64,000 bases of DNA from Sphingomonas yantingensis (GTDB lineage Bacteria; Pseudomonadota; Alphaproteobacteria; Sphingomonadales; Sphingomonadaceae). The notes beneath the pieces are model-generated. The model was not told the origin of the DNA, ran no database searches, and saw nothing but the letters and a program-made list of their open reading frames with translations. The DNA lies in contig NZ_JACIJJ010000002.1 of the NCBI RefSeq assembly GCF_014199325.1, positions 558,001 through 622,000 of the forward strand. Reading direction: 5' to 3'. Below, piece after piece: positions 1 through 64,000 of the stretch (position 1 is the stretch's first letter; each line of letters starts with the position of its first letter). The position numbers and the translations under genes were made by a program.

Positions 1-1
1 G

Positions 2-67
2 CCCGCGCTGCTGGAAGAGCAGAGGAAGCGCGGCGTTCAGCCTCCCGCAAGCGAGACCATGCCATGA
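2..67 (+). CDS. C-terminal end of a YdbH-family intermembrane lipid transport protein (partial)
   Basis: Only the last 21 residues are in the window; the reading frame is open from the first bases and stops with TGA at 65-67. The sequence itself is not diagnostic. The assignment comes from the two genes that follow, which match YnbE and YdbL. In E. coli the order ydbH-ynbE-ydbL is conserved, and YdbH is a large AsmA-like protein bridging inner and outer membranes for phospholipid transport. The stop overlaps the next ATG (ATGA), suggesting translational coupling. The family is inferred from context. Confidence 0.5.
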   Translation, partial: PALLEEQRKRGVQPPASETMP

Positions 68-288
68 GCGAAACAACAGGATTGATGGGCCCCGTGAAAC
101 GCGCGACGCTGCTTCCTATGTATAGGCTCGCGATGATTGCGGCGGTCGGCCTTGGCGGATGCGTGAACGTGAGCGCGCCCGACAAGCCGATCGTCATCAA
201 CCTCAACATCAACATCACGCAGGAAGTGGTTTACAAGCTGGACGGCGAGGCGAAATCGCTGATCCAGAACAACCCGGGGATCTTCTGA
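64..288 (+). CDS. ynbE: YnbE-like outer-membrane lipoprotein
   Basis: Short lipoprotein of 74 residues. A hydrophobic stretch ends in a lipobox, LGGC, with the modified cysteine near residue 33. The mature part carries the short YnbE signature around PIVINLNINI, followed by a small C-terminal helix. In E. coli YnbE partners YdbH to form a bridge for phospholipids across the periplasm. The start at 64 overlaps the upstream stop (ATGA). Internal ATGs at 85 and 118 would give a shorter signal peptide more typical of lipoproteins, so the exact start is uncertain. The next gene begins two bases after its stop. Confidence 0.75.
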   Translation: MSETTGLMGPVKRATLLPMYRLAMIAAVGLGGCVNVSAPDKPIVINLNINITQEVVYKLDGEAKSLIQNNPGIF

Positions 289-290
289 CG

Positions 291-662
291 ATGCGGTATG
301 GACTTGGCGCTCTCATCCTTTCGGTCGGCGTGATCGCGTCGGGCGCCGCCTATGCGCAGCGCGATCCGGCCTATGCCGCCGCGCGCGCGGCGGGGCAGGT
401 GGGCGAACAGACCGACGGCTATCTCGGCATCGTCGGCGCGGCGACTCCCGACCTTCGCGCGCTGGTCAACAAGATCAACATCCAGCGCAAGGCCGCCTAC
501 ACGCAGGGCGCACAGGCTGGATCGACGGTCGAGCAGTTCGCTTTCGTCTCCGGGTGCAACCTCATCGCGCGGACGCAGGCGGGCGAGATGTATCAGGCCC
601 CAGACGGCAGCTGGAAGAAGCGCGGCGGCGGCGCACCGGAACGCGACCCGCGGTGCGTGTGA
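291..662 (+). CDS. ydbL: YdbL family protein (DUF1318)
   Basis: Periplasmic protein of 123 residues. A clear signal peptide ends at AYAQ, near residue 22. The mature region has the DUF1318 pattern: a conserved GYLGI segment, a central helix around VNKINIQRKAAYTQ, and a compact C-terminal part with a cysteine pair (SGCNLI and the terminal RCV). YdbL is the third gene of the ydbH-ynbE-ydbL locus and is thought to regulate assembly of the YdbH-YnbE bridge. It starts two bases after ynbE, consistent with one operon. A hairpin at 726-755 probably ends the transcript. Confidence 0.8.
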   Translation: MRYGLGALILSVGVIASGAAYAQRDPAYAAARAAGQVGEQTDGYLGIVGAATPDLRALVNKINIQRKAAYTQGAQAGSTVEQFAFVSGCNLIARTQAGEMYQAPDGSWKKRGGGAPERDPRCV

Positions 663-664
663 GG

Positions 665-692
665 TTGAGATTTTCGGCGATTGTGCTATTTA
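665..692 (+). promoter_or_regulatory. possible promoter after ydbL
   Basis: TTGAGA at 665-670 and TATTTA at 687-692 are separated by 16 bases. This resembles a sigma-70-type promoter in an unusually AT-rich stretch. No open reading frame follows before the hairpin at 726-755, so if it is active the product would be an RNA of about 60 bases. It is a sequence match only. Confidence 0.25.
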
Positions 693-725
693 GGTTATGC
701 AGTCTCTAATTCAGAGATCACTTCC

Positions 726-755
726 GAACCCCGGTCGTTCCAGCGGCCGGGGTTC
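726..755 (+). terminator. stem-loop after the ydbH-ynbE-ydbL operon
   Basis: Nine-base perfect stem, GAACCCCGG at 726-734 pairing with CCGGGGTTC at 747-755, with a 12-base loop, followed by TTTGCGTTT. This is a plausible intrinsic terminator for the plus-strand operon, though its T-tract is interrupted. Confidence 0.55.
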
Positions 756-764
756 TTTGCGTTT

Positions 765-788
765 GGGGGCTGGTTCCAGCCAGCCCCC
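765..788 (-). terminator. stem-loop downstream of the 35-residue minus-strand ORF
   Basis: Nine-base perfect stem, GGGGGCTGG at 765-773 pairing with CCAGCCCCC at 780-788. It lies 11 bases past the stop of the small minus-strand ORF. There is no good T-run on the minus strand, so it may be a structured 3' end and not a classical terminator. With the previous hairpin it forms a pair between converging transcripts. Confidence 0.35.
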
Positions 789-799
789 GCCCGTCGCTC

Positions 800-907
800 T
801 TACGAACGAGCCACTTCGATGATTTTAAGCATCAGGGTGGCGAAGGCGATCACCAGCATCGCGATGCCGATGACCAGATTTGCAGTCTCTTTCTTCAGGA
901 GTACCAC
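800..907 (-). CDS. possible 35-residue single-span membrane peptide
   Basis: GTG-started ORF encoding a peptide with a charged N-terminus (LLKKETAN), one strongly hydrophobic segment of about 17 residues (11-27), and a short charged tail ending EVARS. The layout resembles small holin-like or type I toxin peptides, but I do not recognise a specific family. Support is its position before a hairpin and a purine-rich run (GAAGGGG) directly ahead of the GTG; the spacing to that run is shorter than ideal. The frame stays open further upstream but then runs antisense to atpI, so the short form is preferred. Confidence 0.35.
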   Translation of the reverse strand: MVLLKKETANLVIGIAMLVIAFATLMLKIIEVARS

Positions 908-990
908 CCCCTTCTGCGCTCTCGATTTCGGCAGAGCCGAAGAACGCCTTGGCAACATAGCGGAGCGGCTGGCCTCGTCCACCCGCCCGG

Positions 991-1019
991 TTGACTTGGC
1001 CCGCCCCCACCCGTAAGCG
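991..1019 (+). promoter_or_regulatory. possible promoter of the F0 ATP synthase operon
   Basis: TTGACT at 991-996 and TAAGCG at 1014-1019 with a 17-base spacer, about 65 bases before the atpI start. The -35 is good and the -10 is weak. It is the best candidate in the 908-1083 gap. Confidence 0.35.
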
Positions 1020-1083
1020 GCACCTGCCTTGGCGGGCTCGCCGCTTGGCGTATGACTGGCCCCGCCGGACGGAGGGGAGAGAC

Positions 1084-1401
1084 ATGGCTGAACAAGAGCC
1101 CGGACCGGACCCCTTGCCCGAGGATGCGCGGCTCGAATCGCTCGACGAGCGATTGCGGCGCGCGACTTCGCAGGAGGCACGGCGATCGGGCGAGGGGGCT
1201 TCCGCATCGTCGGAGGGCTATCGCCTGGGTAATCGCGTGCTTGCCGAGTTGATCGGCGGAATGGTCGGCGGTGCGGTGATCGGGGGAACGCTCGATTACT
1301 TTTTCGGCACCTCGCCATGGCTCCTGCTCGTGCTGCTTGCCCTCGGCATCGTCAGCGCGTTCAGGAACATCATTCGGATTTCTGGCAAGCGCCCGGAGTA
1401 A
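1084..1401 (+). CDS. atpI: AtpI/AtpZ-like F0F1 assembly protein
   Basis: Protein of 105 residues: a charged, glutamate- and arginine-rich N-terminal half, then two membrane segments (about 55-75 and 80-98), the first glycine-rich (ELIGGMVGGAVIGG). This matches the AtpI family, found at the head of F0 operons, which helps assemble the c-ring and has a proposed Mg2+/Ca2+ transport role. A strong Shine-Dalgarno (GGAGGGGAGAG) precedes the ATG. atpB follows within about 20 bases. Confidence 0.85.
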   Translation: MAEQEPGPDPLPEDARLESLDERLRRATSQEARRSGEGASASSEGYRLGNRVLAELIGGMVGGAVIGGTLDYFFGTSPWLLLVLLALGIVSAFRNIIRISGKRPE

Positions 1402-1421
1402 ACTTCGGGCGCTTTGGTCAA

Positions 1422-2228
1422 ATGGGAACGGCAGTGGCGGCTGAAGGACAAGGCACCATCGATCCGATGCACCAGTTCGAGGTGCAGTCGATCGCCGACA
1501 TGTTCACCGTGGGTGGGCACACGATCGCCTTCACCAACTCGGCGCTCTACATGGTCGCCGCGCTGGTGGCGCTGTGGGCGTTCATGCTGATGGGCATGAA
1601 GCGCGAGCTCGTCCCCGGTCGCGGCCAGATGATGGTCGAGGGGTTCGTCGGTTTCATCGACAAGCTCTTGGCCCAGAACATCGGCCATGCCGGGCGCAAG
1701 TACGTGCCCTATGTGTTCACGCTGTTCATGTTCATCCTGCTCGGCAACCTGATCGGCCTGATGCCGCTCGGCCTGTTCAAGCTGCACCCGTTCACCTTCA
1801 CCAGCCACTTCACGGTGACGGGCGTGCTGGCGATCATGAGCTTCTCGATCGTGCTGATCGTCGGCTTCGCCAAGCACGGCCTGCGCTTCTTCAGCCTGTT
1901 CGCACCTAAGGGCACGCCGATCCCGGTGCTGCTGCTGGTCGCGCCGATCGAGTTCGTCTCGTTCATGGTGCGTCCGTTCAGCCTGGCGCTGCGGCTGTTC
2001 GTGGCGATGACCGCGGGGCACATCCTTCTGAAGGTGCTGGCGAGCTTCGTCGTCAACGCCGCCAATGCGGGCGCGGGTATCGGCCTGGCGGTCGGCATTC
2101 CCAGCTTTGCGCTGATGATCGGCGTGTCGGCGCTCGAGGTGCTGGTCGCCGGCGTCCAGGCCTATGTCTTCGCGCTGCTCACGTCGCTGTACATCAACGA
2201 CGCCGAGCATCTGCACGATCACCACTGA
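1422..2228 (+). CDS. atpB: F0F1 ATP synthase subunit a
   Basis: About 268 residues with five or more membrane segments. The conserved helix near SLALRLFVAMTAGHILL carries the essential arginine that faces the c-ring during proton translocation, and the last helix has VQAYVFALL before a short histidine-rich tail (HLHDHH). The N-terminus, IDPMHQFEV, is typical of the alphaproteobacterial protein. The start could instead be the GTG at 1434, which gives the more usual short N-terminus; neither has a strong ribosome site. It sits between atpI and atpE in the standard F0 order. Confidence 0.95.
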   Translation: MGTAVAAEGQGTIDPMHQFEVQSIADMFTVGGHTIAFTNSALYMVAALVALWAFMLMGMKRELVPGRGQMMVEGFVGFIDKLLAQNIGHAGRKYVPYVFTLFMFILLGNLIGLMPLGLFKLHPFTFTSHFTVTGVLAIMSFSIVLIVGFAKHGLRFFSLFAPKGTPIPVLLLVAPIEFVSFMVRPFSLALRLFVAMTAGHILLKVLASFVVNAANAGAGIGLAVGIPSFALMIGVSALEVLVAGVQAYVFALLTSLYINDAEHLHDHH

Positions 2229-2266
2229 TTTCTCACCTAACTACTGATTTCCCAAGGAGTTGAACA

Positions 2267-2494
2267 ATGGAAGCTGACGCAATCAAGCTGCTGGGTGCCG
2301 GTCTTGCGGCGATCGGTGCGGGCCTGGCCGCGCTGGGCGTGGGCAACGTCTTCGCCGCCTTCCTCGAGGGCGCGCTGCGCAACCCGTCGGCCGCTGCCGG
2401 CCAGCAGGGCAACATGTTCATCGGCTTCGCCGCCGCCGAGCTTCTGGGCCTGCTCGCGTTCGTCGTCGCCGTGCTGCTGATCTTCGTCGCCTAA
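2267..2494 (+). CDS. atpE: F0F1 ATP synthase subunit c
   Basis: Proteolipid of 75 residues with two hydrophobic helices joined by the polar loop RNPSA. The proton-binding carboxylate is the glutamate of AAAELLGLL in helix 2. The glycine-rich helix 1 (GAGLAAIGAGLAALG) allows tight ring packing. A strong ribosome site (AAGGAGTTGAACA) precedes the ATG, as expected for the most abundant subunit. It forms the rotating ring in the inner membrane. Confidence 0.96.
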   Translation: MEADAIKLLGAGLAAIGAGLAALGVGNVFAAFLEGALRNPSAAAGQQGNMFIGFAAAELLGLLAFVVAVLLIFVA

Positions 2495-2554
2495 CAGCGA
2501 ATGGAAGACGGGGACCGGCACGTCGCCGGTCCCGGCAGCTGACAGGGACGTCCA

Positions 2555-3046
2555 ATGCCTCAGATCGAACAAGTCGCCGCGACCTATGCGTCGCAGATCT
2601 TCTGGTTGGTCCTGACCTTCGGTCTGGCCTTCCTCATCGTCGGCCGCGGTATGGTGCCGCGTGTGCAGTCGACGATGGATATGCGCGACAATCAGGTTGC
2701 CGCCGATCTGAAGGCGGCGGAGGCTGCGCGTGCCGCCGCCGACGCCGACGAGGCCAAGTGGCGCGCCGACGAGAATGCCGCGCGTGAAAAGGCGCGCGCC
2801 ACGCTCGCCGCCGCCAAGGAAGCCGCGACCCGCGACAGCGAAGCGCGGCTTGCCGCCTCGGACGCCGAGCATCAGGCGCGCATCGACGCGGCCGAGGCCC
2901 GCATCGCCGAGGCGAGCGGTGCCGCCACCGCCGAGATCGAGACCGTCGCCGCCGACGCGGCGCGCGATATCGTCGCCCGTTTGTCGACCGCCTCGGTGAC
3001 CGAGGACGAGGCACGCGGCGCGGTGAAGGCGGTGCTCCATGGCTAA
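2555..3046 (+). CDS. atpG: F0F1 ATP synthase subunit b'
   Basis: 163 residues: one N-terminal membrane segment (about 13-30, FWLVLTFGLAFLIV), then a long alanine- and glutamate-rich coiled coil forming part of the peripheral stalk. Phototrophs and many alphaproteobacteria have two different b-type subunits; this shorter first copy is b'. Its 3' end overlaps the b gene by 8 bases, so the two are probably translationally coupled and heterodimerise. The gene is variously named atpG, atpX or atpF2. Confidence 0.88.
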   Translation: MPQIEQVAATYASQIFWLVLTFGLAFLIVGRGMVPRVQSTMDMRDNQVAADLKAAEAARAAADADEAKWRADENAAREKARATLAAAKEAATRDSEARLAASDAEHQARIDAAEARIAEASGAATAEIETVAADAARDIVARLSTASVTEDEARGAVKAVLHG

Positions 3047-3701
3047 TCCGGTGCACAGCGACCCCGTCGTTCAGACGACCCCGGAGAGCGGCGTGAACGA
3101 GAACTACCAGGCCGAACTCAATGCCGCTGCCAAGGGCAAGGGCATGGGGATGCCCGAGACGGGCAAGGCCGCGATCGAGACGCATGGCGAGGCGGTGCCG
3201 CACAGCGACCCGACCGCTTTGTTCCTTGACCCCACCGGCTGGGTGTCGGCGGCGATGGCCGTCTTCATCCTGATCCTCCTGGTCAAGGGCGTGCCGAAGC
3301 TGATCGGGCGAATGCTCGACGGCCAGATCGCTGCGATCCGCAGCCGCCTGGACGAGGCCAAGCAGCTTCGCGCCGAGGCGGAGGCGCTCAAGGCCGAGTA
3401 TCAGAAGAAGCTGGCAAGCGCTGAGGCGGATGCGGCCGCGATGGTCGCGCATGCCGAGGAAGAGGCCAAGGCGCTGCGCGTCAAGGCCGAGGCCGACGCC
3501 GCCGAGCTGGTCCAGCGCCGCGCCAAGATGGCCGAGGACAAGATCGCCGCTGCCGAGCGTCAGGCGATCGCCGACATCCGCGTCAAGACCGCCGACGCCG
3601 CCGCCAAGGCCGCTGCCGCGATCCTGGCGGAAAAGCACGACGCCGCCGCCGACCGCGCGCTGGTGGATCGCACGATCGCAGGGCTCGTCCGCCCGAACTG
3701 A
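3039..3701 (+). CDS. atpF: F0F1 ATP synthase subunit b
   Basis: 220 residues. Unlike the b' protein it has a polar, probably disordered N-terminal extension of about 60 residues, then one membrane segment (GWVSAAMAVFILILLV) and a long right-handed coiled coil rich in alanine, lysine and glutamate. It forms the second half of the peripheral stalk that binds the F1 delta subunit. It is the last gene of the F0 operon; the F1 genes are not in the window, in line with the split F0/F1 operons of alphaproteobacteria. A strong hairpin follows at 3716-3759. Confidence 0.92.
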   Translation: MANPVHSDPVVQTTPESGVNENYQAELNAAAKGKGMGMPETGKAAIETHGEAVPHSDPTALFLDPTGWVSAAMAVFILILLVKGVPKLIGRMLDGQIAAIRSRLDEAKQLRAEAEALKAEYQKKLASAEADAAAMVAHAEEEAKALRVKAEADAAELVQRRAKMAEDKIAAAERQAIADIRVKTADAAAKAAAAILAEKHDAAADRALVDRTIAGLVRPN

Positions 3702-3715
3702 TCTGCCGACGTTTG

Positions 3716-3759
3716 AAAAGGCCGGTGGAGGTGGCGAGGGCCGCTTCCGCCGGCCTTTT
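3716..3759. terminator. bidirectional terminator between atpF and the DUF2185 gene
   Basis: AAAAGGCCGG at 3716-3725 pairs with CCGGCCTTTT at 3750-3759. The A-run on one side and T-run on the other make it a good intrinsic terminator in both directions, as expected between converging genes. Confidence 0.75.
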
Positions 3760-3770
3760 CGTGTCTGCGG

Positions 3771-4403
3771 TCAATCGGCAGCGTGGAACGTGCCGTCCTC
3801 GCCGCGCTGGAAGGCCGAGCCGGTGGGCGCGTCGATCAGGTGCAACCAGCGATCGTCCTGATTGAGGACCTTGCCGAGCGCGATGTACTCGGGACCGCCC
3901 TCATCCCTTTCGATCGCGTCCGGCGCGGCGCGGATGCGCCAGCCGCTGTCGGGGTAGCGGTCACCTTTCCAGGTCATGTCGGGTTCTTCGCGATAGAGAT
4001 AGTCGACGGGCTCACTCGCGAGGATGCAGCCGCCCACCATGCAGCGATCCCAATACTCGCGCCGCGGCGTCGGCGGTGGCGCGCGATCGGGTTTCGCCCA
4101 GTCGATGTCGATCAGCATCGCGCGGTCGAAGGTCACGGTGTCGCCGTGCTTCACGGTTGCGCTTGACTCTGCCTGGTCTTTGTCCAGCGTCCCGGTCAGC
4201 GTCGCACCGGCGACCGCCGATATCGTGACCCACATGCGCTCGACCGCCCATTTCTCGACCGGCACATGACATTCGGAGATCAGTTTCACCGCGTCGCTGA
4301 TGCCGACGGCGGCAATCTGCGCATCGTTGGGAAGGTAGAAGGTATAGGATGCCTCCTCGGCGATCGGGCGCGGATCGGTGAGCGCATAGCTGGCCGAGCC
4401 CAT
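3771..4403 (-). CDS. DUF2185 / Imm33-like domain protein
   Basis: 210 residues, no signal peptide. The C-terminal half has the DUF2185 pattern: MVGGCILASEPVDYLYR, then DSGWRI, then YIALGKVLNQDDRWLHLID. This domain is also classed as immunity protein Imm33. The N-terminal half resembles DUF2314-type folds, with a KHGDTVTFDRAMLIDIDW strand region. The family is predicted to protect against polymorphic toxins in some genomes, but no toxin gene lies nearby, so a housekeeping role is equally possible. It starts one base after the stop of the 2OG-oxygenase gene, so the two are co-transcribed. Confidence 0.7.
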   Translation of the reverse strand: MGSASYALTDPRPIAEEASYTFYLPNDAQIAAVGISDAVKLISECHVPVEKWAVERMWVTISAVAGATLTGTLDKDQAESSATVKHGDTVTFDRAMLIDIDWAKPDRAPPPTPRREYWDRCMVGGCILASEPVDYLYREEPDMTWKGDRYPDSGWRIRAAPDAIERDEGGPEYIALGKVLNQDDRWLHLIDAPTGSAFQRGEDGTFHAAD

Positions 4404-4404
4404 T

Positions 4405-5373
4405 TCAGCTGCCGCCCATCGTCCACGGGTCGATCGGCGCGCCGCGGATCCAGCGGGTCGCGAGCAGCTTGTGCCCCTCGATCACGGGCAGGCCGGCATG
4501 TTCGGCATCCGGGTCCGGGCGGCCATCGGGCAGCGTGTTGCCGAAGACCAGCGCGTCGCCGCCGCGCCCCTCGATCGTCAGGCCGCTCCGGGTGAAGCGC
4601 GTCGCGCCACCGGCATAGCCCTGGTTCAGGTAGAGGAGGACCGTCGCGATCCGCTGATTGGCAAGGCCGGGGATCGCATCATGGTGCGGGCGATATTCCT
4701 GCCCCGGGCGATAGTCGAGGAGCGTCAGCGGCTCGCCCTGTTCGACGCCCGTATCGGACAGGAGCGCGATGCGCCGCAGGATCGCCTGGATCGGCAGCGT
4801 CTCGCGCGTGGGGCCGATGGCGGCGCTGCGCGAGGTGCGGATGGGGTGTGGAACCTGTCGGCCGGTGCGGGGATCTACCACCATCGACGGTTCGAGCAGC
4901 TCAGCGGCCGCTTCGACGATGTGGCGCCCCTCTGCGGCGGTCAGGAAGCCGTGGGCGATGCCGATGCGCGGTGCGGTGCTGAGCGGGCGCAGCTCGGGCA
5001 GGCGGCGGGGCAGGCCGTCCGCATCGAGGTCCATGGCGGTCAGCAGCGCCAGATGCGCCTGTGCGACGCGGTCGCGCCGGGCGGCCGCTTCGAGGAGAGT
5101 GACGGCCCCCCGCCAGTCGCGCGGCGCGCCGGTGCCGTTGGCGGTCAGCGCGACCTCCATCAACGCGGCATCGGGGTCGCCGGCGATCCGCGCAGCGGCG
5201 AGCGCGGCCCGCGCACCTGGCAGGTCGCGCGCGATCCGATCGCCGGTCAGCCGCAGGATCGCCAGCCTGAACCACGCCCGGCCGTCTCCGCCTCGGCCCG
5301 CTGCCGTGAGCGCGGCGATGGCGGCTTCGGTCTGCCCGCGGGCGAGGAGGGCGTCGGCGTCGTCGCGTGTCAT
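4405..5373 (-). CDS. 2OG-Fe(II) oxygenase (prolyl 4-hydroxylase type) with N-terminal Sel1/TPR-like repeats
   Basis: 322 residues. The first 120 form short helical repeats of Sel1/TPR character (RAWFRLAILRLTGD and following). The rest is a P4Hc-type double-stranded beta-helix with the iron ligands H230-x-D232 (in YRPHHDAIPG) and distal H292 (EHAGLPV); the nearby basic residue of EGHK would bind 2-oxoglutarate. Likely a cytosolic hydroxylase of a protein or small-molecule substrate; the substrate is unknown. The start at 5373 was chosen because the earlier ATG lies in the loop of the TonB-receptor terminator. It is co-transcribed with the DUF2185 gene. Confidence 0.82.
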   Translation of the reverse strand: MTRDDADALLARGQTEAAIAALTAAGRGGDGRAWFRLAILRLTGDRIARDLPGARAALAAARIAGDPDAALMEVALTANGTGAPRDWRGAVTLLEAAARRDRVAQAHLALLTAMDLDADGLPRRLPELRPLSTAPRIGIAHGFLTAAEGRHIVEAAAELLEPSMVVDPRTGRQVPHPIRTSRSAAIGPTRETLPIQAILRRIALLSDTGVEQGEPLTLLDYRPGQEYRPHHDAIPGLANQRIATVLLYLNQGYAGGATRFTRSGLTIEGRGGDALVFGNTLPDGRPDPDAEHAGLPVIEGHKLLATRWIRGAPIDPWTMGGS

Positions 5374-5400
5374 CGCGCCAGTATTGCGGGTGCGGCGCAC

Positions 5401-5436
5401 AAAAGAAAAGGGGCCGGGCGACATGCGCCCGGCCCC
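5401..5436 (-). terminator. intrinsic terminator of the TonB receptor gene
   Basis: Eleven-base perfect stem, GGGGCCGGGCG at 5410-5420 pairing with CGCCCGGCCCC at 5426-5436. On the minus strand it is followed directly by TTTTCTTTT (5401-5409). This is a textbook rho-independent terminator about 25 bases after the receptor stop. Confidence 0.9.
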
Positions 5437-5460
5437 CTGAAAGGTTGATATTCGAAGCGA

Positions 5461-8400
5461 TCAGAACTTCGCGACGAAGCCCACATAGCCGTAGCGGCCA
5501 CGCACGTCGTAGATGCCCGAGCCGGCGCCGACGCCGGTCAGGCCGAGCGGCGGCAGCTGGTTGGTGACGTTGTCGATGCCGAGATACAGGTTGAACTTGT
5601 CGTTCACGTCCACGTCGGCGCGGATGTTGTGATACCAGACGTCCGGATAGAACTGGAACGGCGCATAGTCCGGGTTCTCGGGCGGACGACCCTGGAGCGA
5701 ATTGAAGTCCTCGTAGGTGTTGAGGTACATCTTGTCGATCCAGCGCAGCTCGTAGCCGAAGCGGACATTGCCGATCCCGACGCGGGCATTGACGTTGACC
5801 TGATCGCGCGGGTTGCCCAGCTCATAGAGCAGCCGGTTGATGCGGTTCGGGTCGGTCGGGTTGGTGAAGCTGTCACGCTGCAGCACGCGGGTCCAGATGC
5901 CCGAGAGCATCACGTTGCCCCAGTCGAAGTTCTTGCGATAGCTGACGTTCGTATCGATGCCGCGCGCCTTGAGCTTCGCAAAGTTCAGCGTCGACTGAAG
6001 GAGCGAACCCTCGACGATGCGGAACGCTTCTTCGCCGTTCGGACCGCCACCGGCACCCGCACGCTGGAACAGCGAGCAGAACTGGTTGTCGAGCGTCGCC
6101 AGGTCATAGCACTGGTTGACGATCGTCTGCGCCGCGACCGAGGTGATAACGTCCTTCACCGCGACATCGTAGTAATCGACCGAGATCGAGAAGCCGGGGA
6201 AGAAGGTCGGCTCGAACACGCCGCCGATGGTGTACGAGATACCCTCTTCCTGACGCAGGTCCGGGTTGCCGCCGCTGACGATCTCGAGCGACTGCACATA
6301 GACGAAGTCGTAGTTGGCCGGACGGCCCGCGGCGGCGCAGTTGGCGGCGCGGGTGTTCGAACCCGTGCCGATGTTACGCGCCGAGCACGGATCGCTGAAG
6401 CCCGGGGCGAAGTTCTGGCTCTGCGTCGAGAACAGCTCCGACAGGTTCGGCGAACGGATCGACTTCGAGTAGCTGCCGCGGAAGCGCAGGTCGGGGACCG
6501 GCGCGTAGTCGACGCCCGCGCTCCACGCGAAGACGGTGCCGACGGCGTTGTTGTAGTCCGCGACGCGGCCCGAGCCCGTGATCGTCAGGGCATGCGCGAA
6601 CGGCAGGTCCTTGAGGATCGGGATCGACAGCTCGCCGAACACTTCCTTCACCTCGAACGCGGGCGCCGTGAACTCGGGGATCGCGTTGTAGAAGGCGTAG
6701 CCCTGCTGCGTCAGGTCGTCGAGATCGTAAAAGTTGGTCTCGCGGCGATACTCGGCACCGACCGAGAACGCGACTGGACCGCCCGGCAGCTCGAACAGCT
6801 GGCTGAGATCGCCCGACACGAAGCCCGAAGCGACGAACTGCGTGATCTTGCCCTCGGCCGAAGAGTTAACCGTCACGTAATCGCGCGCGGCCTGCGACGA
6901 GGAGCCCTGTCCGAACGGATTGATCGGCACGCAGGCGGCGACGTCCTGCGCAAGGACGGCGGCGCCGGGGACGTACGCGATCGCCGCGGCGGGATCGACC
7001 TGCGAGCGGCACACGATCTGGCCGGCGGCGTTGCGCGTGGTGTCGAGGCCGAGCAGGTAGCGCTGGAGATTGACGTTGCCAGCAATCTCGTTGCGCTCGT
7101 TATGCTCGCCGTAGTTCAGCGAGAGTTCGTAGTTCCAGTCGTCGTTGAAGTCACCGCGGACACCGCCGACGATACGGAAGGTTTCACGCGTGATCTCTTC
7201 GTCGCGGATGCCGAATTCGACCCAGTTCTTGCGCAGCGCGAACCGCGTCGTGCCGACCGGCGCGGTCGATCCGGCGGCGAGACGGGCGGCGGTGAGGACA
7301 CCGCGCGCCTGGTCGGTCAGGTACGGGTTGTCGAAGCGGATCTGCTCGCGCGGATCGGCGCCGAGCGTGCTGCCCTGCGAGAAGAACGGACCCGACTGCG
7401 AACCGAAGGCGCGCGTGCGCGAGTACTTCGCCTCGTAGAAGGGCACGAACGCCGGCGACACTTCGAAGTGGCCGAGCGAGTTGACCGAGACGCGCTCGAG
7501 ATCCGGCGTCAGCGTCAACAGCTGGCCCTCGCGGCTGTTCGAGCCGTTGCCACCAATGAAGTTGCCGTTGGGCGCCAGGCCGACTCGCTGCCCGGTCTGC
7601 GGGACGAGCGTGCCATCGGGCTGGAACAGATAGCCGCAGGTGAACGCGGCGCCGAGCGCATCGCGACCGCAAGCCCCGGTCGGGCTGGCGAAGGCGACCT
7701 GCCCGCCGAGCGAGATCGTCGCCGCGCGGATGTCGCGGAAGAACTGACGGTCGGGGGTGTTGTCGAAGTTGGCGCCGACGTCGGTGTCGACCACCACGAA
7801 CCCGTTGTTGTTGCGGAACGCCGGGCGGCCCGAACCGAAATAGTTCGACTGGTGCGAATATTCGACGTTCAGCGCGACGTTGCCGCGCCCTTCGGCGAAG
7901 TTCTTGCCGACGAGCGCCGACACATACTGGTTGCCCGCGTCGCCATAGTCGACGTTGACGCCGGCCTGGCCACGGATCTGGATGCCTTCGTAATTGTCCT
8001 TGAGGACGAAGTTCACGACGCCTGCGATCGCATCGGAGCCATAGATCGACGAGCTGCCGCCCGTGGTGATGTCGACGCGCTCGATCAGGTCGGTCGGAAT
8101 GGTGTTCACGTCGGGCGACACGCCGTTGACGAGAATGTCGCCCGCGACGTGACGGCGACCGTTCTGCAGCACGAGCGTGCGCTGCGTGCCGAGGTTACGC
8201 AGGTCGAGCAGGCTGATGCCGCGCGTGCCGAGGAAGCGGGTCGAGTTCTGCTGGCTGTAGGTGTTGGCAAGCTGCGGCAGGTCGTTGAGGATGTCGCCAA
8301 CCGAGACCTGACCGGTCTCGAAGAACTCCTCGCCCGACACCGACGTGATCGGCACGGTCGATTCAAGGTTGGGCTGGCGGATGCGCGTGCCCGTCACCAC

Positions 8401-8556
8401 GATCTGACCCGAGCTTTCGCCCTCGGTCTGGCCGGCATCTGCCTGCTCTTCCTGAGCAACGGCCGGCGGCACGGTCGCCTGCGCGTGCGCCACGCTCGGC
8501 GCGAATGCTGCCGCACCGGCAAGTGCCGTCGCGGACAACCAACGGTTGGTACGCAT
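5461..8556 (-). CDS. TonB-dependent outer-membrane receptor
   Basis: 1031 residues. A signal peptide ends at AHAQA (about residue 26), followed by a low-complexity linker and a TonB-box-like region (GQIVVTGTRI). Then come the plug domain, with the conserved SSSIYGSDAIAGVVNFVLK motif, and a long beta-barrel ending in the outer-membrane C-terminal phenylalanine (VGFVAKF). The length and the LDLRNLGTQRTLVL plug segment fit the large receptors common in sphingomonads for glycans, peptides or other complex nutrients. The substrate cannot be told. The ATG at 8556 has an AAGGGGACAGAG ribosome site; an upstream ATG at 8601 is less likely. It is monocistronic. Confidence 0.93.
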   Translation of the reverse strand: MRTNRWLSATALAGAAAFAPSVAHAQATVPPAVAQEEQADAGQTEGESSGQIVVTGTRIRQPNLESTVPITSVSGEEFFETGQVSVGDILNDLPQLANTYSQQNSTRFLGTRGISLLDLRNLGTQRTLVLQNGRRHVAGDILVNGVSPDVNTIPTDLIERVDITTGGSSSIYGSDAIAGVVNFVLKDNYEGIQIRGQAGVNVDYGDAGNQYVSALVGKNFAEGRGNVALNVEYSHQSNYFGSGRPAFRNNNGFVVVDTDVGANFDNTPDRQFFRDIRAATISLGGQVAFASPTGACGRDALGAAFTCGYLFQPDGTLVPQTGQRVGLAPNGNFIGGNGSNSREGQLLTLTPDLERVSVNSLGHFEVSPAFVPFYEAKYSRTRAFGSQSGPFFSQGSTLGADPREQIRFDNPYLTDQARGVLTAARLAAGSTAPVGTTRFALRKNWVEFGIRDEEITRETFRIVGGVRGDFNDDWNYELSLNYGEHNERNEIAGNVNLQRYLLGLDTTRNAAGQIVCRSQVDPAAAIAYVPGAAVLAQDVAACVPINPFGQGSSSQAARDYVTVNSSAEGKITQFVASGFVSGDLSQLFELPGGPVAFSVGAEYRRETNFYDLDDLTQQGYAFYNAIPEFTAPAFEVKEVFGELSIPILKDLPFAHALTITGSGRVADYNNAVGTVFAWSAGVDYAPVPDLRFRGSYSKSIRSPNLSELFSTQSQNFAPGFSDPCSARNIGTGSNTRAANCAAAGRPANYDFVYVQSLEIVSGGNPDLRQEEGISYTIGGVFEPTFFPGFSISVDYYDVAVKDVITSVAAQTIVNQCYDLATLDNQFCSLFQRAGAGGGPNGEEAFRIVEGSLLQSTLNFAKLKARGIDTNVSYRKNFDWGNVMLSGIWTRVLQRDSFTNPTDPNRINRLLYELGNPRDQVNVNARVGIGNVRFGYELRWIDKMYLNTYEDFNSLQGRPPENPDYAPFQFYPDVWYHNIRADVDVNDKFNLYLGIDNVTNQLPPLGLTGVGAGSGIYDVRGRYGYVGFVAKF

Positions 8557-8652
8557 CTCTGTCCCCTTTTTCGTATTCTGAAAGCTTGATTGACGGATCA
8601 AAGCGACTCAGGCGAACGGGGGCAAGACGTCGATCGTACGCAGTGAAACTTC

Positions 8653-8690
8653 ATGAAGCGGATGTGATAAAACTGTCACATCCGCTTCAT
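8653..8690 (-). terminator. 15-bp perfect stem-loop downstream of the thiolase gene
   Basis: 8653-8667 is perfectly complementary to 8676-8690 (arm core GAAGCGGATGTGA) with an 8-base loop. It starts 20 bases after the thiolase stop on the minus strand. No long T-run follows, so it may be an RNA 3'-end structure or a protein-binding palindrome. Confidence 0.5.
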
Positions 8691-8709
8691 ACTGTCGTCA
8701 GCCCGGCGT

Positions 8710-9881
<1,172 letters not shown>

Positions 9882-9885
<4 letters not shown>

Positions 9886-10925
9886 GGGGCTTTACGGCTC
9901 CTTGGGGTTCGGGTCGCGCGCGTCTTAGCGGGCGCAAGCGCGCTTAACCAGTCGTCGAGCGGTGCCCAGAGCTGTTCGTGCGCGCGCGACCCCACGACCA
10001 TGCCGACATGCCCTGCGCCGAGCACCCGCCGGTCGGGCAGCATCGCGCTGGACGCGGCGGGGACGATGCGATCGCCGGCGGAAACGAACTCGACCGCTGG
10101 ACAGGTGAGCGCGGCCGGGTCGATCGCCCGGCCGCCGACGCGCCAGCGGCCGGTGCCGGGCAGGTCGGCGTCGTAGAAATCGTCGAACAGTTCGCGCCCG
10201 GCGGCATAGGTGAGCGGCGCGCCCTGGTTCGACCAGTCCTCCAGCGCAACGAACGCCGCCGCGGCGTCGCTGTCGGCATCGAGCGCGGCGAAGCGCGCGT
10301 ATTTGTCCAGCGTGCGCTGCGGATCGAGCCGCCAGAAGCCGGTCTGAAGCACCTCCATCGGCACGAGGCCGAGCCGGTCGCAGGCGGGTTCCGCCGCGGT
10401 CCAAAGGTCGGCGATATCGCCGCGGGCGGCATCGGAGAAGCCGGAAAACCGCCACGGCGCGGCGATCAGCGCGAGGCCCGCCACGGGGGCAAGCTGTGCC
10501 GCCGCCATCGCCATCGTGGCCCCCAGGCAATAGCCGACCAGCACCGGCGGCTCGGGCAGCGCGGCGATCAGCGGCAGCAGGCGGTCGGTGACATGACCGC
10601 CGATATCGAGGTGGCGGTCGGTTGGTGCCGGCTCACCCCAGTCGACCAACAGCGGCCAATGCCCCCGTGCCGCCAGCCAGCCGACCAGCGAATTGCCAGG
10701 CGACAGGTCGAGGACGCGGGGCGGGTTGATGAGCGACGGCACGAAGACGATCGGCGGCCCTGCGCTTGCCGGCCCGCAATGGTTGCGAAGCGCCGCTCCG
10801 GCGGCGCTTGCCACGACCGGGCGCGGGGGCGGGGCGGGCGCGCGCGGTGCCTGCTGATACGCCGCCAGCCCCGCCATTATTGCAGCGCGGCGTTGGGGGG
10901 ATGCTGCGCCATCTTCGCGCAACAT
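9882..10925 (-). CDS. PhaC-like alpha/beta hydrolase (polyhydroxyalkanoate synthase family)
   Basis: 347 residues. It has a PhaC-type catalytic set: cysteine nucleophile C133 in GYCLGA (in place of the usual lipase serine), D285 in SAGDRIVP and H306 in [10 protein letters not shown]. The N-terminal part ([18 protein letters not shown]) matches the PhaC core. It is much shorter than class I synthases and near class III PhaC size, but no PhaE partner is visible, so it may be a synthase or a related acyl-transfer enzyme. Start 10925 was chosen over upstream frames that enter the phaR promoter. It is coupled to the thiolase gene. Confidence 0.75.
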
Positions 10926-11019
10926 CGAGAGAAAAAGCGGCAGCGGGCGCGGGCCGTGTTGCGGCGCGTCAACAAAGGATGTTACGGTCGCGTCACTCAA
11001 AACGATGGGGTCCGTAGCG

Positions 11020-11577
11020 ATGAAGAAGGCCAATCCGGGGAATGGCCCCGTCATCATCAAGAAATACGCCAATCGTCGGCTCTACAATACCGAAACCTCT
11101 TCCTACATCACACTCGACCATCTCGCCGCGATGACGCGCGAGGGGCGCGACTTCAAGGTCGTCGACGCGCGCACCGACGAGGACATCACCCATAACGTCC
11201 TGACGCAGATCATCATGGAAGAAGAGGCGCGCGGCGGGCAGACGATGCTGCCGGTCAGCTTCCTGCGTCAGCTCATCAGCCTCTATGGCGACAGCATGCA
11301 GGCGATGGTCCCGGGCTATCTGGAGGCGTCGATGGACAGCTTCCGCCGCAACCAGGAACAGTTCAAGTCGGCGGTCGAGGGGGCGTTCGCGCATTCGCCC
11401 TTCGCCGAGATGGCCAAGCGCAACATGGAGATGTTCGAGGCCGCGACCGCGGCCTTCAAGCCCAAGGCGGCGGCACCGGCGACGGCCAGCGCGGCGCCGC
11501 ATGCCAAGGACGAGGAGATCGCCGCGCTGAAGGCGCAGCTTGCCGATCTTCAGTCCAAGGTAGAGAAGCTCGGCTGA
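11020..11577 (+). CDS. phaR: polyhydroxyalkanoate synthesis repressor PhaR
   Basis: 185 residues. The N-terminal PHB/PHA accumulation regulatory DNA-binding domain is unmistakable: IKKYANRRLYNTETSSYITL, then the HLAAM and VVDARTDEDIT segments. A second conserved accumulation domain follows (residues about 70-130). The alanine-rich C-terminus ends in a short coiled coil. PhaR represses storage-granule genes and is released by binding polymer. It is divergent from the PhaC-like and thiolase genes across 94 bases. An alternative ATG lies at 11005. Confidence 0.93.
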   Translation: MKKANPGNGPVIIKKYANRRLYNTETSSYITLDHLAAMTREGRDFKVVDARTDEDITHNVLTQIIMEEEARGGQTMLPVSFLRQLISLYGDSMQAMVPGYLEASMDSFRRNQEQFKSAVEGAFAHSPFAEMAKRNMEMFEAATAAFKPKAAAPATASAAPHAKDEEIAALKAQLADLQSKVEKLG

Positions 11578-11593
11578 GCGGATCGCTCAGCCG
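11571..11593. terminator. bidirectional hairpin overlapping both stop codons
   Basis: CGGCTGAGCG at 11571-11580 pairs perfectly with CGCTCAGCCG at 11584-11593. The stem contains the phaR stop (TGA 11575-11577) and the stop of the converging TPR gene (11587-11589). There is no T-run. Confidence 0.5.
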
Positions 11594-12765
11594 GTCGGGG
11601 GCGATGCGGCGGCGGCGGTTGTGCGGGTGATGTCGAGCGTTTCGACAGCCTGATAGCCGGCAGGCTGTTTAATGAGCGACCCCCTCGGCACTTCGCGCTC
11701 GGCCCGCCAGGTCAGGCGTTCGACGCGATAAAGTCCGGGGATGCCCGGCTCGAGCTTCAGCGGCGCATAGCGCCTCCCCTCGACCGCTTTGATAAAGGGC
11801 TTGAGCCAAGTCTGGCTACGGGTTCCCCGCAAGATCTCCACATCTGAAACGCTGCCATCGGGGTTCACCATGAAGCCGAGATCGGCCCAATGGATATAAG
11901 CCGTCGCCGCGTCGCGTAAGGGTAGCGCGCCGCCCGTTCCCAAACTATTCGGGTCTGACACCGGCGCGACACGTGCAAGCACGGCGTTAGCCATATTGGT
12001 CGCCGTGTCCGCGACCGGGGGCTGATAGACAAGCACGGGGGCCTGATCCGGGCCGGTGCGCAGCGCCTCGAAAAGCGCGTCGGTCGACTCCTTCTTGCCG
12101 CGCGCCCGATCGATCCGCGCTTGCAGGATCGTCGCGTTCAGCACCACGTCGCTGTCGCCCGCTGCGGGGGAGCGGCGCGTGGTGGCGATCTCGCGCTCTG
12201 CGGCGCTCAGGTCGCCCATTTGCGCCTCGATCGCGGCGCCGCGAAGTCGGGTGAGCGCGGCGAGGCGATGTTCGCCGCGGCCGGTATAACCCTCCGCCGC
12301 GGCGCGGTATTGCAGCCGGGCATTGTGCGGCTGGCGCAGCTTCGCCCAGAAATCGCCCAGCCGGATCGCATTGACCAGCACCTGCGGATCGTTCGCGGGC
12401 AGGTTTTCGGTGAGCGTCCGGCTCTGCCCGATCGTCATCGTGCGATAGTCTTCCATGTCCCCCATGTGCAGGTTCACGGTCGCGTTCGCTTCGTAGAGTG
12501 CCGACACCGCGCGGGGGAAGGCGGCGGCATTGCCGCGCTGACGCGATAGCGCGCGGTCGAGCGTGGCGCGCGCGTCGAAATACTTGCCCTGCGCGAACAA
12601 CGCCTCGGCATGGGCGATCGATATCCGGGCGTCGTCGGGCGTCGAGCAGCGGCGGGCGATGCACGCGGCGAGCGCGTCACCGGTCCGCTTGCCGAGAATG
12701 ACGATATCGTCGGCGGCCGGCGCGACAGGGGCCTGGGACAGGAGCAGGGCGACGAGCAGGGACAT
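11587..12765 (-). CDS. secreted TPR-repeat protein of unknown function
   Basis: 392 residues with a hydrophobic N-terminal signal (MSLLVALLLSQAPVAPA). The middle is alpha-helical with TPR-like units (ARISIAHAEALFAQGKYFDARATLDRAL and later repeats), and the C-terminal 120 residues resemble a TonB-C-like beta/alpha fold (GFMVNPDGSVSDVEILRGT). Similar predicted periplasmic TPR proteins are common in sphingomonads, but I do not recognise a characterised relative. The start at 12765 gives the clearest signal peptide. It converges on phaR. Confidence 0.65.
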   Translation of the reverse strand: MSLLVALLLSQAPVAPAADDIVILGKRTGDALAACIARRCSTPDDARISIAHAEALFAQGKYFDARATLDRALSRQRGNAAAFPRAVSALYEANATVNLHMGDMEDYRTMTIGQSRTLTENLPANDPQVLVNAIRLGDFWAKLRQPHNARLQYRAAAEGYTGRGEHRLAALTRLRGAAIEAQMGDLSAAEREIATTRRSPAAGDSDVVLNATILQARIDRARGKKESTDALFEALRTGPDQAPVLVYQPPVADTATNMANAVLARVAPVSDPNSLGTGGALPLRDAATAYIHWADLGFMVNPDGSVSDVEILRGTRSQTWLKPFIKAVEGRRYAPLKLEPGIPGLYRVERLTWRAEREVPRGSLIKQPAGYQAVETLDITRTTAAAASPPTG

Positions 12766-12863
12766 GGCAGACTCCGCAACGGTCAAGCCACGAATGTCAG
12801 GGGGTTGCAGGCCGGCGTCAATGGCTTAGTCACGGCGGCAACAAAATGATGCGAGGAGTCGCC

Positions 12864-14666
12864 ATGCGCCGCCGCCAGTTCCTTTCGACCGCCGGCATCG
12901 CCGCCGCGACCGCCGCCGTGCCCGTCGCCGCACGCGCGCAGGGTTCGCCCGACGCGGACCTGCGCGCGCTGCTCGACCGCTTCTTCTACGCCCGGCTGGC
13001 CGACAATCCGGAGGGGGCGACCTCGCTCGGCCTCGATAGCGGCGCGCGGGCAGCATTGAAGTCGAAACTCGCCGATACTTCGCGCGCCAGCGAAGCGAAG
13101 CAGTTCGCGCGGGCGCGGCAGGAGCTGGCGGCGCTGAAGGCGATCCCGCGCGACAAGCTGGGTGAGGCGGCACGGCTCGATTACGAGATCGTCGAATACA
13201 GCCTGTCGCGCACGATCGCGGGCGAACGCTTCGGCTACGGGTCGAGCGCGGGGCGGTACGCGCCCTATGTGCTGACGCAGTTGACGGGCGCGTATCGCGA
13301 CGTGCCCGACTTCCTCGCCAACCAGCACCGGGTGAAGGACGCGGTCGACGCCGACGCCTATGTCGCGCGGGTGGGCGCGTTCGCGGGAGCGATCGATGCC
13401 GAGACGCAGCGCCAGCGCGAGGATGCGGGCAAGGGCGTGTTCGCGCCCGACTATATCCTCGACACCGTGCTGAAGCAGCTCGCCGCCGCGCGCGACGTTG
13501 CGCCGGCGGCCAGCGGGCCGGTCACCGACCTCACCGCCAAGCTCAAGGCCGCGAACCTGCCGCCTGAGCGGGCGCGCCAGGTCGAGGCGCTGATGCGGGA
13601 CAGGGTGTTCCCCGCGATGGACCGCCAGCGCGCGCTCGTCACCGAGCTTCGGGCAAAGGCGAGCCACGATGCGGGCGTCTGGCGCCTGCCCGACGGCGAG
13701 GCTTACTACGCCGCCGCCGCCAGCGCCGCGACGACGACGGAGATGAGCGGCGACGAGATCCACCGGCTCGGCCTGGAGCAGGTGGCGCAGATCGGGGCGC
13801 GGATCGACGGCATCCTGAAGAAGCAGGGCATGGCGCAGGGGACGGTCGGCGAACGGCTGGTCGCGCTCAACAAGCGGCCCGACCAGCTTTATCCCAACAC
13901 CGATCCGGGGCGAGAGGCGCTGCTGGAGCAACTGCGCGCGCAGGTCGCGGCGATGACGAAGCGGCTGCCCGAGCAGTTCGCGGTGCTGCCCAAGGCGCCG
14001 GTCGAGGTCCGCCGCGTGCCCCCCGCGATTCAGGCGGGGGCACCGGGCGGCTATTACCAGTCCGCCTCGCTCGACGGGTCGCGGCCGGCGATCTACTTCA
14101 TCAACCTGCGCGACACGTTCGACCGGCCGAAGTTCGGGCTGGCGACGCTGAGCTATCACGAGGGCGTGCCGGGCCATCACCTTCAGGTCATGTCGGCGTT
14201 GGAGAGCGAGGACATTCCCCTGATCCGCCGCCGCGGCGGCTATTCGGGCTATTCGGAGGGGTGGGCGCTTTATTCCGAACAGCTGGCCGACGAGATGGGG
14301 ATGTACGACGGCGATCCGCTGGGTCAGGTCGGCTATCTACAGTCGCTGCTGTTCCGCGCCACGCGCCTCGTCGTCGACAGCGGCATGCATGCCAAGCGCT
14401 GGAGCCGCGAGAAGGCGACCGACTACCTGATCGCCACCACCGGCATCGCCCGCGGGCGCAGCCAAGGTGAGATCGACCGCTACACCGTCTGGCCGGGGCA
14501 GGCGTGCAGCTACAAGATCGGCCACACCGTCTGGGTCCGCCTGCGCGACGAAGCGCGGGCGAAGGCGGGCGCGAACTGGGACCCCAAGGTGTTCCACAAG
14601 GTACTGACGCTGGGCGCGATGCCGCTCACCGTGCTGGAGCGCGTGGCGCAGGCGCGGATGGGCTGA
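12864..14666 (+). CDS. DUF885 family protein, predicted Tat-exported metallopeptidase
   Basis: 600 residues. The N-terminus has a twin-arginine type signal (RRRQFLSTAGIAA, cleavage near ARAQ). The DUF885 hallmark HEGVPGHH lies at 432-439 and matches a zinc-protease-like HExxxxHH signature; a second conserved patch is GYSEGWALYSEQLADEMG. Members are predicted periplasmic peptidases, mostly uncharacterised. The start at 12864 has a GAGGAG ribosome site five bases upstream; an in-frame ATG at 12846 is less likely. Its stop shares a base with the next start (TGATG), so it is coupled to the 2OG-oxygenase gene. Confidence 0.83.
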   Translation: MRRRQFLSTAGIAAATAAVPVAARAQGSPDADLRALLDRFFYARLADNPEGATSLGLDSGARAALKSKLADTSRASEAKQFARARQELAALKAIPRDKLGEAARLDYEIVEYSLSRTIAGERFGYGSSAGRYAPYVLTQLTGAYRDVPDFLANQHRVKDAVDADAYVARVGAFAGAIDAETQRQREDAGKGVFAPDYILDTVLKQLAAARDVAPAASGPVTDLTAKLKAANLPPERARQVEALMRDRVFPAMDRQRALVTELRAKASHDAGVWRLPDGEAYYAAAASAATTTEMSGDEIHRLGLEQVAQIGARIDGILKKQGMAQGTVGERLVALNKRPDQLYPNTDPGREALLEQLRAQVAAMTKRLPEQFAVLPKAPVEVRRVPPAIQAGAPGGYYQSASLDGSRPAIYFINLRDTFDRPKFGLATLSYHEGVPGHHLQVMSALESEDIPLIRRRGGYSGYSEGWALYSEQLADEMGMYDGDPLGQVGYLQSLLFRATRLVVDSGMHAKRWSREKATDYLIATTGIARGRSQGEIDRYTVWPGQACSYKIGHTVWVRLRDEARAKAGANWDPKVFHKVLTLGAMPLTVLERVAQARMG

Positions 14667-15322
14667 TGCAGGTCGAGGGCGATTACCGCGCGGACGGGGC
14701 GGCGCTGGTTCGCGGCCTTGTCCCGCCGGAGATCTGTAATGCGCTGCTCCGCCAGTTCCAGCGCGAGCTCGATCCGGACGAGGCGGGGCTGGACGCGCCG
14801 CGCACCGGGTCGCCGCTGCTCGTCCGCGACGTGCCGGAGGTATACGGCTTCGCCTGGTCCCCGCTCGTCACCTTCCTCTGGGGGCTGACGCCGGCGGTCC
14901 GGTCGATCACCGGCCTCGATCTGGTGCCGAGCTACGATTATCTTCGCATCTATCGTGAGGGCGACCTGTGCCGCGTCCACAGCGACCGCCCGTCGTGCGA
15001 GCACAGCCTGTCGCTGACGCTCGACTATTCGGACGGCGAGGTCTGGCCGCTCGAGGTGGGGGCAACGACGCTGCCCGAGCCGGTGAAACACGTGACCGAT
15101 GATTTCGAGGGCGACGCCGTCCTCAGCTTCGCGATGCAGCCAGGGGACGCGGTGCTCTATAACGGCGTCCATCGCCGGCACGGGCGGACGACCCCGAACC
15201 CAAATGGCTGGTCGGCGCACCTGTTCATGCACTGGGTCGAGCGCGGCGGGGCGTTTGCCGAGCACGCGTTCGACGCGCGTGCCGACTATCGCCGCCCGGT
15301 CAATTTCCGCTTCGCCGGTTGA
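14666..15322 (+). CDS. 2OG-Fe(II) oxygenase family protein
   Basis: 218 residues, cytosolic. The iron-binding HxD is H105-S-D107 (CRVHSDRPSC), and the distal histidine is H169 or H172 in YNGVHRRHGRTTP. The TLDYSDGEVWPLEV strand fits the jelly-roll core. No substrate can be named. The ATG overlaps the DUF885 stop (TGATG), implying coupled translation of a periplasmic peptidase-like protein with a cytosolic oxygenase. Confidence 0.72.
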   Translation: MQVEGDYRADGAALVRGLVPPEICNALLRQFQRELDPDEAGLDAPRTGSPLLVRDVPEVYGFAWSPLVTFLWGLTPAVRSITGLDLVPSYDYLRIYREGDLCRVHSDRPSCEHSLSLTLDYSDGEVWPLEVGATTLPEPVKHVTDDFEGDAVLSFAMQPGDAVLYNGVHRRHGRTTPNPNGWSAHLFMHWVERGGAFAEHAFDARADYRRPVNFRFAG

Positions 15323-15370
15323 CTTGTGCTCAATAACTCGGACTAATTCTCGAAACAGGGGAGAGGTTCG

Positions 15371-16414
15371 ATGAAGGTCGCATGGCTGATGGCGGCATTG
15401 CTGCCCGTCGCCGCATCGGCGCAGGTCCAGACCGGCGCGCCCGCCGCCGTCGCCGGCGCGAAGCCCGTGACGGTCGAGCGGATCAAGATCCATTCGCGCG
15501 CGATCGAGGGCAATCTGGAGGGCGACAGCGCCGATCGCGACGTCATCGTCCTCCTGCCGCCGGGCTATGCCGCGAACAAGCGCCAGCGCTATCCGGTGGT
15601 CTATGCGCTGCACGGCTATTCGATCGGCGCGGAGCAATGGGCGAAGGAGATTCACGTTCCCGGTTCGATCGAAGGTGCCTTTGCCAGGGGCGCGCGGCCG
15701 ATGATCGTCGTGATGCCCGACAGCAAGACGGTGCATAACGGATCGATGTATTCGCGCTCGCCGACGACGGGCGACTTCGAGACGTTCGTCTCGCGCGATC
15801 TGGTCGCGGCGATCGACGCGAGATACCGGACGCTGGCGAAGCGCGAAAGCCGCGGCCTTGTCGGTCATTCGATGGGCGGATACGGCGCATCGCGGATCGG
15901 TATGAATCACGCGGACGTGTTCGGCGCGCTCTACATGATGAGCCCGTGCTGCATGTCGGCACGCACCGCACAGGGCCTGGATGCCAAGGCCGAGGCGGCG
16001 TTCGCGGGGGTCAGGACGGTCGAGGACGCGCAGAAGCTCGGCTGGCTGCAACGCGCGACGCTGGCCGCCGCGGCGGCGTGGTCGCCCAATCCGGCAAAGG
16101 CGCCGCTCTATCTCGACCTGCCCTTCGGCGACGAAGCGCATCGCGCGGATGTGCTCGCCCGCTGGGCGGCGAATGCGCCGCTGGCGTTCGTCGACCAGCA
16201 TGTCGCCGACCTGAAGCGCTATGCCGCGATCGGGCTCGACGTGGGCGACAAGGACGGGCTGGCCGCGGACACCGCGACGCTGCACGCCAAGCTGGCGTCG
16301 TACGGCATCGCGCACGACTACGAGGTCTATGATGGCGACCACGTCAACCGCGTCGCGATGCGGATGCAGGAGAAGGTCATCCCGTTCTTCAGCCGGCACC
16401 TGGCGTTTCGATAA
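15371..16414 (+). CDS. secreted esterase, esterase D / feruloyl-esterase-like alpha/beta hydrolase
   Basis: 347 residues. The signal peptide ends at ASAQ. It has a putative-esterase (PF00756-type) fold: ALHGYSIG oxyanion region, nucleophile S167 in GHSMGGYG, acid probably in GDKDG, and catalytic histidine in DGDHVNR. Family members act on feruloyl, mycolyl or S-formylglutathione esters; export points to a periplasmic or extracellular ester. A GGGGAGAGG ribosome site precedes the ATG. It stands alone, 48 bases after the oxygenase gene. Confidence 0.82.
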   Translation: MKVAWLMAALLPVAASAQVQTGAPAAVAGAKPVTVERIKIHSRAIEGNLEGDSADRDVIVLLPPGYAANKRQRYPVVYALHGYSIGAEQWAKEIHVPGSIEGAFARGARPMIVVMPDSKTVHNGSMYSRSPTTGDFETFVSRDLVAAIDARYRTLAKRESRGLVGHSMGGYGASRIGMNHADVFGALYMMSPCCMSARTAQGLDAKAEAAFAGVRTVEDAQKLGWLQRATLAAAAAWSPNPAKAPLYLDLPFGDEAHRADVLARWAANAPLAFVDQHVADLKRYAAIGLDVGDKDGLAADTATLHAKLASYGIAHDYEVYDGDHVNRVAMRMQEKVIPFFSRHLAFR

Positions 16415-16458
16415 GTCACCGCTTCACCGCCGCCGCCGGAATCCCTAGATCAGCGGCG

Positions 16459-18390
16459 ATGTCCGTCCGTACCCCCGACCGCTTCAACGAAGACGCCGCC
16501 ACCTATGCCGTGAAGGGCAGCGACGCGCCCGACCTGCAGACTGGGGTCGCGGCGATCCGCAACGTCGTGCAGACGCTGCCCGTCCGGCCCGGCGTCTACC
16601 GGATGCAGGATGCGCGCGGCGACGTGCTGTATGTCGGCAAGGCGAAGGCGCTGAAGAACCGCGTCGGCAACTATACGCAGGTCAGCCGCCTGTCGAAGCG
16701 GTTGCAGCGGATGGTCGGTCAGACGCGCAGCATGACGGTGGTGACGACCAACAGCGAGGCGGAGGCGCTGCTGCTGGAGGCGCAGCTCATCAAGCGCTAT
16801 CGCCCGCCGTACAACGTGCTGCTGCGCGACGACAAATCTTTCCCCTTCATCCTGATCCGTGCCGACCACGACTATCCGCGGGTCCAGCTCCATCGCGGTG
16901 CGCGGCGGGCGAAGGGGGATTATTACGGTCCGTTCGCGGGCGCGGGACAGGTGCGCAAGACGCTGAACGCGCTGCAAAAGCTGTTCCTGCTGCGGTCCTG
17001 CACCGACGGGTTCTTCAACACCCGCGACCGGCCGTGCCTGCTCTACCAGATCAAGCGCTGCTCGGCGCCCTGCGTCGATCGCATCAGTGCGCCCGACTAT
17101 GCCGAGCTGGTTGCCGACTCCAAACGCTTCCTCGAGGGCAAGTCGACCGAGGTGCAGGCCAAGCTCGGTGCGCAGATGCAGGATGCAGCGGAGAAGATGG
17201 ACTTCGAGCTGGCCGCCGTCCTGCGCGACCGGCTGAAGGCGCTGACCTTCATCCAGGGAACCCAGGCGATCAATGCCGAGGGCGTGGGCGACGCCGACGT
17301 GTTCGCGATGGCGGAGAAGGAGGGGCAGGTGGGCATCCAGGCCTTTTTCATCCGGGGCGGGCAGAATTGGGGGCACCGCGCCTTCTTTCCCGCGCACGTC
17401 GCCGACGTGCCCGAGGACGAGGTGTTCAGCCAGTTCCTGATGCAATTCTACGAAGAGGTGCCGCCGGCGCGCAACGTGCTGATCGACCGCGACCTGGCCG
17501 AATGCGAGTTGCTGGCCGAGGCGATGAGCGAGCGTGCGGGGTACAAGGTGGCGCTGTCGGTGCCGCAGCGGTCGGCGCGGCGGCGGCTGATCGAGCAGGC
17601 CAAGCGCAACGCGGTCGAGGCGCTCGACCGGCGGCTGGCCGAATCGACGACACAGGCGCGGCTGCTGCGCGAGGTGGCGGAGCTGTTCGGCCTGTCCGAC
17701 CCGCCGCAGCGGATCGAGGTCTACGACAACAGCCATATCCAGGGGACCAATGCGCTCGGCGCGATGATCGTCGCCGGGCCGGAGGGGTATCGCAAGGGCC
17801 AGTATCGCAAGTTCAACATCAAGCGCGCGGAAACCGCCCCCGGCGACGATTTCGCGATGATGCGCGAGGTGCTGACCCGCCGGTTCAAGCGCGCGCAGGA
17901 CGAGGACCCCGATCGCGAAGGCGACCGGAATGGGGGCGGCTGGCCCGACCTGGTGCTGGTCGATGGCGGGCGCGGGCAACTCGGCGTCGCGATGCAGGTG
18001 CTGGAGGAACTGGGGATCGAGGACGTGACCGTCGTCGGCATCGCCAAGGGGCCGCATCACGGGCGCGAGGGGCGCGAGGTGTTCCACATGATGGACGGCC
18101 GCGAGTTCCAGCTGCCGGTCAATTCGCCGGTCCTCTTCTATCTCCAGCGCCTGCGCGACGAGGTGCACCGCTTCGCGATCGGCGCGCACCGCGAAAAGCG
18201 CGCGAAGGCGATGGGCGCGAGCCCGCTGGACGAGGTGCCCGGCATCGGCCCGGCGCGCAAGAAGGCGCTCCTGATGCACTTCGGCACGGCCAAGGCGGTG
18301 CGTGGCGCCAGCCTGGAGGACCTGCAAAAGGCGCCGGGCGTGTCGAAGGGGACCGCGCAGCAGGTCTACGACTTCTATCACGCGCGCTGA
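16459..18390 (+). CDS. uvrC: excinuclease ABC subunit C
   Basis: 643 residues, full length. Domain order: N-terminal GIY-YIG nuclease (GVYRMQDARGDVLYVGKAK, about 45-125), a cysteine-containing linker (KRCSAPC), UVR motif (KLGAQMQDAAEKMDFELAAVLRD), the RNase H-like UvrC endonuclease with EVYDNSHIQG and LVLVDGGRGQLG, and C-terminal helix-hairpin-helix (VPGIGPARKKALLMHFG). It makes the dual incisions in nucleotide excision repair. It is monocistronic by spacing. Confidence 0.97.
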   Translation: MSVRTPDRFNEDAATYAVKGSDAPDLQTGVAAIRNVVQTLPVRPGVYRMQDARGDVLYVGKAKALKNRVGNYTQVSRLSKRLQRMVGQTRSMTVVTTNSEAEALLLEAQLIKRYRPPYNVLLRDDKSFPFILIRADHDYPRVQLHRGARRAKGDYYGPFAGAGQVRKTLNALQKLFLLRSCTDGFFNTRDRPCLLYQIKRCSAPCVDRISAPDYAELVADSKRFLEGKSTEVQAKLGAQMQDAAEKMDFELAAVLRDRLKALTFIQGTQAINAEGVGDADVFAMAEKEGQVGIQAFFIRGGQNWGHRAFFPAHVADVPEDEVFSQFLMQFYEEVPPARNVLIDRDLAECELLAEAMSERAGYKVALSVPQRSARRRLIEQAKRNAVEALDRRLAESTTQARLLREVAELFGLSDPPQRIEVYDNSHIQGTNALGAMIVAGPEGYRKGQYRKFNIKRAETAPGDDFAMMREVLTRRFKRAQDEDPDREGDRNGGGWPDLVLVDGGRGQLGVAMQVLEELGIEDVTVVGIAKGPHHGREGREVFHMMDGREFQLPVNSPVLFYLQRLRDEVHRFAIGAHREKRAKAMGASPLDEVPGIGPARKKALLMHFGTAKAVRGASLEDLQKAPGVSKGTAQQVYDFYHAR

Positions 18391-18481
18391 TTACGCCTGC
18401 GACGAACCGAGTTCGCCCCACTATCCAGTGTATTGAACGCACGGTAGCCTGCCCGCCGGGGACAAGTTTCGGGGGTTTTGA

Positions 18482-21280
18482 ATGTCGCGTTTCGCCGTTT
18501 TGACCGCGTGCCTGTTGGCAGGCGCTGCACCCGTTTGGGCCAGCGACACGCCGCTCTATCAGCCAACGCCCGACTGGGTGAAGCAGGCGCCGGCGCCCGA
18601 CGCGGCGAAGCTGCCGACGCCGCGGCCGCAAGTGCTGATCTTCGACCAGCAGCAGCGGATCGAGGACGGGCGGCTGTCGAGCTACCTGCGCACCGCCAAC
18701 GTCATCGACAGCCCGGCGATGCTCAACCAGGCCGGCACGATCAGCGTCGAATGGCAGCCCGATCACGGCGACGTCATTGTCCACCACGCCCGCCTGCTGC
18801 GCGCAGGCGAGACGATCGACCTGCTGGCGAAGGGCGAGCGGTTCAACGTGCTGAAGCGGGAGCTCGGCATGGAGCAGCGGATGCTGACGGGCATCCTGAC
18901 CGCGACGCTGGAGGTCGAGGGAGCGCGGGTGGGCGACGTGCTTGACGTCGCCTATACCGTGACGACGCGCGACCCGGCGCTGAAGGGCAATGTGGATGCG
19001 CTGATGCCCGTCATCACGAAGCCTGCAACCGCCGGTCTTGCACGCAACCGGATCAGCTGGCGCAAGGATACCGACCTGAAGCTGCGCGGCTATCTGGACG
19101 GCTTGCCGCTGACCCCCGCCGAGGTGGGCGGGTATCGGGAGGTCGAGCTGATCGGTCCCGCCGCCAAGCCCGCCGACATGCCGAACGACGCGCCGCTGCG
19201 CTTTCGCCCGCTGCCGATGATGGAGGCGAGCAGCTTTGCCGACTGGGGTGCGGTGTCGCGGACCTTTGCCCCGCTCTATTCGACCGAAGGCGCGATCCCC
19301 GCCGGTTCGCCGCTGGCGGCGGAGGTCGCGCGCATCCGCACCGCGGGCAAGACCCCGCGCGAGCGCGCCGCGCTGGCGCTCCAGTCGGTGCAGACCGAAG
19401 TGCGCTACCTGTTCAAGGGGATGGCCGGCGGCAACTACACGCCGCAGACGCCCGTGCGGACGTGGGAGGCGCGTTACGGCGATTGCAAGGCCAAGACGCT
19501 GCTGCTGCTGGCGATGCTGCGTGCGCTGGATGTCGAGGCGGAGCCGGTGCTCGCCAATATCGACGGCGGCGATTACGTGCCGAAGCGGCTCCCCGGCGCG
19601 GCGGCGTTCGACCATGTGCTGGTCCGTGCGACGATCGACGGCCAGGACCTGTGGCTCGACGGGACGGCGCAGGGTGCGCGGCTTGCCGATCTCGACGACA
19701 CGCCGCCGTTTCGCTGGGTGCTGCCGCTCAGGACGGCGGGCAGCGACCTTATCCCGCTGCCGATCCGGGCAAGCGCCCGGCCCGATACAATCGTGGCGAT
19801 CGAGATCGACGAGCGGGCCGGGTTCCGCCTGCCGACGCCGTTCAAGTTCAGCATGACGATGCGCGGCGGCGCGGCCGAGATGCTGCGCGTCGTCCAGTCG
19901 AGCGGAACGCCCGAACAGGTCGAGCAGATGGCGACGCAGGTCGTCGGCAATTTCATCGACAACACCCGCGTCCTGTCGCAGCGGATCACGTTCGACAAGG
20001 CGGCGAACAGCGGATCGGTCGAGATCGAGGGGATCGCGCAGGCCGGCTGGGACTTCGCGAACGGCCGTTATCGCCGCGACACGGAGATCGTGATGCGGAA
20101 GACCAACTTCGCCCCCGACCGCAGCCGCACCGCGTGGAAGGCGATCCCGGTCGCGACGAATGCGACGGGGACCAATGTCATCACCCAGCGCTTCCTGCTG
20201 CCCGACGGCGGCAAGGGTTTCGCGATCGACGGGGCGGAAACGCTACCGCCGTCGCTCGCCGGGCTGGCGCTGTCGCGGCGGGCGAGCCTGTCGAACGGCG
20301 TGCTGACGATCGAGGACAAGATGGTGTCGACCGCCGCGGAAATCCCGCCCGAGCGCGTCCCGGCGGAGCGCAGCGCCTTTGCCGCGGTGAAGGCGCGCCC
20401 GCTGCGCATCGTCGCGCCCACCGACGCGCCGCTCGACGCAGTGGTGCGGCGTCAGGCGATCCGCAGCGGCCAGATCAAGCCGCTGATGGCGCTGTACGAC
20501 AAGGCGGTGGCCGATGCCGAGGCCGACGATCCGACCGCGCTCGACGCGCGCTTCAATTTTCGTTGGGGGATCGGCGACCAGAAGGGGGCGCTGGCCGACA
20601 TCGAAAAGGCGATTGCGATCGAGGGAAGCGCATCGCGGCAGGCGCAGCGATCCTCGACCCTCTACAACCTGAACCGGGAAACGGAGGCGCTGGACGCCGC
20701 CAAGGCAGCGTACGAGGCGGATTCCAGCATATCCTACGCGGCTTTCTATGCCGACGCCCTTTCGCGCGCAGGCCGCGCCGACGAGGCGCTCGAACTGCTC
20801 GACCCGTTCATCGCGCGCGGTGGCGACGACATGCGGAGCGCGCTGCAGAGCCGCGCCGACGTGCTGGCGCGCAAGGGTGACGTCGCTGAAGCGACCGCTG
20901 CGCTCGATCGCGCGCTCGCCGACAAGCCCAACGATCCCGACCTCTACAACGCGCGCTGCTGGCTTCGCGGCACGATGAACGTCGAGTTGGAGGCAGGCCT
21001 GGCGGACTGCGATCGCTCGATCGCGCTCGGCATCAGCACCGCCGCGGCCCTCGACAGCCGGGCGCTGATCCACCTTCGGGCGGGCCGGCTGGACAAGGCG
21101 CGGGCGGATCTCGACCAGGCACTAGGCCTTGCGCCGGAGATGAATGGTTCGCTCTATCTTCGCGGGATCGTCCGCAAGCGGCAGGGGGATGTGGCGGGCG
21201 GTGCGGCCGATATCGAGGCGGCATCCTTCGAATCGCCCCGGATCGCCGACGATTACAAGCGGTGGGGCGTGACGGGCTGA
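18482..21280 (+). CDS. DUF3857-transglutaminase-TPR exported protein
   Basis: 932 residues with a signal peptide (cleavage near VWA-S). An N-terminal DUF3857 domain is followed by a transglutaminase-like core with cysteine in RYGDCKAKTLLLLAML, histidine in FDHVLV and aspartate in LWLDGT. The last 250 residues are TPR units (EALELLDPFIARGGDD and following). Such proteins are common in alphaproteobacteria and Bacteroidetes and are predicted periplasmic, but the substrate is unknown. The catalytic triad looks intact. Confidence 0.82.
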   Translation: MSRFAVLTACLLAGAAPVWASDTPLYQPTPDWVKQAPAPDAAKLPTPRPQVLIFDQQQRIEDGRLSSYLRTANVIDSPAMLNQAGTISVEWQPDHGDVIVHHARLLRAGETIDLLAKGERFNVLKRELGMEQRMLTGILTATLEVEGARVGDVLDVAYTVTTRDPALKGNVDALMPVITKPATAGLARNRISWRKDTDLKLRGYLDGLPLTPAEVGGYREVELIGPAAKPADMPNDAPLRFRPLPMMEASSFADWGAVSRTFAPLYSTEGAIPAGSPLAAEVARIRTAGKTPRERAALALQSVQTEVRYLFKGMAGGNYTPQTPVRTWEARYGDCKAKTLLLLAMLRALDVEAEPVLANIDGGDYVPKRLPGAAAFDHVLVRATIDGQDLWLDGTAQGARLADLDDTPPFRWVLPLRTAGSDLIPLPIRASARPDTIVAIEIDERAGFRLPTPFKFSMTMRGGAAEMLRVVQSSGTPEQVEQMATQVVGNFIDNTRVLSQRITFDKAANSGSVEIEGIAQAGWDFANGRYRRDTEIVMRKTNFAPDRSRTAWKAIPVATNATGTNVITQRFLLPDGGKGFAIDGAETLPPSLAGLALSRRASLSNGVLTIEDKMVSTAAEIPPERVPAERSAFAAVKARPLRIVAPTDAPLDAVVRRQAIRSGQIKPLMALYDKAVADAEADDPTALDARFNFRWGIGDQKGALADIEKAIAIEGSASRQAQRSSTLYNLNRETEALDAAKAAYEADSSISYAAFYADALSRAGRADEALELLDPFIARGGDDMRSALQSRADVLARKGDVAEATAALDRALADKPNDPDLYNARCWLRGTMNVELEAGLADCDRSIALGISTAAALDSRALIHLRAGRLDKARADLDQALGLAPEMNGSLYLRGIVRKRQGDVAGGAADIEAASFESPRIADDYKRWGVTG

Positions 21281-21326
21281 GCGCGCATCCACGTTTTCTT
21301 CACGGGCGGCGGGTTAGGGCCGGGCA

Positions 21327-22280
21327 ATGACCCCCGTGTTCCTGACCGTCGATACCGAGCTGATTTGGCGGCACCACTGCGCGCGCCTGCCGCTGGGCGA
21401 GCAGGTCGCGCGCTCGATCGAGCCCGCGGGTGTGGGGGTGGCCTATCAGCTCGACATGCTGGCGAGGCATGGGTTGAAGGCGTGCTTTTTCGTCGATCCG
21501 ATGCCCGCGGCCGTTCACGGTGTCGAGGTGGTGCGGCGGATCGTCGAGCCGATCCTGGCGGCGGGGCAGGAAGTGCAGCTCCATTTGCATCCGAACTGGA
21601 TGGGCGCGGTCGCCGGCGACGGTGGCGCGGCTCACGGCGTGTTCGAGCTGGTCGACCTCGACCGGGACGCGCAGCAGGCGATGCTGGCCCGAGCGATCAA
21701 CTGGCTGGTCGAGGCGGGGTGCGATCGGCCGATCGCCTATCGCGCGGGCAGCTATGCCGCCAATGACGACACGATCGACGCGTTGGCGGCGCTGGGGATC
21801 GATTACGACAGCAGCCACAATGGCTCAGCGCATCCGTGGCCGAGCGGGCTCAGCCTGCCGCCCACGCGGATCGCGCCGACCCGGCATCGCGGGCTGATCG
21901 AATGCCCGGTGACGCTGATCGAGGAAGCGCCGGGGCGGCTCCGCCATTTCCAGATATGTGCGCTGTCGGTGGGCGAGATGCGCGCGGCGCTCGACCATGC
22001 CGCGCGCGAGGATCACGCGGCAGTGACGATCGTCAGCCACGGCTTCGAGCTTGCCAACCGCAGCGGTACAGCGGTGAACGCGGTGCATGTGCGCCGGTTC
22101 GAGGCGCTGTGCGCGATGCTGGCCGAGCGGCGCGCGGACCTGTCGACGACATGGTATCGCGACCGCCCGGCGCTCCGGCTGGGGCAGGACGACCGGCCGC
22201 TTCCCGCCGATCGCCTGCGCACCGCGCGGCGGCGGGCGGAGCAGCTCTGGTCGAACCTGATCGCCGAACGCGCGGCATGA
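21327..22280 (+). CDS. polysaccharide deacetylase family protein
   Basis: 317 residues. NodB-type features: FLTVDTE with the catalytic/metal aspartate pair near residue 8, metal-binding HxH in LHLHPNW, and a later HGFELANR. No signal peptide is visible, so it may act on cytoplasmic-face lipid-linked glycans. The next gene's start overlaps its stop (ATGA), and that product is a GNAT-like enzyme, so the two probably modify the same surface polymer. Confidence 0.78.
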   Translation: MTPVFLTVDTELIWRHHCARLPLGEQVARSIEPAGVGVAYQLDMLARHGLKACFFVDPMPAAVHGVEVVRRIVEPILAAGQEVQLHLHPNWMGAVAGDGGAAHGVFELVDLDRDAQQAMLARAINWLVEAGCDRPIAYRAGSYAANDDTIDALAALGIDYDSSHNGSAHPWPSGLSLPPTRIAPTRHRGLIECPVTLIEEAPGRLRHFQICALSVGEMRAALDHAAREDHAAVTIVSHGFELANRSGTAVNAVHVRRFEALCAMLAERRADLSTTWYRDRPALRLGQDDRPLPADRLRTARRRAEQLWSNLIAERAA

Positions 22281-23149
22281 GCGCGGCGCTCGACCTGCCG
22301 ATCGCGTTCCGGGTGGGGACGCGGACGCTGCTGTCGCTCCGGCGGCGGCTGGTGCGCGTGGCGGTCAGCCTAGAGGACGCAATGGCGGGGCAGGTGCCGC
22401 CGCTGCCCGCTTTGCCGGCGGGGGCGGACGGATACTCGCTGCTGTCGGTGCCGCTGGCGGCGGTCGAGGGCCTCGACACGCGTGGTCTGATCGTCGCGGA
22501 ACGGCAGCGGTATCGGCGCTGGTATGCCGACCTGTCGATGGGCTGGGACGCCTATCTTGCCGGGCTGTCGCGCAATCTGCGCTCGACGCTGAAGCGCAAG
22601 GGTAAGAAGATCGCCGAGGCGAACGGCGGCGCGATCGACATCCGCCGCTATCGCTCGCCCGAGGAACTGGCGGCGTTCCACGCGATCGCCCGGCCGCTGG
22701 CGGCGGGGACCTATCAGGAGAAGCTGCTGGGCATGGGCCTGCCCGGCGATCCCGCCTGGGTGGAGTCGATGCTGCGCGCCGCCGCCGCCGATGCCGCGCG
22801 GGGGTGGCTGTTGTTCCTGGGGGGTGAGGCGGTGGCCTATCTCTATTGCCCGATCGAGCGCGGTACGGTGGTCTACGAATATGTCGGCCACGACGAACGC
22901 TTCGATGCACTGTCGCCGGGGACGGTGCTGATGGCCGCGGCGCTCAGGGACCTGATGGACGAGGGGGCCCATGCCCGCTTCGACTTCACCGAGGGCGAGG
23001 GGCAGCACAAGCGCCAGTTCGCGACCGGCCACGTCGAGGCGTGCGACCTGTTCCTGCTGCGCCCGACGATTGCCAATCGCACGGCGATGGCGGCGCTGAA
23101 CCGCTTCGACCGGGCGGTCGCGTGGGCGAAGCGGCGGCTCAGGCCCTGA
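22277..23149 (+). CDS. GNAT-like acyltransferase of the BioF2/CelD type
   Basis: 290 residues, cytosolic. It has the acetyltransferase-6 (PF13480) layout: NLRSTLKRKGKKIAE before the fold, then WLLFLGGEAVAYLYCPI and the conserved HDERFDALSPGTVLMAAAL and ARFDFTEGEGQHKRQF. Relatives sit in cellulose and exopolysaccharide clusters and are predicted to acylate sugars. It is coupled by ATGA to the deacetylase gene. The 3' end overlaps the converging DUF486 gene by 11 bases. Confidence 0.75.
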   Translation: MSAALDLPIAFRVGTRTLLSLRRRLVRVAVSLEDAMAGQVPPLPALPAGADGYSLLSVPLAAVEGLDTRGLIVAERQRYRRWYADLSMGWDAYLAGLSRNLRSTLKRKGKKIAEANGGAIDIRRYRSPEELAAFHAIARPLAAGTYQEKLLGMGLPGDPAWVESMLRAAAADAARGWLLFLGGEAVAYLYCPIERGTVVYEYVGHDERFDALSPGTVLMAAALRDLMDEGAHARFDFTEGEGQHKRQFATGHVEACDLFLLRPTIANRTAMAALNRFDRAVAWAKRRLRP

Positions 23150-23486
23150 ACAGGAAGAACGCGCCGCCCGCGATCAGCGCGAAACCGATCAGGTGGTTGG
23201 GCGTGATCTTCTGCCCCAGATACAGGATCGAGAAGATCGCGAAGATGCTGAGCGTGATGACTTCCTGCATCCCCTTCAGCTGCGCCGCCGAATAGACGCC
23301 GCTGCCGATCCGGTTGGCGGGCACGGCGAGCATGTATTCGGGGAGCGCGATCAGCCAGCTGACGAGGATGACGGCCCACAGCGCCGCGCCCTTGTGCTTC
23401 AGATGGCCGTACCAGGCAAAGGTCATGAAGATGTTCGAGCCGATCAGCATGACGATCGGCAGGATGCGCGATGCTTCCAGATTCAT
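23139..23486 (-). CDS. DUF486 / DMT-family membrane protein
   Basis: 115 residues with four membrane helices. It matches the DUF486 family of single four-helix units related to drug/metabolite transporters: MLIGSNIFMTFAWYGHLK at the first helix and LYLGQKITPNHLIGFALI near the end. Such units may dimerise. Transport substrate is unknown. Its ATG overlaps the potassium-channel stop (ATGA), so it is the last gene of the serS-surE-nlpD-channel cluster. Confidence 0.85.
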   Translation of the reverse strand: MNLEASRILPIVMLIGSNIFMTFAWYGHLKHKGAALWAVILVSWLIALPEYMLAVPANRIGSGVYSAAQLKGMQEVITLSIFAIFSILYLGQKITPNHLIGFALIAGGAFFLFRA

Positions 23487-24508
23487 CCGGCGATCCCTCG
23501 GTGCGCGACGATTTCGACGATGACGTCGCCGGGCTGGATCGCCGCGGCTTCGTCATCGAAGAAGCCGAACGGTTTGCCGCCGCGATAGATGCGCACGCCG
23601 AGCCCGGTACGGATCGAGGACAAGGGCTGACCAATCTCCTCCGCCCGCGCCGCGCGTTCGGCCAGCTGCACGCGCCCGTCGTAGCTCGCCAGGTCCATCA
23701 TGTAATCGGCGACATGGCTGCCGCTGCACGAGCTTGCCAGCAACAGCCCGGCGAAGCTGACGGGATTGATGACCGTCGTCGCGCCGGCCGCGCGGGCGGG
23801 CACCTCGTTGTCCTCGGCCTTGACGATGACGCTGATTGGCAGGTCGGGGGCGAGGTGGCGGGCGGTCAGGGTGATAAGGATCGAGGTATCGTCGCGCCCT
23901 GCTGCTACGATCAGCGAGCAGGCGTCGGCGATGCGCAGGTCGATCAGGGTGCGGTCGCGTGTCGCGTCGCCGACCATGATCGCGCAGCCCAGTGCCTCGG
24001 CCACCGCCAGCCGCTCGGCCGATCCGTCGACGACGACGATCGTTGCGGCATCGCGGCCGCGGGCGATGAGTTCGTCGACGGCTTCGGAGCCGGTCTGGCC
24101 GAAGCCGGCGACGACGATATGGCCGGTCAGTTCGCGCTGGATGCGTGCCATGCGCCACTTCTCCCATGTGCGCTTCAGAACGAAGTCGTAGGTCGTGCCG
24201 ATGAAGAGCAGCACGACGAAGACGCGGATCGGCGTGACGATCAGCGCGTCGAACAATCGCGCCCGCTCGGTCACCGGGGCAATGTCGCCGTAGCCGGTCG
24301 TGGTGATCGAGATGAAGGTGAAATAGACGACGTCGACGAAACTGATCTTGCCGTCGTAATTGTCGCGAAGCCCGTCGCGGTCGAGCCAGTGGACGCCGAT
24401 CGCGATGGCGAGCAGCCCGAGGACGGCTGCCACGCGCCAGCTGATCGACAGCCAGACCGGCCGGCGCGATTTGCGAAAGAGCGTGCCGGCGGTGATCCGC
24501 CCCCTCAT
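23483..24508 (-). CDS. two-helix potassium channel with RCK/TrkA-N domain
   Basis: 341 residues. An N-terminal membrane helix, a pore loop with the K+ selectivity filter TTTGYGD, and a second helix are followed by a Rossmann RCK domain (HIVVAGFGQTGSEAVDEL) and a TrkA-C-like C-terminal region. The RCK part would gate the channel with a nucleotide or ion ligand. It is typical of Kch/MthK-type channels. Start 24508 overlaps the upstream stop (ATGA); longer in-frame versions run antisense to the peptidase gene and are not credible. Confidence 0.88.
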   Translation of the reverse strand: MRGRITAGTLFRKSRRPVWLSISWRVAAVLGLLAIAIGVHWLDRDGLRDNYDGKISFVDVVYFTFISITTTGYGDIAPVTERARLFDALIVTPIRVFVVLLFIGTTYDFVLKRTWEKWRMARIQRELTGHIVVAGFGQTGSEAVDELIARGRDAATIVVVDGSAERLAVAEALGCAIMVGDATRDRTLIDLRIADACSLIVAAGRDDTSILITLTARHLAPDLPISVIVKAEDNEVPARAAGATTVINPVSFAGLLLASSCSGSHVADYMMDLASYDGRVQLAERAARAEEIGQPLSSIRTGLGVRIYRGGKPFGFFDDEAAAIQPGDVIVEIVAHRGIAG

Positions 24509-25581
24509 CGCCGCGGCAGGCGGGTCAGCGGATCGACGGGGGTACGGCCGTCGCGGATCTCGAAATGGAGTTCGGGCTGGTTCGCGGCGCCGGTATCGCC
24601 GGACAGTGCGATCGTCTGGCCGCGCTTTACCGCCTGTCCGCGCTGGACGAGCAGCTGGCCGGCATGGCCGTAGACCGAGGTGAGGCGGCTGCCGTGCTTC
24701 AGGATGACGAGGCCGCCCAATGAGGGAATGTCGCTGCCGGCATAGGCGACGACGCCGTCGGCGGCGGCGGTGACCGGGGTCTGGAGCGGCACCGCGATCT
24801 TGATGCCGTCGTTGCGCTCGCCGCTGGCGCCGGGACCGAAGCGGCGCAGGATCCGGCCGCCCGCGACGGGCCATTGGAAGCCGCCGCTGATGCGCGTCGG
24901 TTCGGCGACCGCGGCCGTCGAAGGAAGCACGCGCTTCGCCGTGGCCACGGGTTTGGCGGGCGCGGCATTTTCGGCGATCGCCGGCTGGCTGCCGGTGACG
25001 AGGTCGTCGATGTCGAGGCGGAAGGCGGCGGCGCGCTCCGCCCGGCTGGGGCCGCGCGCGGCATCGCCGGGGATCAGCACGCGCTGGCCGGTGCGCAGGA
25101 TATAGGGTTCGGTGAGGCGGTTCGCGTCGACGATCCGCGACCATTCGACGCCGTAAGCGCGGGCGATGGCGATGCCCGTCTGCCCCTCTCGCACCAGATG
25201 CCAGCGCCCGCCGGGGATCGACAGGCGCTGGCCCGCGAAGATCGTGTAGGGGGCGGCAAGGTCGTTCTCGCGCGCGATCGCCTCGCTCGCCGCGCCGGTG
25301 CGGTCGGCGATGCGGCGGAGGTTGTCGCCGGGCTGGACGGTGTAGGTCGAGGACGGGATCGTCCGCGCATCGGGCGTGACCGGACGCGCGACCCAGGCGG
25401 GGGGCGGCGCGGGAAGCGTGCGGACATTCTCGTCCACGTCGCGGCGGACGGGTTCCTCGACCTGCCGCGGCGCGGGCGGCGGGGGCGGGGCGGCGTAGTC
25501 GTCACGCCCACCGGGGATCAGGCACCCGCCGAGCAGCAGCGCCGGCAGTACCGCGCTCGTGCCGCGCCTCAATGCCCCCAT
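24505..25581 (-). CDS. nlpD: NlpD-like lipoprotein: two LysM domains and a degenerate M23/LytM domain
   Basis: 358 residues. The lipobox LGGC is at about residue 20. A proline-rich linker is followed by two LysM repeats (YTVQPGDNLRRIADRTG and the WHLVREGQTGIAIARAYG unit) that bind peptidoglycan, then a LytM domain. In the LytM domain the usual HxGxD metal site is replaced (NDGIK), while YGHAG and LHFEIR remain, so catalysis is unlikely. E. coli NlpD is degenerate in the same way and activates cell-separation amidases. It follows surE by 11 bases; surE-nlpD linkage is conserved in many proteobacteria. Confidence 0.85.
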   Translation of the reverse strand: MGALRRGTSAVLPALLLGGCLIPGGRDDYAAPPPPPAPRQVEEPVRRDVDENVRTLPAPPPAWVARPVTPDARTIPSSTYTVQPGDNLRRIADRTGAASEAIARENDLAAPYTIFAGQRLSIPGGRWHLVREGQTGIAIARAYGVEWSRIVDANRLTEPYILRTGQRVLIPGDAARGPSRAERAAAFRLDIDDLVTGSQPAIAENAAPAKPVATAKRVLPSTAAVAEPTRISGGFQWPVAGGRILRRFGPGASGERNDGIKIAVPLQTPVTAAADGVVAYAGSDIPSLGGLVILKHGSRLTSVYGHAGQLLVQRGQAVKRGQTIALSGDTGAANQPELHFEIRDGRTPVDPLTRLPRR

Positions 25582-25592
25582 CTCGATCCCCC

Positions 25593-26363
25593 TCAGTCGC
25601 GATACGCTGCGATCAGCCTATTCATCGACTCCGCGTGCGTCAGGTCAAGATGCAGCGGCGTCACCGCGACGAAACCGTCCTGCACCGCTTCGAGGTCGGT
25701 GGCGTGCGCGGGCGTCGGAACGCCGACGGCGCCGAGGCCGAACCAGTGATACTCGTATCCGCGCGGGTCGCGGTTGGTGATGATCTGGAGCCGGCCGTAA
25801 TCGCGCAAGCCCTGAGCGACGACGCGCACGCCCTTGACCTGATCGGCGGGTAGCGCGGGGAAGTTGACGTTGACCAGCGTCCGCGGTGCCCAGTCGAGGT
25901 CGATCAGCGGCGCGAGCACCTTTGCCCCCCAGGCGATCGCCGCGTCGAACGGCACGGTGTCGCCCATCCCCTGCCGCGCATAGACCTGGCTGAGCGCGAT
26001 CGAGCGGACGCCGGCCAGCGCGCCCTCCATTGCCGCCGACACGGTGCCCGAATAGGTCACGTCCTCGGCAAGGTTCGCGCCGCGGTTGACGCCCGACAGG
26101 ATCAGGTCGGGGGGCGTGTCCTTCATCAGCTTGGCGAGCGCCATCATCACCGCGTCGGTGGGCGTGCCGCTGACGGCAAACCGCTTCTCGCCGAAGCGGC
26201 GGACGCGCAAGGGACGGGTGAGGGTCAGCGAATGGCCCGCGCCCGATTGCTCGTCGGCGGGGGCGACGACCCACACATCGTCGCTGAAGTGCGCGGCGAT
26301 GTCCTCCAACACCTTGAGGCCGGGGGCGTGATAGCCGTCGTCGTTGGTGACGAGGATGCGCAT
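25593..26363 (-). CDS. surE: 5'/3'-nucleotidase SurE
   Basis: 256 residues. The N-terminus [16 protein letters not shown] carries the acidic metal site (ND-D), with later SGVNRGANLAEDVTYSGTV closing the active site. SurE hydrolyses nucleoside monophosphates and short polyphosphates in stationary phase. The ATG shares one base with the serS stop (TGATG), and nlpD follows at once, so the three form one unit. Confidence 0.96.
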   Translation of the reverse strand: MRILVTNDDGYHAPGLKVLEDIAAHFSDDVWVVAPADEQSGAGHSLTLTRPLRVRRFGEKRFAVSGTPTDAVMMALAKLMKDTPPDLILSGVNRGANLAEDVTYSGTVSAAMEGALAGVRSIALSQVYARQGMGDTVPFDAAIAWGAKVLAPLIDLDWAPRTLVNVNFPALPADQVKGVRVVAQGLRDYGRLQIITNRDPRGYEYHWFGLGAVGVPTPAHATDLEAVQDGFVAVTPLHLDLTHAESMNRLIAAYRD

Positions 26364-27643
26364 CAGCGAGCCGCCAGCCGCTCGGTGCCGCCCATGTACG
26401 GCCGCAGCACTTCGGGCACGGTGACGCTGCCGTCCGCCTCCTGATAATTCTCGATCACCGCCACTAAGGTACGCCCGACCGCGAGGCCGGAGCCGTTGAG
26501 CGTGTGGACGAACTCGGTCTTCTTCTGCTCGCCGGCGACGCGGTAGCGGGTGTTCATGCGCCGCGCCTGGAACGCGCCGGTATTGGAGCACGAGCTGATC
26601 TCGCGCCACGCACCCTGGCCGGGTAGCCAGACTTCGAGGTCGTAGGTCTTGCGCGCCCCGAAGCCCATGTCGCCGGTGCAAAGGAGGAGCTTGCGATAGG
26701 GCAGGTTCAGGCGTTCGAGGATCGTTTCGGCCGCGCGGGTCATGCGATCATGTTCGGCCTCGCTGTCCTCGGGCCGGACGATGCTGACAAGCTCGCACTT
26801 CTCGAACTGGTGCTGGCGGATGAAACCGCGCGTGTCGCGCCCCGCCGCGCCCGCCTCCGACCGGAAGCAGAGCGTGAGCGCGGTGAGGCGAAGCGGTAGG
26901 ACGCTCTCGTCGAGTAGCTCGCCCATGACGCTGGCGGTAAGGCTGACTTCGCTGGTGGGGATCAGCCAGCGCTGGTCGGTAGTGCCGAAGCTGTCCTCGG
27001 CGAACTTCGGCAGCTTGTCGGTGCCGTACATCGCCTCGTCCTTAACCAGGACGGGCGGGTTGCATTCCTCGTATCCGTGCTCGCGCGTCTGCACGTCGAG
27101 CATGAACTGGCCGAGCGCACGGTGGAGGCGGGCCATAGGCCCACGCAGGAAGGTGAAGCGCGCGCCTGAAAGTCGGGCGCCGGTCTCGAAATCCATGCCG
27201 AGCGCGGGGGCGAGATCGGCGTGTTCCTTGGGCGCGAAGTCGAATGCGCGCGGGGTGCCCCAGCGGGCGACCTCGACATTTTCCGCCTCACCGCCGCCGA
27301 CCGGCACGTCGTCGGCGGGCAGGTTGGGGATGACCTCCAGTGCGGCCTTGAGCCGGCCGGCGACGTCGCGCTCCTCGACTTCCAGTTCGGGCAGGCGGGT
27401 CTTGAGCGCGGCGACCTCTGCCTTCAGCGCGTCGGCGGCGGCGTGGTCCTGGCGCGCCATCGCCGCGCCGATCGCCTTCGACGCTTCATTGCGGCGCGCC
27501 TGTCCCAGCTGAAGCTCGGTCACGATCGCCCGGCGGCGCTCGTCCAGAGCGACGAGGTCGGCGGCCTGCGGCGACAGGCCGCGGCGGGCGAGGGCGGCGT
27601 CGAAGGCGGCGGGGTCGTCGCGGATCAGGCGGATGTCGTGCAT
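26363..27643 (-). CDS. serS: seryl-tRNA synthetase
   Basis: 426 residues, full length. The N-terminal two-helix coiled coil (about 25-105, alanine- and glutamate-rich) binds the long tRNA-Ser arm. The class II core has motif 2 in [24 protein letters not shown], with [15 protein letters not shown] and motif 3 in [14 protein letters not shown]. It charges tRNA-Ser. It heads the serS-surE-nlpD cluster and is divergent from the host-attachment gene. Confidence 0.97.
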
Positions 27644-27743
27644 CGCCGCGCTATGGCCCGGCAGCGCCCCCCTGTGCAAGCCGCTCGCAACCCGCGTGGC
27701 GGGCGGGCGTTCACCCTGTCCAACAACGATAAGGAGAAACGCG

Positions 27744-28187
27744 ATGCAGGTCCCGCACGATGCCGTCGTGGTGGTTGCCGATGGGCGCAAGATGCTCTTC
27801 CTGCGCAACGACGGGGATGCCGAGCATCCCAACCTGATCGTCGAGCGCAAGCGCGAGCAGGACAACCCCGCGGACGGCGACCAGAAGACCGACCGGCCGG
27901 GCCGCGCGGCATCCTCGGGCACCGGCACCGCGGGCAGCGCGTTCAGCGAAGTCGATTTCCACCAGCTGGAGGAAGACCGCTTCGCCGCTGAGACCGCCGA
28001 GCTCCTGAAGAAGCGGGCGCTGCGCAACGATTTCGAATCGCTCATCATCGTTGCCCCGCCCAGGACGCTGGGCGAGCTTCGCAAGCATTACCACAAGGAG
28101 GTCGAGCAGCGGCTGCTGGGCGAGCTCGACAAGGACCTGACCGGCCACCCGGTCGACCAGATCGAAAAGGCGCTGAGCGCGGCCTGA
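27744..28187 (+). CDS. host attachment family protein (PF10116-like)
   Basis: 147 residues, cytosolic. It matches the attachment family first tied to plant association in rhizobia: [17 protein letters not shown] at the N-terminus, a glycine/serine linker, [19 protein letters not shown], and the [21 protein letters not shown] core. The fold is related to bacterial eRF1/baeRF-type domains, so the attachment name may not describe its real role. An AAGGAG ribosome site precedes the ATG. It is divergent from serS. Confidence 0.82.
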
Positions 28188-28192
28188 GGCAC

Positions 28193-28226
28193 CAAAAGAA
28201 AAGCCCCTCCCGTTGGCGGGAGGGGC
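28193..28226 (-). terminator. intrinsic terminator of the Ser/Gly-rich gene
   Basis: GCCCCTCCCG at 28203-28212 pairs with CGGGAGGGGC at 28217-28226. On the minus strand it is followed by TTTTCTTTT. It lies about 50 bases past the Ser/Gly-rich gene stop and also next to the end of the converging host-attachment gene. Confidence 0.85.
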
Positions 28227-28274
28227 AGGGAGTGTTTCGGAGGCGGGTCGGTCGAACGGCCCGCCGATTTCGTG

Positions 28275-29336
28275 TCAGGCGGCCTTGCGCTTCTTGAAGC
28301 GACCACGCGCGACGAGCGCGGCGGCGCCGGCCCCGAACAGGAGCAGCATCGGCGGCGCGGGCACCGGCGTCGGCGGCGTGCCGCCCGACGAACCGGAGGA
28401 GCTGGCGCTCGACGCCGACGACGCGCTGGAGGCCGAGCTGGCGCTCGATGCCGACGAGCCGCTGGAGCCCGACGAGGTGCTCGACCAGCCGCCCGAAGTC
28501 GACCAGCCGCTCGACCCGCTCGACCCCGACGAGGCCGAGGACGCGCTGGAGGCTGAGCTGGCGCTTGATGCGCTAGAGCCGGACGACCCGCTGGAACCCG
28601 AGGACCCGCTGGACCCCGACGAACCGCTTGACCCCGAAGACCCGCTCGATCCCGACGAGCTCGGATGATCGGGCTTGCCCGGCTTGCCGCCCGACGAACC
28701 GCCCGACGAGGCGGAGGACGCCGACGACGCGCTGGAGGCCGAGGAGGCCGACGACGAGGAAGAGGACGACGACACGTTGCCGCTCGACGAACTGGTCGAG
28801 GAGACGTTGCCGCTCGAGGTCGAGCTGGTCGACGACACGCCGCCGGTGGAAGTCGACGAGCCGCCCGACGCCGACGAGGTGGAGCCGCCGCTGGTGCTGG
28901 TCGACCCGCCCGACGAGGTCGAGGAAATGACGATCGAGCCGCCACCGCCGCCGCCCGCGAAACCGCCGCCGAAAAAGCCGCCGCCGAACCCGCCGCCAAA
29001 GCCGCCCGAGCCGCCGACGAAGACCGGACCGCCGCCGCCGCCGCCCGAGATCACGGGCTGCGCGTCGAAGGCGGGGGGCACGGGGATCGGCGCGCCCTGC
29101 GTCGTGACCGTCACGGTCTGCGGCTGGCACTGCGCCGTCTTGGTGATGGTGCGGCGGACGAGCTTCTTGCCCGACCCGGCATAGGCGCGCTGGGCGGCCA
29201 CGCGTTTTTCGACGACGCGCTTCGTCACGACGCGCTCGGTACGGGCGGTTTCGGCAACGTGAACCGCGCCGCCACCGACGATGGCGCCGCCGCAAGTGCA
29301 GGCGCAAAGTTTCGCCAAGGCCATCTTTACCGACAT
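28275..29336 (-). CDS. Ser/Gly/Ala-rich low-complexity surface protein with PEP-CTERM-like tail
   Basis: 353 residues. An N-terminal hydrophobic, cysteine-bearing segment (ALAKLCACTCGGAIVGGG) is followed by a basic region. A glycine run (GGFGGGFGGGFFGGG) leads into about 190 residues made almost only of serine, glycine, alanine and threonine in SSG/SAS/GSS repeats. The end is a PEP-CTERM-like anchor: VPAPP, a hydrophobic helix (MLLLFGAGAAALVA) and a basic tail (RGRFKKRK). PEP-CTERM proteins are processed by exosortases and linked to exopolysaccharide; no exosortase is in view. Start 29336 has an AGAAGAG ribosome site; 29363 is the alternative. Confidence 0.7.
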   Translation of the reverse strand: MSVKMALAKLCACTCGGAIVGGGAVHVAETARTERVVTKRVVEKRVAAQRAYAGSGKKLVRRTITKTAQCQPQTVTVTTQGAPIPVPPAFDAQPVISGGGGGGPVFVGGSGGFGGGFGGGFFGGGFAGGGGGGSIVISSTSSGGSTSTSGGSTSSASGGSSTSTGGVSSTSSTSSGNVSSTSSSSGNVSSSSSSSSASSASSASSASSASSGGSSGGKPGKPDHPSSSGSSGSSGSSGSSGSSGSSGSSGSSGSSASSASSASSASSASSGSSGSSGWSTSGGWSSTSSGSSGSSASSASSASSASSASSASSSGSSGGTPPTPVPAPPMLLLFGAGAAALVARGRFKKRKAA

Positions 29337-29442
29337 ACCGACATCTCTTCTCGTTACCGACACCCGGCGGGCCGTTCATCGGATGAAGCAGCCCTCGAGC
29401 CGCCGATGAGCCCACAGTGCAGAACAAAGAATTAAGTTCAAC

Positions 29443-29514
29443 GACGTTAACCCTGTTCGCGGCGTCCCGGCGCAGGATTCCGCACGCCCCGTCGCGGGAA
29501 TTATGGTTAACGTC
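29443..29514. repeat. 10-bp perfect inverted repeat with TTAA cores
   Basis: GACGTTAACC at 29443-29452 and its exact reverse complement GGTTAACGTC at 29505-29514 are 52 bases apart. Each contains GTTAAC. They could be paired operator half-sites for one regulator in the divergent promoter region. Confidence 0.45.
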
Positions 29515-29646
29515 CGCATACGGGACAGAATGTGCGGACATTACCGGGCGATCGGCGCGGGTTACGGTGAAGGGTCCGTTCACGCCGGCGCAAGCCCGTC
29601 GCGGCTACGCCTCGATTCGCCGATGGGCAGATCGGATTTTGCGCAC

Positions 29647-29675
29647 TTGTAGCGACCCTTAGCCGCTTCTATAGG
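29647..29675 (+). promoter_or_regulatory. probable dksA promoter
   Basis: TTGTAG at 29647-29652 and TATAGG at 29670-29675 with a 17-base spacer, about 75 bases before the dksA start. Confidence 0.5.
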
Positions 29676-29750
29676 CGCAGCCCAAGGCAAGAGGTCCCGG
29701 GCGTAAGCGGCATGGGGGTGTCGCACCGGCTCCCGGTCGTGGAGAGTGGC

Positions 29751-30209
29751 ATGGCGACTGCGTTGGATCGATATGAGAGCGCTGCGGTTCCGGCGGCGAA
29801 TGACCTGATGGGCGGCTATCGGCCGAGCGCCGACGAACCGTTCATGAACGAAAAGCAGCAGGCCTATTTCCGGGCCAAGCTGCTCGCATGGAAAGAAGCG
29901 ATCCTGCGCGAGGCGCAGGTGACGCTCGGCCAGCTCCAGATCGATTCGCTGCGCGAGGCGGACCTGACCGACCGCGCGTCGAGCGAGACCGACTGGTCGA
30001 TCGAACTGCGCACCCGCGACCGCCAGCGCAAGCTCATCTCCAAGATCGAGGCGGCGCTGCGCCGCATCGACGAGGGCGAATACGGCTATTGCGAAGTGAC
30101 CGGCGAGCCGATCAGCCTGGCTCGGCTGGAGGCGCGGCCGATCGCGACGATGACCGTCGAGGCGCAGGAGCGGCACGAGCGCAACGAGAAGGTCTCGCGC
30201 GAGGAATAA
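29751..30209 (+). CDS. dksA: RNA polymerase-binding transcription factor DksA
   Basis: 152 residues. The long coiled coil carries the tip motif DLTDRAS (71-77), which reaches the polymerase active site. The zinc-finger region GYCEVTGEPISLARLEARP keeps only one of four usual cysteines (C114), as in the cysteine-poor DksA class that needs no zinc. It acts with ppGpp in the stringent response. Start 29751 has a GGAGAG ribosome site; the upstream ATG at 29712 is less likely. Confidence 0.95.
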   Translation: MATALDRYESAAVPAANDLMGGYRPSADEPFMNEKQQAYFRAKLLAWKEAILREAQVTLGQLQIDSLREADLTDRASSETDWSIELRTRDRQRKLISKIEAALRRIDEGEYGYCEVTGEPISLARLEARPIATMTVEAQERHERNEKVSREE

Positions 30210-30261
30210 GCCCCGGCGGCCGCGCGCCGGGTTAACGCTTTGGATACCCGGCGGCGCGCAA

Positions 30262-30696
30262 ATGTCCGGGCGATTTGCACCCTTTGCCGAGCCCGCCATG
30301 GACCGTTCGCCTGACCGTCCCGTCGTCGATGCAGCTGCCCTGTTGAGCGGCCACGGACGTCACGCGTCCCGCGACAGCCTGCTCCTGACCGCCAAGCTGC
30401 GCATCGGCGATCACGAGGCGGACGTGCGCATCCGCAACCTGTCGGCGGGCGGCCTGATGGCCGAATATCCGCGGGCGGTGTCGCTGGGCGAGCGGCTGGA
30501 AATCGACGTGCGCGGGGTCGGGCCAGTGGCGGGTCGGATTGCCTGGGCGACCGACGGGCGCATCGGCATCGCATTCAACGAGCCGATCGATCCCATGCTC
30601 GCGCGAAAACCCGTGGCGACGCGAAAGCCCGGCGACGAGAACAAGGGGTGGCTGCACGTCTATCCGGCAGCGACGCCGCCGCGCCTCAAGCGCTGA
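30262..30696 (+). CDS. PilZ domain protein
   Basis: 144 residues, cytosolic. A single PilZ domain with the c-di-GMP-type motifs: arginine in HASRDSLLL and the NLSAGG variant of D/NxSxxG. The basic residues before it are fewer than in the RxxxR consensus, so binding may be weak. The start may be 30262 or 30298 (MDRSPDRP); neither has a strong ribosome site. It follows dksA by about 50 bases and could be co-transcribed. Confidence 0.8.
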   Translation: MSGRFAPFAEPAMDRSPDRPVVDAAALLSGHGRHASRDSLLLTAKLRIGDHEADVRIRNLSAGGLMAEYPRAVSLGERLEIDVRGVGPVAGRIAWATDGRIGIAFNEPIDPMLARKPVATRKPGDENKGWLHVYPAATPPRLKR

Positions 30697-30759
30697 GCGG
30701 GTTCCGGGCGGGCCGTTTGGTCCGCTGGTTCGTTGATAACGGAATGGGGTTAGCAAGTG

Positions 30760-30784
30760 GCCGCGCCGCCCCTAGCGGCGCGGC
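30760..30784. terminator. hairpin between PilZ and YdcH-like genes
   Basis: GCCGCGCCGC at 30760-30769 pairs with GCGGCGCGGC at 30775-30784 across a 5-base loop. It lies between converging genes. No T-run is seen. Confidence 0.5.
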
Positions 30785-30795
30785 AGGTCGCGCGA

Positions 30796-30951
30796 TCAGA
30801 TCGCGGCGATCTCTTCCTTCACGCGGAGCTTACGACGCTTCAGGTCGGCCAACAGCGCCTGGTCGGGAAGCGGCCGCTTGACCTCTGCCGAGATCCGGCG
30901 ATCGAGGGTGGCGTGCTTGGCTTCCAGTGCGGTCAGGTGCGAGGTCTGCAT
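30796..30951 (-). CDS. YdcH/DUF465 family small protein
   Basis: 51 residues, predicted two-helix coil: HLTALEAKHATLDRRISAE then LLADLKRRKLRVKEEI. This is the DUF465 pattern. An AAGGAG ribosome site nine bases upstream supports the ATG at 30951. Function is unknown. It is divergent from a second DUF465 gene, and the two share the pattern KKRKLR/KRRKLR. Confidence 0.8.
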   Translation of the reverse strand: MQTSHLTALEAKHATLDRRISAEVKRPLPDQALLADLKRRKLRVKEEIAAI

Positions 30952-31077
30952 TGCTGCGGTCTCCTTGGCTCTGGTTTGGGGGAGGCGGAGTAAACCACCG
31001 ATCGCCCCGGTTGTCGCGATCCAATCGGCGTGCGACACGCCGATGCGAGCGATTTTTCGCGCCCGGCGGTTCGTCGC

Positions 31078-31311
31078 ATGGCCGAGCCGGGGCAGGATGG
31101 GGACGAAGCGCCGATGGACGACGCCGAACTGGGCCGCCGACTCGAGCTGTTGCGCGTCGAGCATCGCGATCTCGACGACTCGATCACCGCGCTGCGCGAG
31201 GCGGGGAGCGTCGACCAGCTCCAACTCGCCCGGCTGAAGAAGCGCAAGCTCCGGCTGCGCGACGAAATCGCGATGATCGAGGACGAGCTGATCCCCGACA
31301 TCATCGCCTGA
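31078..31311 (+). CDS. YdcH/DUF465 family small protein
   Basis: 77 residues from ATG 31078, or 65 from ATG 31114, which is nearer family size. The helix pair is RLELLRVEHRDLDDSI and LARLKKRKLRLRDEIAMIEDEL, followed by a short tail. It is divergent from the other DUF465 gene across about 125 bases. Function is unknown. Confidence 0.8.
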   Translation: MAEPGQDGDEAPMDDAELGRRLELLRVEHRDLDDSITALREAGSVDQLQLARLKKRKLRLRDEIAMIEDELIPDIIA

Positions 31312-31412
31312 CGGGAGCGGCGCTCGCGGGCCGAGCGCCAGTTCGGGACATTGCGCGTTTCTGACCCGAATCGGACATTTTCTCGAACGCTCAGCTATGG
31401 CATCGAGGGCAA

Positions 31413-31871
31413 ATGCAGGGGGAAGCCGCCGTCCGTTTCGAACGCCGTCTGATCGACTCGCTCTATACCGAGGCGATGGTGCTGGCCGACGAGGCGCGTG
31501 ACTATTTCGACGAATCCGGGCGCGCCGATCGCGACGGCCTCGCGCCGCTGACGCGCGTCGCCTTTTCGTGCGAGTCGCTCAAGATCACGACGCGGCTGAT
31601 GCACGTCATCGCCTGGCTGCTGACGCAGCGAGCGGTGATGGCGGGCGAGATGTCGCTGGGCGATGCGCTCGACGGCTCGAGGCGGCTGGGCGACGCGCCG
31701 GCGAGCGAGGGGGGGGTGATCGAGACGCTGCCTTCGCGCGCGCAGACACTCGTCGCCTCGAGCAGCCGCCTGCATGCGCGAGTCGCGCAACTCGACCGTG
31801 CGCAGGCCGGCGCGATGCCTGCCGCCAGCCCCGCACGCATGATGTTCGAGCGGCTGTCGAGCGCGTTCTAG
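31413..31871 (+). CDS. DUF1465 / RcdA-like protein
   Basis: 152 residues, all-helical. It matches the alphaproteobacterial DUF1465 family: YTEAMVLADEARDYFDE, then LTRVAFSCESLKITTRLMHVIAWLL. In Caulobacter, RcdA is an adaptor that helps ClpXP destroy the cell-cycle regulator CtrA. The assignment is to the family; the adaptor role here is inferred. Confidence 0.82.
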   Translation: MQGEAAVRFERRLIDSLYTEAMVLADEARDYFDESGRADRDGLAPLTRVAFSCESLKITTRLMHVIAWLLTQRAVMAGEMSLGDALDGSRRLGDAPASEGGVIETLPSRAQTLVASSSRLHARVAQLDRAQAGAMPAASPARMMFERLSSAF

Positions 31872-32002
31872 GCGCCGGATTACAGGCTTAGACGTTCGCC
31901 CGTGGACCGACATATCGTGTAATTACGGAGGGATAGGCGAGCCGCCTATTCATGACTTGGCAAGGACGATCCAGCAAATCCGGACGTCGAAAGGACCAGG
32001 TC

Positions 32003-32161
32003 GTGAAGAGACTTTTCAGGGATACGAAGGCCGCGACTGCGATCGAATACGGCCTGATCGCCGCGTTGATTGCGGTTGCGGCGATTGCAGCGATGCAAGG
32101 TCTTGGCAATTCGCTCAAGGCGACGTTCGACAACGTGGCGTCGAACATGAAGACGACATGA
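32003..32161 (+). CDS. Flp/Fap-type pilin subunit
   Basis: 52 residues from GTG 32003, chosen for the AAGGA ribosome site eight bases upstream and for family length. A short basic leader (KRLFRDTKA) precedes the type IVb pilin core ATAIEYGLIAALIAV with the conserved Glu at +5. The residue before the predicted cleavage point is alanine, where glycine is usual. It would form Tad/Flp pili used for surface adhesion; no tad machinery lies in the window. Confidence 0.88.
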   Translation: MKRLFRDTKAATAIEYGLIAALIAVAAIAAMQGLGNSLKATFDNVASNMKTT

Positions 32162-32264
32162 TTTACGAGCTACCTTAGGCCTTCCGGGTCGATGAACGTC
32201 AGGGATGCTGCATTCGGGTAGCGGCTTCGCTATCGCGGCGCTTCGAACCCGACCCGGAGCGACG

Positions 32265-32612
32265 ATGACGATCACCCTCTACGGCATTCCCAATTGCGAC
32301 ACCGTCAAGAAGGCGCGGGCTTGGCTCAATGCCGCCGGGATCGCGTACGACTTTCACGACTACAAGAAGGCGGGGGCCGATCCCGATCGCCTGCGCGGCT
32401 GGGTGAAGCGGGTCGGGTGGGAGAAGCTCGTCAACCGCGCCGGCACCACGTTCCGCAAGCTGCCCGAGGGCGAGCGCGCGATCGCCGATGCCGATGCGGC
32501 AGTCGCGCTGATGGCGGCGCATCCGTCGCTCATCAAGCGGCCGGTGGTCGAGCATGACGGCGGGCTGCTGGTCGGGTTCAGGCCCGACGAGTGGCAGGCG
32601 GCGCTGGCTTAA
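32265..32612 (+). CDS. Spx/ArsC-like protein (YffB type)
   Basis: 115 residues, thioredoxin-like fold. The single catalytic-type cysteine is in YGIPNCDTVKKARAWL, with later LIKRPVVEHDG typical of ArsC/Spx/YffB proteins. It lacks the extra features of true arsenate reductases, so glutathione-linked redox chemistry is more likely. It overlaps the converging gene by 4 bases. Confidence 0.85.
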   Translation: MTITLYGIPNCDTVKKARAWLNAAGIAYDFHDYKKAGADPDRLRGWVKRVGWEKLVNRAGTTFRKLPEGERAIADADAAVALMAAHPSLIKRPVVEHDGGLLVGFRPDEWQAALA

Positions 32613-33283
32613 CGCGCATCCTCGGCCGGGAGCCCGCGGATCTCGTTTTCCAGCACCGATCCCTTGGTCTTTTCGGGAACGTTGTGGTTTTCCGCCGACG
32701 GGTCCTTAGCCCAGAGCTGTTCGCCGGTCAGGCCGATCACCGTCACCCGGCCGGGATTGAGCGGGATCAGTGACAGCGTGAAGCTGCGCGGCTTCTTCAT
32801 GAGCTTGCGATCCTCGACGACCGTAAGGCCGGCGCGGCGGGCGACCTCCGCCACGAAATGCACGCAGTTGCGCTTGTTGAGGCTCCAGCGCGCGTCGTTC
32901 CAATCGGCGGCCTGGTCGACGATCGCCTGATATTGCGCGTCGCTGATCTCGAGCTCGAACTGCGCGGTGCTGGGGCGCATATATTGCTTCGAGGTGATGT
33001 CGACATGCGCCGGGACCGCCGCGAACAGCGCGATCGGCGAGACGCTGTTCAGCGTGAAGCCGTAGCTGGTGTCGACCGGCGCGCCGGTGGCGTCGAGCGT
33101 GCCCTTCAGCGTCACGAACGCATGGGGAAAGTATTTCCCCGAATCGCGCGACCAGAAGAACAGTCGCACCTTCGCCTCGGCCGCGACCGGGACAAGGGTG
33201 AGAAGCAGTGCGAGCGCCAGACCGATCGTTTTCGCAAGTCGAGCCACGGACACGCCCCCATACCAAAGCTGTACCATCCGCAC
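32609..33283 (-). CDS. exported protein with papain-like Cys/His residues
   Basis: Up to 224 residues. A signal peptide ends at AEAK. The mature part has a conserved histidine (YFPHAFVTLKG) and cysteine (NKRNCVHFVAEVARRAGL) in the order and spacing seen in permuted papain-like/LRAT-type folds. I do not recognise the exact family. The true start may be a GTG at 33253 or 33247. It converges on the ArsC-like gene. Confidence 0.6.
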   Translation of the reverse strand: MRMVQLWYGGVSVARLAKTIGLALALLLTLVPVAAEAKVRLFFWSRDSGKYFPHAFVTLKGTLDATGAPVDTSYGFTLNSVSPIALFAAVPAHVDITSKQYMRPSTAQFELEISDAQYQAIVDQAADWNDARWSLNKRNCVHFVAEVARRAGLTVVEDRKLMKKPRSFTLSLIPLNPGRVTVIGLTGEQLWAKDPSAENHNVPEKTKGSVLENEIRGLPAEDAR

Positions 33284-33380
33284 CGATGGACTAGTCTGTA
33301 CCCGTACGTCGCCCCGCCGGGTGCTGCAATCGGATAGGGCGGGGGTACGCGGACGGGCGCTGGGAGCGAGGGAGGACCGA

Positions 33381-33821
33381 TTGGCAAGCTATATTCGACA
33401 GGCGCCGCCGCGCTGGCTGACGATCGTCGCGGCGCTGCTCCTGCTGTTCGGCGCGGCCGGGCTGTTCGCCTTTTACGGCGACGTGACAATGAACGAGTCG
33501 CGGCTGGCGGCGATGCCGGCCTGGGATCGCACATTCTTCGCGACTCGGCCGGGCTGGTTCATATGGGTTTACGGCACGGCGGTATGGACAGGCTTCTTCG
33601 GCGCGATCGCGCTGCTGCTCCGACGGCGGATCGCGCGGCCGCTCTATATCGTCTCGCTAGTCGCGGTGGTGGTGCAGTTCGGGTGGGTGTTCGCGGCGAC
33701 CGATCTGATTGCAGTGAAGGGCGCGGCGACAGTGGTGCCGTTTCCGATCGTAATCCTCGGCGTGACGATCCTCGGCCTCGGCATCGCGACGCGCGGCATC
33801 CGGCGGGGCTGGCTTCGGTAA
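33381..33821 (+). CDS. four-helix inner-membrane protein of unknown function
   Basis: 146 residues. The TTG at 33381 is chosen because GGAGGA sits just upstream. Four hydrophobic segments: [56 protein letters not shown], and the last near [16 protein letters not shown]. It resembles small sugar-export or DoxX-like membrane proteins only in general shape. Function is unknown. Confidence 0.72.
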
Positions 33822-33864
33822 GCGGGCTTTCCACGCGGGCGCCGCGGGGGTAGAGCGCGCGCCC

Positions 33865-34740
33865 ATGTCCACGACGTTCACGCTCGATACGGCGACGAGC
33901 CGCGCCAACCCGACGCCCGCGCCGATGCGACGGCTGACGGTGCCCGCGATCCAGCGGCGCAAGGGCGGCGAGCCGATCGTGATGCTGACGGCGTACACGG
34001 CGCGGATGGCGCAGCTGCTCGACGCGCATTGCGACATGCTGCTGGTCGGCGACAGCCTGGGGCAGGTGATCTACGGCCTGCCGTCCACGCTGTCGGTCAC
34101 GCTCGACATGATGATCGCGCACGGCGCCGCGGTGGTGCGCGGCAGCTATCACGCGGTGGTCGTCATCGACATGCCCTTCGGCAGCTACGAGGCCTCGCCC
34201 CAGGCGGCGTTCGCGAGCGCGGCTCGGGTCATGGCGGAAACCGGCGCGGCGGCGGTGAAGCTCGAGGGGGGCGAGGCGATGGCCGAGACCGTCGCGTTCC
34301 TCACCCGGCGCGGCATCCCCGTCGTCGGCCATGTCGGCCTGACGCCGCAGGCGGTCAACGCGCTCGGTGGCTATGGCGCGCGCGGCAAGAGCGAGGCCGA
34401 GCAGGCCAAGATCCTCGCCGATGCAAAGGCGATCGCCGATGCCGGCGCCTTCGCGCTGGTGGTCGAGGGGGTGGTCGAGCCGCTGGCCCAAGCGATCACT
34501 GCCGCGGTCGCCTGCCCGGTCATCGGCATCGGCGCGTCCGCCGACTGCGACGGTCAGGTGCTCGTGACCGAGGACATGCTCGGCCTGTTTGACCGCACCG
34601 CGCGGTTCGTGAAGAAGTACGACGACATGGCCGGCCGCATTTCCGCCGCGGTGGAAACGTACGCGGACGAAGTGCGGTCGCGGGCGTTTCCGGGGTCGGA
34701 CCAACTCTATCCGGCCGAGGTGGCGAAGACGCAGACCTGA
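33865..34740 (+). CDS. panB: 3-methyl-2-oxobutanoate hydroxymethyltransferase
   Basis: 291 residues. It is a (beta/alpha)8 enzyme: [27 protein letters not shown] (metal-binding aspartate), [14 protein letters not shown], and VKLEGG. It transfers a hydroxymethyl group to 2-oxoisovalerate, the first step of pantothenate and CoA synthesis. No panC is adjacent. A 29-bp palindromic element follows it. Confidence 0.96.
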
Positions 34741-34753
34741 CAGGCCTTTTCCT

Positions 34754-34829
34754 TCACCCCGGACTTGATCCGGGGTCCCGCTGCCTTGGAAGAAGGAAGA
34801 AGCGGGACCCCGGATCAAGTCCGGGGTGA
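34754..34829. repeat. palindromic element A, 29-bp perfect arms
   Basis: 34754-34782 is the exact reverse complement of 34801-34829, with an 18-base loop. Each arm carries the palindromic core CCCCGGACTTGATCCGGGG. It lies between panB and the YfgM-like gene. The same core style recurs at 44021-44122, so it is a repeated intergenic element and not just a gene-specific terminator. Confidence 0.85.
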
Positions 34830-34918
34830 CGAATAGGATGGATGTTCCTTTCCACCCCATTTCGTTTCACGCGCGTCGCCGCTAAGGTCCGCCGCCGCAC
34901 GATCCCACGGAGTTTCAC

Positions 34919-35623
34919 TTGGCGCTTACCCCCGAGAACAATGCGGTCTTCATGCGCGAGGTCGACGAGGAGCTGCGCCGTGAGCGGCTGACCAGCTTCT
35001 GGACGCGCTACGGCCGGTGGCTGATCGTCGCGATCGTGCTGGCGCTCGTCGCGCTTGGCGGCTGGTTCTACTGGCAGCACCGTCAGACCGTGAAGGCGGG
35101 CGAAGAGGGCGTCGCCTATGCCAAGGCGCTCGAGGATCTGGGCGCCAACAAGCCGACCGCAGCGAAGGCGGCGCTCGCCGAACTCGCCAAGAGCGACAGC
35201 GAGGGCTATGCGGCGATGGCCCGCTTCGTCGAGGGCGACGTGGCGCTCCAGGCCAACGACCTGAAGGGTGCGGCCGCCAAGTTCGCGGCGATCGCCGCCG
35301 ACACCAGGCTCGACCAGCCCTATCGTGACCTGGCGCTCGTCCGCCAGACCGCGGCCGAATACGACACGCTTCCGCCCGCCAAGGTGGTCGAGCGGCTCGG
35401 CGGCCTCGCGACCAAGGATAGCCCGTGGTTCGGCAGCGCCGGCGAGATGGTCGGCGTCGCCTATATCCGCATGAACAAGCGCGCCGAGGCGGGGCGCCTG
35501 TTCGGCGAGATCGCCGGCACCGAAAGCGTGCCGCAGACCATTCGTCAACGCGCGGTTCAGCTCGCAGGCGTACTCGGCGTCGATGCCGTGACCCAGGACC
35601 AGGAAAAGAAGAAAGCCGAATGA
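34919..35623 (+). CDS. YfgM-like TPR membrane protein (ancillary Sec translocon subunit)
   Basis: 234 residues. A short charged N-terminus is followed by one membrane helix (WLIVAIVLALVALGGWFYW) and a periplasmic TPR-like domain, the layout of YfgM, which links the Sec translocon to periplasmic chaperones. It starts with TTG (CGGAG upstream) and overlaps the bamB start (ATGA), the same neighbour as in E. coli (yfgM-bamB-der). Confidence 0.85.
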   Translation: MALTPENNAVFMREVDEELRRERLTSFWTRYGRWLIVAIVLALVALGGWFYWQHRQTVKAGEEGVAYAKALEDLGANKPTAAKAALAELAKSDSEGYAAMARFVEGDVALQANDLKGAAAKFAAIAADTRLDQPYRDLALVRQTAAEYDTLPPAKVVERLGGLATKDSPWFGSAGEMVGVAYIRMNKRAEAGRLFGEIAGTESVPQTIRQRAVQLAGVLGVDAVTQDQEKKKAE

Positions 35624-36942
35624 ACAAGAAGCTGACGCTGCCGCTCGCGGCGCTGGCGCTGACCGCCCTTGGCGGCTGCGGCATCTTCAAGGGCGGCGAC
35701 AAGAAGACGCCGGTCGTCGGCAACCGCGTGCCGATCCTTGTCGCCGAAAGCGGCACCGACGTCGATCCGGCGCTGGCCGGGCAGGACGTCCTGCTGCCCG
35801 CCGCCGCGCCCAACGACAGCTGGAGCCAGCCCGGCGGCAGCGCGTCGAAGGCGATGGGCCATCTGGCGCTCGCCGACCAGCCGACGCGCGCGTGGAGTGT
35901 GAAGATCCCGGGCGGCAACACCCGCGTTCGGCTGGGCGCCGCGCCCGTCGTCGCGGGCGGCCGCCTCTATGTCGTCGATGTCGAGGGCGTGGTGCACGCG
36001 TTCGACGCCGCCACCGGCGCGGCCGTGTGGAAGTCGCCGACCGCCAAGGGCGAGGACAAGCAGCCCGCGCGCTTCGGCGGCGGCGTCAGCGTCGAGGGCG
36101 ACCGCGTGTTTGCGACCAACGGCCTCGGCGAAGTGGTGGCGTTCAATGCCGCGGACGGGGCCGAGCTGTGGCGTGCGAAGCCGGGCGGGCCGCTGCGCGG
36201 CGCGCCGGGCGTGGGCCTGGGTGACATCTTCGTCCTCAGCCAGGACAATCAGCTGTTCGCTCTCAACGCCGCCGACGGCAAGACGGTGTGGACGCAGTCG
36301 GGCAGCCTCGAGGCGCAGGGCGTGTTCGGCGTGGCCGCACCGGCGATCGCGCAGGGCACCGTCGTCGCGGGCTTCAGCTCGGGCGAGCTCAACGCCTATC
36401 GCTACGAGAATGGCCGTACGCTGTGGGGCGACAGCCTGTCGCGCACCAGCATGTCGACCTCGGTCTCGGCACTCGCCGACATCGATGCCGAGCCGGTAAT
36501 CGATCAGGGTCGCGTGTTCGCGGTCGGGCAGGGCGGCCGCATGGTCAGCCTCGAGATCGTCAGCGGCCAGCGGATCTGGGAACAGAATATCGCTGGCATT
36601 TCGACCCCGTGGCTGGCGGGCGAATGGCTGTTCGTCGTCGACAGCGAGGCGCGGCTGTTCGCGATGGCGCGCGGCACCGGGCGCGTGCGCTGGATCGGCA
36701 ACCTCGGCCGCTGGCGCAACGAAAAGAAGAAGAAGGGGCCGATCGGCTGGGTCGGCCCGGTGCTGGCGGGCAACCGGCTGTGGGCGCTGAGCTCGCAGGG
36801 GACGATCGCGGCGGTCAATCCCGCCGACGGCAGCGTCGCCGCGCGGATCGAGACCAAGGGCAGCTTCACCCTGCCGCCGGTGGTCGCCAATTCCACGCTC
36901 TACACGCTCAGCGACGACGGCGAGCTCAGCGCCTATCGTTAA
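35620..36942 (+). CDS. bamB: outer-membrane assembly lipoprotein BamB
   Basis: 440 residues. Lipobox LGGC at about residue 20, then eight blades of a PQQ-like beta-propeller with repeated AAPVVAGGRLYVVDVEG-type strands and W-docking positions (AVWKS, ELWRAK, TVWTQS). It is part of the BAM complex that inserts beta-barrel proteins. Gene order yfgM-bamB-der is conserved with gammaproteobacteria. Confidence 0.92.
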   Translation: MNKKLTLPLAALALTALGGCGIFKGGDKKTPVVGNRVPILVAESGTDVDPALAGQDVLLPAAAPNDSWSQPGGSASKAMGHLALADQPTRAWSVKIPGGNTRVRLGAAPVVAGGRLYVVDVEGVVHAFDAATGAAVWKSPTAKGEDKQPARFGGGVSVEGDRVFATNGLGEVVAFNAADGAELWRAKPGGPLRGAPGVGLGDIFVLSQDNQLFALNAADGKTVWTQSGSLEAQGVFGVAAPAIAQGTVVAGFSSGELNAYRYENGRTLWGDSLSRTSMSTSVSALADIDAEPVIDQGRVFAVGQGGRMVSLEIVSGQRIWEQNIAGISTPWLAGEWLFVVDSEARLFAMARGTGRVRWIGNLGRWRNEKKKKGPIGWVGPVLAGNRLWALSSQGTIAAVNPADGSVAARIETKGSFTLPPVVANSTLYTLSDDGELSAYR

Positions 36943-36985
36943 ACGCCTGTCGCATCCGCGTCGGATGCGCTAGGACAAGTGATCC

Positions 36986-37062
36986 GTGCTCCCGCGAAAG
37001 CGGGGGCCTAGAGCCGCAGGCGACCCGCTTGTGACCCTGGGCTCCCGCGTTCGCGGGAGCAC
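36986..37062. repeat. palindromic element D between bamB and der
   Basis: 36986-37009 (core GCTCCCGCGAAAGCGGG) pairs with 37039-37062 with about two mismatches. A T-run follows (CGTTTTT), so it may also serve as a terminator. The core differs from elements A-C. Confidence 0.7.
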
Positions 37063-37085
37063 TCGTTTTTGACCGAAAGCCACTC

Positions 37086-38432
37086 ATGCCGCTTCCCACC
37101 GTCGCCATCATCGGGCGCCCCAATGTCGGCAAGTCGACGCTGTTCAACCGGCTGGTCGGCAAGAAGCTGGCGCTGGTCGACGATCAGCCGGGCGTGACGC
37201 GCGACCGGCGTGAGGGGGACGCGACGCTGCTCGGCTGCGATTTCCGCGTCATCGACACCGCCGGGTTCGAGGATGAGGACGCCGCGACGCTGCCCGGCCG
37301 GATGCGCCAGCAGACCGAGGCGGCACTGCGCGAGGCGGACGTGGCGCTGTTCCTGGTCGATGCGCGCCAGGGCCTGACACCGCTGGACGAGGAGGTCGCC
37401 CGCTGGCTGCGCGTCGCCGACGTGCCCGTCATCCTCGCCGCCAACAAGGCCGAAGGCCGGCTCGCCGAATCGAGCATCTATGAGGCGATGGCGCTGGGCT
37501 TCGAGGACCCGATTGCGCTGTCGGCCGAGCATGGCGAGGGGATCGCCGACCTGTTCGATGCACTGCGTCCCTATATCGATCGCCCCGACCTGGAGGCGGA
37601 GATCGAGGATCCCGAGAGCCCCGACGCGCCGTTGAAGCTGGCGATCGTCGGACGCCCGAACGCCGGCAAGTCGACGCTCATCAATACGCTCTTGGGCGAA
37701 AACCGGCTCATCACCGGGCCGGAAGCAGGGATCACGCGCGATTCGATCGCGATCGACTGGGAATGGCAGGGCCGGCGCGTCCGCCTGATCGACACCGCGG
37801 GGATGCGCAAGCGTGCCAAGGTGCAGGAAAAGCTGGAAAAGCTCTCCGTCGCCGATGCGCTGCGCGCGATCGACTTCGCCGAGGTGGTCGTCATCCTGCT
37901 CGACGCCACCAAGGGACTGGAGGGCCAGGACCTCAAAATCGCCGACAAGGTGATTTCGGAGGGCCGCGCGATCATGATCGTCCTCAACAAGTGGGACGTG
38001 GCGGAAAACGCCTCCTACCTGTTCAACGGCGTCAAGCAGGCGCTGGACGACGGCCTGGCGCAGGTGAAGGGCGTGCCGCTGCTCACCACCTCGGGCGCGA
38101 CGGGCAAGGGCCTCGACACGATGCTGAAGGTGGCGTTCGAGACGCGCGAGGCGTGGAGCCGCCGCGTGTCGACGGGCGCGCTCAATCGCTGGTTCGAGCG
38201 GGCGATCGAGGCGAACCCGCCGCCCGCGCCCGGCGGCAAGCGGATCAAGCCGCGCTACATCACCCAGAACACGACACGGCCGCCGACCTTCGTCCTGTTC
38301 GGGACGCGCGTCGACCTGCTCCCCGAAAGCTACAAGCGCTACCTCGTAAACAGCCTGCGCCGCGAGTTCGACTTCGGCGCGGTGCCGGTGCGCCTCAACC
38401 TGCGCGCGCCGAAGAATCCGTTCGATCCGTGA
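37086..38432 (+). CDS. der: ribosome assembly GTPase Der (EngA)
   Basis: 448 residues with the double GTPase architecture: first G domain GRPNVGKSTLFNRL and DTAGFED, second GRPNAGKSTLINTLLGE and DTAGMRKRAKV, NKWD in the second, and a C-terminal KH-like domain ending LNLRAPKNPFDP. It is needed for 50S ribosome maturation. Its stop overlaps a GTG start of the next gene. Confidence 0.97.
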   Translation: MPLPTVAIIGRPNVGKSTLFNRLVGKKLALVDDQPGVTRDRREGDATLLGCDFRVIDTAGFEDEDAATLPGRMRQQTEAALREADVALFLVDARQGLTPLDEEVARWLRVADVPVILAANKAEGRLAESSIYEAMALGFEDPIALSAEHGEGIADLFDALRPYIDRPDLEAEIEDPESPDAPLKLAIVGRPNAGKSTLINTLLGENRLITGPEAGITRDSIAIDWEWQGRRVRLIDTAGMRKRAKVQEKLEKLSVADALRAIDFAEVVVILLDATKGLEGQDLKIADKVISEGRAIMIVLNKWDVAENASYLFNGVKQALDDGLAQVKGVPLLTTSGATGKGLDTMLKVAFETREAWSRRVSTGALNRWFERAIEANPPPAPGGKRIKPRYITQNTTRPPTFVLFGTRVDLLPESYKRYLVNSLRREFDFGAVPVRLNLRAPKNPFDP

Positions 38433-38632
38433 CGCGGGTCGATGCGCGGGGGCTGAAATGCCCGTGGCCGGCGCTCCGCGCAGCGCGAGCGCTGCGCGAG
38501 ACGAAGGCGGTCGAGATCCTCGCCGACGACCCCGCCGCGGCGCGCGAGTTGGCGGCGCTGGCGGCGGCGCAAGGGCTTGGTTTCGAAGCGATTGCGCCTG
38601 CCACATTCCGCATCGGCGCGCCCGGATCGTAA
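38429..38632 (+). CDS. TusA-family sulfur-carrier protein
   Basis: 67 residues from GTG, overlapping the der stop (GTGA). The TusA signature is VDARGLKCPWPALRAARAL, with the acceptor cysteine in CPWP. TusA proteins relay persulfide sulfur, for example to tRNA thiolation. It is coupled to der, and the ribosome site of der's 3' end would serve it. Confidence 0.85.
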   Translation: MTRVDARGLKCPWPALRAARALRETKAVEILADDPAAARELAALAAAQGLGFEAIAPATFRIGAPGS

Positions 38633-38704
38633 CCCCTCCTTTACCGCGCGGGGGCTAGATCAAAGGCCAACGAGCCCGTGGTCGCGGGGGTAGGAGGCGC
38701 GAAG

Positions 38705-39127
38705 ATGACGACATCGGTCGACGACCGATCGCTGGTGAACTGGCCGAGCTATACGCAGGCGCGTAGCGAGCTGGGCGCCAATTTCGTGCGCATTCTCGGT
38801 TATTTCCGCGAGGACGGGCTGAAATCCGTCGACGCGATCGAAGCGGCGATGCGCGCCCGCTCGGCCGCGGGCCTGGTGGTGCCGGCGCACACGCTGAAGG
38901 GCGAATCGCGCCAGTTCGGGGCCGATCCGCTCGCCGATCTGGCCGAGACGATTGAGGTCGCCGCGCGCGACTGCGTCGAGCGGCACGACGCGCCGGATTT
39001 CATCCTGGAACAGGTGGTGCAGCTTCGCCCGCTGTTCGAAAAGACGCTGACGCTGCTGGAGCGCGAGGCGAACCCGCTGGTGATGCGCAAGCCCGGCGGC
39101 GGGTTCGGACGCCGCGTCGCGGTCTGA
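38705..39127 (+). CDS. Hpt domain phosphotransfer protein
   Basis: 140 residues, a single four-helix Hpt domain. The phosphorylated histidine is in PAHTLKGESRQFGADPL. An AGGAGG-type ribosome site precedes ATG 38705. It would pass phosphate between a hybrid kinase and a response regulator; no partners lie adjacent. An intrinsic terminator follows. Confidence 0.87.
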   Translation: MTTSVDDRSLVNWPSYTQARSELGANFVRILGYFREDGLKSVDAIEAAMRARSAAGLVVPAHTLKGESRQFGADPLADLAETIEVAARDCVERHDAPDFILEQVVQLRPLFEKTLTLLEREANPLVMRKPGGGFGRRVAV

Positions 39128-39153
39128 GGCCGTTCAGCCCTCTCCCTGGAATG

Positions 39154-39184
39154 GCGCCCCGGCCGAAACCGGGGCGCTTTTTTT
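39154..39184 (+). terminator. intrinsic terminator after the Hpt gene
   Basis: GCGCCCCGG at 39154-39162 pairs with CCGGGGCGC at 39169-39177, followed by seven T residues. It lies between converging genes. Confidence 0.92.
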
Positions 39185-39187
39185 ATA

Positions 39188-40363
39188 TCAGAGGACCTCG
39201 AACAGCCCGGCCGCACCCATGCCGCCGCCGACGCACATCGTCACGACGACGTACTTCGCGCCGCGGCGCTTGCCCTCGATCAGCGCGTGGCCGGTCATCC
39301 GCGCGCCCGACATGCCATAGGGGTGGCCGATCGAGATCGCGCCGCCATTGACGTTCAGAAGCTCGTTCGGGATGCCGAGCTTGTCGCGGCAATAGAGCAC
39401 CTGCACCGCGAACGCCTCGTTTAGCTCCCAGAGGCCGATATCGTCCATCTTGAGGTTGAAGCGCTCGAGCAGCTTGGGGATCGCATAGACGGGACCGATG
39501 CCCATCTCGTCGGGCTCGGTGCCCGCCACCGCCATGCCGACATAGCGGCCGAGCGGGGTAAGGCCGTGGCGGGCCGCCACGCTCTCCTCCATCAGCACGC
39601 TCGCCGACGAGCCATCCGACAACTGGCTGGCGTTGCCCGCGGTGATGACGCCGCCCGGCAGCACCGCCTGGAGCGAGGCAAGTCCCTCGGCCGAGGTGTC
39701 GGGACGGTTGCCCTCATCCTTCGACAGCGTGACTTCCTTCTGGGACACTTCCTTCGTCGCCTTGTCGACCACGTTCATCGTCGCGGTCACGGGGACGATC
39801 TCGTCGTCGAACTTGCCCGCGGCCTGCGCGGCGGCGGTGCGCTGCTGCGACTGGAGGCCGTATTCGTCCTGCGCCTCGCGGCTGATGCCGTAGCGCTTGG
39901 CGACCGTCTCGGCGGTCTGGAGCATCGGCATGTACACGTCCTTGTGCATCGCCAGCAGCTCGGGATCGGGGGCGATGCGCATCTGCGGCGTCTGGACGAG
40001 GCTGATCGATTCGACGCCGCCGCCGACGACCACGTCCATGTTGTCGACGACGATCTGCTTGGCGGCGGTAGCGATCGCCATCAGGCCCGAGGCGCACTGG
40101 CGGTCGAGCGTCATGCCAGCGACGCTGACGGGCAGGCCGGCGCGCAGCAGGATCTGGCGCGCAACGTTGGTCGACTGGTGCCCCTGCTGTAGCGCGGCGC
40201 CGATGATGACGTCGTCGACCTGCGCGCCCTCGATCCCGGCGCGCTGGACCGCGGCCTCGACCGACTTGGCGCCCAGCGACTGCGCGGGCAGGTTGTTGAA
40301 CGCACCGCGATAGGCGCGGCCGATCGGCGTGCGGGCGGTGGAGACGATGACGGCGGAGCGCAT
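39188..40363 (-). CDS. acetyl-CoA acyltransferase (thiolase)
   Basis: 391 residues. Nucleophile C90 in [10 protein letters not shown], histidine in [16 protein letters not shown], second cysteine in [11 protein letters not shown]. It differs from the first thiolase in the window and fits the FadA-like beta-oxidation group. A GAAGGAAC ribosome site supports the start. It follows the MaoC hydratase gene by 19 bases on the same strand. Confidence 0.9.
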
Positions 40364-40382
40364 GGCTGTTCCTTCTGGTCGT

Positions 40383-40835
40383 TCAAACGAAGATCTGGCT
40401 GATCCATTCGGCGATGAGCGCGGGCTTGTCCTCGCCCTCGATCTCGACGGTGAATTCGGTGGTGTGCTGCCACTGGCCCGGCCGCTTTTCGGCAAGCTCC
40501 AGCAGCTTGAAACGCCCGCGGACGCGTTTCCCAGAGCGGACCGGCGTCAGGAAGCGGACGCGGTTGCCGCCGTAGTTCACGCCCATCTTCGCGTCGGCGA
40601 TCTCCAGCCCCTCGGTCCGCTCGGCCAGTAGCGGCATCAGCGAGAGGGTCAGGAACCCGTGCGCGATCGTGCCGCCGAACGGGGTTTCAGCGGCGCGTTC
40701 GGGGTCGATATGGATGAACTGGCGGTCGCCGGTCGCCTCGGCAAAGGCGTCGATCATCGCCTGATCCACGCGCACCCAGTCGGACGTGCGGACCGTCCCA
40801 ACCTCTTTGGCGCGTTCTTGGATGGCGACGGGCAT
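40383..40835 (-). CDS. MaoC-like enoyl-CoA hydratase
   Basis: 150 residues, hot-dog fold. The hydratase signature is [26 protein letters not shown]-like (catalytic aspartate and histidine in [11 protein letters not shown]), then [11 protein letters not shown]. It hydrates or dehydrates acyl-CoA intermediates. It is co-transcribed with the thiolase gene and divergent from putA. Confidence 0.88.
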
Positions 40836-40927
40836 TCCCTCTCCGCAGGCTTTGGCGCATATCGCGCGCCATCATCTAGTGGCGAGGCGGGCGTGCTCGC
40901 AAGCCCAAAGAAACCGGAAACACGAAA

Positions 40928-43897
40928 ATGCAGATGGCCCTAACGTCACCCGCCCGAGATGCGCTGGCAAAGCTGCACCGCGCGAGCGAACCCGATGTTC
41001 TAAAACCGCTGCTCGACCGCGCGCGGCTGTCGCCCGATTCGCGCGAGCGGGTGCTGGGCCACGCCGCCGGGCTGATCGCCGACCTGCGCGCGGCACAGAC
41101 CAAGGGGTGGGTGAACCAGTTCCTGCAGGAATATCGCCTGAATTCGTCGGAGGGCGTGGCGCTCTTGAGCCTCGCCGAGGCGTTCCTGCGCGTGCCCGAC
41201 CCCGAGACCGCCGATCTCCTGATCGCCGACAAGCTGGGCGATGCCGACTGGCGCGCGCACACCGGCAAGTCGAACTCGGCGCTGGTCAATTCCGCGACCT
41301 GGGGGCTGGTCGTCGGCCGCGCGCTGGTGGGCGAGGGGGCGGCAGGTGCGCTGAAGCGCCTCATCGCCCGTGCGGGCGAGCCGTTCGTGCGCCAGGCCGT
41401 GGGCGCGGCGATGCGGATGATGGGCGAGGTGTTCGTGATGGGCCGCACCATCGACGAAGCCGCCCGCCGCATGAAGAAGCCCGAGAACCGCGGCTTCACC
41501 GCCAGCTTCGACATGCTAGGCGAGGCCGCACGGACGAAGGCGGATGCCGAGCGCTACTTCGAGGCCTATGTGGGCGCGATCCGTGCGGTCGGCAGTGATC
41601 CGGCGGCGGGGCATTCGGTCAGCGTCAAGTTGTCCGCGCTCCACCCCCGCTACGAAGTCGGCCAGTGGGACACCTGCGTCCCCGAGCTGACCGACATGCT
41701 GGCGCAGCTCGCGAGCGAGGCGGCGGGGCGCGGCATCGCGCTGACCGTCGATGCCGAGGAGAGCGAGCGCCTCGAAATGAGCCTCGAGATCATTGGCGCG
41801 GTCGCCCGCCGGCCCGAGCTCGCCGGCTGGGACGGCTATGGCATGGCGGTGCAGGCCTATGGCAAGCGCGCCCGCGCCGTCATCCGCTGGGCAGACGCGC
41901 TGGGCCGGGTGATGAACGTCCGACTGGTCAAGGGCGCGTACTGGGACAGCGAGATCAAGCGGACGCAGGTCGAGGGGCTGAGCGACTATCCGCTGTTCAC
42001 GCGCAAGGCGGCGACCGACGTCTCCTATCTCGCCTGCGCGCGCGACATGCTCGACGCGGTGCATATCCGCCCGGCCTTTGCGAGCCACAATGCGCTGACC
42101 GTCGCGACCATCCTCGAATGGGCGGGCGACAGCCGCGACTTCGAGTTCCAGCGGCTGCACGGCATGGGCGAGGGCCTCTATGAGCGGCTGGTGCGCGAAC
42201 AGGGCTATCACTGCCGCATCTATGCGCCGGTGGGCGGGCATCGCGACCTGCTCGCCTATCTGGTCCGCCGGCTGCTGGAGAACGGTGCCAATTCCAGCTT
42301 CGTCCACCAGCTTGCCGACGAGCATCTGACCGACGAGGAACTGCTCGCCGATCCGGTCGAGAAGATCGCCGAGGTGGGCGGGACGCGCCATCCGTCGATC
42401 CCGCTGCCGAAGGACCTGTTCGGCGCATGGGGCAACAGCGGCGGCATCGACCTGTTCGACCGCGCGATCCTGAAGGCGACGAGCGACGCGATCGCCGCCG
42501 CGCCGGTGCCGCATGTCGGCAAGGCGGCGGGCAGCGATGTTGGCCTCGCCATCGCCAAGGCACAGGCGGCGTTCCCGGCGTGGAACGCGCGCGCGCCCGA
42601 GGAGCGCGCCGCGATCCTCGAACGCTATGCCGACCTGCTCGAAGCCAACCGGATCGAGCTGATGGCTTATGCGGTGAAGGAGGCGTTCAAGACGATCCCT
42701 GACGCGCTCGGCGAAATCCGTGAGGCGGCCGATTTCTGTCGCTACTACGCGATGCAGGCGCGGGGCATCCTCGCGCCGCGCGTGCTGCCGGGGCCGACCG
42801 GCGAGCGCAACGAACTGCGCATGGGCGGGCGGGGTATCTGGGCGACGATCGCGCCGTGGAACTTCCCGCTGGCGATCTTCACCGGCCAGAACGTCGCCGC
42901 ATTGGTGACAGGCAACACCGTCGTCGCCAAGCCCGCACCGCAGACGCCGGGCATCGCCGCGCGCGCGGTCGAGCTGGCGCACGAAGCGGGCGTGCCCGCG
43001 GATGCGCTGATCCTCGTCACCGGCGGGCCTGAGGTCGGTGCGGCGCTGACGACCGACGAGCGGATTGCCGGCGTCGCCTTCACCGGCTCCACCCCGACCG
43101 CCAAGAAGATCGCGCGCTCGCTGCTGGAGGGCGACGACCGCGCCATCGTGCCGCTGATCGCCGAGACCGGCGGCGTCAACGCGATGATCGTCGATTCGAC
43201 CGCGCTGCCCGAACAGGTGGTGGCGGACGTGGTGACCAGCGCCTTCCGCTCGGCGGGCCAGCGTTGCTCGGCGCTGCGCCTGCTGATCCTTCAGGAGGAG
43301 ATCGCCGAACCGATCCTCGAGATGCTGAAGGGTGCGATGCAGTTGCTGCGCGTCGGCGATCCCGCCGATCCGCGCACCGATGTGGGGCCGGTGATCGACG
43401 ATGCTGCGTACGAGAAGCTGATGGCATATCGCGAGAGTATGCGCGGCCGCTGGATCGGCACGATCGGCGTGCCCGCCGAGGGGCGGTTCGTGCCGCCCAC
43501 CGCGATCCGCATCGACCGGATCGAGGACCTGAATGCCGAATGGTTCGGGCCGTTGCTCCACGTCGCGACCTGGCCGGCGGGCGAGCTCACCAAGACGATC
43601 GAGCACGTCAACGCCAAGCGGTTCGGGCTGACGATGGGCCTGCACAGCCGCATCGCCCGATCAGCCGAGATCGCCGAGGCGCGGGCGCATGTCGGCAATC
43701 TCTACATCAACCGCTCGATGATCGGCGCGGTCGTCGGCAGCCAGCCGTTCGGCGGTGAGGGGTTGTCGGGGACGGGGCCGAAGGCGGGCGGACCGAACTA
43801 TCTGCCGCGCTTTTGCGCCGAGCGGGCAGTGTCGGTGGATACCACCAGCGCGGGCGGCAATGCGTCGCTGCTGAGTTTGGACGAAGGGGGGATCTGA
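40928..43897 (+). CDS. putA: bifunctional proline dehydrogenase / P5C dehydrogenase (short type)
   Basis: 989 residues. The proline dehydrogenase barrel is shown by SVKLSALHPRYE, RLVKGAYWDSEIK, FEFQRLHGMGEGLY and YAPVGGHRDLLAYLVRRLLE. The aldehyde dehydrogenase part has PWNFPLAI, base E746 (AETGG) and nucleophile C780 (GQRCSALR). There is no N-terminal ribbon-helix-helix DNA-binding domain, so it is the compact type A enzyme, not a self-regulating repressor. It converts proline to glutamate with substrate channelling. A putative regulator is not seen. Confidence 0.96.
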   Translation: MQMALTSPARDALAKLHRASEPDVLKPLLDRARLSPDSRERVLGHAAGLIADLRAAQTKGWVNQFLQEYRLNSSEGVALLSLAEAFLRVPDPETADLLIADKLGDADWRAHTGKSNSALVNSATWGLVVGRALVGEGAAGALKRLIARAGEPFVRQAVGAAMRMMGEVFVMGRTIDEAARRMKKPENRGFTASFDMLGEAARTKADAERYFEAYVGAIRAVGSDPAAGHSVSVKLSALHPRYEVGQWDTCVPELTDMLAQLASEAAGRGIALTVDAEESERLEMSLEIIGAVARRPELAGWDGYGMAVQAYGKRARAVIRWADALGRVMNVRLVKGAYWDSEIKRTQVEGLSDYPLFTRKAATDVSYLACARDMLDAVHIRPAFASHNALTVATILEWAGDSRDFEFQRLHGMGEGLYERLVREQGYHCRIYAPVGGHRDLLAYLVRRLLENGANSSFVHQLADEHLTDEELLADPVEKIAEVGGTRHPSIPLPKDLFGAWGNSGGIDLFDRAILKATSDAIAAAPVPHVGKAAGSDVGLAIAKAQAAFPAWNARAPEERAAILERYADLLEANRIELMAYAVKEAFKTIPDALGEIREAADFCRYYAMQARGILAPRVLPGPTGERNELRMGGRGIWATIAPWNFPLAIFTGQNVAALVTGNTVVAKPAPQTPGIAARAVELAHEAGVPADALILVTGGPEVGAALTTDERIAGVAFTGSTPTAKKIARSLLEGDDRAIVPLIAETGGVNAMIVDSTALPEQVVADVVTSAFRSAGQRCSALRLLILQEEIAEPILEMLKGAMQLLRVGDPADPRTDVGPVIDDAAYEKLMAYRESMRGRWIGTIGVPAEGRFVPPTAIRIDRIEDLNAEWFGPLLHVATWPAGELTKTIEHVNAKRFGLTMGLHSRIARSAEIAEARAHVGNLYINRSMIGAVVGSQPFGGEGLSGTGPKAGGPNYLPRFCAERAVSVDTTSAGGNASLLSLDEGGI

Positions 43898-43905
43898 GTT
43901 CCAGG

Positions 43906-43998
43906 CCGTACCCCGGCGGAGGCCGGGGTCAAGTTACCGGACGCGGGGAAAGATCCGCCACTTTTCCCAACTGGACCCCGGCCTTCGCCGGGGTACGG
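43906..43998. repeat. palindromic element C
   Basis: 43906-43935 pairs with 43969-43998 over 30 bp with about two mismatches; core CCCCGGCGGAGGCCGGGG. It lies just after putA, next to element B. Confidence 0.8.
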
Positions 43999-44020
43999 CT
44001 CAGGGGCAGCGGTTGCTCAC

Positions 44021-44122
44021 GTCACCCCGGACTAGTTCCGGGTCCACCTGCTGGCGCTGCCGCCTGAACCTCTATTGGCCTCGCGGGCCGCGAGGTGGAC
44101 CCCGGAACAAGTCCGGGGTGAC
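44021..44122. repeat. palindromic element B
   Basis: 44021-44049 pairs with 44093-44122 with one bulge and one mismatch. The GTCACCCCGGAC end matches element A. It lies between putA and the converging argG gene, 23 bases upstream of element C's mate, so two elements sit in tandem. Confidence 0.8.
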
Positions 44123-44132
44123 GGGAAGGGAT

Positions 44133-45353
<1,221 letters not shown>

Positions 45354-45384
45354 GGGGGCAGGCTCCGCAACGTTCAGTGATCAG

Positions 45385-45461
45385 TGGTGCCCCGAGAGAG
45401 ACTCGAACTCCCGACCTGCGGTTTAGGAAACCGTTGCTCTGTCCTGCTGAGCTATCGGGGC
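45385..45461 (-). tRNA. tRNA-Arg (anticodon CCT)
   Basis: The reverse complement folds as a cloverleaf: acceptor stem GCCCCGA/TCGGGGC, D-arm GCTC...GAGC, anticodon loop TTCCTAA giving CCT, T-arm with GTTCGAGT, and a genome-encoded 3' CCA. The 77 bases include CCA. Confidence 0.95.
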
Positions 45462-45496
45462 ACGCGCGCCCGCCCTATGGCAGCGAGGCGGCGGAA

Positions 45497-45949
45497 TCAA
45501 TTGCGCGTCTCCGGCGGCACCACCGGGAAGGGCAGGGGGGCGATCGGCACGCCCTCCTCCGCCAGTGCTTTTGCCTCTGCAAGGCTGGCCTGGCCGTGGA
45601 TCGGGGTTTCGGGCGCGTCGCCGAGGTGCATCGCGCGCGCCTTGTCGGCAAAGGCGGTGCCGACCCATTGCGATTTTTCCAGCGCCTTCGCCTGTGCGGC
45701 GGCCATCGCCGCGAGCGCCGCCTTGATCGCAGCGGGCGAGGGCGTTTCGTCGGCCTTGGCAGGGACGGCGGCGCGCTGGTTGCCCTTGGCGCCGACATTG
45801 GGAGCCATCACCGCCTTTTCGATCTCGGCCGAGCCGCAGAGCGGGCAGGCGACGAGGCCGCCGGCGCGCTGTTCCTCATAGGCAGCGCTGCTGCCGAACC
45901 ACGCCTCGAACACATGCCCGGTGCCACAGCGCAGGTCGAAGACGATCAC
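45497..45949 (-). CDS. DUF1178 family protein
   Basis: 150 residues, cytosolic. N-terminal DLRCGTGHVFEAWFGSSAAYEEQ and a zinc-ribbon-like CPLCGS pair define DUF1178; the C-terminal half is helical. Function is unknown. Its start overlaps the amidase stop by 4 bases (ATGA). Confidence 0.85.
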   Translation of the reverse strand: MIVFDLRCGTGHVFEAWFGSSAAYEEQRAGGLVACPLCGSAEIEKAVMAPNVGAKGNQRAAVPAKADETPSPAAIKAALAAMAAAQAKALEKSQWVGTAFADKARAMHLGDAPETPIHGQASLAEAKALAEEGVPIAPLPFPVVPPETRN

Positions 45950-46770
45950 CGCGCAACCTCGACCGCGGGGATCGGCCGGGCGTGGTCGAGCACGGGGATG
46001 CGCGCGCGCACCTCGGCCACGCGTTCGGGCTCAATCTCGGCAAAGCCGAGCCCGGGCGCCTCGCCCATGTCCAGCAGCACTTCGCCCCAGGGATCGACGA
46101 CGAGCGAGTGGCCATAGGTCGTGCGGCCGTCCTCATGCTCGCCGGTCTGCGCGGCGGCGATGACGAAGCAGCCCGTTTCGACCGCGCGGGCGCGCAGGAG
46201 GAGGTGCCAGTGCGCCTCACCCGTGGGGCGCGTGAATGCGGCGGGCACCGACAGGATCTGTGCCCCCGCTGCGCTCAGCGCGTGATAGAGCGCGGCGAAG
46301 CGCAGGTCGTAGCAGATGGAAAGGCCCATCAGCCCGATCGGCGCCTCCGCCAGCACCGCGCGCTGGCCCGGCGCATAGACCGCGGATTCACGCCAGCGGT
46401 CGCCGATGCCCACGTTGACGTCGAACAGATGCAGCTTGTCGTAGCGCGCGCGAACCTCGCCGCCCGCGTCGATGACGAAGGTGCGGTTGGCGAACCGTCC
46501 GTCCGCCTGTCGCACCGCGAGCGAGCCGAGGCTGACCCACAGGCCATGCGCTTTCGCCGCCGCCTGGACCGCGGCCAGCACGGGCTCCGCCGCCTCACCG
46601 ACGATGCTCGCCGCCGCCCGCTCGCGGTCGCGGTCGATCAGGTTCGACATTTCGGGCGTGAACAGCATCGCGGCGCCGCCGGCCTTCGCCTCGGCCACGG
46701 CATCGACGATCGTCGCGGCATTGGCCGCGGGGTCGATGCCCGCGGTCATCTGGAGAAGGGCGAACTTCAC
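45946..46770 (-). CDS. nitrilase-family carbon-nitrogen hydrolase
   Basis: 274 residues. The catalytic triad is E40 (FTPEMS), K112 (YDKLHLFDV) and C153 (SICYDLRF). The DKLHLFDV and DLRFAALYHAL segments fit the Nit1/NitFhit branch that repairs deaminated glutathione. Overlap with grxC supports a glutathione-related role, which is inference. It overlaps grxC by 4 bases (ATGA). Confidence 0.85.
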   Translation of the reverse strand: MKFALLQMTAGIDPAANAATIVDAVAEAKAGGAAMLFTPEMSNLIDRDRERAAASIVGEAAEPVLAAVQAAAKAHGLWVSLGSLAVRQADGRFANRTFVIDAGGEVRARYDKLHLFDVNVGIGDRWRESAVYAPGQRAVLAEAPIGLMGLSICYDLRFAALYHALSAAGAQILSVPAAFTRPTGEAHWHLLLRARAVETGCFVIAAAQTGEHEDGRTTYGHSLVVDPWGEVLLDMGEAPGLGFAEIEPERVAEVRARIPVLDHARPIPAVEVAR

Positions 46771-47024
46771 GCCGACAGCAGTGCGTCGAGCCGCCCCTCG
46801 CGCTCCAGCGCGGCAAGGTCGTCGGAGCCGCCGACATGCGCGCCGTCGATGAACACCTGCGGCACCGTCGTTCGGCCGTTCGCGCGGTCGATCATCTCGG
46901 CGCGCTTCGGCCCGCCCATGGTGATGTCATATTCCTCGAACGCGGCGCCCTTCTGCGAAAGGAGCCGCTTGGCGCGCGTGCAATAGGGGCACCACGCCTT
47001 GGTATAGATTTCGACATTGGCCAT
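46767..47024 (-). CDS. grxC: glutaredoxin 3
   Basis: 85 residues. Redox motif C12-P-Y-C15 (YTKAWCPYCTRAK), then the glutathione-binding GRTTVPQVFIDG. It is the first of a three-gene overlapping set with the nitrilase and DUF1178 genes. Confidence 0.96.
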   Translation of the reverse strand: MANVEIYTKAWCPYCTRAKRLLSQKGAAFEEYDITMGGPKRAEMIDRANGRTTVPQVFIDGAHVGGSDDLAALEREGRLDALLSA

Positions 47025-47055
47025 GGGAGCGAGGTGGAAAGCGCGGGCGCGCTTG

Positions 47056-47730
47056 TCAATCGTCGGAACCGGCCAGAACGCGCGCGAAGACCAGCGTGGT
47101 CACGCGTGCGCCCGCCGCTTCAAGCACGGACGCACAGCCGCCGGTGGTCGCGCCGGTGGTGAACACGTCGTCGATCAGGACGACGTGACGGCCGGCCAGC
47201 GCCGCCGGGTCGATGACGGCGAACGCCCCGGCCACCGCGCGCCGCCGCGCGGCAAGGCCGAGGCCGCGCAGCACCGGCGTCGCGCGGGTGCGGACCAGCA
47301 GGTCGTGGCGCACCGCCACGCCGCTCGAACGCGCGAGCGACCCGGCGATCAGCCCCGCCTGATTATAGCCGCGCGACCAGAGCCGCCAGCGGGCGAGGGG
47401 CACGGGAACAATCAGCTCGGCATCCGCCGGCATCAGCCGCCGCATTGCCGCCGCGATGGGCTCGGCATGGCCGAGTCGGCGGGCATATTTGAGCTTGAGC
47501 AGCACGTCCCTCGCGACGCTGCCATAGGCGACGGCGGCGCGGACCGGCCCGCCCTCGTCGGGCAAGAAATCGAGCCCCTGCCAGCAGGGCGCGCAGAAGC
47601 GATGCGCCTCGCCCGTCACCGCGGCACAGGCCGGGCATCGCGGCGGCAGCGCATAGTCGATGGCCGCGCGGCCGAGCGTGGTGACGATCCCCCTCACGCC
47701 CCTCTTGTGCGGCCCGCCGGCCCGGCGCAC
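47056..47730 (-). CDS. comF: ComF family phosphoribosyltransferase
   Basis: Up to 224 residues. An N-terminal zinc ribbon (CPAC then CAPC) is followed by a PRTase core with VPVPLARWRLWSRGYNQAGLIA and the PRPP-binding VVLIDDVFTTGATTGG. ComF proteins aid DNA uptake or repair in some bacteria. The GTG at 47697 may be the real start; it would leave the divergent palindrome at 47704-47733 outside the coding region. Confidence 0.88.
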   Translation of the reverse strand: MRRAGGPHKRGVRGIVTTLGRAAIDYALPPRCPACAAVTGEAHRFCAPCWQGLDFLPDEGGPVRAAVAYGSVARDVLLKLKYARRLGHAEPIAAAMRRLMPADAELIVPVPLARWRLWSRGYNQAGLIAGSLARSSGVAVRHDLLVRTRATPVLRGLGLAARRRAVAGAFAVIDPAALAGRHVVLIDDVFTTGATTGGCASVLEAAGARVTTLVFARVLAGSDD

Positions 47731-47733
47731 AAG
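47704..47733. repeat. inverted repeat between comF and the methyltransferase gene
   Basis: CTTGTGC at 47704-47710 and its exact reverse complement GCACAAG at 47727-47733, with a GC-rich, self-complementary interior. It lies at the divergent start region and could be an operator. Confidence 0.35.
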
Positions 47734-47741
47734 CGCGGGCG

Positions 47742-48593
47742 ATGGCGACCACCCCGCCCCCCGAACCCTTTTCGCGATCGGCCCGGCGCCTGCGCCGCGA
47801 CCGCGCCCAGCCCGGTTATGCCGGCCACGATTTCCTGCGCGCGGCGATGCTGGAGGGAATCGAGGAACGGCTGGCGGCGGTGCAGCGGCCGCTCAAGGAC
47901 TTCCTCGACCTCGGCAGTTTCGATGGGGCGTTCGTGCCCCCGCCGGGCGCGCGGGTGGCGCGGCTGGATCCGGGCTTCGCCTTTGCGCGGGCGACCGGGG
48001 GCGTGCAGGGGGACGAGGATCGGCTGCCCTTCGCCGATGCCAGCTTCGACTGCGTCGTGTCGGCGGGCGTGCTCGATCAGGTCAACGACGTGCCCGGCGC
48101 ACTGGCACTGGCGCGGCGGGTGCTGCGGCCCGACGGGCTGTTCCTCGCCGCGTTCGTCGGGGCCGGCAGCCTGCCGGTGCTGCGCGCCGCGCTGCTTGAG
48201 GGAGAATCGCCGCGGGCGGTTGCGCGCGTGCATCCGCAGATCGACGTGCGCTCGGCCGGCGACTTGCTGTCGCGCGCGGGCCTGACGCTGCCGGTCGCCG
48301 ATATCGAGCCGCTGGCGGTGCGTTATGCGGGGATCGGGCGGCTGATCGAGGACTTGCGCGGGATGGGCGCGACCAACCTCCTGAAGGACACGCCGCCGCT
48401 GACCCGAACCGCGCTGGCCCGCGCAGCTGAGGCATTCGCCGCACGCGCCGATGCCGATGGCCGTGTGACCGAGCGGTTCCAGATCGTCTTCCTGACCGGC
48501 TGGGCGCCCGATCCCAGCCAGCCCAAGCCCGCGCGGCGCGGCAGCGGCAGGGCCAGCCTCGCCGACGCACTCCGTCCCGAAGGACCCGCATGA
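47742..48593 (+). CDS. class I SAM methyltransferase (NDUFAF5/BioC-like)
   Basis: 283 residues. SAM-binding FLDLGSFDGAFV, then LPFADASFDCVVSAGVL and RRVLRPDGLFLAAF are standard class I motifs. The N-terminal RRLRRDRAQPGYAGHDFLRA and later MGATNLLKD fit the NDUFAF5-type family, which modifies a complex I subunit in mitochondria. The substrate here is inferred. It overlaps the M20 gene by 4 bases. Confidence 0.82.
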   Translation: MATTPPPEPFSRSARRLRRDRAQPGYAGHDFLRAAMLEGIEERLAAVQRPLKDFLDLGSFDGAFVPPPGARVARLDPGFAFARATGGVQGDEDRLPFADASFDCVVSAGVLDQVNDVPGALALARRVLRPDGLFLAAFVGAGSLPVLRAALLEGESPRAVARVHPQIDVRSAGDLLSRAGLTLPVADIEPLAVRYAGIGRLIEDLRGMGATNLLKDTPPLTRTALARAAEAFAARADADGRVTERFQIVFLTGWAPDPSQPKPARRGSGRASLADALRPEGPA

Positions 48594-49903
48594 TCCGTTC
48601 GCTGATCCCGCTCGCGGCGCTCGTCGCCGCGCCGCTCGCCGCGCAGGAGGCCGTTCGCGACGCGACGGCGGCGCAGATGCCGGCGCTCACCGCGCTCTAC
48701 CGCGCTCTCCACGCCAATCCCGAACTCGCATTTCAGGAGAAGCGTTCGGCGAAACTGATGGCGGACGCGGCGCGCAAGGCGGGCTTCACCGTGACCGAGG
48801 GGGTGGGCCAGACCGGCGTCGTCGCGGTGATGAAGAACGGCCCCGGCCCGACGCTGCTGATCCGCACCGACATGGACGGCCTGCCCGTGGCCGAGGCGAC
48901 CGGGCTGCCCTTCGCGTCGAAGGCGCGGGCGACGACGGCCGAGGGGAACGAGACCGCGGTGATGCACGCCTGCGGCCACGACACGCACATGGCCGGCTGG
49001 GTGGGGACGCTGAACAACCTTGCCCGCATGAAGGATCGATGGTCGGGCACGCTGATCATGATCGCGCAGCCCGCCGAGGAACGCGGGCTGGGGGCCAAGG
49101 CGATGCTCGACGACGGGCTCTACACCCGGTTTCCAAAGCCCGACGTGGCGCTCGCCTTTCACGACAGCGCCTCGCTGCCCGCGGGCACGATCGGGGTGCG
49201 GCCGGGCTTCGCGCTGGCGACGGTCGATTCGGTCGATCTTACCGTGCGCGGGGTGGGCGGACACGGCGCCTATCCCAGCGGCACGCGCGATCCCGTGGTG
49301 CTGGGCGCCAAGATCGTGATGGCGCTCCAGACGCTGGTCAGCCGCGAGAACGATCCGCAATCGCCCGCGGTGGTGACGGTCGGCAGCTTCCGTGCCGGCA
49401 CCAGCCACAACGTCATCGGCGACGAGGCGACGCTGCTCATCACCGTCCGCAGTTACGAGGAAAAGACGCGAAAGCTCCTTCTCGACGGCATCGCCCGGAT
49501 CGCCCGTGGTGAGGCGATCGCCAGCGGCGTGCCGGAGGACCGGATGCCGGTGATGACCGTCCGCCCGAACTCGACCCCCGCGACGTTCAACACCGATCCG
49601 CTCACCGGGCGCATCCGCTCGGTCTTCGAGACGCGCTTCGGCAAGGCGCGCGTCGCCGACGTGCCCGCGGCAATGGTGGGCGAGGATTTCAGCCGCTATT
49701 ACCTCGCCGACAAGGCAGGCGTGCAGAGCCTGCTCTTCTGGGTCGGCGGCGTGCCTCAAGCGAAGTGGGATGCGGCGCAGGCAGCGGGCGCGTCGCTCCC
49801 CTCGCTGCACAGCCCCGCCTGGGCACCCGATGCCGAGACGGTGTTCGCGACCGCCGCGGAGGCGATGACCGCCGCGGCGCTCGACGTGCTGAAAAAGGGC
49901 TAG
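48590..49903 (+). CDS. exported M20 family amidohydrolase
   Basis: 437 residues with a signal peptide (cleavage near LAAQ). M20 metal motifs: IRTDMDGLPV, HACGHDTHMAG (126-133), AEE in IAQPAEERG, and the dimerisation domain around VRGVGGHGAYP. Close relatives are hippurate or N-acyl-amino-acid hydrolases. Its stop shares CTAG with the converging lipoprotein gene. Confidence 0.9.
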   Translation: MIRSLIPLAALVAAPLAAQEAVRDATAAQMPALTALYRALHANPELAFQEKRSAKLMADAARKAGFTVTEGVGQTGVVAVMKNGPGPTLLIRTDMDGLPVAEATGLPFASKARATTAEGNETAVMHACGHDTHMAGWVGTLNNLARMKDRWSGTLIMIAQPAEERGLGAKAMLDDGLYTRFPKPDVALAFHDSASLPAGTIGVRPGFALATVDSVDLTVRGVGGHGAYPSGTRDPVVLGAKIVMALQTLVSRENDPQSPAVVTVGSFRAGTSHNVIGDEATLLITVRSYEEKTRKLLLDGIARIARGEAIASGVPEDRMPVMTVRPNSTPATFNTDPLTGRIRSVFETRFGKARVADVPAAMVGEDFSRYYLADKAGVQSLLFWVGGVPQAKWDAAQAAGASLPSLHSPAWAPDAETVFATAAEAMTAAALDVLKKG

Positions 49904-50367
49904 GCGCCCGCCAGCGGCGTGCCCGACCGCTCGCAGACATAGCGCGCCAGTTCCTCGCGCAGCGGCATGCCGTGGATCGAGCGGAGCGGGCCGTCATGCG
50001 CGACGTCGCTTTCCACCCGCCCGCGGGTGGGGGCGACGCCGACGACGTGGAATAGGCGCTTCCCGCAATCGACCTCGGTCCGGGCATAGGCGACGCGGTC
50101 GTCATGCTCCTGCCGGATGATCGCGATGCTGGTGCCCGCCAGCGTCGAGCGGTGGCGAAGCAGGTAATAATCGGAGCGCTTGTCCGACGGCGTGGGGATC
50201 AGGTCGCCGACGATATCGAGCTTCGCCGGCTTGAGCGCCGCCACCTCGGTCTCGGCTAGGTTGCGCAGCACCACGGTGCCGCCGTCGTTGCTCGATGCGT
50301 CGCTCGTCCCGCACGCGCCCAGCATCAATGCCCCGGTCATCACCCCCATCGCCATCATCGTCCGCAT
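49900..50367 (-). CDS. small lipoprotein of unknown function
   Basis: 155 residues. Lipobox LGAC at about residue 19. The mature part has two cysteines (EVDCGKRLF and VCERSG) that could form a disulfide. No family is recognised. A GAGGAG ribosome site supports ATG 50367. The 3' end overlaps the M20 stop. Confidence 0.7.
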   Translation of the reverse strand: MRTMMAMGVMTGALMLGACGTSDASSNDGGTVVLRNLAETEVAALKPAKLDIVGDLIPTPSDKRSDYYLLRHRSTLAGTSIAIIRQEHDDRVAYARTEVDCGKRLFHVVGVAPTRGRVESDVAHDGPLRSIHGMPLREELARYVCERSGTPLAGA

Positions 50368-50396
50368 ACCGGCATCTCTCCTCAAAAAGGGGGCGC

Positions 50397-50528
50397 TCAG
50401 CGTGGTCGCAGAAGCTCGACGGCGACGCCGAGCCCCAGCGCGATGGCGACAATCAACGCGCTGGCGGCATCGTTCCACGTGGGTCCGAGGTCGATCAGGC
50501 GGGTCGAAAGGTCGTTGAAGTCGAACAC
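50397..50528 (-). CDS. possible 43-residue single-span membrane protein
   Basis: GTG-started ORF: a polar N-terminus (FDFNDLSTRLIDLGPTWNDA), one hydrophobic helix (ASALIVAIALGLGVAVEL) and a basic end (RPR). AAGGGG lies about 10 bases upstream. It ends 29 bases before the lipoprotein start, so the two could be co-transcribed. It is only a candidate. Confidence 0.4.
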   Translation of the reverse strand: MFDFNDLSTRLIDLGPTWNDAASALIVAIALGLGVAVELLRPR

Positions 50529-50646
50529 GTTGAGCCGTCCCCTTGGGTCAGCGCGGCGGGCGCCGCGTCGAGGGAACAGCTAAGCGCGTGCGCGTTGCGT
50601 TACTCGCACCGCACCGCAACAAATTATTGCTGACGAAAGTTAGCCT

Positions 50647-50677
50647 GGGCGGGTGCGGCGATAGACCGCACCCGCCC
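50647..50677 (-). terminator. terminator of the NAD-GDH gene
   Basis: Twelve-base perfect stem, GGGCGGGTGCGG at 50647-50658 pairing with CCGCACCCGCCC at 50666-50677. It starts six bases past the gdh stop on the minus strand. The T-run is poor. Confidence 0.7.
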
Positions 50678-50682
50678 GGAAA

Positions 50683-53600
50683 TCAGCGCCCGAGAAGGAC
50701 GCGGGCCTGCCCGGCGATCTGCGCGAGCATCGCCGCGCTCGGGCTGGGCGCCCGGCGCGCACGTGCCACGAGCGAGGCGAACTGCTCGACGCGCGGGCGA
50801 TTCGTCGCCAGCCACGCATCGACCGCCGCCTGCGGATCGCGCCCGTCCTGCCGCGACAGGAAGTCGAGGCGGAGCTGCTGGAAATCGCGCGCAAGGCCCG
50901 CGATCAGCAGCCGCTCCCACGGATCGCCCGAGGCGACGCGCGCGGCATTCGCCTGTGCCCAGTCGAGGCCGAGCGCATGGCCCAGATGCGTGAACGCGCG
51001 CGTCAGCACCGCCTCCTCGGTTCCGAGCCGCTGGCTGAGATCGGCCAGGCCCACCGCGCCGTCGAGTTCGAAGATGCGGACGACCTTCTTCACCAGCGCG
51101 GCGGGTGCGCCTGCTGCCTCCAGCCGGTCGGCGATCCGCGCCGACTGCGCGCTTGCCTCTTCGAGCAACAGGTCGCGGGTCTGACGGTCGAGGCTGGCGA
51201 TGCCGGGCTTCAGCCGGGCGATGACTTCGCCCGGCCGCGTGCCGGGTGCGGCGATGCGGAGCAGGTCGGCGATCTGCGACCGGGTGGCGACCGCCACTTC
51301 CTCGAGCAGCGCAAGCCGCGCGCCCTCGGGCATGTCGGTCGTCTCGATCGCTTCCCAGAGCGCGGGGAGGCCGAACAGCCGCTCGGCCACGACGAACATG
51401 CCGGCGATGTCGGCCATGCCGGCGCCTTCCTCTTCGGCAAGCTCGAAGGGGTGGAGGACGCCAAGGCGATTGACGACGCGGTTGGCGAGCTTCGTCGCGA
51501 CGATCTCGTTGCGAAGGCGATGCTGGCGGATCGCGTCGGCGAACTTCTTCTGCATCGGCCGGGGGAAAGCGGCCATCAGGTCGGGCTCGAGTTCGGGGTC
51601 CTGTCCCAGCTCGGCCTGTTCGATCGCATCCTGTAGCGCCAGCTTGGCGCTCGCCAGCAGTACCGCGAGCTCGGGCCGGGTGAGGCCGCGGCCCTCCTGC
51701 GCGACGCGGAGCATGTCCTCGTTGGTGCCCAGCCCCTCGACCGTGCGGTCGAGCCGGCCGTTCGCCTCGAGGATCTCGATCACGCGGACATAGCTCGGCA
51801 CCGCGACCGACCCGTCATTCTCCATGAACGACAGCGCAAGCGTCTGGAGGCGATTGTCCTCCAGCACCAGCTCCGACACCTCGTCGGTCATCGACACGAG
51901 CAGGTCGTCGCGCTTGGCGAGCTTCAACCGGCCCTCGGTCACTTCGCGGTTGAGCGCGATCTTGATGTTGACCTCGTTGTCCGAGCAATCGACGCCCGCC
52001 GAATTGTCGATGAAGTCGGTGTTGATGCGCCCGCCCTTCGTCGCGAACGCGATGCGCGCGGCCTGCGTGACGCCCAGATTCGCGCCCTCGCCGATCGCCT
52101 TCGCGCGCACCTGTTCGGCATTGACGCGCAGGCGGTCGTTGGCAGGGTCGCCGACCTCGGCGTTATTTTCGTGTCCCGCCTTGATGTAGGTGCCGATGCC
52201 ACCAAACCAGATGAGGTCCACGGGCGCTTTCAGGATCGCACCGATCAGGCTGGTGGGGTCGAGCTCGGTTGCGTCCACGCCCAGCAGCTCGCGGACCTGT
52301 TTCGAGAGCTTGATCGACTTTTCGGTGCGCGCGAACACGCCGCCGCCCTTGGAAATCAGCGAGGGGTCGTAGTCCGCCCAGCTCGACCGCGGCAGCGCAA
52401 ACAGCCTGTCGCGCTCCGCCCAGCTCGCCGACGGATCGGGATCGGGGTCGAGGAAGATGTGGCGATGGTCGAATGCGGCGCGCAGGCGGATCGCCTTGGA
52501 CAGCAGCATGCCGTTACCGAACACGTCGCCCGACATGTCGCCGCAACCGACGACGTCGATCGGCTGCGTCTGCACGTCGACGCCCATTTCGAGGAAATGG
52601 CGCTGCACCGACACCCAGCCGCCCTTGGCGGTGATGCCCATCGCCTTGTGGTCGTAGCCCTTCGACCCGCCGCTGGCGAAGGCGTCGCCCAGCCAGAAGC
52701 CGCGTTCCTGCGCGATCGCGTTGGCGACGTCGCTGAAGCTCGCCGTGCCCTTGTCGGCAGCGACGACGAAATAGGGGTCCTCGCCGTCGTGGATCACGAC
52801 GCTGTCGGGATGCACCACGGCGCCGTCGACGATGTTGTCGGTGATCGACAGGAGCGAGCGGATGAAGATGCGATAGCTCTCCGTCCCCTCGGCCAGCCAC
52901 GCCTCACGATCCGACGACGGCGGCAGTTGCTTGGGATAGAAGCCACCCTTCGCGCCGGTCGGCACGATGACTGCGTTCTTCACGCGCTGCGCCTTCATCA
53001 GGCCGAGGATCTCGGTGCGGAAATCGTCGCGCCGGTCCGACCAGCGAAGGCCGCCGCGCGCGACCGGGCCGGCACGCAGATGGATACCCTCCACCCGCGG
53101 CGAATAGACGAAGATCTCGCGCCAGGGGAGGGGCAGGGGCAGGCCCGGTACCTTGGCCGAATCGAGCTTGAACGCCAGCGCCTCGTCCGCGGCGGGCGCA
53201 AAGGCGTTGGTGCGCAGCGTCGCCGCGACGACGCCGCGAAGCGCGCGCAGGATGCGGTCGTCGTCGATTGCGGAGACGGCGTCGAGGCCGCTCTCGATCG
53301 CCTTCGCCGCCTTCTCGATCGCCGCGTCGCGCCCGTCGGCGCGCGACGGATCGTGCGCGGCCGAGAAATGCGCGATCAGCCCCGCCGCGACCTTCGGCGC
53401 GCGGCGCAGCGCATCGACGACGGTACCGAGGCCGTAAGCCAGACCCGTCTGGCGCAGATAGCGGAACCACGCGCGATAGAGGACGACCGACAGCGGCGAC
53501 GTGCCCGCCTCGACCACCAGCCGGTTAAAGGCGTCGTTCTCCGCGCGGTTCTCCAGCACCGCCTGGATCGCCGCCTCGACCATCGGGTGGTCCAGGTGCT

Positions 53601-55314
53601 TCTCGGCATGCGGAGCGCCCGGCACCTCGACATAGAAATCGTGGATGACGATCTCGCCCTCGCCGTCGAGCAGGGTCGGCAGCTCGGCGATGACGCGAAA
53701 GCCGAAATTCTCGAGCGCGGGGACCGCGTCCGACAAGGGCAGCGCGCCGCCGCGGCGATAGATCTTGATGCGGAAGCGGCCGTCGTCGGGATTGTCGTCG
53801 GCGAGGATCCGAACCTGCCGGTCGTTCGCCTCTTCCAGTTCAGCGATGCGCAGCACGTCCTGTGCCGCTTCCTCCGGCGTGAAGGCGTTGCGGTAATTGA
53901 CCGGGAAGCTGCTGGCATGGCGCAGCGCCAGCCGCGCCGCGCGGCCCGCGCCGGCCAGATCGACCAGCGCCGCCTCCACCGCCGCGGACCAGCCGCGCAT
54001 CATGCGGACAAGGCGGTCGTCCAGCGCCTCGGCATCGGGCATCCGGCCCGCGCCGCGCAGGTCGAGCGTGTAGCGGATCAGCGCCGTCTCGCCGTCTTCG
54101 AGGCTGATCGACCAGCTGAGCAGCGAGGCGTTCGCCGCCTCCGCCAGCATCGTGCCGATCGCCTCGCGCCGGCCCGTCGTCAGCTCGTCGCGCGGCAGCC
54201 AGACGAAGCCGAACAGGTGCCGGCCGAGTACCGACTTCACCAGCACCAGCTTGGGTCGCGGGCGATCGGCGATCGACATCGCGGTGAGGACCAGTGTTTC
54301 CAGCGCATCCTGATCGAACGCGGTGGTCAGGTCGTGCGGCAGTTCGGTCAGCGAATGCGCCATCGCCTTGCCGGTGTGGCCGCGCGGGTCGAAGCCGAAC
54401 TTGGCGGTCAGCGCCTTGAGGCTGCGGCGGAGCAGCGGCACCTCGTGCGGCGGCGAATGCAGCGCCGCACTGGTCCACAGGCCGGCATGAATCGACAGGC
54501 CGGTGACCCGCTCACCCTTCAGGATCGGCAGCAGCACGAGATCGAGCGGCACGCGGCGATGGACGGTCGAGATGCAGTTCGACTTGAGGAGCAGCGGCGC
54601 GCGGCCACCCTTGGCGAAATACTCGGCGGCAAGGCCGCGCGACGCTTCGGCCAGCAGCGGCGTCTCCAGTGGTTCGGCGGCGATGCCGATCGCATCGCGC
54701 ACGCCGCCCTCGACGTCCCAGCACTCGTGGCCGAGCAGCGTCATGTGCCCGTCAAGGAACCAGCGGAGCAGCGCCGCGCCCTCGTCATCCTCGGTCCGGT
54801 CGGCATCGGCCGACAGCGCCGCCTGAAGCTGCGGCCAGTCGGCGACCGCGCGGCGGACATGGCCAAGATTGCGCTCGAGATCCTCGACCACTTCGCGCCG
54901 TTCCTTGGCGTCCAGCCGATCCATCTCGATATAGACCATCGATTCGGGGGCGCCGGCGTCGTCGTCGATCGCGGTCAGCGCGCCGCTCTTGTCGCGCACG
55001 ACGCGCAGGACCGGATGGACCAGCCGCTCGATCGGGGCGCCCGCCGCGCCGATCGTCGCGGCGATCGAATCGACCAGGAACGGCATGTCGTCGTTGATGA
55101 CAGCGAGGCGCATCCGCCGCCGCTCGTCACGAGCAAAGGTGTCGATGGCGATCGCGGGGCGGCCGGGCGGGCGCGTCGCCGCCGCCTCCGCCACGAAGCC
55201 CGCCGCATCGGCGCGCTCGGCCTTGTCGAGGCCCTCAGTCTCTCCCGGAAGCGCTCCATCGAAGAAGCGCGCTGCGATCGCCTTGGCCGGCGTCGTGCCT
55301 TTCTTGCTCAGCAT
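50683..55314 (-). CDS. gdhB: NAD-specific glutamate dehydrogenase, large (about 180 kDa) type
   Basis: 1543 residues, near the 1600-residue norm for this family. The N-terminal regulatory half contains ACT-like parts (DTFARDERRRMRLAVINDDMPFLVDSI). The catalytic core includes the lysine-bearing PTGAKGGFYPKQLPP and VVGCGDMSGDVFGNGMLLS. It deaminates glutamate to 2-oxoglutarate. Start 55314 was chosen over an ATG at 55419 that would run into the PAS gene. The PAS_5 gene lies 58 bases upstream. Confidence 0.95.
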   Translation of the reverse strand: MLSKKGTTPAKAIAARFFDGALPGETEGLDKAERADAAGFVAEAAATRPPGRPAIAIDTFARDERRRMRLAVINDDMPFLVDSIAATIGAAGAPIERLVHPVLRVVRDKSGALTAIDDDAGAPESMVYIEMDRLDAKERREVVEDLERNLGHVRRAVADWPQLQAALSADADRTEDDEGAALLRWFLDGHMTLLGHECWDVEGGVRDAIGIAAEPLETPLLAEASRGLAAEYFAKGGRAPLLLKSNCISTVHRRVPLDLVLLPILKGERVTGLSIHAGLWTSAALHSPPHEVPLLRRSLKALTAKFGFDPRGHTGKAMAHSLTELPHDLTTAFDQDALETLVLTAMSIADRPRPKLVLVKSVLGRHLFGFVWLPRDELTTGRREAIGTMLAEAANASLLSWSISLEDGETALIRYTLDLRGAGRMPDAEALDDRLVRMMRGWSAAVEAALVDLAGAGRAARLALRHASSFPVNYRNAFTPEEAAQDVLRIAELEEANDRQVRILADDNPDDGRFRIKIYRRGGALPLSDAVPALENFGFRVIAELPTLLDGEGEIVIHDFYVEVPGAPHAEKHLDHPMVEAAIQAVLENRAENDAFNRLVVEAGTSPLSVVLYRAWFRYLRQTGLAYGLGTVVDALRRAPKVAAGLIAHFSAAHDPSRADGRDAAIEKAAKAIESGLDAVSAIDDDRILRALRGVVAATLRTNAFAPAADEALAFKLDSAKVPGLPLPLPWREIFVYSPRVEGIHLRAGPVARGGLRWSDRRDDFRTEILGLMKAQRVKNAVIVPTGAKGGFYPKQLPPSSDREAWLAEGTESYRIFIRSLLSITDNIVDGAVVHPDSVVIHDGEDPYFVVAADKGTASFSDVANAIAQERGFWLGDAFASGGSKGYDHKAMGITAKGGWVSVQRHFLEMGVDVQTQPIDVVGCGDMSGDVFGNGMLLSKAIRLRAAFDHRHIFLDPDPDPSASWAERDRLFALPRSSWADYDPSLISKGGGVFARTEKSIKLSKQVRELLGVDATELDPTSLIGAILKAPVDLIWFGGIGTYIKAGHENNAEVGDPANDRLRVNAEQVRAKAIGEGANLGVTQAARIAFATKGGRINTDFIDNSAGVDCSDNEVNIKIALNREVTEGRLKLAKRDDLLVSMTDEVSELVLEDNRLQTLALSFMENDGSVAVPSYVRVIEILEANGRLDRTVEGLGTNEDMLRVAQEGRGLTRPELAVLLASAKLALQDAIEQAELGQDPELEPDLMAAFPRPMQKKFADAIRQHRLRNEIVATKLANRVVNRLGVLHPFELAEEEGAGMADIAGMFVVAERLFGLPALWEAIETTDMPEGARLALLEEVAVATRSQIADLLRIAAPGTRPGEVIARLKPGIASLDRQTRDLLLEEASAQSARIADRLEAAGAPAALVKKVVRIFELDGAVGLADLSQRLGTEEAVLTRAFTHLGHALGLDWAQANAARVASGDPWERLLIAGLARDFQQLRLDFLSRQDGRDPQAAVDAWLATNRPRVEQFASLVARARRAPSPSAAMLAQIAGQARVLLGR

Positions 55315-55372
55315 GGGCGGGCCTATGCGCCCAATGCCCGATAGTCTCAAGCCATACGATCGGGCCGTACGA

Positions 55373-56632
55373 TCAGCCGCCGGCGGAGCGGATCGCCTTT
55401 TCGGTGAGCGCCGCCTCACCCTCGACCCGGGCGACCACCTCGAGCATCCCGTTCAGGCCCGCGCGCGCTACCAGAAGGACGAATTCCTCGTCCCCCGCAG
55501 CGATCGGCAGCGAGGCGATCGGCGCCTTTGCCCGCAGCATATCGGCGGCGGCGGCAAAGCCATCGGGCCTTGTCGCCGGCCGGCGCACGGCGCGCTCGGC
55601 GGCGACGATCCCCTTGATCCCGCCCTCGGCGCCCGACAGGAACGCCGCGAATCCCTCGACTGCGATCCCCTGGCGACGAGCGTGCGTCAGCACGGCGGCA
55701 TATTCGGTCAGCCGCGTCTTGTCTTGGCCCACACCGAAGACGAGCTTGACGATTGGCGTCATCGGCGCGCGCGCCTGCGGCTTGAGTCCCGCATCGTCGA
55801 GCAGTTCGGCATAACCCTCAGGATCGCCCGCCGCGGCCTCTGCAAAGGCATAGGCGCGATCGAGCGCGCGATACAGCGCGGCGCGGGTCCGCTTGTCGGC
55901 TTGGCCCACATCGTCGGCGCAGGCGCGTGCATTGTCGAGCAGGTCGGCAAGCCCGGCATCGGCATCGAGGAAATCTGGCGCCACCGGCGCTTCGTCTACC
56001 GGCGGCTCGGCAAACACCGCCGAGGGGCCGTCGGCCCAGGCCGGTGCCACCGCCACCTCGATCCGCGGCAACTCGCGGCGCGCCGCCTCTACCTCCGCGG
56101 CCAGACGTGCCTGCATCTCGTCGTCGACGGTCACCTTCCAGTTGATGACGCCGTAGATGAAGTCGATCGTGTCGTCATCGGAGGAGAAGGGCATCAGGAT
56201 GCCGCGATAGAGCGTGTTCTGTCCCTTCTGGCCGACGAACTCCGCCTCGAACCCGATCGGCGCGCGGTTGGCGATGATCTGGAGATAATGGTCGGTCAGC
56301 CGCGACAGCAGCGAGCGGGCGGGCACTTCGCTGATCTGGCGGATGCTCGCCTCGACCCCGCATTCCTCGCGCAGTGACCGGCCGAGATAGGCGACCGCCG
56401 GATCCTCGACCCCATGCGAGAAATCGAGGAGCACGCTGTTCGCGCCGAAATCGGCGATGTTCGTGGGATCGAGATCCTCGATCGAGGGATAGGCGCGCCC
56501 GCCGAGCAGCGAGACCCAGTAATTATAGGCGCGGACGTGCATCCGGCGCTCGTCGGTGCCGATGTCGAGCGGGTGCCCCGCGCCGCCGGTCTTTGCGGTC
56601 GCCTCGCCCTCTGCGCCCTTCACCATGTTCAT
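55373..56632 (-). CDS. PAS_5 (DUF1388-like) domain regulator
   Basis: 419 residues. The N-terminal PAS_5 domain spans about residues 30-165 (YNYWVSLLGGRAYPSIEDLDP, then RLTDHYLQIIANRAPIGFEAEF). The C-terminal half is mostly helical, of unknown type. PAS_5 proteins such as Caulobacter MopJ affect cell-cycle and nutrient signalling. It precedes the NAD-GDH gene, so a metabolic sensor is a fair guess. A GAGGA ribosome site supports 56632. Confidence 0.78.
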   Translation of the reverse strand: MNMVKGAEGEATAKTGGAGHPLDIGTDERRMHVRAYNYWVSLLGGRAYPSIEDLDPTNIADFGANSVLLDFSHGVEDPAVAYLGRSLREECGVEASIRQISEVPARSLLSRLTDHYLQIIANRAPIGFEAEFVGQKGQNTLYRGILMPFSSDDDTIDFIYGVINWKVTVDDEMQARLAAEVEAARRELPRIEVAVAPAWADGPSAVFAEPPVDEAPVAPDFLDADAGLADLLDNARACADDVGQADKRTRAALYRALDRAYAFAEAAAGDPEGYAELLDDAGLKPQARAPMTPIVKLVFGVGQDKTRLTEYAAVLTHARRQGIAVEGFAAFLSGAEGGIKGIVAAERAVRRPATRPDGFAAAADMLRAKAPIASLPIAAGDEEFVLLVARAGLNGMLEVVARVEGEAALTEKAIRSAGG

Positions 56633-56806
56633 GCCGCCATCCTCGCTCGGGCACGAAGCGCCCCTTGGTCCTTGGGCGCCGTTTTGCACGCTGCTTGGTA
56701 AACGATGTGTAAAGCCGCCGGGCGGACGCGATCGCGCTCAAGCCCGCTTGTCAGCTCGCCCGACCCCTGCTAAGCGCCCCGCCTCGACGCCGTTTCGGCG
56801 CCCGGA

Positions 56807-56882
56807 GCCGCCTTAGCTCAGTTGGTAGAGCATCGCATTCGTAATGCGGGGGTCACAGGTTCGAGTCCTGTAGGCGGCACCA
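56807..56882 (+). tRNA. tRNA-Thr (anticodon CGT)
   Basis: Cloverleaf of 76 bases: acceptor GCCGCCT/AGGCGGC, D-arm GCTC...GAGC, anticodon loop TTCGTAA giving CGT, T-arm GTTCGAGT, and encoded CCA. The gene sits at the edge of the restriction-modification region, so its 3' end is a candidate integration site. Confidence 0.95.
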
Positions 56883-57261
56883 CCACTTTCAGCAGGGGAA
56901 TTCGGCGGCGTCCAAGCGAACGTGCGTTCGGCTGGGTCGGCGTTTGGGTACTACGTGGGACGCTTTGGGGTAGGAAGCGCGGCCAAATCCAGCTGACGCT
57001 CTTCTGAGGCCTGAGGCGTCTGCTGTCGGGCCGGTTCAGGATTGACAGCTTTCAGCTGCGCGGCTCACCAGATCGGTCGGTGCAGATTGTCGACGGTGCG
57101 TGGGGCTTTCAGTCGTGAACTACCCCACAGCTATCGGCCGATCAGGCGAAAAGTCCTTACGACGGATTGTCGCGTTGCCCGATTGGGGTTTAACCGCCCT
57201 CCATACCCTCTAACCGCCCGCGAGGTATCAGCTTGTCGCTCGCTCAAGGGCTGGCTAGCTG
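56883..57261. other. gene-free stretch at the island border
   Basis: 379 bases between tRNA-Thr and hsdM. Short open frames are present on the plus strand, but none has a plausible ribosome site or protein-like composition. No clear inverted repeat or integrase remnant is seen. It probably holds the hsd promoter. Confidence 0.5.
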
Positions 57262-58719
57262 ATGCCCATGTTCGAAAACGCATTCAACAGCGTCGATCGC
57301 GCGATGCGCAATGACGAGGGCCTGGCGTCGGAGCTCGAGTATGCCGAGCAGACCAGCTGGATCCTGTTCCTGAAATACCTCGACGATCTCGAATCCGCGC
57401 AGGAAGATGAGGCCGAACTCGAGGGTCGCGAGTACCAACCGATCCTGGAACCTGAATATCGATGGGATGTGTGGGCCGCACCGAAGCGGTATGATGGCGA
57501 GATTGATCATCAGATCGCCATGACGGGTCAGGACCTGATCGATTTCGTCAATGGAAAGCTGTTCCCCTATCTGAAGGGCTTCAGCAAATCTGCCAGCGAT
57601 GCCGAAACCATCGAATACAAGATCGGCGAAATTTTCACTGAGATCATCAACCGCTTCCGCTCCGGCTACTCCCTGCGCGAGGTAATCGACATCGTCGACA
57701 CGCTCGATTTCGGCAGTAGCAAGGCCAAGCACGAGCTGTCCGATCTCTACGAGACCCGTATCAAGCGCATGGGGAACGCCGGGCGCAATGGCGGCGAATA
57801 TTACACCCCGCGGCCGCTCATTCGCGCCATGATCAAGGTCGTTGACCCCACGATCGGCGAGACCATCTACGACGGTGCGGCTGGTTCGGCCGGGTTTCTT
57901 TGCGAGGCGTTCGAATACCTGCGCCGGCCGGACCTGTCCGCTGCCGAGTGGGACATTCTACAGCGTAAGACCTTCTACGGGCAGGAGAAGAAATCACTCG
58001 CCTATGTGCTGGGCGTGATGAACATGATCCTGCACGGGATCGAGGCGCCGCAGATCCGCCACACCAACACGCTCACCGAGAACGTGATGGACATCCAGCA
58101 GGCCGACCGTCACGACATCGTGCTGGCCAACCCGCCCTTCGGCGGCGGTGAGCGCAAGGAGGTGCAGCAGAACTTCCCGATCAAGTCTGGGGAGACCGCC
58201 TACCTCTTTATGCAGCACTTCATCCGCAAGCTGAAAGCCGGCGGGCGCGCGGCGGTGGTGATCAAGAACACCTTTCTCAGCAACACCGACAACGCCAGCG
58301 TCGAACTGCGCAAGGAATTGCTGACCAGCTGCAACCTCCATACCGTGCTCGATTGCCCCGGCGGCACGTTCCAGGGCGCAGGCGTGAAGACGGTGGTGCT
58401 GTTCTTCGAGAAGGGCGCGCCCACCCGGCAGGTCTGGTATTACCAGCTCGATCCGGGCCGCTCGCTCGGCAAGACCAATGCGCTAAATGACGACGACCTT
58501 GCCGAGTTCGTCGCCCTTCAGTCGGACAAGGCGGACAGCGCCAAGAGCTGGACGGTGGATGTCGGCGATCTCGACAAGGCGACATGGGATCTGTCGGTCC
58601 GCAATCCTACCGCACCCGAGGAAGCGCCGCTGCGCGCACCCGAGCAGATAATCGCCGACATGCTCGCCCGCGACGACGAGACGCGGCAAATCCTTGAAGA
58701 GATCCGGGGGATGCTGTGA
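57262..58719 (+). CDS. hsdM: type I restriction-modification DNA methyltransferase subunit
   Basis: 485 residues, full length. The N-terminal HsdM helical domain (AEQTSWILFLKYLDDLE) precedes the adenine methyltransferase core with motif I YDGAAGSAGFL (204-213) and catalytic NPPF (290-293). It methylates the target site with HsdS and forms the restriction complex with HsdR. A second ATG at 57268 is possible. Its stop overlaps the hsdS GTG (GTGA). Confidence 0.95.
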   Translation: MPMFENAFNSVDRAMRNDEGLASELEYAEQTSWILFLKYLDDLESAQEDEAELEGREYQPILEPEYRWDVWAAPKRYDGEIDHQIAMTGQDLIDFVNGKLFPYLKGFSKSASDAETIEYKIGEIFTEIINRFRSGYSLREVIDIVDTLDFGSSKAKHELSDLYETRIKRMGNAGRNGGEYYTPRPLIRAMIKVVDPTIGETIYDGAAGSAGFLCEAFEYLRRPDLSAAEWDILQRKTFYGQEKKSLAYVLGVMNMILHGIEAPQIRHTNTLTENVMDIQQADRHDIVLANPPFGGGERKEVQQNFPIKSGETAYLFMQHFIRKLKAGGRAAVVIKNTFLSNTDNASVELRKELLTSCNLHTVLDCPGGTFQGAGVKTVVLFFEKGAPTRQVWYYQLDPGRSLGKTNALNDDDLAEFVALQSDKADSAKSWTVDVGDLDKATWDLSVRNPTAPEEAPLRAPEQIIADMLARDDETRQILEEIRGML

Positions 58720-59984
58720 CAGCCATCGCCAAAGCTTCCGACAAAGCATTTGGATGGCGGCGGCTTCCATTGGAGGATTGCTGCACGTTCCACAACGGGC
58801 TCTGGACCGGGAAGAAGCCGCCTTTCGAAACAGCGACCGTCATCCGAAACACCAACTTCACTGCCGACGGATTGATCGATCTCTCGGACGTGGCGGTGCT
58901 GCAAGTCGAAGCCAACCAGCTTAGTAAGCGCCGCCTCCAAAAGGGCGACATCATCATCGAGAAGTCAGGCGGCGGCCCCAAGCAGCCCGTTGGCCGTGTT
59001 GTGCTGTTCGACATCGATGAAGGCGTTTACTCCTTCAGCAACTTCACAAGCGCAATACGAGTCAAAGACCAGAACCAGCTTGACCCCCGATACCTCCACC
59101 GCGTTTTGTATTGGTGGTATGTGGACGGGCGGACGGAGCCACTCCAGCGACGATCAACCGGTATCCGAAATCTGGACTTCAGCGCATATCAACGCCTCGA
59201 GGTGCCGATACCGCCGCTGGAAGAGCAGAAGCGGATTGTTGCGGTGCTGGATCAGGCCTTCGACGCCCTCGACCGCGCCCACGCCCGAGCCGAAGCCAAT
59301 CTGGCGGATGCCGAAGGCTTCTTTGCATCGTTCATCGAAGCCGAGCTCGAGAAATCTGGCGGTGCCGTTTTGACGCTGCAGCAGATGCTGGATGCTGGCA
59401 TGATTCTCAGTCATCTCGACGGCAATCACGGAGAGAACTATCCCCGCAAAGAAGAGTTCGTTGACGAAGGTGTCCCGTATGTGTCGGCCAACTGCATCAA
59501 AGATGGGCGAATCGATCTAACACTTGCGAAATTTCTTTCAGAGGATCGCGCCGCCGTCTTTAGAAAGGGCGTGGCCCAAGACGGCGACGTCATCTTCGCA
59601 CACAACGCCACGGTAGGGCCTGTCGCAACCCTCAGAACAGAAAATTCCAAGGTCATTTTGAGCACATCGGTGACCTATTATCGTCCTTTTTTGGAAAGGG
59701 TTCTCCCTGAGTTTCTCATGTATGAGATGCGTAGCTCGGCATTCAAAAAACAATACGAGGCGGTCATGAAGCAGGCTACTCGAAATCAGGTTCCGATCAC
59801 CGCTCAGCGAAGACTCACCCACACCATACCCGATTTGCCTGTCCAAAGGCGGGTTATTGCTGCAGCTATTGAACTTGAAGGAAAATCGCGAAGCCTTAAC
59901 GATCTTTATTCTGGGCAGATCTCGGACATCAACGAAATGAGAGCATCCCTCCTAAAAAAAGCCTTCGCCGGGGAGCTGACCTGA
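58716..59984 (+). CDS. hsdS: type I restriction-modification specificity subunit
   Basis: 422 residues. Two target-recognition domains are visible: the first about 1-170, the second about 215-400. They are separated by helical conserved regions (PLEEQKRIVAVLDQAFDALDRAHA and LPVQRRVIAAAIELEGK). It sets the DNA target for both methylation and cutting. The start is GTG inside the hsdM stop. The second half is AT-richer than the chromosome around it. Confidence 0.93.
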   Translation: MTAIAKASDKAFGWRRLPLEDCCTFHNGLWTGKKPPFETATVIRNTNFTADGLIDLSDVAVLQVEANQLSKRRLQKGDIIIEKSGGGPKQPVGRVVLFDIDEGVYSFSNFTSAIRVKDQNQLDPRYLHRVLYWWYVDGRTEPLQRRSTGIRNLDFSAYQRLEVPIPPLEEQKRIVAVLDQAFDALDRAHARAEANLADAEGFFASFIEAELEKSGGAVLTLQQMLDAGMILSHLDGNHGENYPRKEEFVDEGVPYVSANCIKDGRIDLTLAKFLSEDRAAVFRKGVAQDGDVIFAHNATVGPVATLRTENSKVILSTSVTYYRPFLERVLPEFLMYEMRSSAFKKQYEAVMKQATRNQVPITAQRRLTHTIPDLPVQRRVIAAAIELEGKSRSLNDLYSGQISDINEMRASLLKKAFAGELT

Positions 59985-59988
59985 GCCG

Positions 59989-62295
59989 ATGCAGGAAACT
60001 GAAGCTGATACCCGCGCCAATCGCATCGATCCTATTCTGCGTGATGCCGGCTGGGGAGTGGTCGAGGGCGCGCAAATCCGGCGGGAGGCGATCTGCCCCG
60101 GCCGCATCATGCCCGGTGGGCAGCGCGGGGCACCGCTCTCGGCCGATTACGTCTTTGAATATCGCGGGCATAAGCTCGCTACGATGGAGGCCAAGCGCCA
60201 CGGCAAGGGTGCAGGCGCGGGCGTCGGTCAGGCCAAGGATTACTCGACCCGCCTGAAGGCGCGCTTCGCCTATGCCTCCGACGGGGCCCAGTGGTATGAG
60301 GTCGACATGCACACGGGCAAGGAAGGGGCCATCGCCCCGCCTTTCCCGACGCCCGACGAGTTGTGGCAACGGTGCTTCCCGACCGGCAATGCATGGCGCG
60401 AACGCTTCGGTGCGGTGCCCTTTGAGACCGGCGGCGGCAAGTGGCAGCCGCGCTATTATCAGCACAACGCCGTCACCGCCGTGCTGGAGGCGATTGCCAA
60501 GGATCAGCAGCGCATCCTGCTGACGCTCGCCACGGGCACGGGCAAGACCTCGATCGCATTCCAGATCGCGTGGAAGCTGTTTCAGTCGCGCTGGAACCTG
60601 ACCCGCGAGCCAACCCGCCGCCCGCGCATCCTGTTTCTCGCCGATCGCAACATCCTCGCGGATCAGGCCTACAACGCCTTCAGCGCCTTCCCGCCCGACG
60701 CGCTGTGCCGCATCAGCCCGGAGGAAATCCGCAAGCAGGGCAAGGTGCCCACCAATGCGAGCGTGTTCTTCACGATCTTCCAGACCTTCATGACCGGCGA
60801 CGATGAGTTCCGGTTCGAGGGGTATGAGCCGGACTTCTTCGACTTCATCGTGATCGACGAATGCCACCGCGGCGGCGCGCGGGACGAAAGCACGTGGCGC
60901 GGGATCCTCGAATACTTCGCGCCCGCCGTGCAGCTTGGCCTCACCGCCACGCCCAAGCGGGACGTGAACGCCGACACCTACCGCTATTTCGGCGACCCGG
61001 TTTATACCTATGCGCTGAAGGAAGGGATCGGCGACGGCTTCCTCACGCCGTTCAAGGTGCGCCAGATGGCGAGCACCATGGACACCTATACCTTCAGCGA
61101 TGAGGACGAGGTGGTGAGCGGGGAGATCGACCCGGACAAGGAATACACCGAGGCCGATTTCAACACGAAGCTGATCATCGACGAGCGCGAGATGAGCCGG
61201 GTGTGCGAGTTCATGGACCAGATCGACCAGCGCCAGAAGACGTTGGTGTTCTGCGCGACGCAGGATCACGCCGCCCGGGTGCGCAACTTCATCAACCAGG
61301 TGAAGACCAACCCCGACCCGCACTACTGCGAGCGGGTGACGGCGGACGACGGCAAGCTGGGCGAACAGCACCTGCGCGAGTTCCAGGACAACGAAAAGAC
61401 CCTGCCGACGATCCTCACCACATCGCAGAAGCTCTCGACGGGGGTGGACGCGCGCAATGTGCGCAACATCGTGCTGTTGCGCCCGGTGAAGTCGATGATC
61501 GAGTTCAAGCAGATCATCGGCCGGGGCACGCGCACGTTCGACGGGAAGGACTTCTTCACAATTTACGACTTTGTGAAGGCCTATCAACACTTCAAGGATC
61601 CGGCGTGGGACGGCGAGCCCGAAGAGCCAGTAACAGGACCGGGTGGGCCGAAGCCGCCGCGGCCGCCCGAGCCGCCCGACGGTGGTGACGATCCGGTCGA
61701 GCCCACGCCTCCGGGTGAAAAGGTGGTGGTGAAGCTCGCCGACGGCAAAGAACGCAAGATCCGGTATGTCGCCGAGACGACCTATTGGTTCAACGGCCGA
61801 CAGATCACCGCGAAGGAGTTCATGGAGCAGCTGTTTGGCGATCTTGGCACCATGGTTGGCAGCGCCGATGAGCTTCGCGCGATCTGGACGGATCCCGACC
61901 GCCGAACTGTATTCATCCGGCGGCTCGAAGAAATGGGCTATGATCACGATCGCATGGACGACATGCGCCGACTGATCGATGCTCCCAATAGCGATATTTT
62001 CGATGTGCTCGCTTACGTGCGTTTTATGCTCAGTCCGCGTTCGCGCTCAACACGGGTTGAGGGCGCAAAGGCAACAGGGCTGTCTGGCTATGAGGCCGAA
62101 ATGCGGGAGTTCCTGACCTATATCCTGCAGGCTTACGAAATGCAGGGAATCCAAGAGCTCGCCCCGCACCGGATCAGCGATTTTCTGCAGATTAGGTATG
62201 GCGGCACCAATGATGCAAAACGAGCGCTTGGATCGATCCCGCAGATCAGGAGCGCCTTCATCAATATCCAGAGGCACCTCTTTATCCAAGGATAG
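59989..62295 (+). CDS. hsdR: type I restriction endonuclease subunit, EcoEI-like
   Basis: 768 residues. The nuclease motif is D53 with E67-A-K69 (MEAKRHGKG). The SF2 translocase has ATGTGKT (181-187), DECH (290-293), LTATPK, and motif VI QIIGRGTR (508-515). A proline-rich linker of about 30 residues (544-577) joins it to a C-terminal helical domain. It cuts unmethylated DNA after ATP-driven translocation. It starts 4 bases after hsdS and has all key residues, so the system looks intact. Confidence 0.95.
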   Translation: MQETEADTRANRIDPILRDAGWGVVEGAQIRREAICPGRIMPGGQRGAPLSADYVFEYRGHKLATMEAKRHGKGAGAGVGQAKDYSTRLKARFAYASDGAQWYEVDMHTGKEGAIAPPFPTPDELWQRCFPTGNAWRERFGAVPFETGGGKWQPRYYQHNAVTAVLEAIAKDQQRILLTLATGTGKTSIAFQIAWKLFQSRWNLTREPTRRPRILFLADRNILADQAYNAFSAFPPDALCRISPEEIRKQGKVPTNASVFFTIFQTFMTGDDEFRFEGYEPDFFDFIVIDECHRGGARDESTWRGILEYFAPAVQLGLTATPKRDVNADTYRYFGDPVYTYALKEGIGDGFLTPFKVRQMASTMDTYTFSDEDEVVSGEIDPDKEYTEADFNTKLIIDEREMSRVCEFMDQIDQRQKTLVFCATQDHAARVRNFINQVKTNPDPHYCERVTADDGKLGEQHLREFQDNEKTLPTILTTSQKLSTGVDARNVRNIVLLRPVKSMIEFKQIIGRGTRTFDGKDFFTIYDFVKAYQHFKDPAWDGEPEEPVTGPGGPKPPRPPEPPDGGDDPVEPTPPGEKVVVKLADGKERKIRYVAETTYWFNGRQITAKEFMEQLFGDLGTMVGSADELRAIWTDPDRRTVFIRRLEEMGYDHDRMDDMRRLIDAPNSDIFDVLAYVRFMLSPRSRSTRVEGAKATGLSGYEAEMREFLTYILQAYEMQGIQELAPHRISDFLQIRYGGTNDAKRALGSIPQIRSAFINIQRHLFIQG

Positions 62296-62682
62296 AACGG
62301 CTCTTCCTGGGCTGGTTGCTGACTCACAACTTTCGGGAGGTCGATCGAGGAAAGCTGCCACAGCCGGCCTTTGGCCGCGCACGATAGCTTCGGCCAAAGT
62401 CAGTCGTCAGCGCCGGCCGATCGACTGCCAGCTCGCGGCCGATGCGGCCCTTGAGACCGATCGAAGCTGACGAATTGCCCAGCGAGCGACGCTGAGGGTT
62501 AGGAGGGCCTCGTGTATACTCTCCTCACGAGCTTCGGCCAGCTCCTGGGGAAAGGGCCCCTCCCTGGTCCTTGGTCTTGGATGCCGGATGCTTTCATTCG
62601 CCCGACAGGCGAACGCCGGACCTACCTTGCTTTACCAGCTCGTGAAGAGGAACATGGCATAAGGGACTTCGAGGGGGCGCAT
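62296..62682. other. gene-free stretch before the AAA ATPase gene
   Basis: 387 bases with no convincing gene. An in-frame open extension of the ATPase runs back to a GTG at 62512, which has an AGGAGG ribosome site, but this region also holds a good -10 element at 62515-62520 that would place transcription start after that GTG. Confidence 0.5.
62515..62520 (+). promoter_or_regulatory. possible -10 element (TATACT) for the AAA ATPase gene
   Basis: TATACT preceded by TG. The matching -35 region (62492-62497, CTGAGG) is weak at a 17-base spacing. Transcription would start near 62527, which favours the later start codons at 62581 or 62683. Confidence 0.35.
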
Positions 62683-64000
62683 GTGATCCGCAAGGTATCG
62701 CTAATCAATTTCAAGAAATTCAAGAATACCGAGTTCGAGCTCCATCCTGCTGGGCTTTCGTTCTTAGCTGGAGGTAACAACTCCGGGAAGTCGACACTTC
62801 TGCAGGCAATGGCCGTCTGGGACTTCTGCCGGACCGTCTTGGAGATGGAGCGAGGCCGAGAGAGCCTCTATCCCGGTTACGGAAGGCAGGGCCTAGGCCT
62901 ATCGGATGATGAATTCTCACCACTTGCGTTGCCGAGTCTGAAGCACCTTTGGACGAATCTGACTACTCAGCAGCCAGGTGCAGATGGTTACTCATTATCG
63001 ATTCGCTGCGACTGGACCGACGTGGCGGGTGCAGACAAACATCTGACTTTGGTATTGGCCCTAGCGAATGACCGGCTCTTCTTAAAAGCGTCCAGCACAA
63101 ACCTCGCAGACGGCGATCTGCTGCCTCCCCTGGCTTACCTACCGCCATTCGCAGGCATCAGCAGTCGTGAAAACTACATGTCGGGAGCTGAACGGAGAGC
63201 CATGATCGGTCGCGGACTCGCCGGCGGCGTGATCCGAAACCTGTTGCACGACCTTCACGGGGAGAATGAGAGAAGACGTGCCGAGCTCAAGGAGGGACGG
63301 ACAAAGATCAAAAATTCGGACCTCGAACGCCTTCGGGCCGAGGATCCCTGGGAGGTCCTGCAGCAAACCATGGCGGAAGTTTTCGGTCTTCAGCTTGACG
63401 TGGCGCCCTTCAATGACCTGTATCACACCTACATCAAAGTGAGCACGATCAAGGGCCGATTAGACGGCCGCAAGTTCACGCGCCACAGCGGCTATAAAGC
63501 GCGGGATTTGATGGCGGAGGGAAGTGGGTTTTTGCAGTGGCTGAGCGTGTACGCGCTGGCTGTTTCGCCCTCCGTTCGGACGCTCCTTCTTGATGAGCCG
63601 GATGCGCACCTGCATCCCTCTTTGCAGTCGCAGCTAGTCGAAAAGCTCGAAAGCATCGCTCAACGAAGTGGGAAGCAGGTGTTGCTTGCCACGCACAGCA
63701 CCGAGATCCTGCGGTGGGCCGATCACTCGCAGGTCCTCCGCTTTTCCGGGTCGGGAGCCAAATACCTCCAGGAGGCTGACCAAAAGGTTGGCTTGTTCCT
63801 CGGGCTTGGAAGTGATTATGCGCCAAAGCTCGACCCCCTTAGGCGTGCCCGTCGGCTGCTCATCATTGAGAATCTGAGTGACGCGCGCTTGCTAAAGGCT
63901 TGGGCCAAGCAGCTCGGCACTGCTTGGCCAAAGAACCTGGTAGAGTGGCCTTGGACCGGTGGCAGCGGGGAGCGCAAGCAGCTATTCCTCCAGTTGCAGA
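62683..64000 (+). CDS. OLD-like AAA ATPase with possible TOPRIM domain (partial, runs off the window)
   Basis: At least 439 residues; the 3' end is not in view. Walker A is GGNNSGKST (30-38), an ABC-type signature region is GSGFLQWLSV, Walker B is LLLDEPDAHLHP (D304, E305), and the H-loop is ATHS (336-339). After these, RLLIIENLSDARLL resembles the start of a TOPRIM domain as in OLD and GajA nucleases, but with glutamate-asparagine-leucine in place of the usual acidic-glycine pattern. The GTG start at 62683 has a GAGGGGG site; 62581 and 62512 are alternatives. It is likely a defence ATPase-nuclease. Confidence 0.75.
   Translation, partial: MIRKVSLINFKKFKNTEFELHPAGLSFLAGGNNSGKSTLLQAMAVWDFCRTVLEMERGRESLYPGYGRQGLGLSDDEFSPLALPSLKHLWTNLTTQQPGADGYSLSIRCDWTDVAGADKHLTLVLALANDRLFLKASSTNLADGDLLPPLAYLPPFAGISSRENYMSGAERRAMIGRGLAGGVIRNLLHDLHGENERRRAELKEGRTKIKNSDLERLRAEDPWEVLQQTMAEVFGLQLDVAPFNDLYHTYIKVSTIKGRLDGRKFTRHSGYKARDLMAEGSGFLQWLSVYALAVSPSVRTLLLDEPDAHLHPSLQSQLVEKLESIAQRSGKQVLLATHSTEILRWADHSQVLRFSGSGAKYLQEADQKVGLFLGLGSDYAPKLDPLRRARRLLIIENLSDARLLKAWAKQLGTAWPKNLVEWPWTGGSGERKQLFLQLQ

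Follow-up and report, generated by a model that had tools for sequence, protein, structure and literature searches.

An OLD-type ATPase-TOPRIM gene beside a type I restriction-modification operon in Sphingomonas yantingensis, probably a one-gene anti-phage system

PARIS has been described as a defence system that senses the anti-restriction protein Ocr of phage T7 and whose TOPRIM effector cuts tRNA (PMC9122126, PMC12409363, PMC11455837), and its discoverers detected it by the domain DUF4435 (PMC9122126). PARIS-like modules have been reported as backup effectors recruited to BREX (PMC12839542), and WonAB is presented as another OLD-type ATPase with a nuclease, borne by a prophage (PMC12137116).

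Like fused PARIS (AriAB, represented by protein L206), the gene found in S. yantingensis encodes in one chain an OLD-type ABC ATPase and then a TOPRIM domain, with the motifs E-x-x-x-D and W-x-R-x-x-x-E-N-Y-L-L. By contrast with it, the window family is without DUF4435, matches the AriAB profile in part and leaves TOPRIM motif II unaligned, and the window protein is about 100 residues shorter than L206, its overall distance being similar to that of Old-model proteins. The two-domain architecture in a single gene is also that of class 1 OLD (P2 Old, the OLD of Thermus scotoductus), and P2 Old is phage-borne as well; however, the profile matches are weak, the Old-model protein L207 has no motif III by pattern, and the gene studied here stands beside a restriction-modification (R-M) operon. 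GajA of Gabija likewise has ATPase and TOPRIM in one chain, whereas no GajB-like helicase adjoins the window gene. The BREX-linked modules, as described in PMC12839542, are comparable in having a TOPRIM-linked OLD ABC ATPase beside a restriction-type system; there it is BREX and related systems, whereas here it is a type I R-M operon of the EcoAI group, and no type I R-M accompanies the viral-contig relatives within the stretches examined. With PrrC, which is named together with EcoprrI in PMC9122126, the likeness lies in an abortive nuclease linked to R-M.

The gene and its domains

The window, that is, the whole stretch of DNA that was analysed, is 64,000 nucleotides long (G000:C2:558001-622000), and the gene was followed past 64000 in the host genome. 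A preliminary description of the window had placed an open reading frame (ORF) at 62512-64000. This frame is real and is open from 62512 to the window end, with its stop at window-equivalent position 64443, but its start is more likely GTG 62683, because an identical GTG-ATC start is present in two relatives, L034 (79% identical) and L035 (92% identical). The -10 element of its own that had been ascribed to the gene was not recovered in a consensus promoter scan (0 promoter-like sites, against 0.8 expected in shuffled sequences), a scan that is weak evidence in both directions. The features of the gene are as follows.

62683..64443 (62683..64000 within the window), plus strand: ABC-ATPase-TOPRIM gene, 586 aa (P0002), from the ORF list and the host-genome extension
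62770..62796, plus strand: Walker A, GGNNSGKST, residues 30-38, from the sequence; core residues invariant in alignment A3
63511..63537, plus strand: signature-like MAEGSGFLQ, residues 277-285, from the sequence; EGSGFLQ invariant in A3
63583..63615, plus strand: Walker B and following residues, LLLDEPDAHLH, residues 301-311, from the Pfam search and A3
63691..63699, plus strand: H-loop THS, residues 337-339, from A3
63862..63882, plus strand: TOPRIM motif I, IIENLSD (E396, D400), from A3, profile searches and the predicted fold
beyond 64000, in L002: TOPRIM motif II, DRD, residues 452-454, from A3
beyond 64000, in L002: TOPRIM motif III, WRRRHIENY, residues 483-491, from A3

Judged from its sequence, the gene product consists of an OLD-type ABC ATPase and, C-terminal to it, a TOPRIM domain. 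The ATPase part was matched far beyond chance by Pfam AAA_15 (5.4e-21; 76.1 bits, cut-off 32.1) and also by AAA_21 (1.1e-18; 68.8 bits, cut-off 27). In A3, an alignment of ten rows of relatives from which L100 (frameshifted) and L178 (341 aa, near a contig end) were left out, the ATPase residues G30, N32, N33, G35, K36, S37, E279-Q285, D304-H311 and T337-S339 are invariant, at sites that we take to be the Walker A, signature, Walker B and H-loop motifs. The TOPRIM acids E396, D400, D452 and D454 are invariant too, and E489 nearly so (D in L096). The OLD-like AAA ATPase with all four of its motifs, and IIENLSD as the beginning of a TOPRIM domain, had both been proposed from the window alone and are upheld by these matches; extension past 64000 yielded a complete 586-aa frame with the full TOPRIM motif set.

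In searches with full proteins, the fused AriAB profile gave 70.9 bits with the window gene product (P0001) and matched nine of the ten members at E up to 1e-10, the match being partial (best stretch 334-530 of 694). With the TOPRIM part alone, this profile again matched nine of ten members (best 3.1e-11); other profiles were weaker and matched at most five of ten, the second most frequent reaching five with a best value of 0.003, and the best of the non-AriAB profiles was a GajA profile in one member (1.5e-5). In the suggested search for OLD TOPRIM and GajA, Pfam OLD-like_TOPRIM (PF20469) matched six of ten members weakly (best E 0.018), and several GajA profiles matched all ten full proteins, but over parts of the protein only. 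The best stretch of the PADLOC Old model, a weak match, falls in the ATPase part. Among the TOPRIM parts, eight of ten matched Pfam DUF3226 (best 5.7e-6); all ten A3 rows matched PHROG 9802 (function unknown), and the NCBIfam models of PtuA, MADS3 and retron Eco8 scored far below cut-off. DUF4435 (PF14491) was absent from the 9 families matched by P0001 and the 16 matched by the ten members (E up to 1), and from the 8 matched by the TOPRIM parts (E up to 10). Since this is the domain used to detect PARIS, the gene was not filed under PARIS.

Profile comparison with L206, the fused AriAB protein of another genome, extended over 463 columns (E 1.4e-8), with motif I (EGPHD) and motif III (WDRYCFENYLL) in register and motif II (DRD here, DQD in L206) unaligned. 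The comparison with the full-length Old-model protein L207 extended over 154 columns (E 9.8e-5) and covered part of the ATPase and TOPRIM motif I only; no ENY was found in L207 by the motif pattern, and an ENY-like motif is present in one Old-model protein, L208. With the family HMM, AriAB scored 35.8 bits, between two Old-model proteins (41.6 and 21.7). In the tree, where the L208 row is its minus-strand frame, AriAB and the Old rows are grouped together, with weak support and long branches, which does not settle the placement. Given these mixed AriAB and Old signals, the gene is likened to fused PARIS or class 1 OLD and is filed in neither.

The protein of the 92% relative was also modelled with AlphaFold2. 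The full-length prediction was middling (mean pLDDT 75.4, pTM 0.60), and that of the C-terminal 209 residues reached a pLDDT of 83.8 and a pTM of 0.81. For the ATPase fold, PtuA (Z 19.4) and AriA (Z 18.8) were tied. The C-terminal domain placed AriB first by Z (9.1; rmsd 5.2, 187 aligned), followed by PH0156 (8.3) and the OLD TOPRIM structures 6NK8 (8.2) and 6NJX (8.1), a spread of about one unit that amounts to a tie; absence of a fold from the VIA-align lists is uninformative. Foldseek gave no match at 1e-3 for this domain, and AriB had the best E-value (5.0e-3), with OLD TOPRIM ahead in probability (best 0.97 versus 0.87 for AriB) and in TM-score (0.40-0.47 versus 0.33-0.34). On these models, the predicted TOPRIM fold is about equally like AriB and the OLD TOPRIM domains. 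The TOPRIM-part profile found three chance-level matches among PDB sequences, none of them named as a TOPRIM protein.

The R-M operon, the tRNA-Thr island and the search for a partner

The intact type I R-M operon that had been reported beside the gene was found complete, directly upstream, and a tRNA gene precedes it.

56807..56882, plus strand: tRNA-Thr(CGT); L003:4918-4965 is a 47/48 copy of its 3'-terminal 48 bases
57262..58719, plus strand: hsdM, type I methyltransferase subunit (N6_Mtase 5.6e-61; PADLOC MTase_I 9e-158)
58716..59984, plus strand: hsdS, specificity subunit, with a 4-base overlap with hsdM (Methylase_S 6.5e-15)
59989..62295, plus strand: hsdR, restriction subunit of the EcoAI/FtnUII type (NF046051, 771 bits, cut-off 550)

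The gap between hsdR and the ATPase-TOPRIM gene is 387 bases. Because the 3' end of the tRNA-Thr gene is repeated (47/48), an island of about 24.1 kb (window-equivalent 56835-80965) could be delimited between this gene and the copy of its 3' end. The R-M operon and the ATPase-TOPRIM gene look like cargo of a mobile island, which also holds genes for a tyrosine integrase, a large serine recombinase and a RepB/ParB protein. The gene just past the right repeat is present in 61 of 61 genus genomes searched, own included. The surroundings of the TOPRIM-bearing gene are a type I R-M operon and an apparent mobile island, and not the housekeeping neighbours that, along with a missing TOPRIM domain, had been named as the opposite outcome.

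A comparison with 19.5 kb of the sister genome G027 gave no match to any part of the island, but the region is rearranged there. Its tRNA-Arg(CCT)-tRNA-Thr(CGT) segment (L160 versus window 45382-56887) is inverted relative to the gene flanking the right end of the island in G000, so that no clean empty site is demonstrated. Elsewhere in the island, an HNH_2 endonuclease gene and a divergent DUF4268 gene (L002:17545-19874) are possibly more defence genes.

A partner gene just past 64000, with the rest of the system out of view, had also been anticipated, and none was found in the ORF lists and Pfam scans. From 64444 to 65013 the plus strand is free of ORFs of at least 100 aa, and a 130-aa minus-strand ORF overlaps the end of the gene in the ORF list. 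No helicase, protease or toxin was detected with Pfam among the scanned downstream island proteins. Nine further island proteins were scanned: for eight of them Pfam yielded nothing at E up to 0.01 (for one of these, nothing at E up to 1 either), and the other had a weak match below cut-off. No GajB UvrD/Rep-like helicase adjoins the window gene, and the ORF list shows neither the HNH nuclease PtuB nor the reverse transcriptase that would mark Septu or retron I-A beside the ATPase; the island does hold an HNH_2 gene, but at a distance of about 9 kb and on the opposite strand. No helicase was seen beside the gene in the window genome, in L034, in L035 or in nine members on viral contigs, mostly from ORF lists, and the ORF lists read show no neighbour common to the close relatives. 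The UvrD-like partner that had been suggested was not found by the window gene, but such a gene does follow the distant relatives L171 and, by translation only, L046 and L047.

Relatives of the gene

A peptide-pattern scan of the species-genome collection, which reaches close relatives only, retrieved L034 and L035. L034 (Novosphingobium fuchskuhlense) has an R-M-S operon, and 41 bases separate its hsdS from the start of the gene; the HsdR of this operon is of the EcoAI type too (1171 bits) but 37% identical to the window HsdR, with 33% identity for HsdM. In L035 (Sphingomonas sp.), an insertion-sequence-like element lies upstream (by translation), and the genome has no match to the HsdM of the window. 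A cassette at L035:3372-7636 contains a QueC-like gene (Pfam QueC 1.8e-20), possibly part of a 7-deazaguanine-related system, together with transglycosylase-like, glycosylase-like and sugar-kinase-like genes (by translation only).

Nine relatives with 37-49% identity were found on viral contigs, one of them (L100) frameshifted. According to the translations read, those of L093, L094, L095 and L097 have a baseplate-V-like gene as neighbour within a P2-like late-gene cluster, flanked in L094 and L095 immediately on the opposite side by a virion morphogenesis-like gene, and those of L092, L096, L098 and L099 lie near other phage or integrase genes. The HsdM, HsdS and HsdR queries had no match in the nine viral-contig stretches read. 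The relatives stand alone in prophages, and a one-gene anti-phage alarm is therefore probable; the gene is probably a one-gene anti-phage system of a known general kind, rather than a piece of a new multi-gene system. Two further observations concern the viral contigs. In L095, the family gene and its adjoining tail genes occur twice, inverted (1-793 and 9962-11758, the former running off the end of the stretch), as either a real duplication or an assembly artefact. In L099, a cytosine-5 DNA methyltransferase gene and a neighbour (1921-3982) adjoin a portal-like gene (by translation).

In wider searches, 28 of 100 relatives were matched at 1e-3, and matches at 1e-12 were obtained in 6 of 396 genomes of the order and 5 of 385 of the class, the own genome included in each count; no other close member was present in these overlapping sets. 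The A3 search of the phylum matched 9 of 398 genomes at 1e-40, own included, and seven of the eight non-own matches form a separate clade in the tree; the core family is recovered there as a fully supported clade. This tree was made without L100, L178, L046 and L047 (L046 was aligned, L047 was not), and the short ATPase matches L060 and L061 were left unaligned. A tblastn search of the phage collection gave no match for P0002 or the L094 protein, and plasmids gave partial matches only, below 30% identity.

One of the A3 phylum matches, L171 (28% identity), belongs to a four-gene operon (L171:2756-12480). Its first two genes encode a BPTD_3080 restriction endonuclease (1329 bits, cut-off 800) and a DNA methylase; the ATPase-TOPRIM gene is third and overlaps the methylase gene, and a UvrD-like helicase gene follows. 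This operon combines R-M genes with those for an OLD-type nuclease and for a helicase. The relatives of about 25% identity at L046:3223-6079 and L047:4680-7536 are followed by an overlapping gene that resembles a UvrD-type helicase (by translation only), and they are therefore probably Gabija-like. In the remaining mid and far relatives, the HsdM, HsdS and HsdR queries were unmatched in the stretches read. Among the literature matches listed, no title or abstract opening reports a type I R-M system paired with such a gene.

Explanations for the gene

The reading that we favour, with a probability of about one half, is a one-gene anti-phage system with sensor and weapon in a single polypeptide, acting by abortive infection and travelling as mobile cargo. 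The defence function, the trigger and the substrate that we infer for the window gene are the following. The N-terminal OLD-type ABC ATPase, assigned from sequence, would multimerise and keep the TOPRIM nuclease, assigned from its motifs and predicted fold, inactive. The ATPase would then meet a phage product, by analogy with PARIS an anti-restriction or DNA-mimic protein, upon which the TOPRIM domains may pair and cut nucleic acid, so that the infected cell is stopped. Host tRNA would be a slightly likelier substrate than DNA, from the likeness to AriB, and this is the weakest step. No partner gene would be needed for a protein that is cargo of viral contigs, P2-like ones included, and here of the tRNA-Thr island. 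Beside the type I R-M operon it could serve as a second line of defence, by analogy a backup for when phages disarm HsdMSR. As a sensor-nuclease defence, the family would have the simplest possible layout, a single gene without a partner.

It is rather doubtful that the gene is instead a class 1 OLD like P2 Old, a stand-alone DNA nuclease acting on phage or unprotected DNA with ATP merely modulating it. An ABC ATPase and a TOPRIM domain in one chain, with no partner found, is the class 1 layout as given in PMC10568477, and 6NK8 and 6NJX tie with AriB in Z and exceed it in Foldseek probability and TM-score. The weak OLD-like_TOPRIM matches in six of ten members (best 0.018) and the ENY-like motif of L208 point the same way. 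However, the alignment of L207, which lacks ENY by pattern, is limited to a part of the ATPase and to TOPRIM motif I, the best stretch of the PADLOC Old model is the ATPase, and class 1 genes are described in PMC10568477 as not near other defence genes, whereas the window gene is.

The proximity of type I R-M also invites the unlikely alternative of a dedicated guard of the neighbouring operon, like PrrC with EcoprrI, that would sense inhibition of HsdMSR by anti-restriction proteins and cause abortive infection. PrrC itself belongs to a different protein family. Two of the three sphingomonad members lie directly behind a type I R-M operon, and they do so with different gene orders (M-S-R-ATPase in the window, R-M-S-ATPase in L034) and with HsdR and HsdM only 37% and 33% identical, while the L171 relative overlaps the methylase gene of its BPTD_3080-type R-M. 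PARIS is reported to be triggered by Ocr (PMC9122126) and PARIS-like modules to be recruited to BREX (PMC12839542), which also agrees with a guard. Nevertheless, none of the nine viral-contig members has an HsdM, HsdS or HsdR match in the stretch read, and the window HsdM is unmatched in the genome of the 92% relative; linkage to R-M is therefore not needed. Moreover, the clustering of defence genes alone could give such linkage, and in the window 387 bases separate the gene from hsdR. A Gabija-like or other multi-gene system, its partner missed or located elsewhere, would fit the GajA profiles that match all ten members and the UvrD-like genes behind L171 and (by translation only) L046 and L047, but is very improbable given that no helicase was seen beside the gene here, in L034, in L035 or in the nine viral-contig members, mostly from ORF lists.

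A further reading is speculative and improbable: a single-chain PARIS-like sensor-nuclease, which in phages matches PHROG 9802 (function unknown) only, would have become a cis-linked guard of R-M operons on more than one occasion, and when phage anti-restriction proteins disarm the R-M enzyme, the locus itself would answer with tRNA cleavage. If the guard reading were true, some R-M operons would have their own tripwire against anti-restriction proteins.

We know of no member of the family with an experimental record. The L094 gene is present in 5 of 5426 complete E. coli genomes at 99.5-99.9% identity, two of the records bearing one strain name. In the genome inspected, E. coli ET665, it lies in a P2-like prophage between the baseplate gene V and the virion morphogenesis gene, on the opposite strand, and the family is therefore testable in standard strains. 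P2-like prophages are known to carry defence genes, although the site described in PMC9122126, between gpA and gpQ, is a different one. The ET665 copy (WP_370613050.1) is annotated only as 'AAA family ATPase'.
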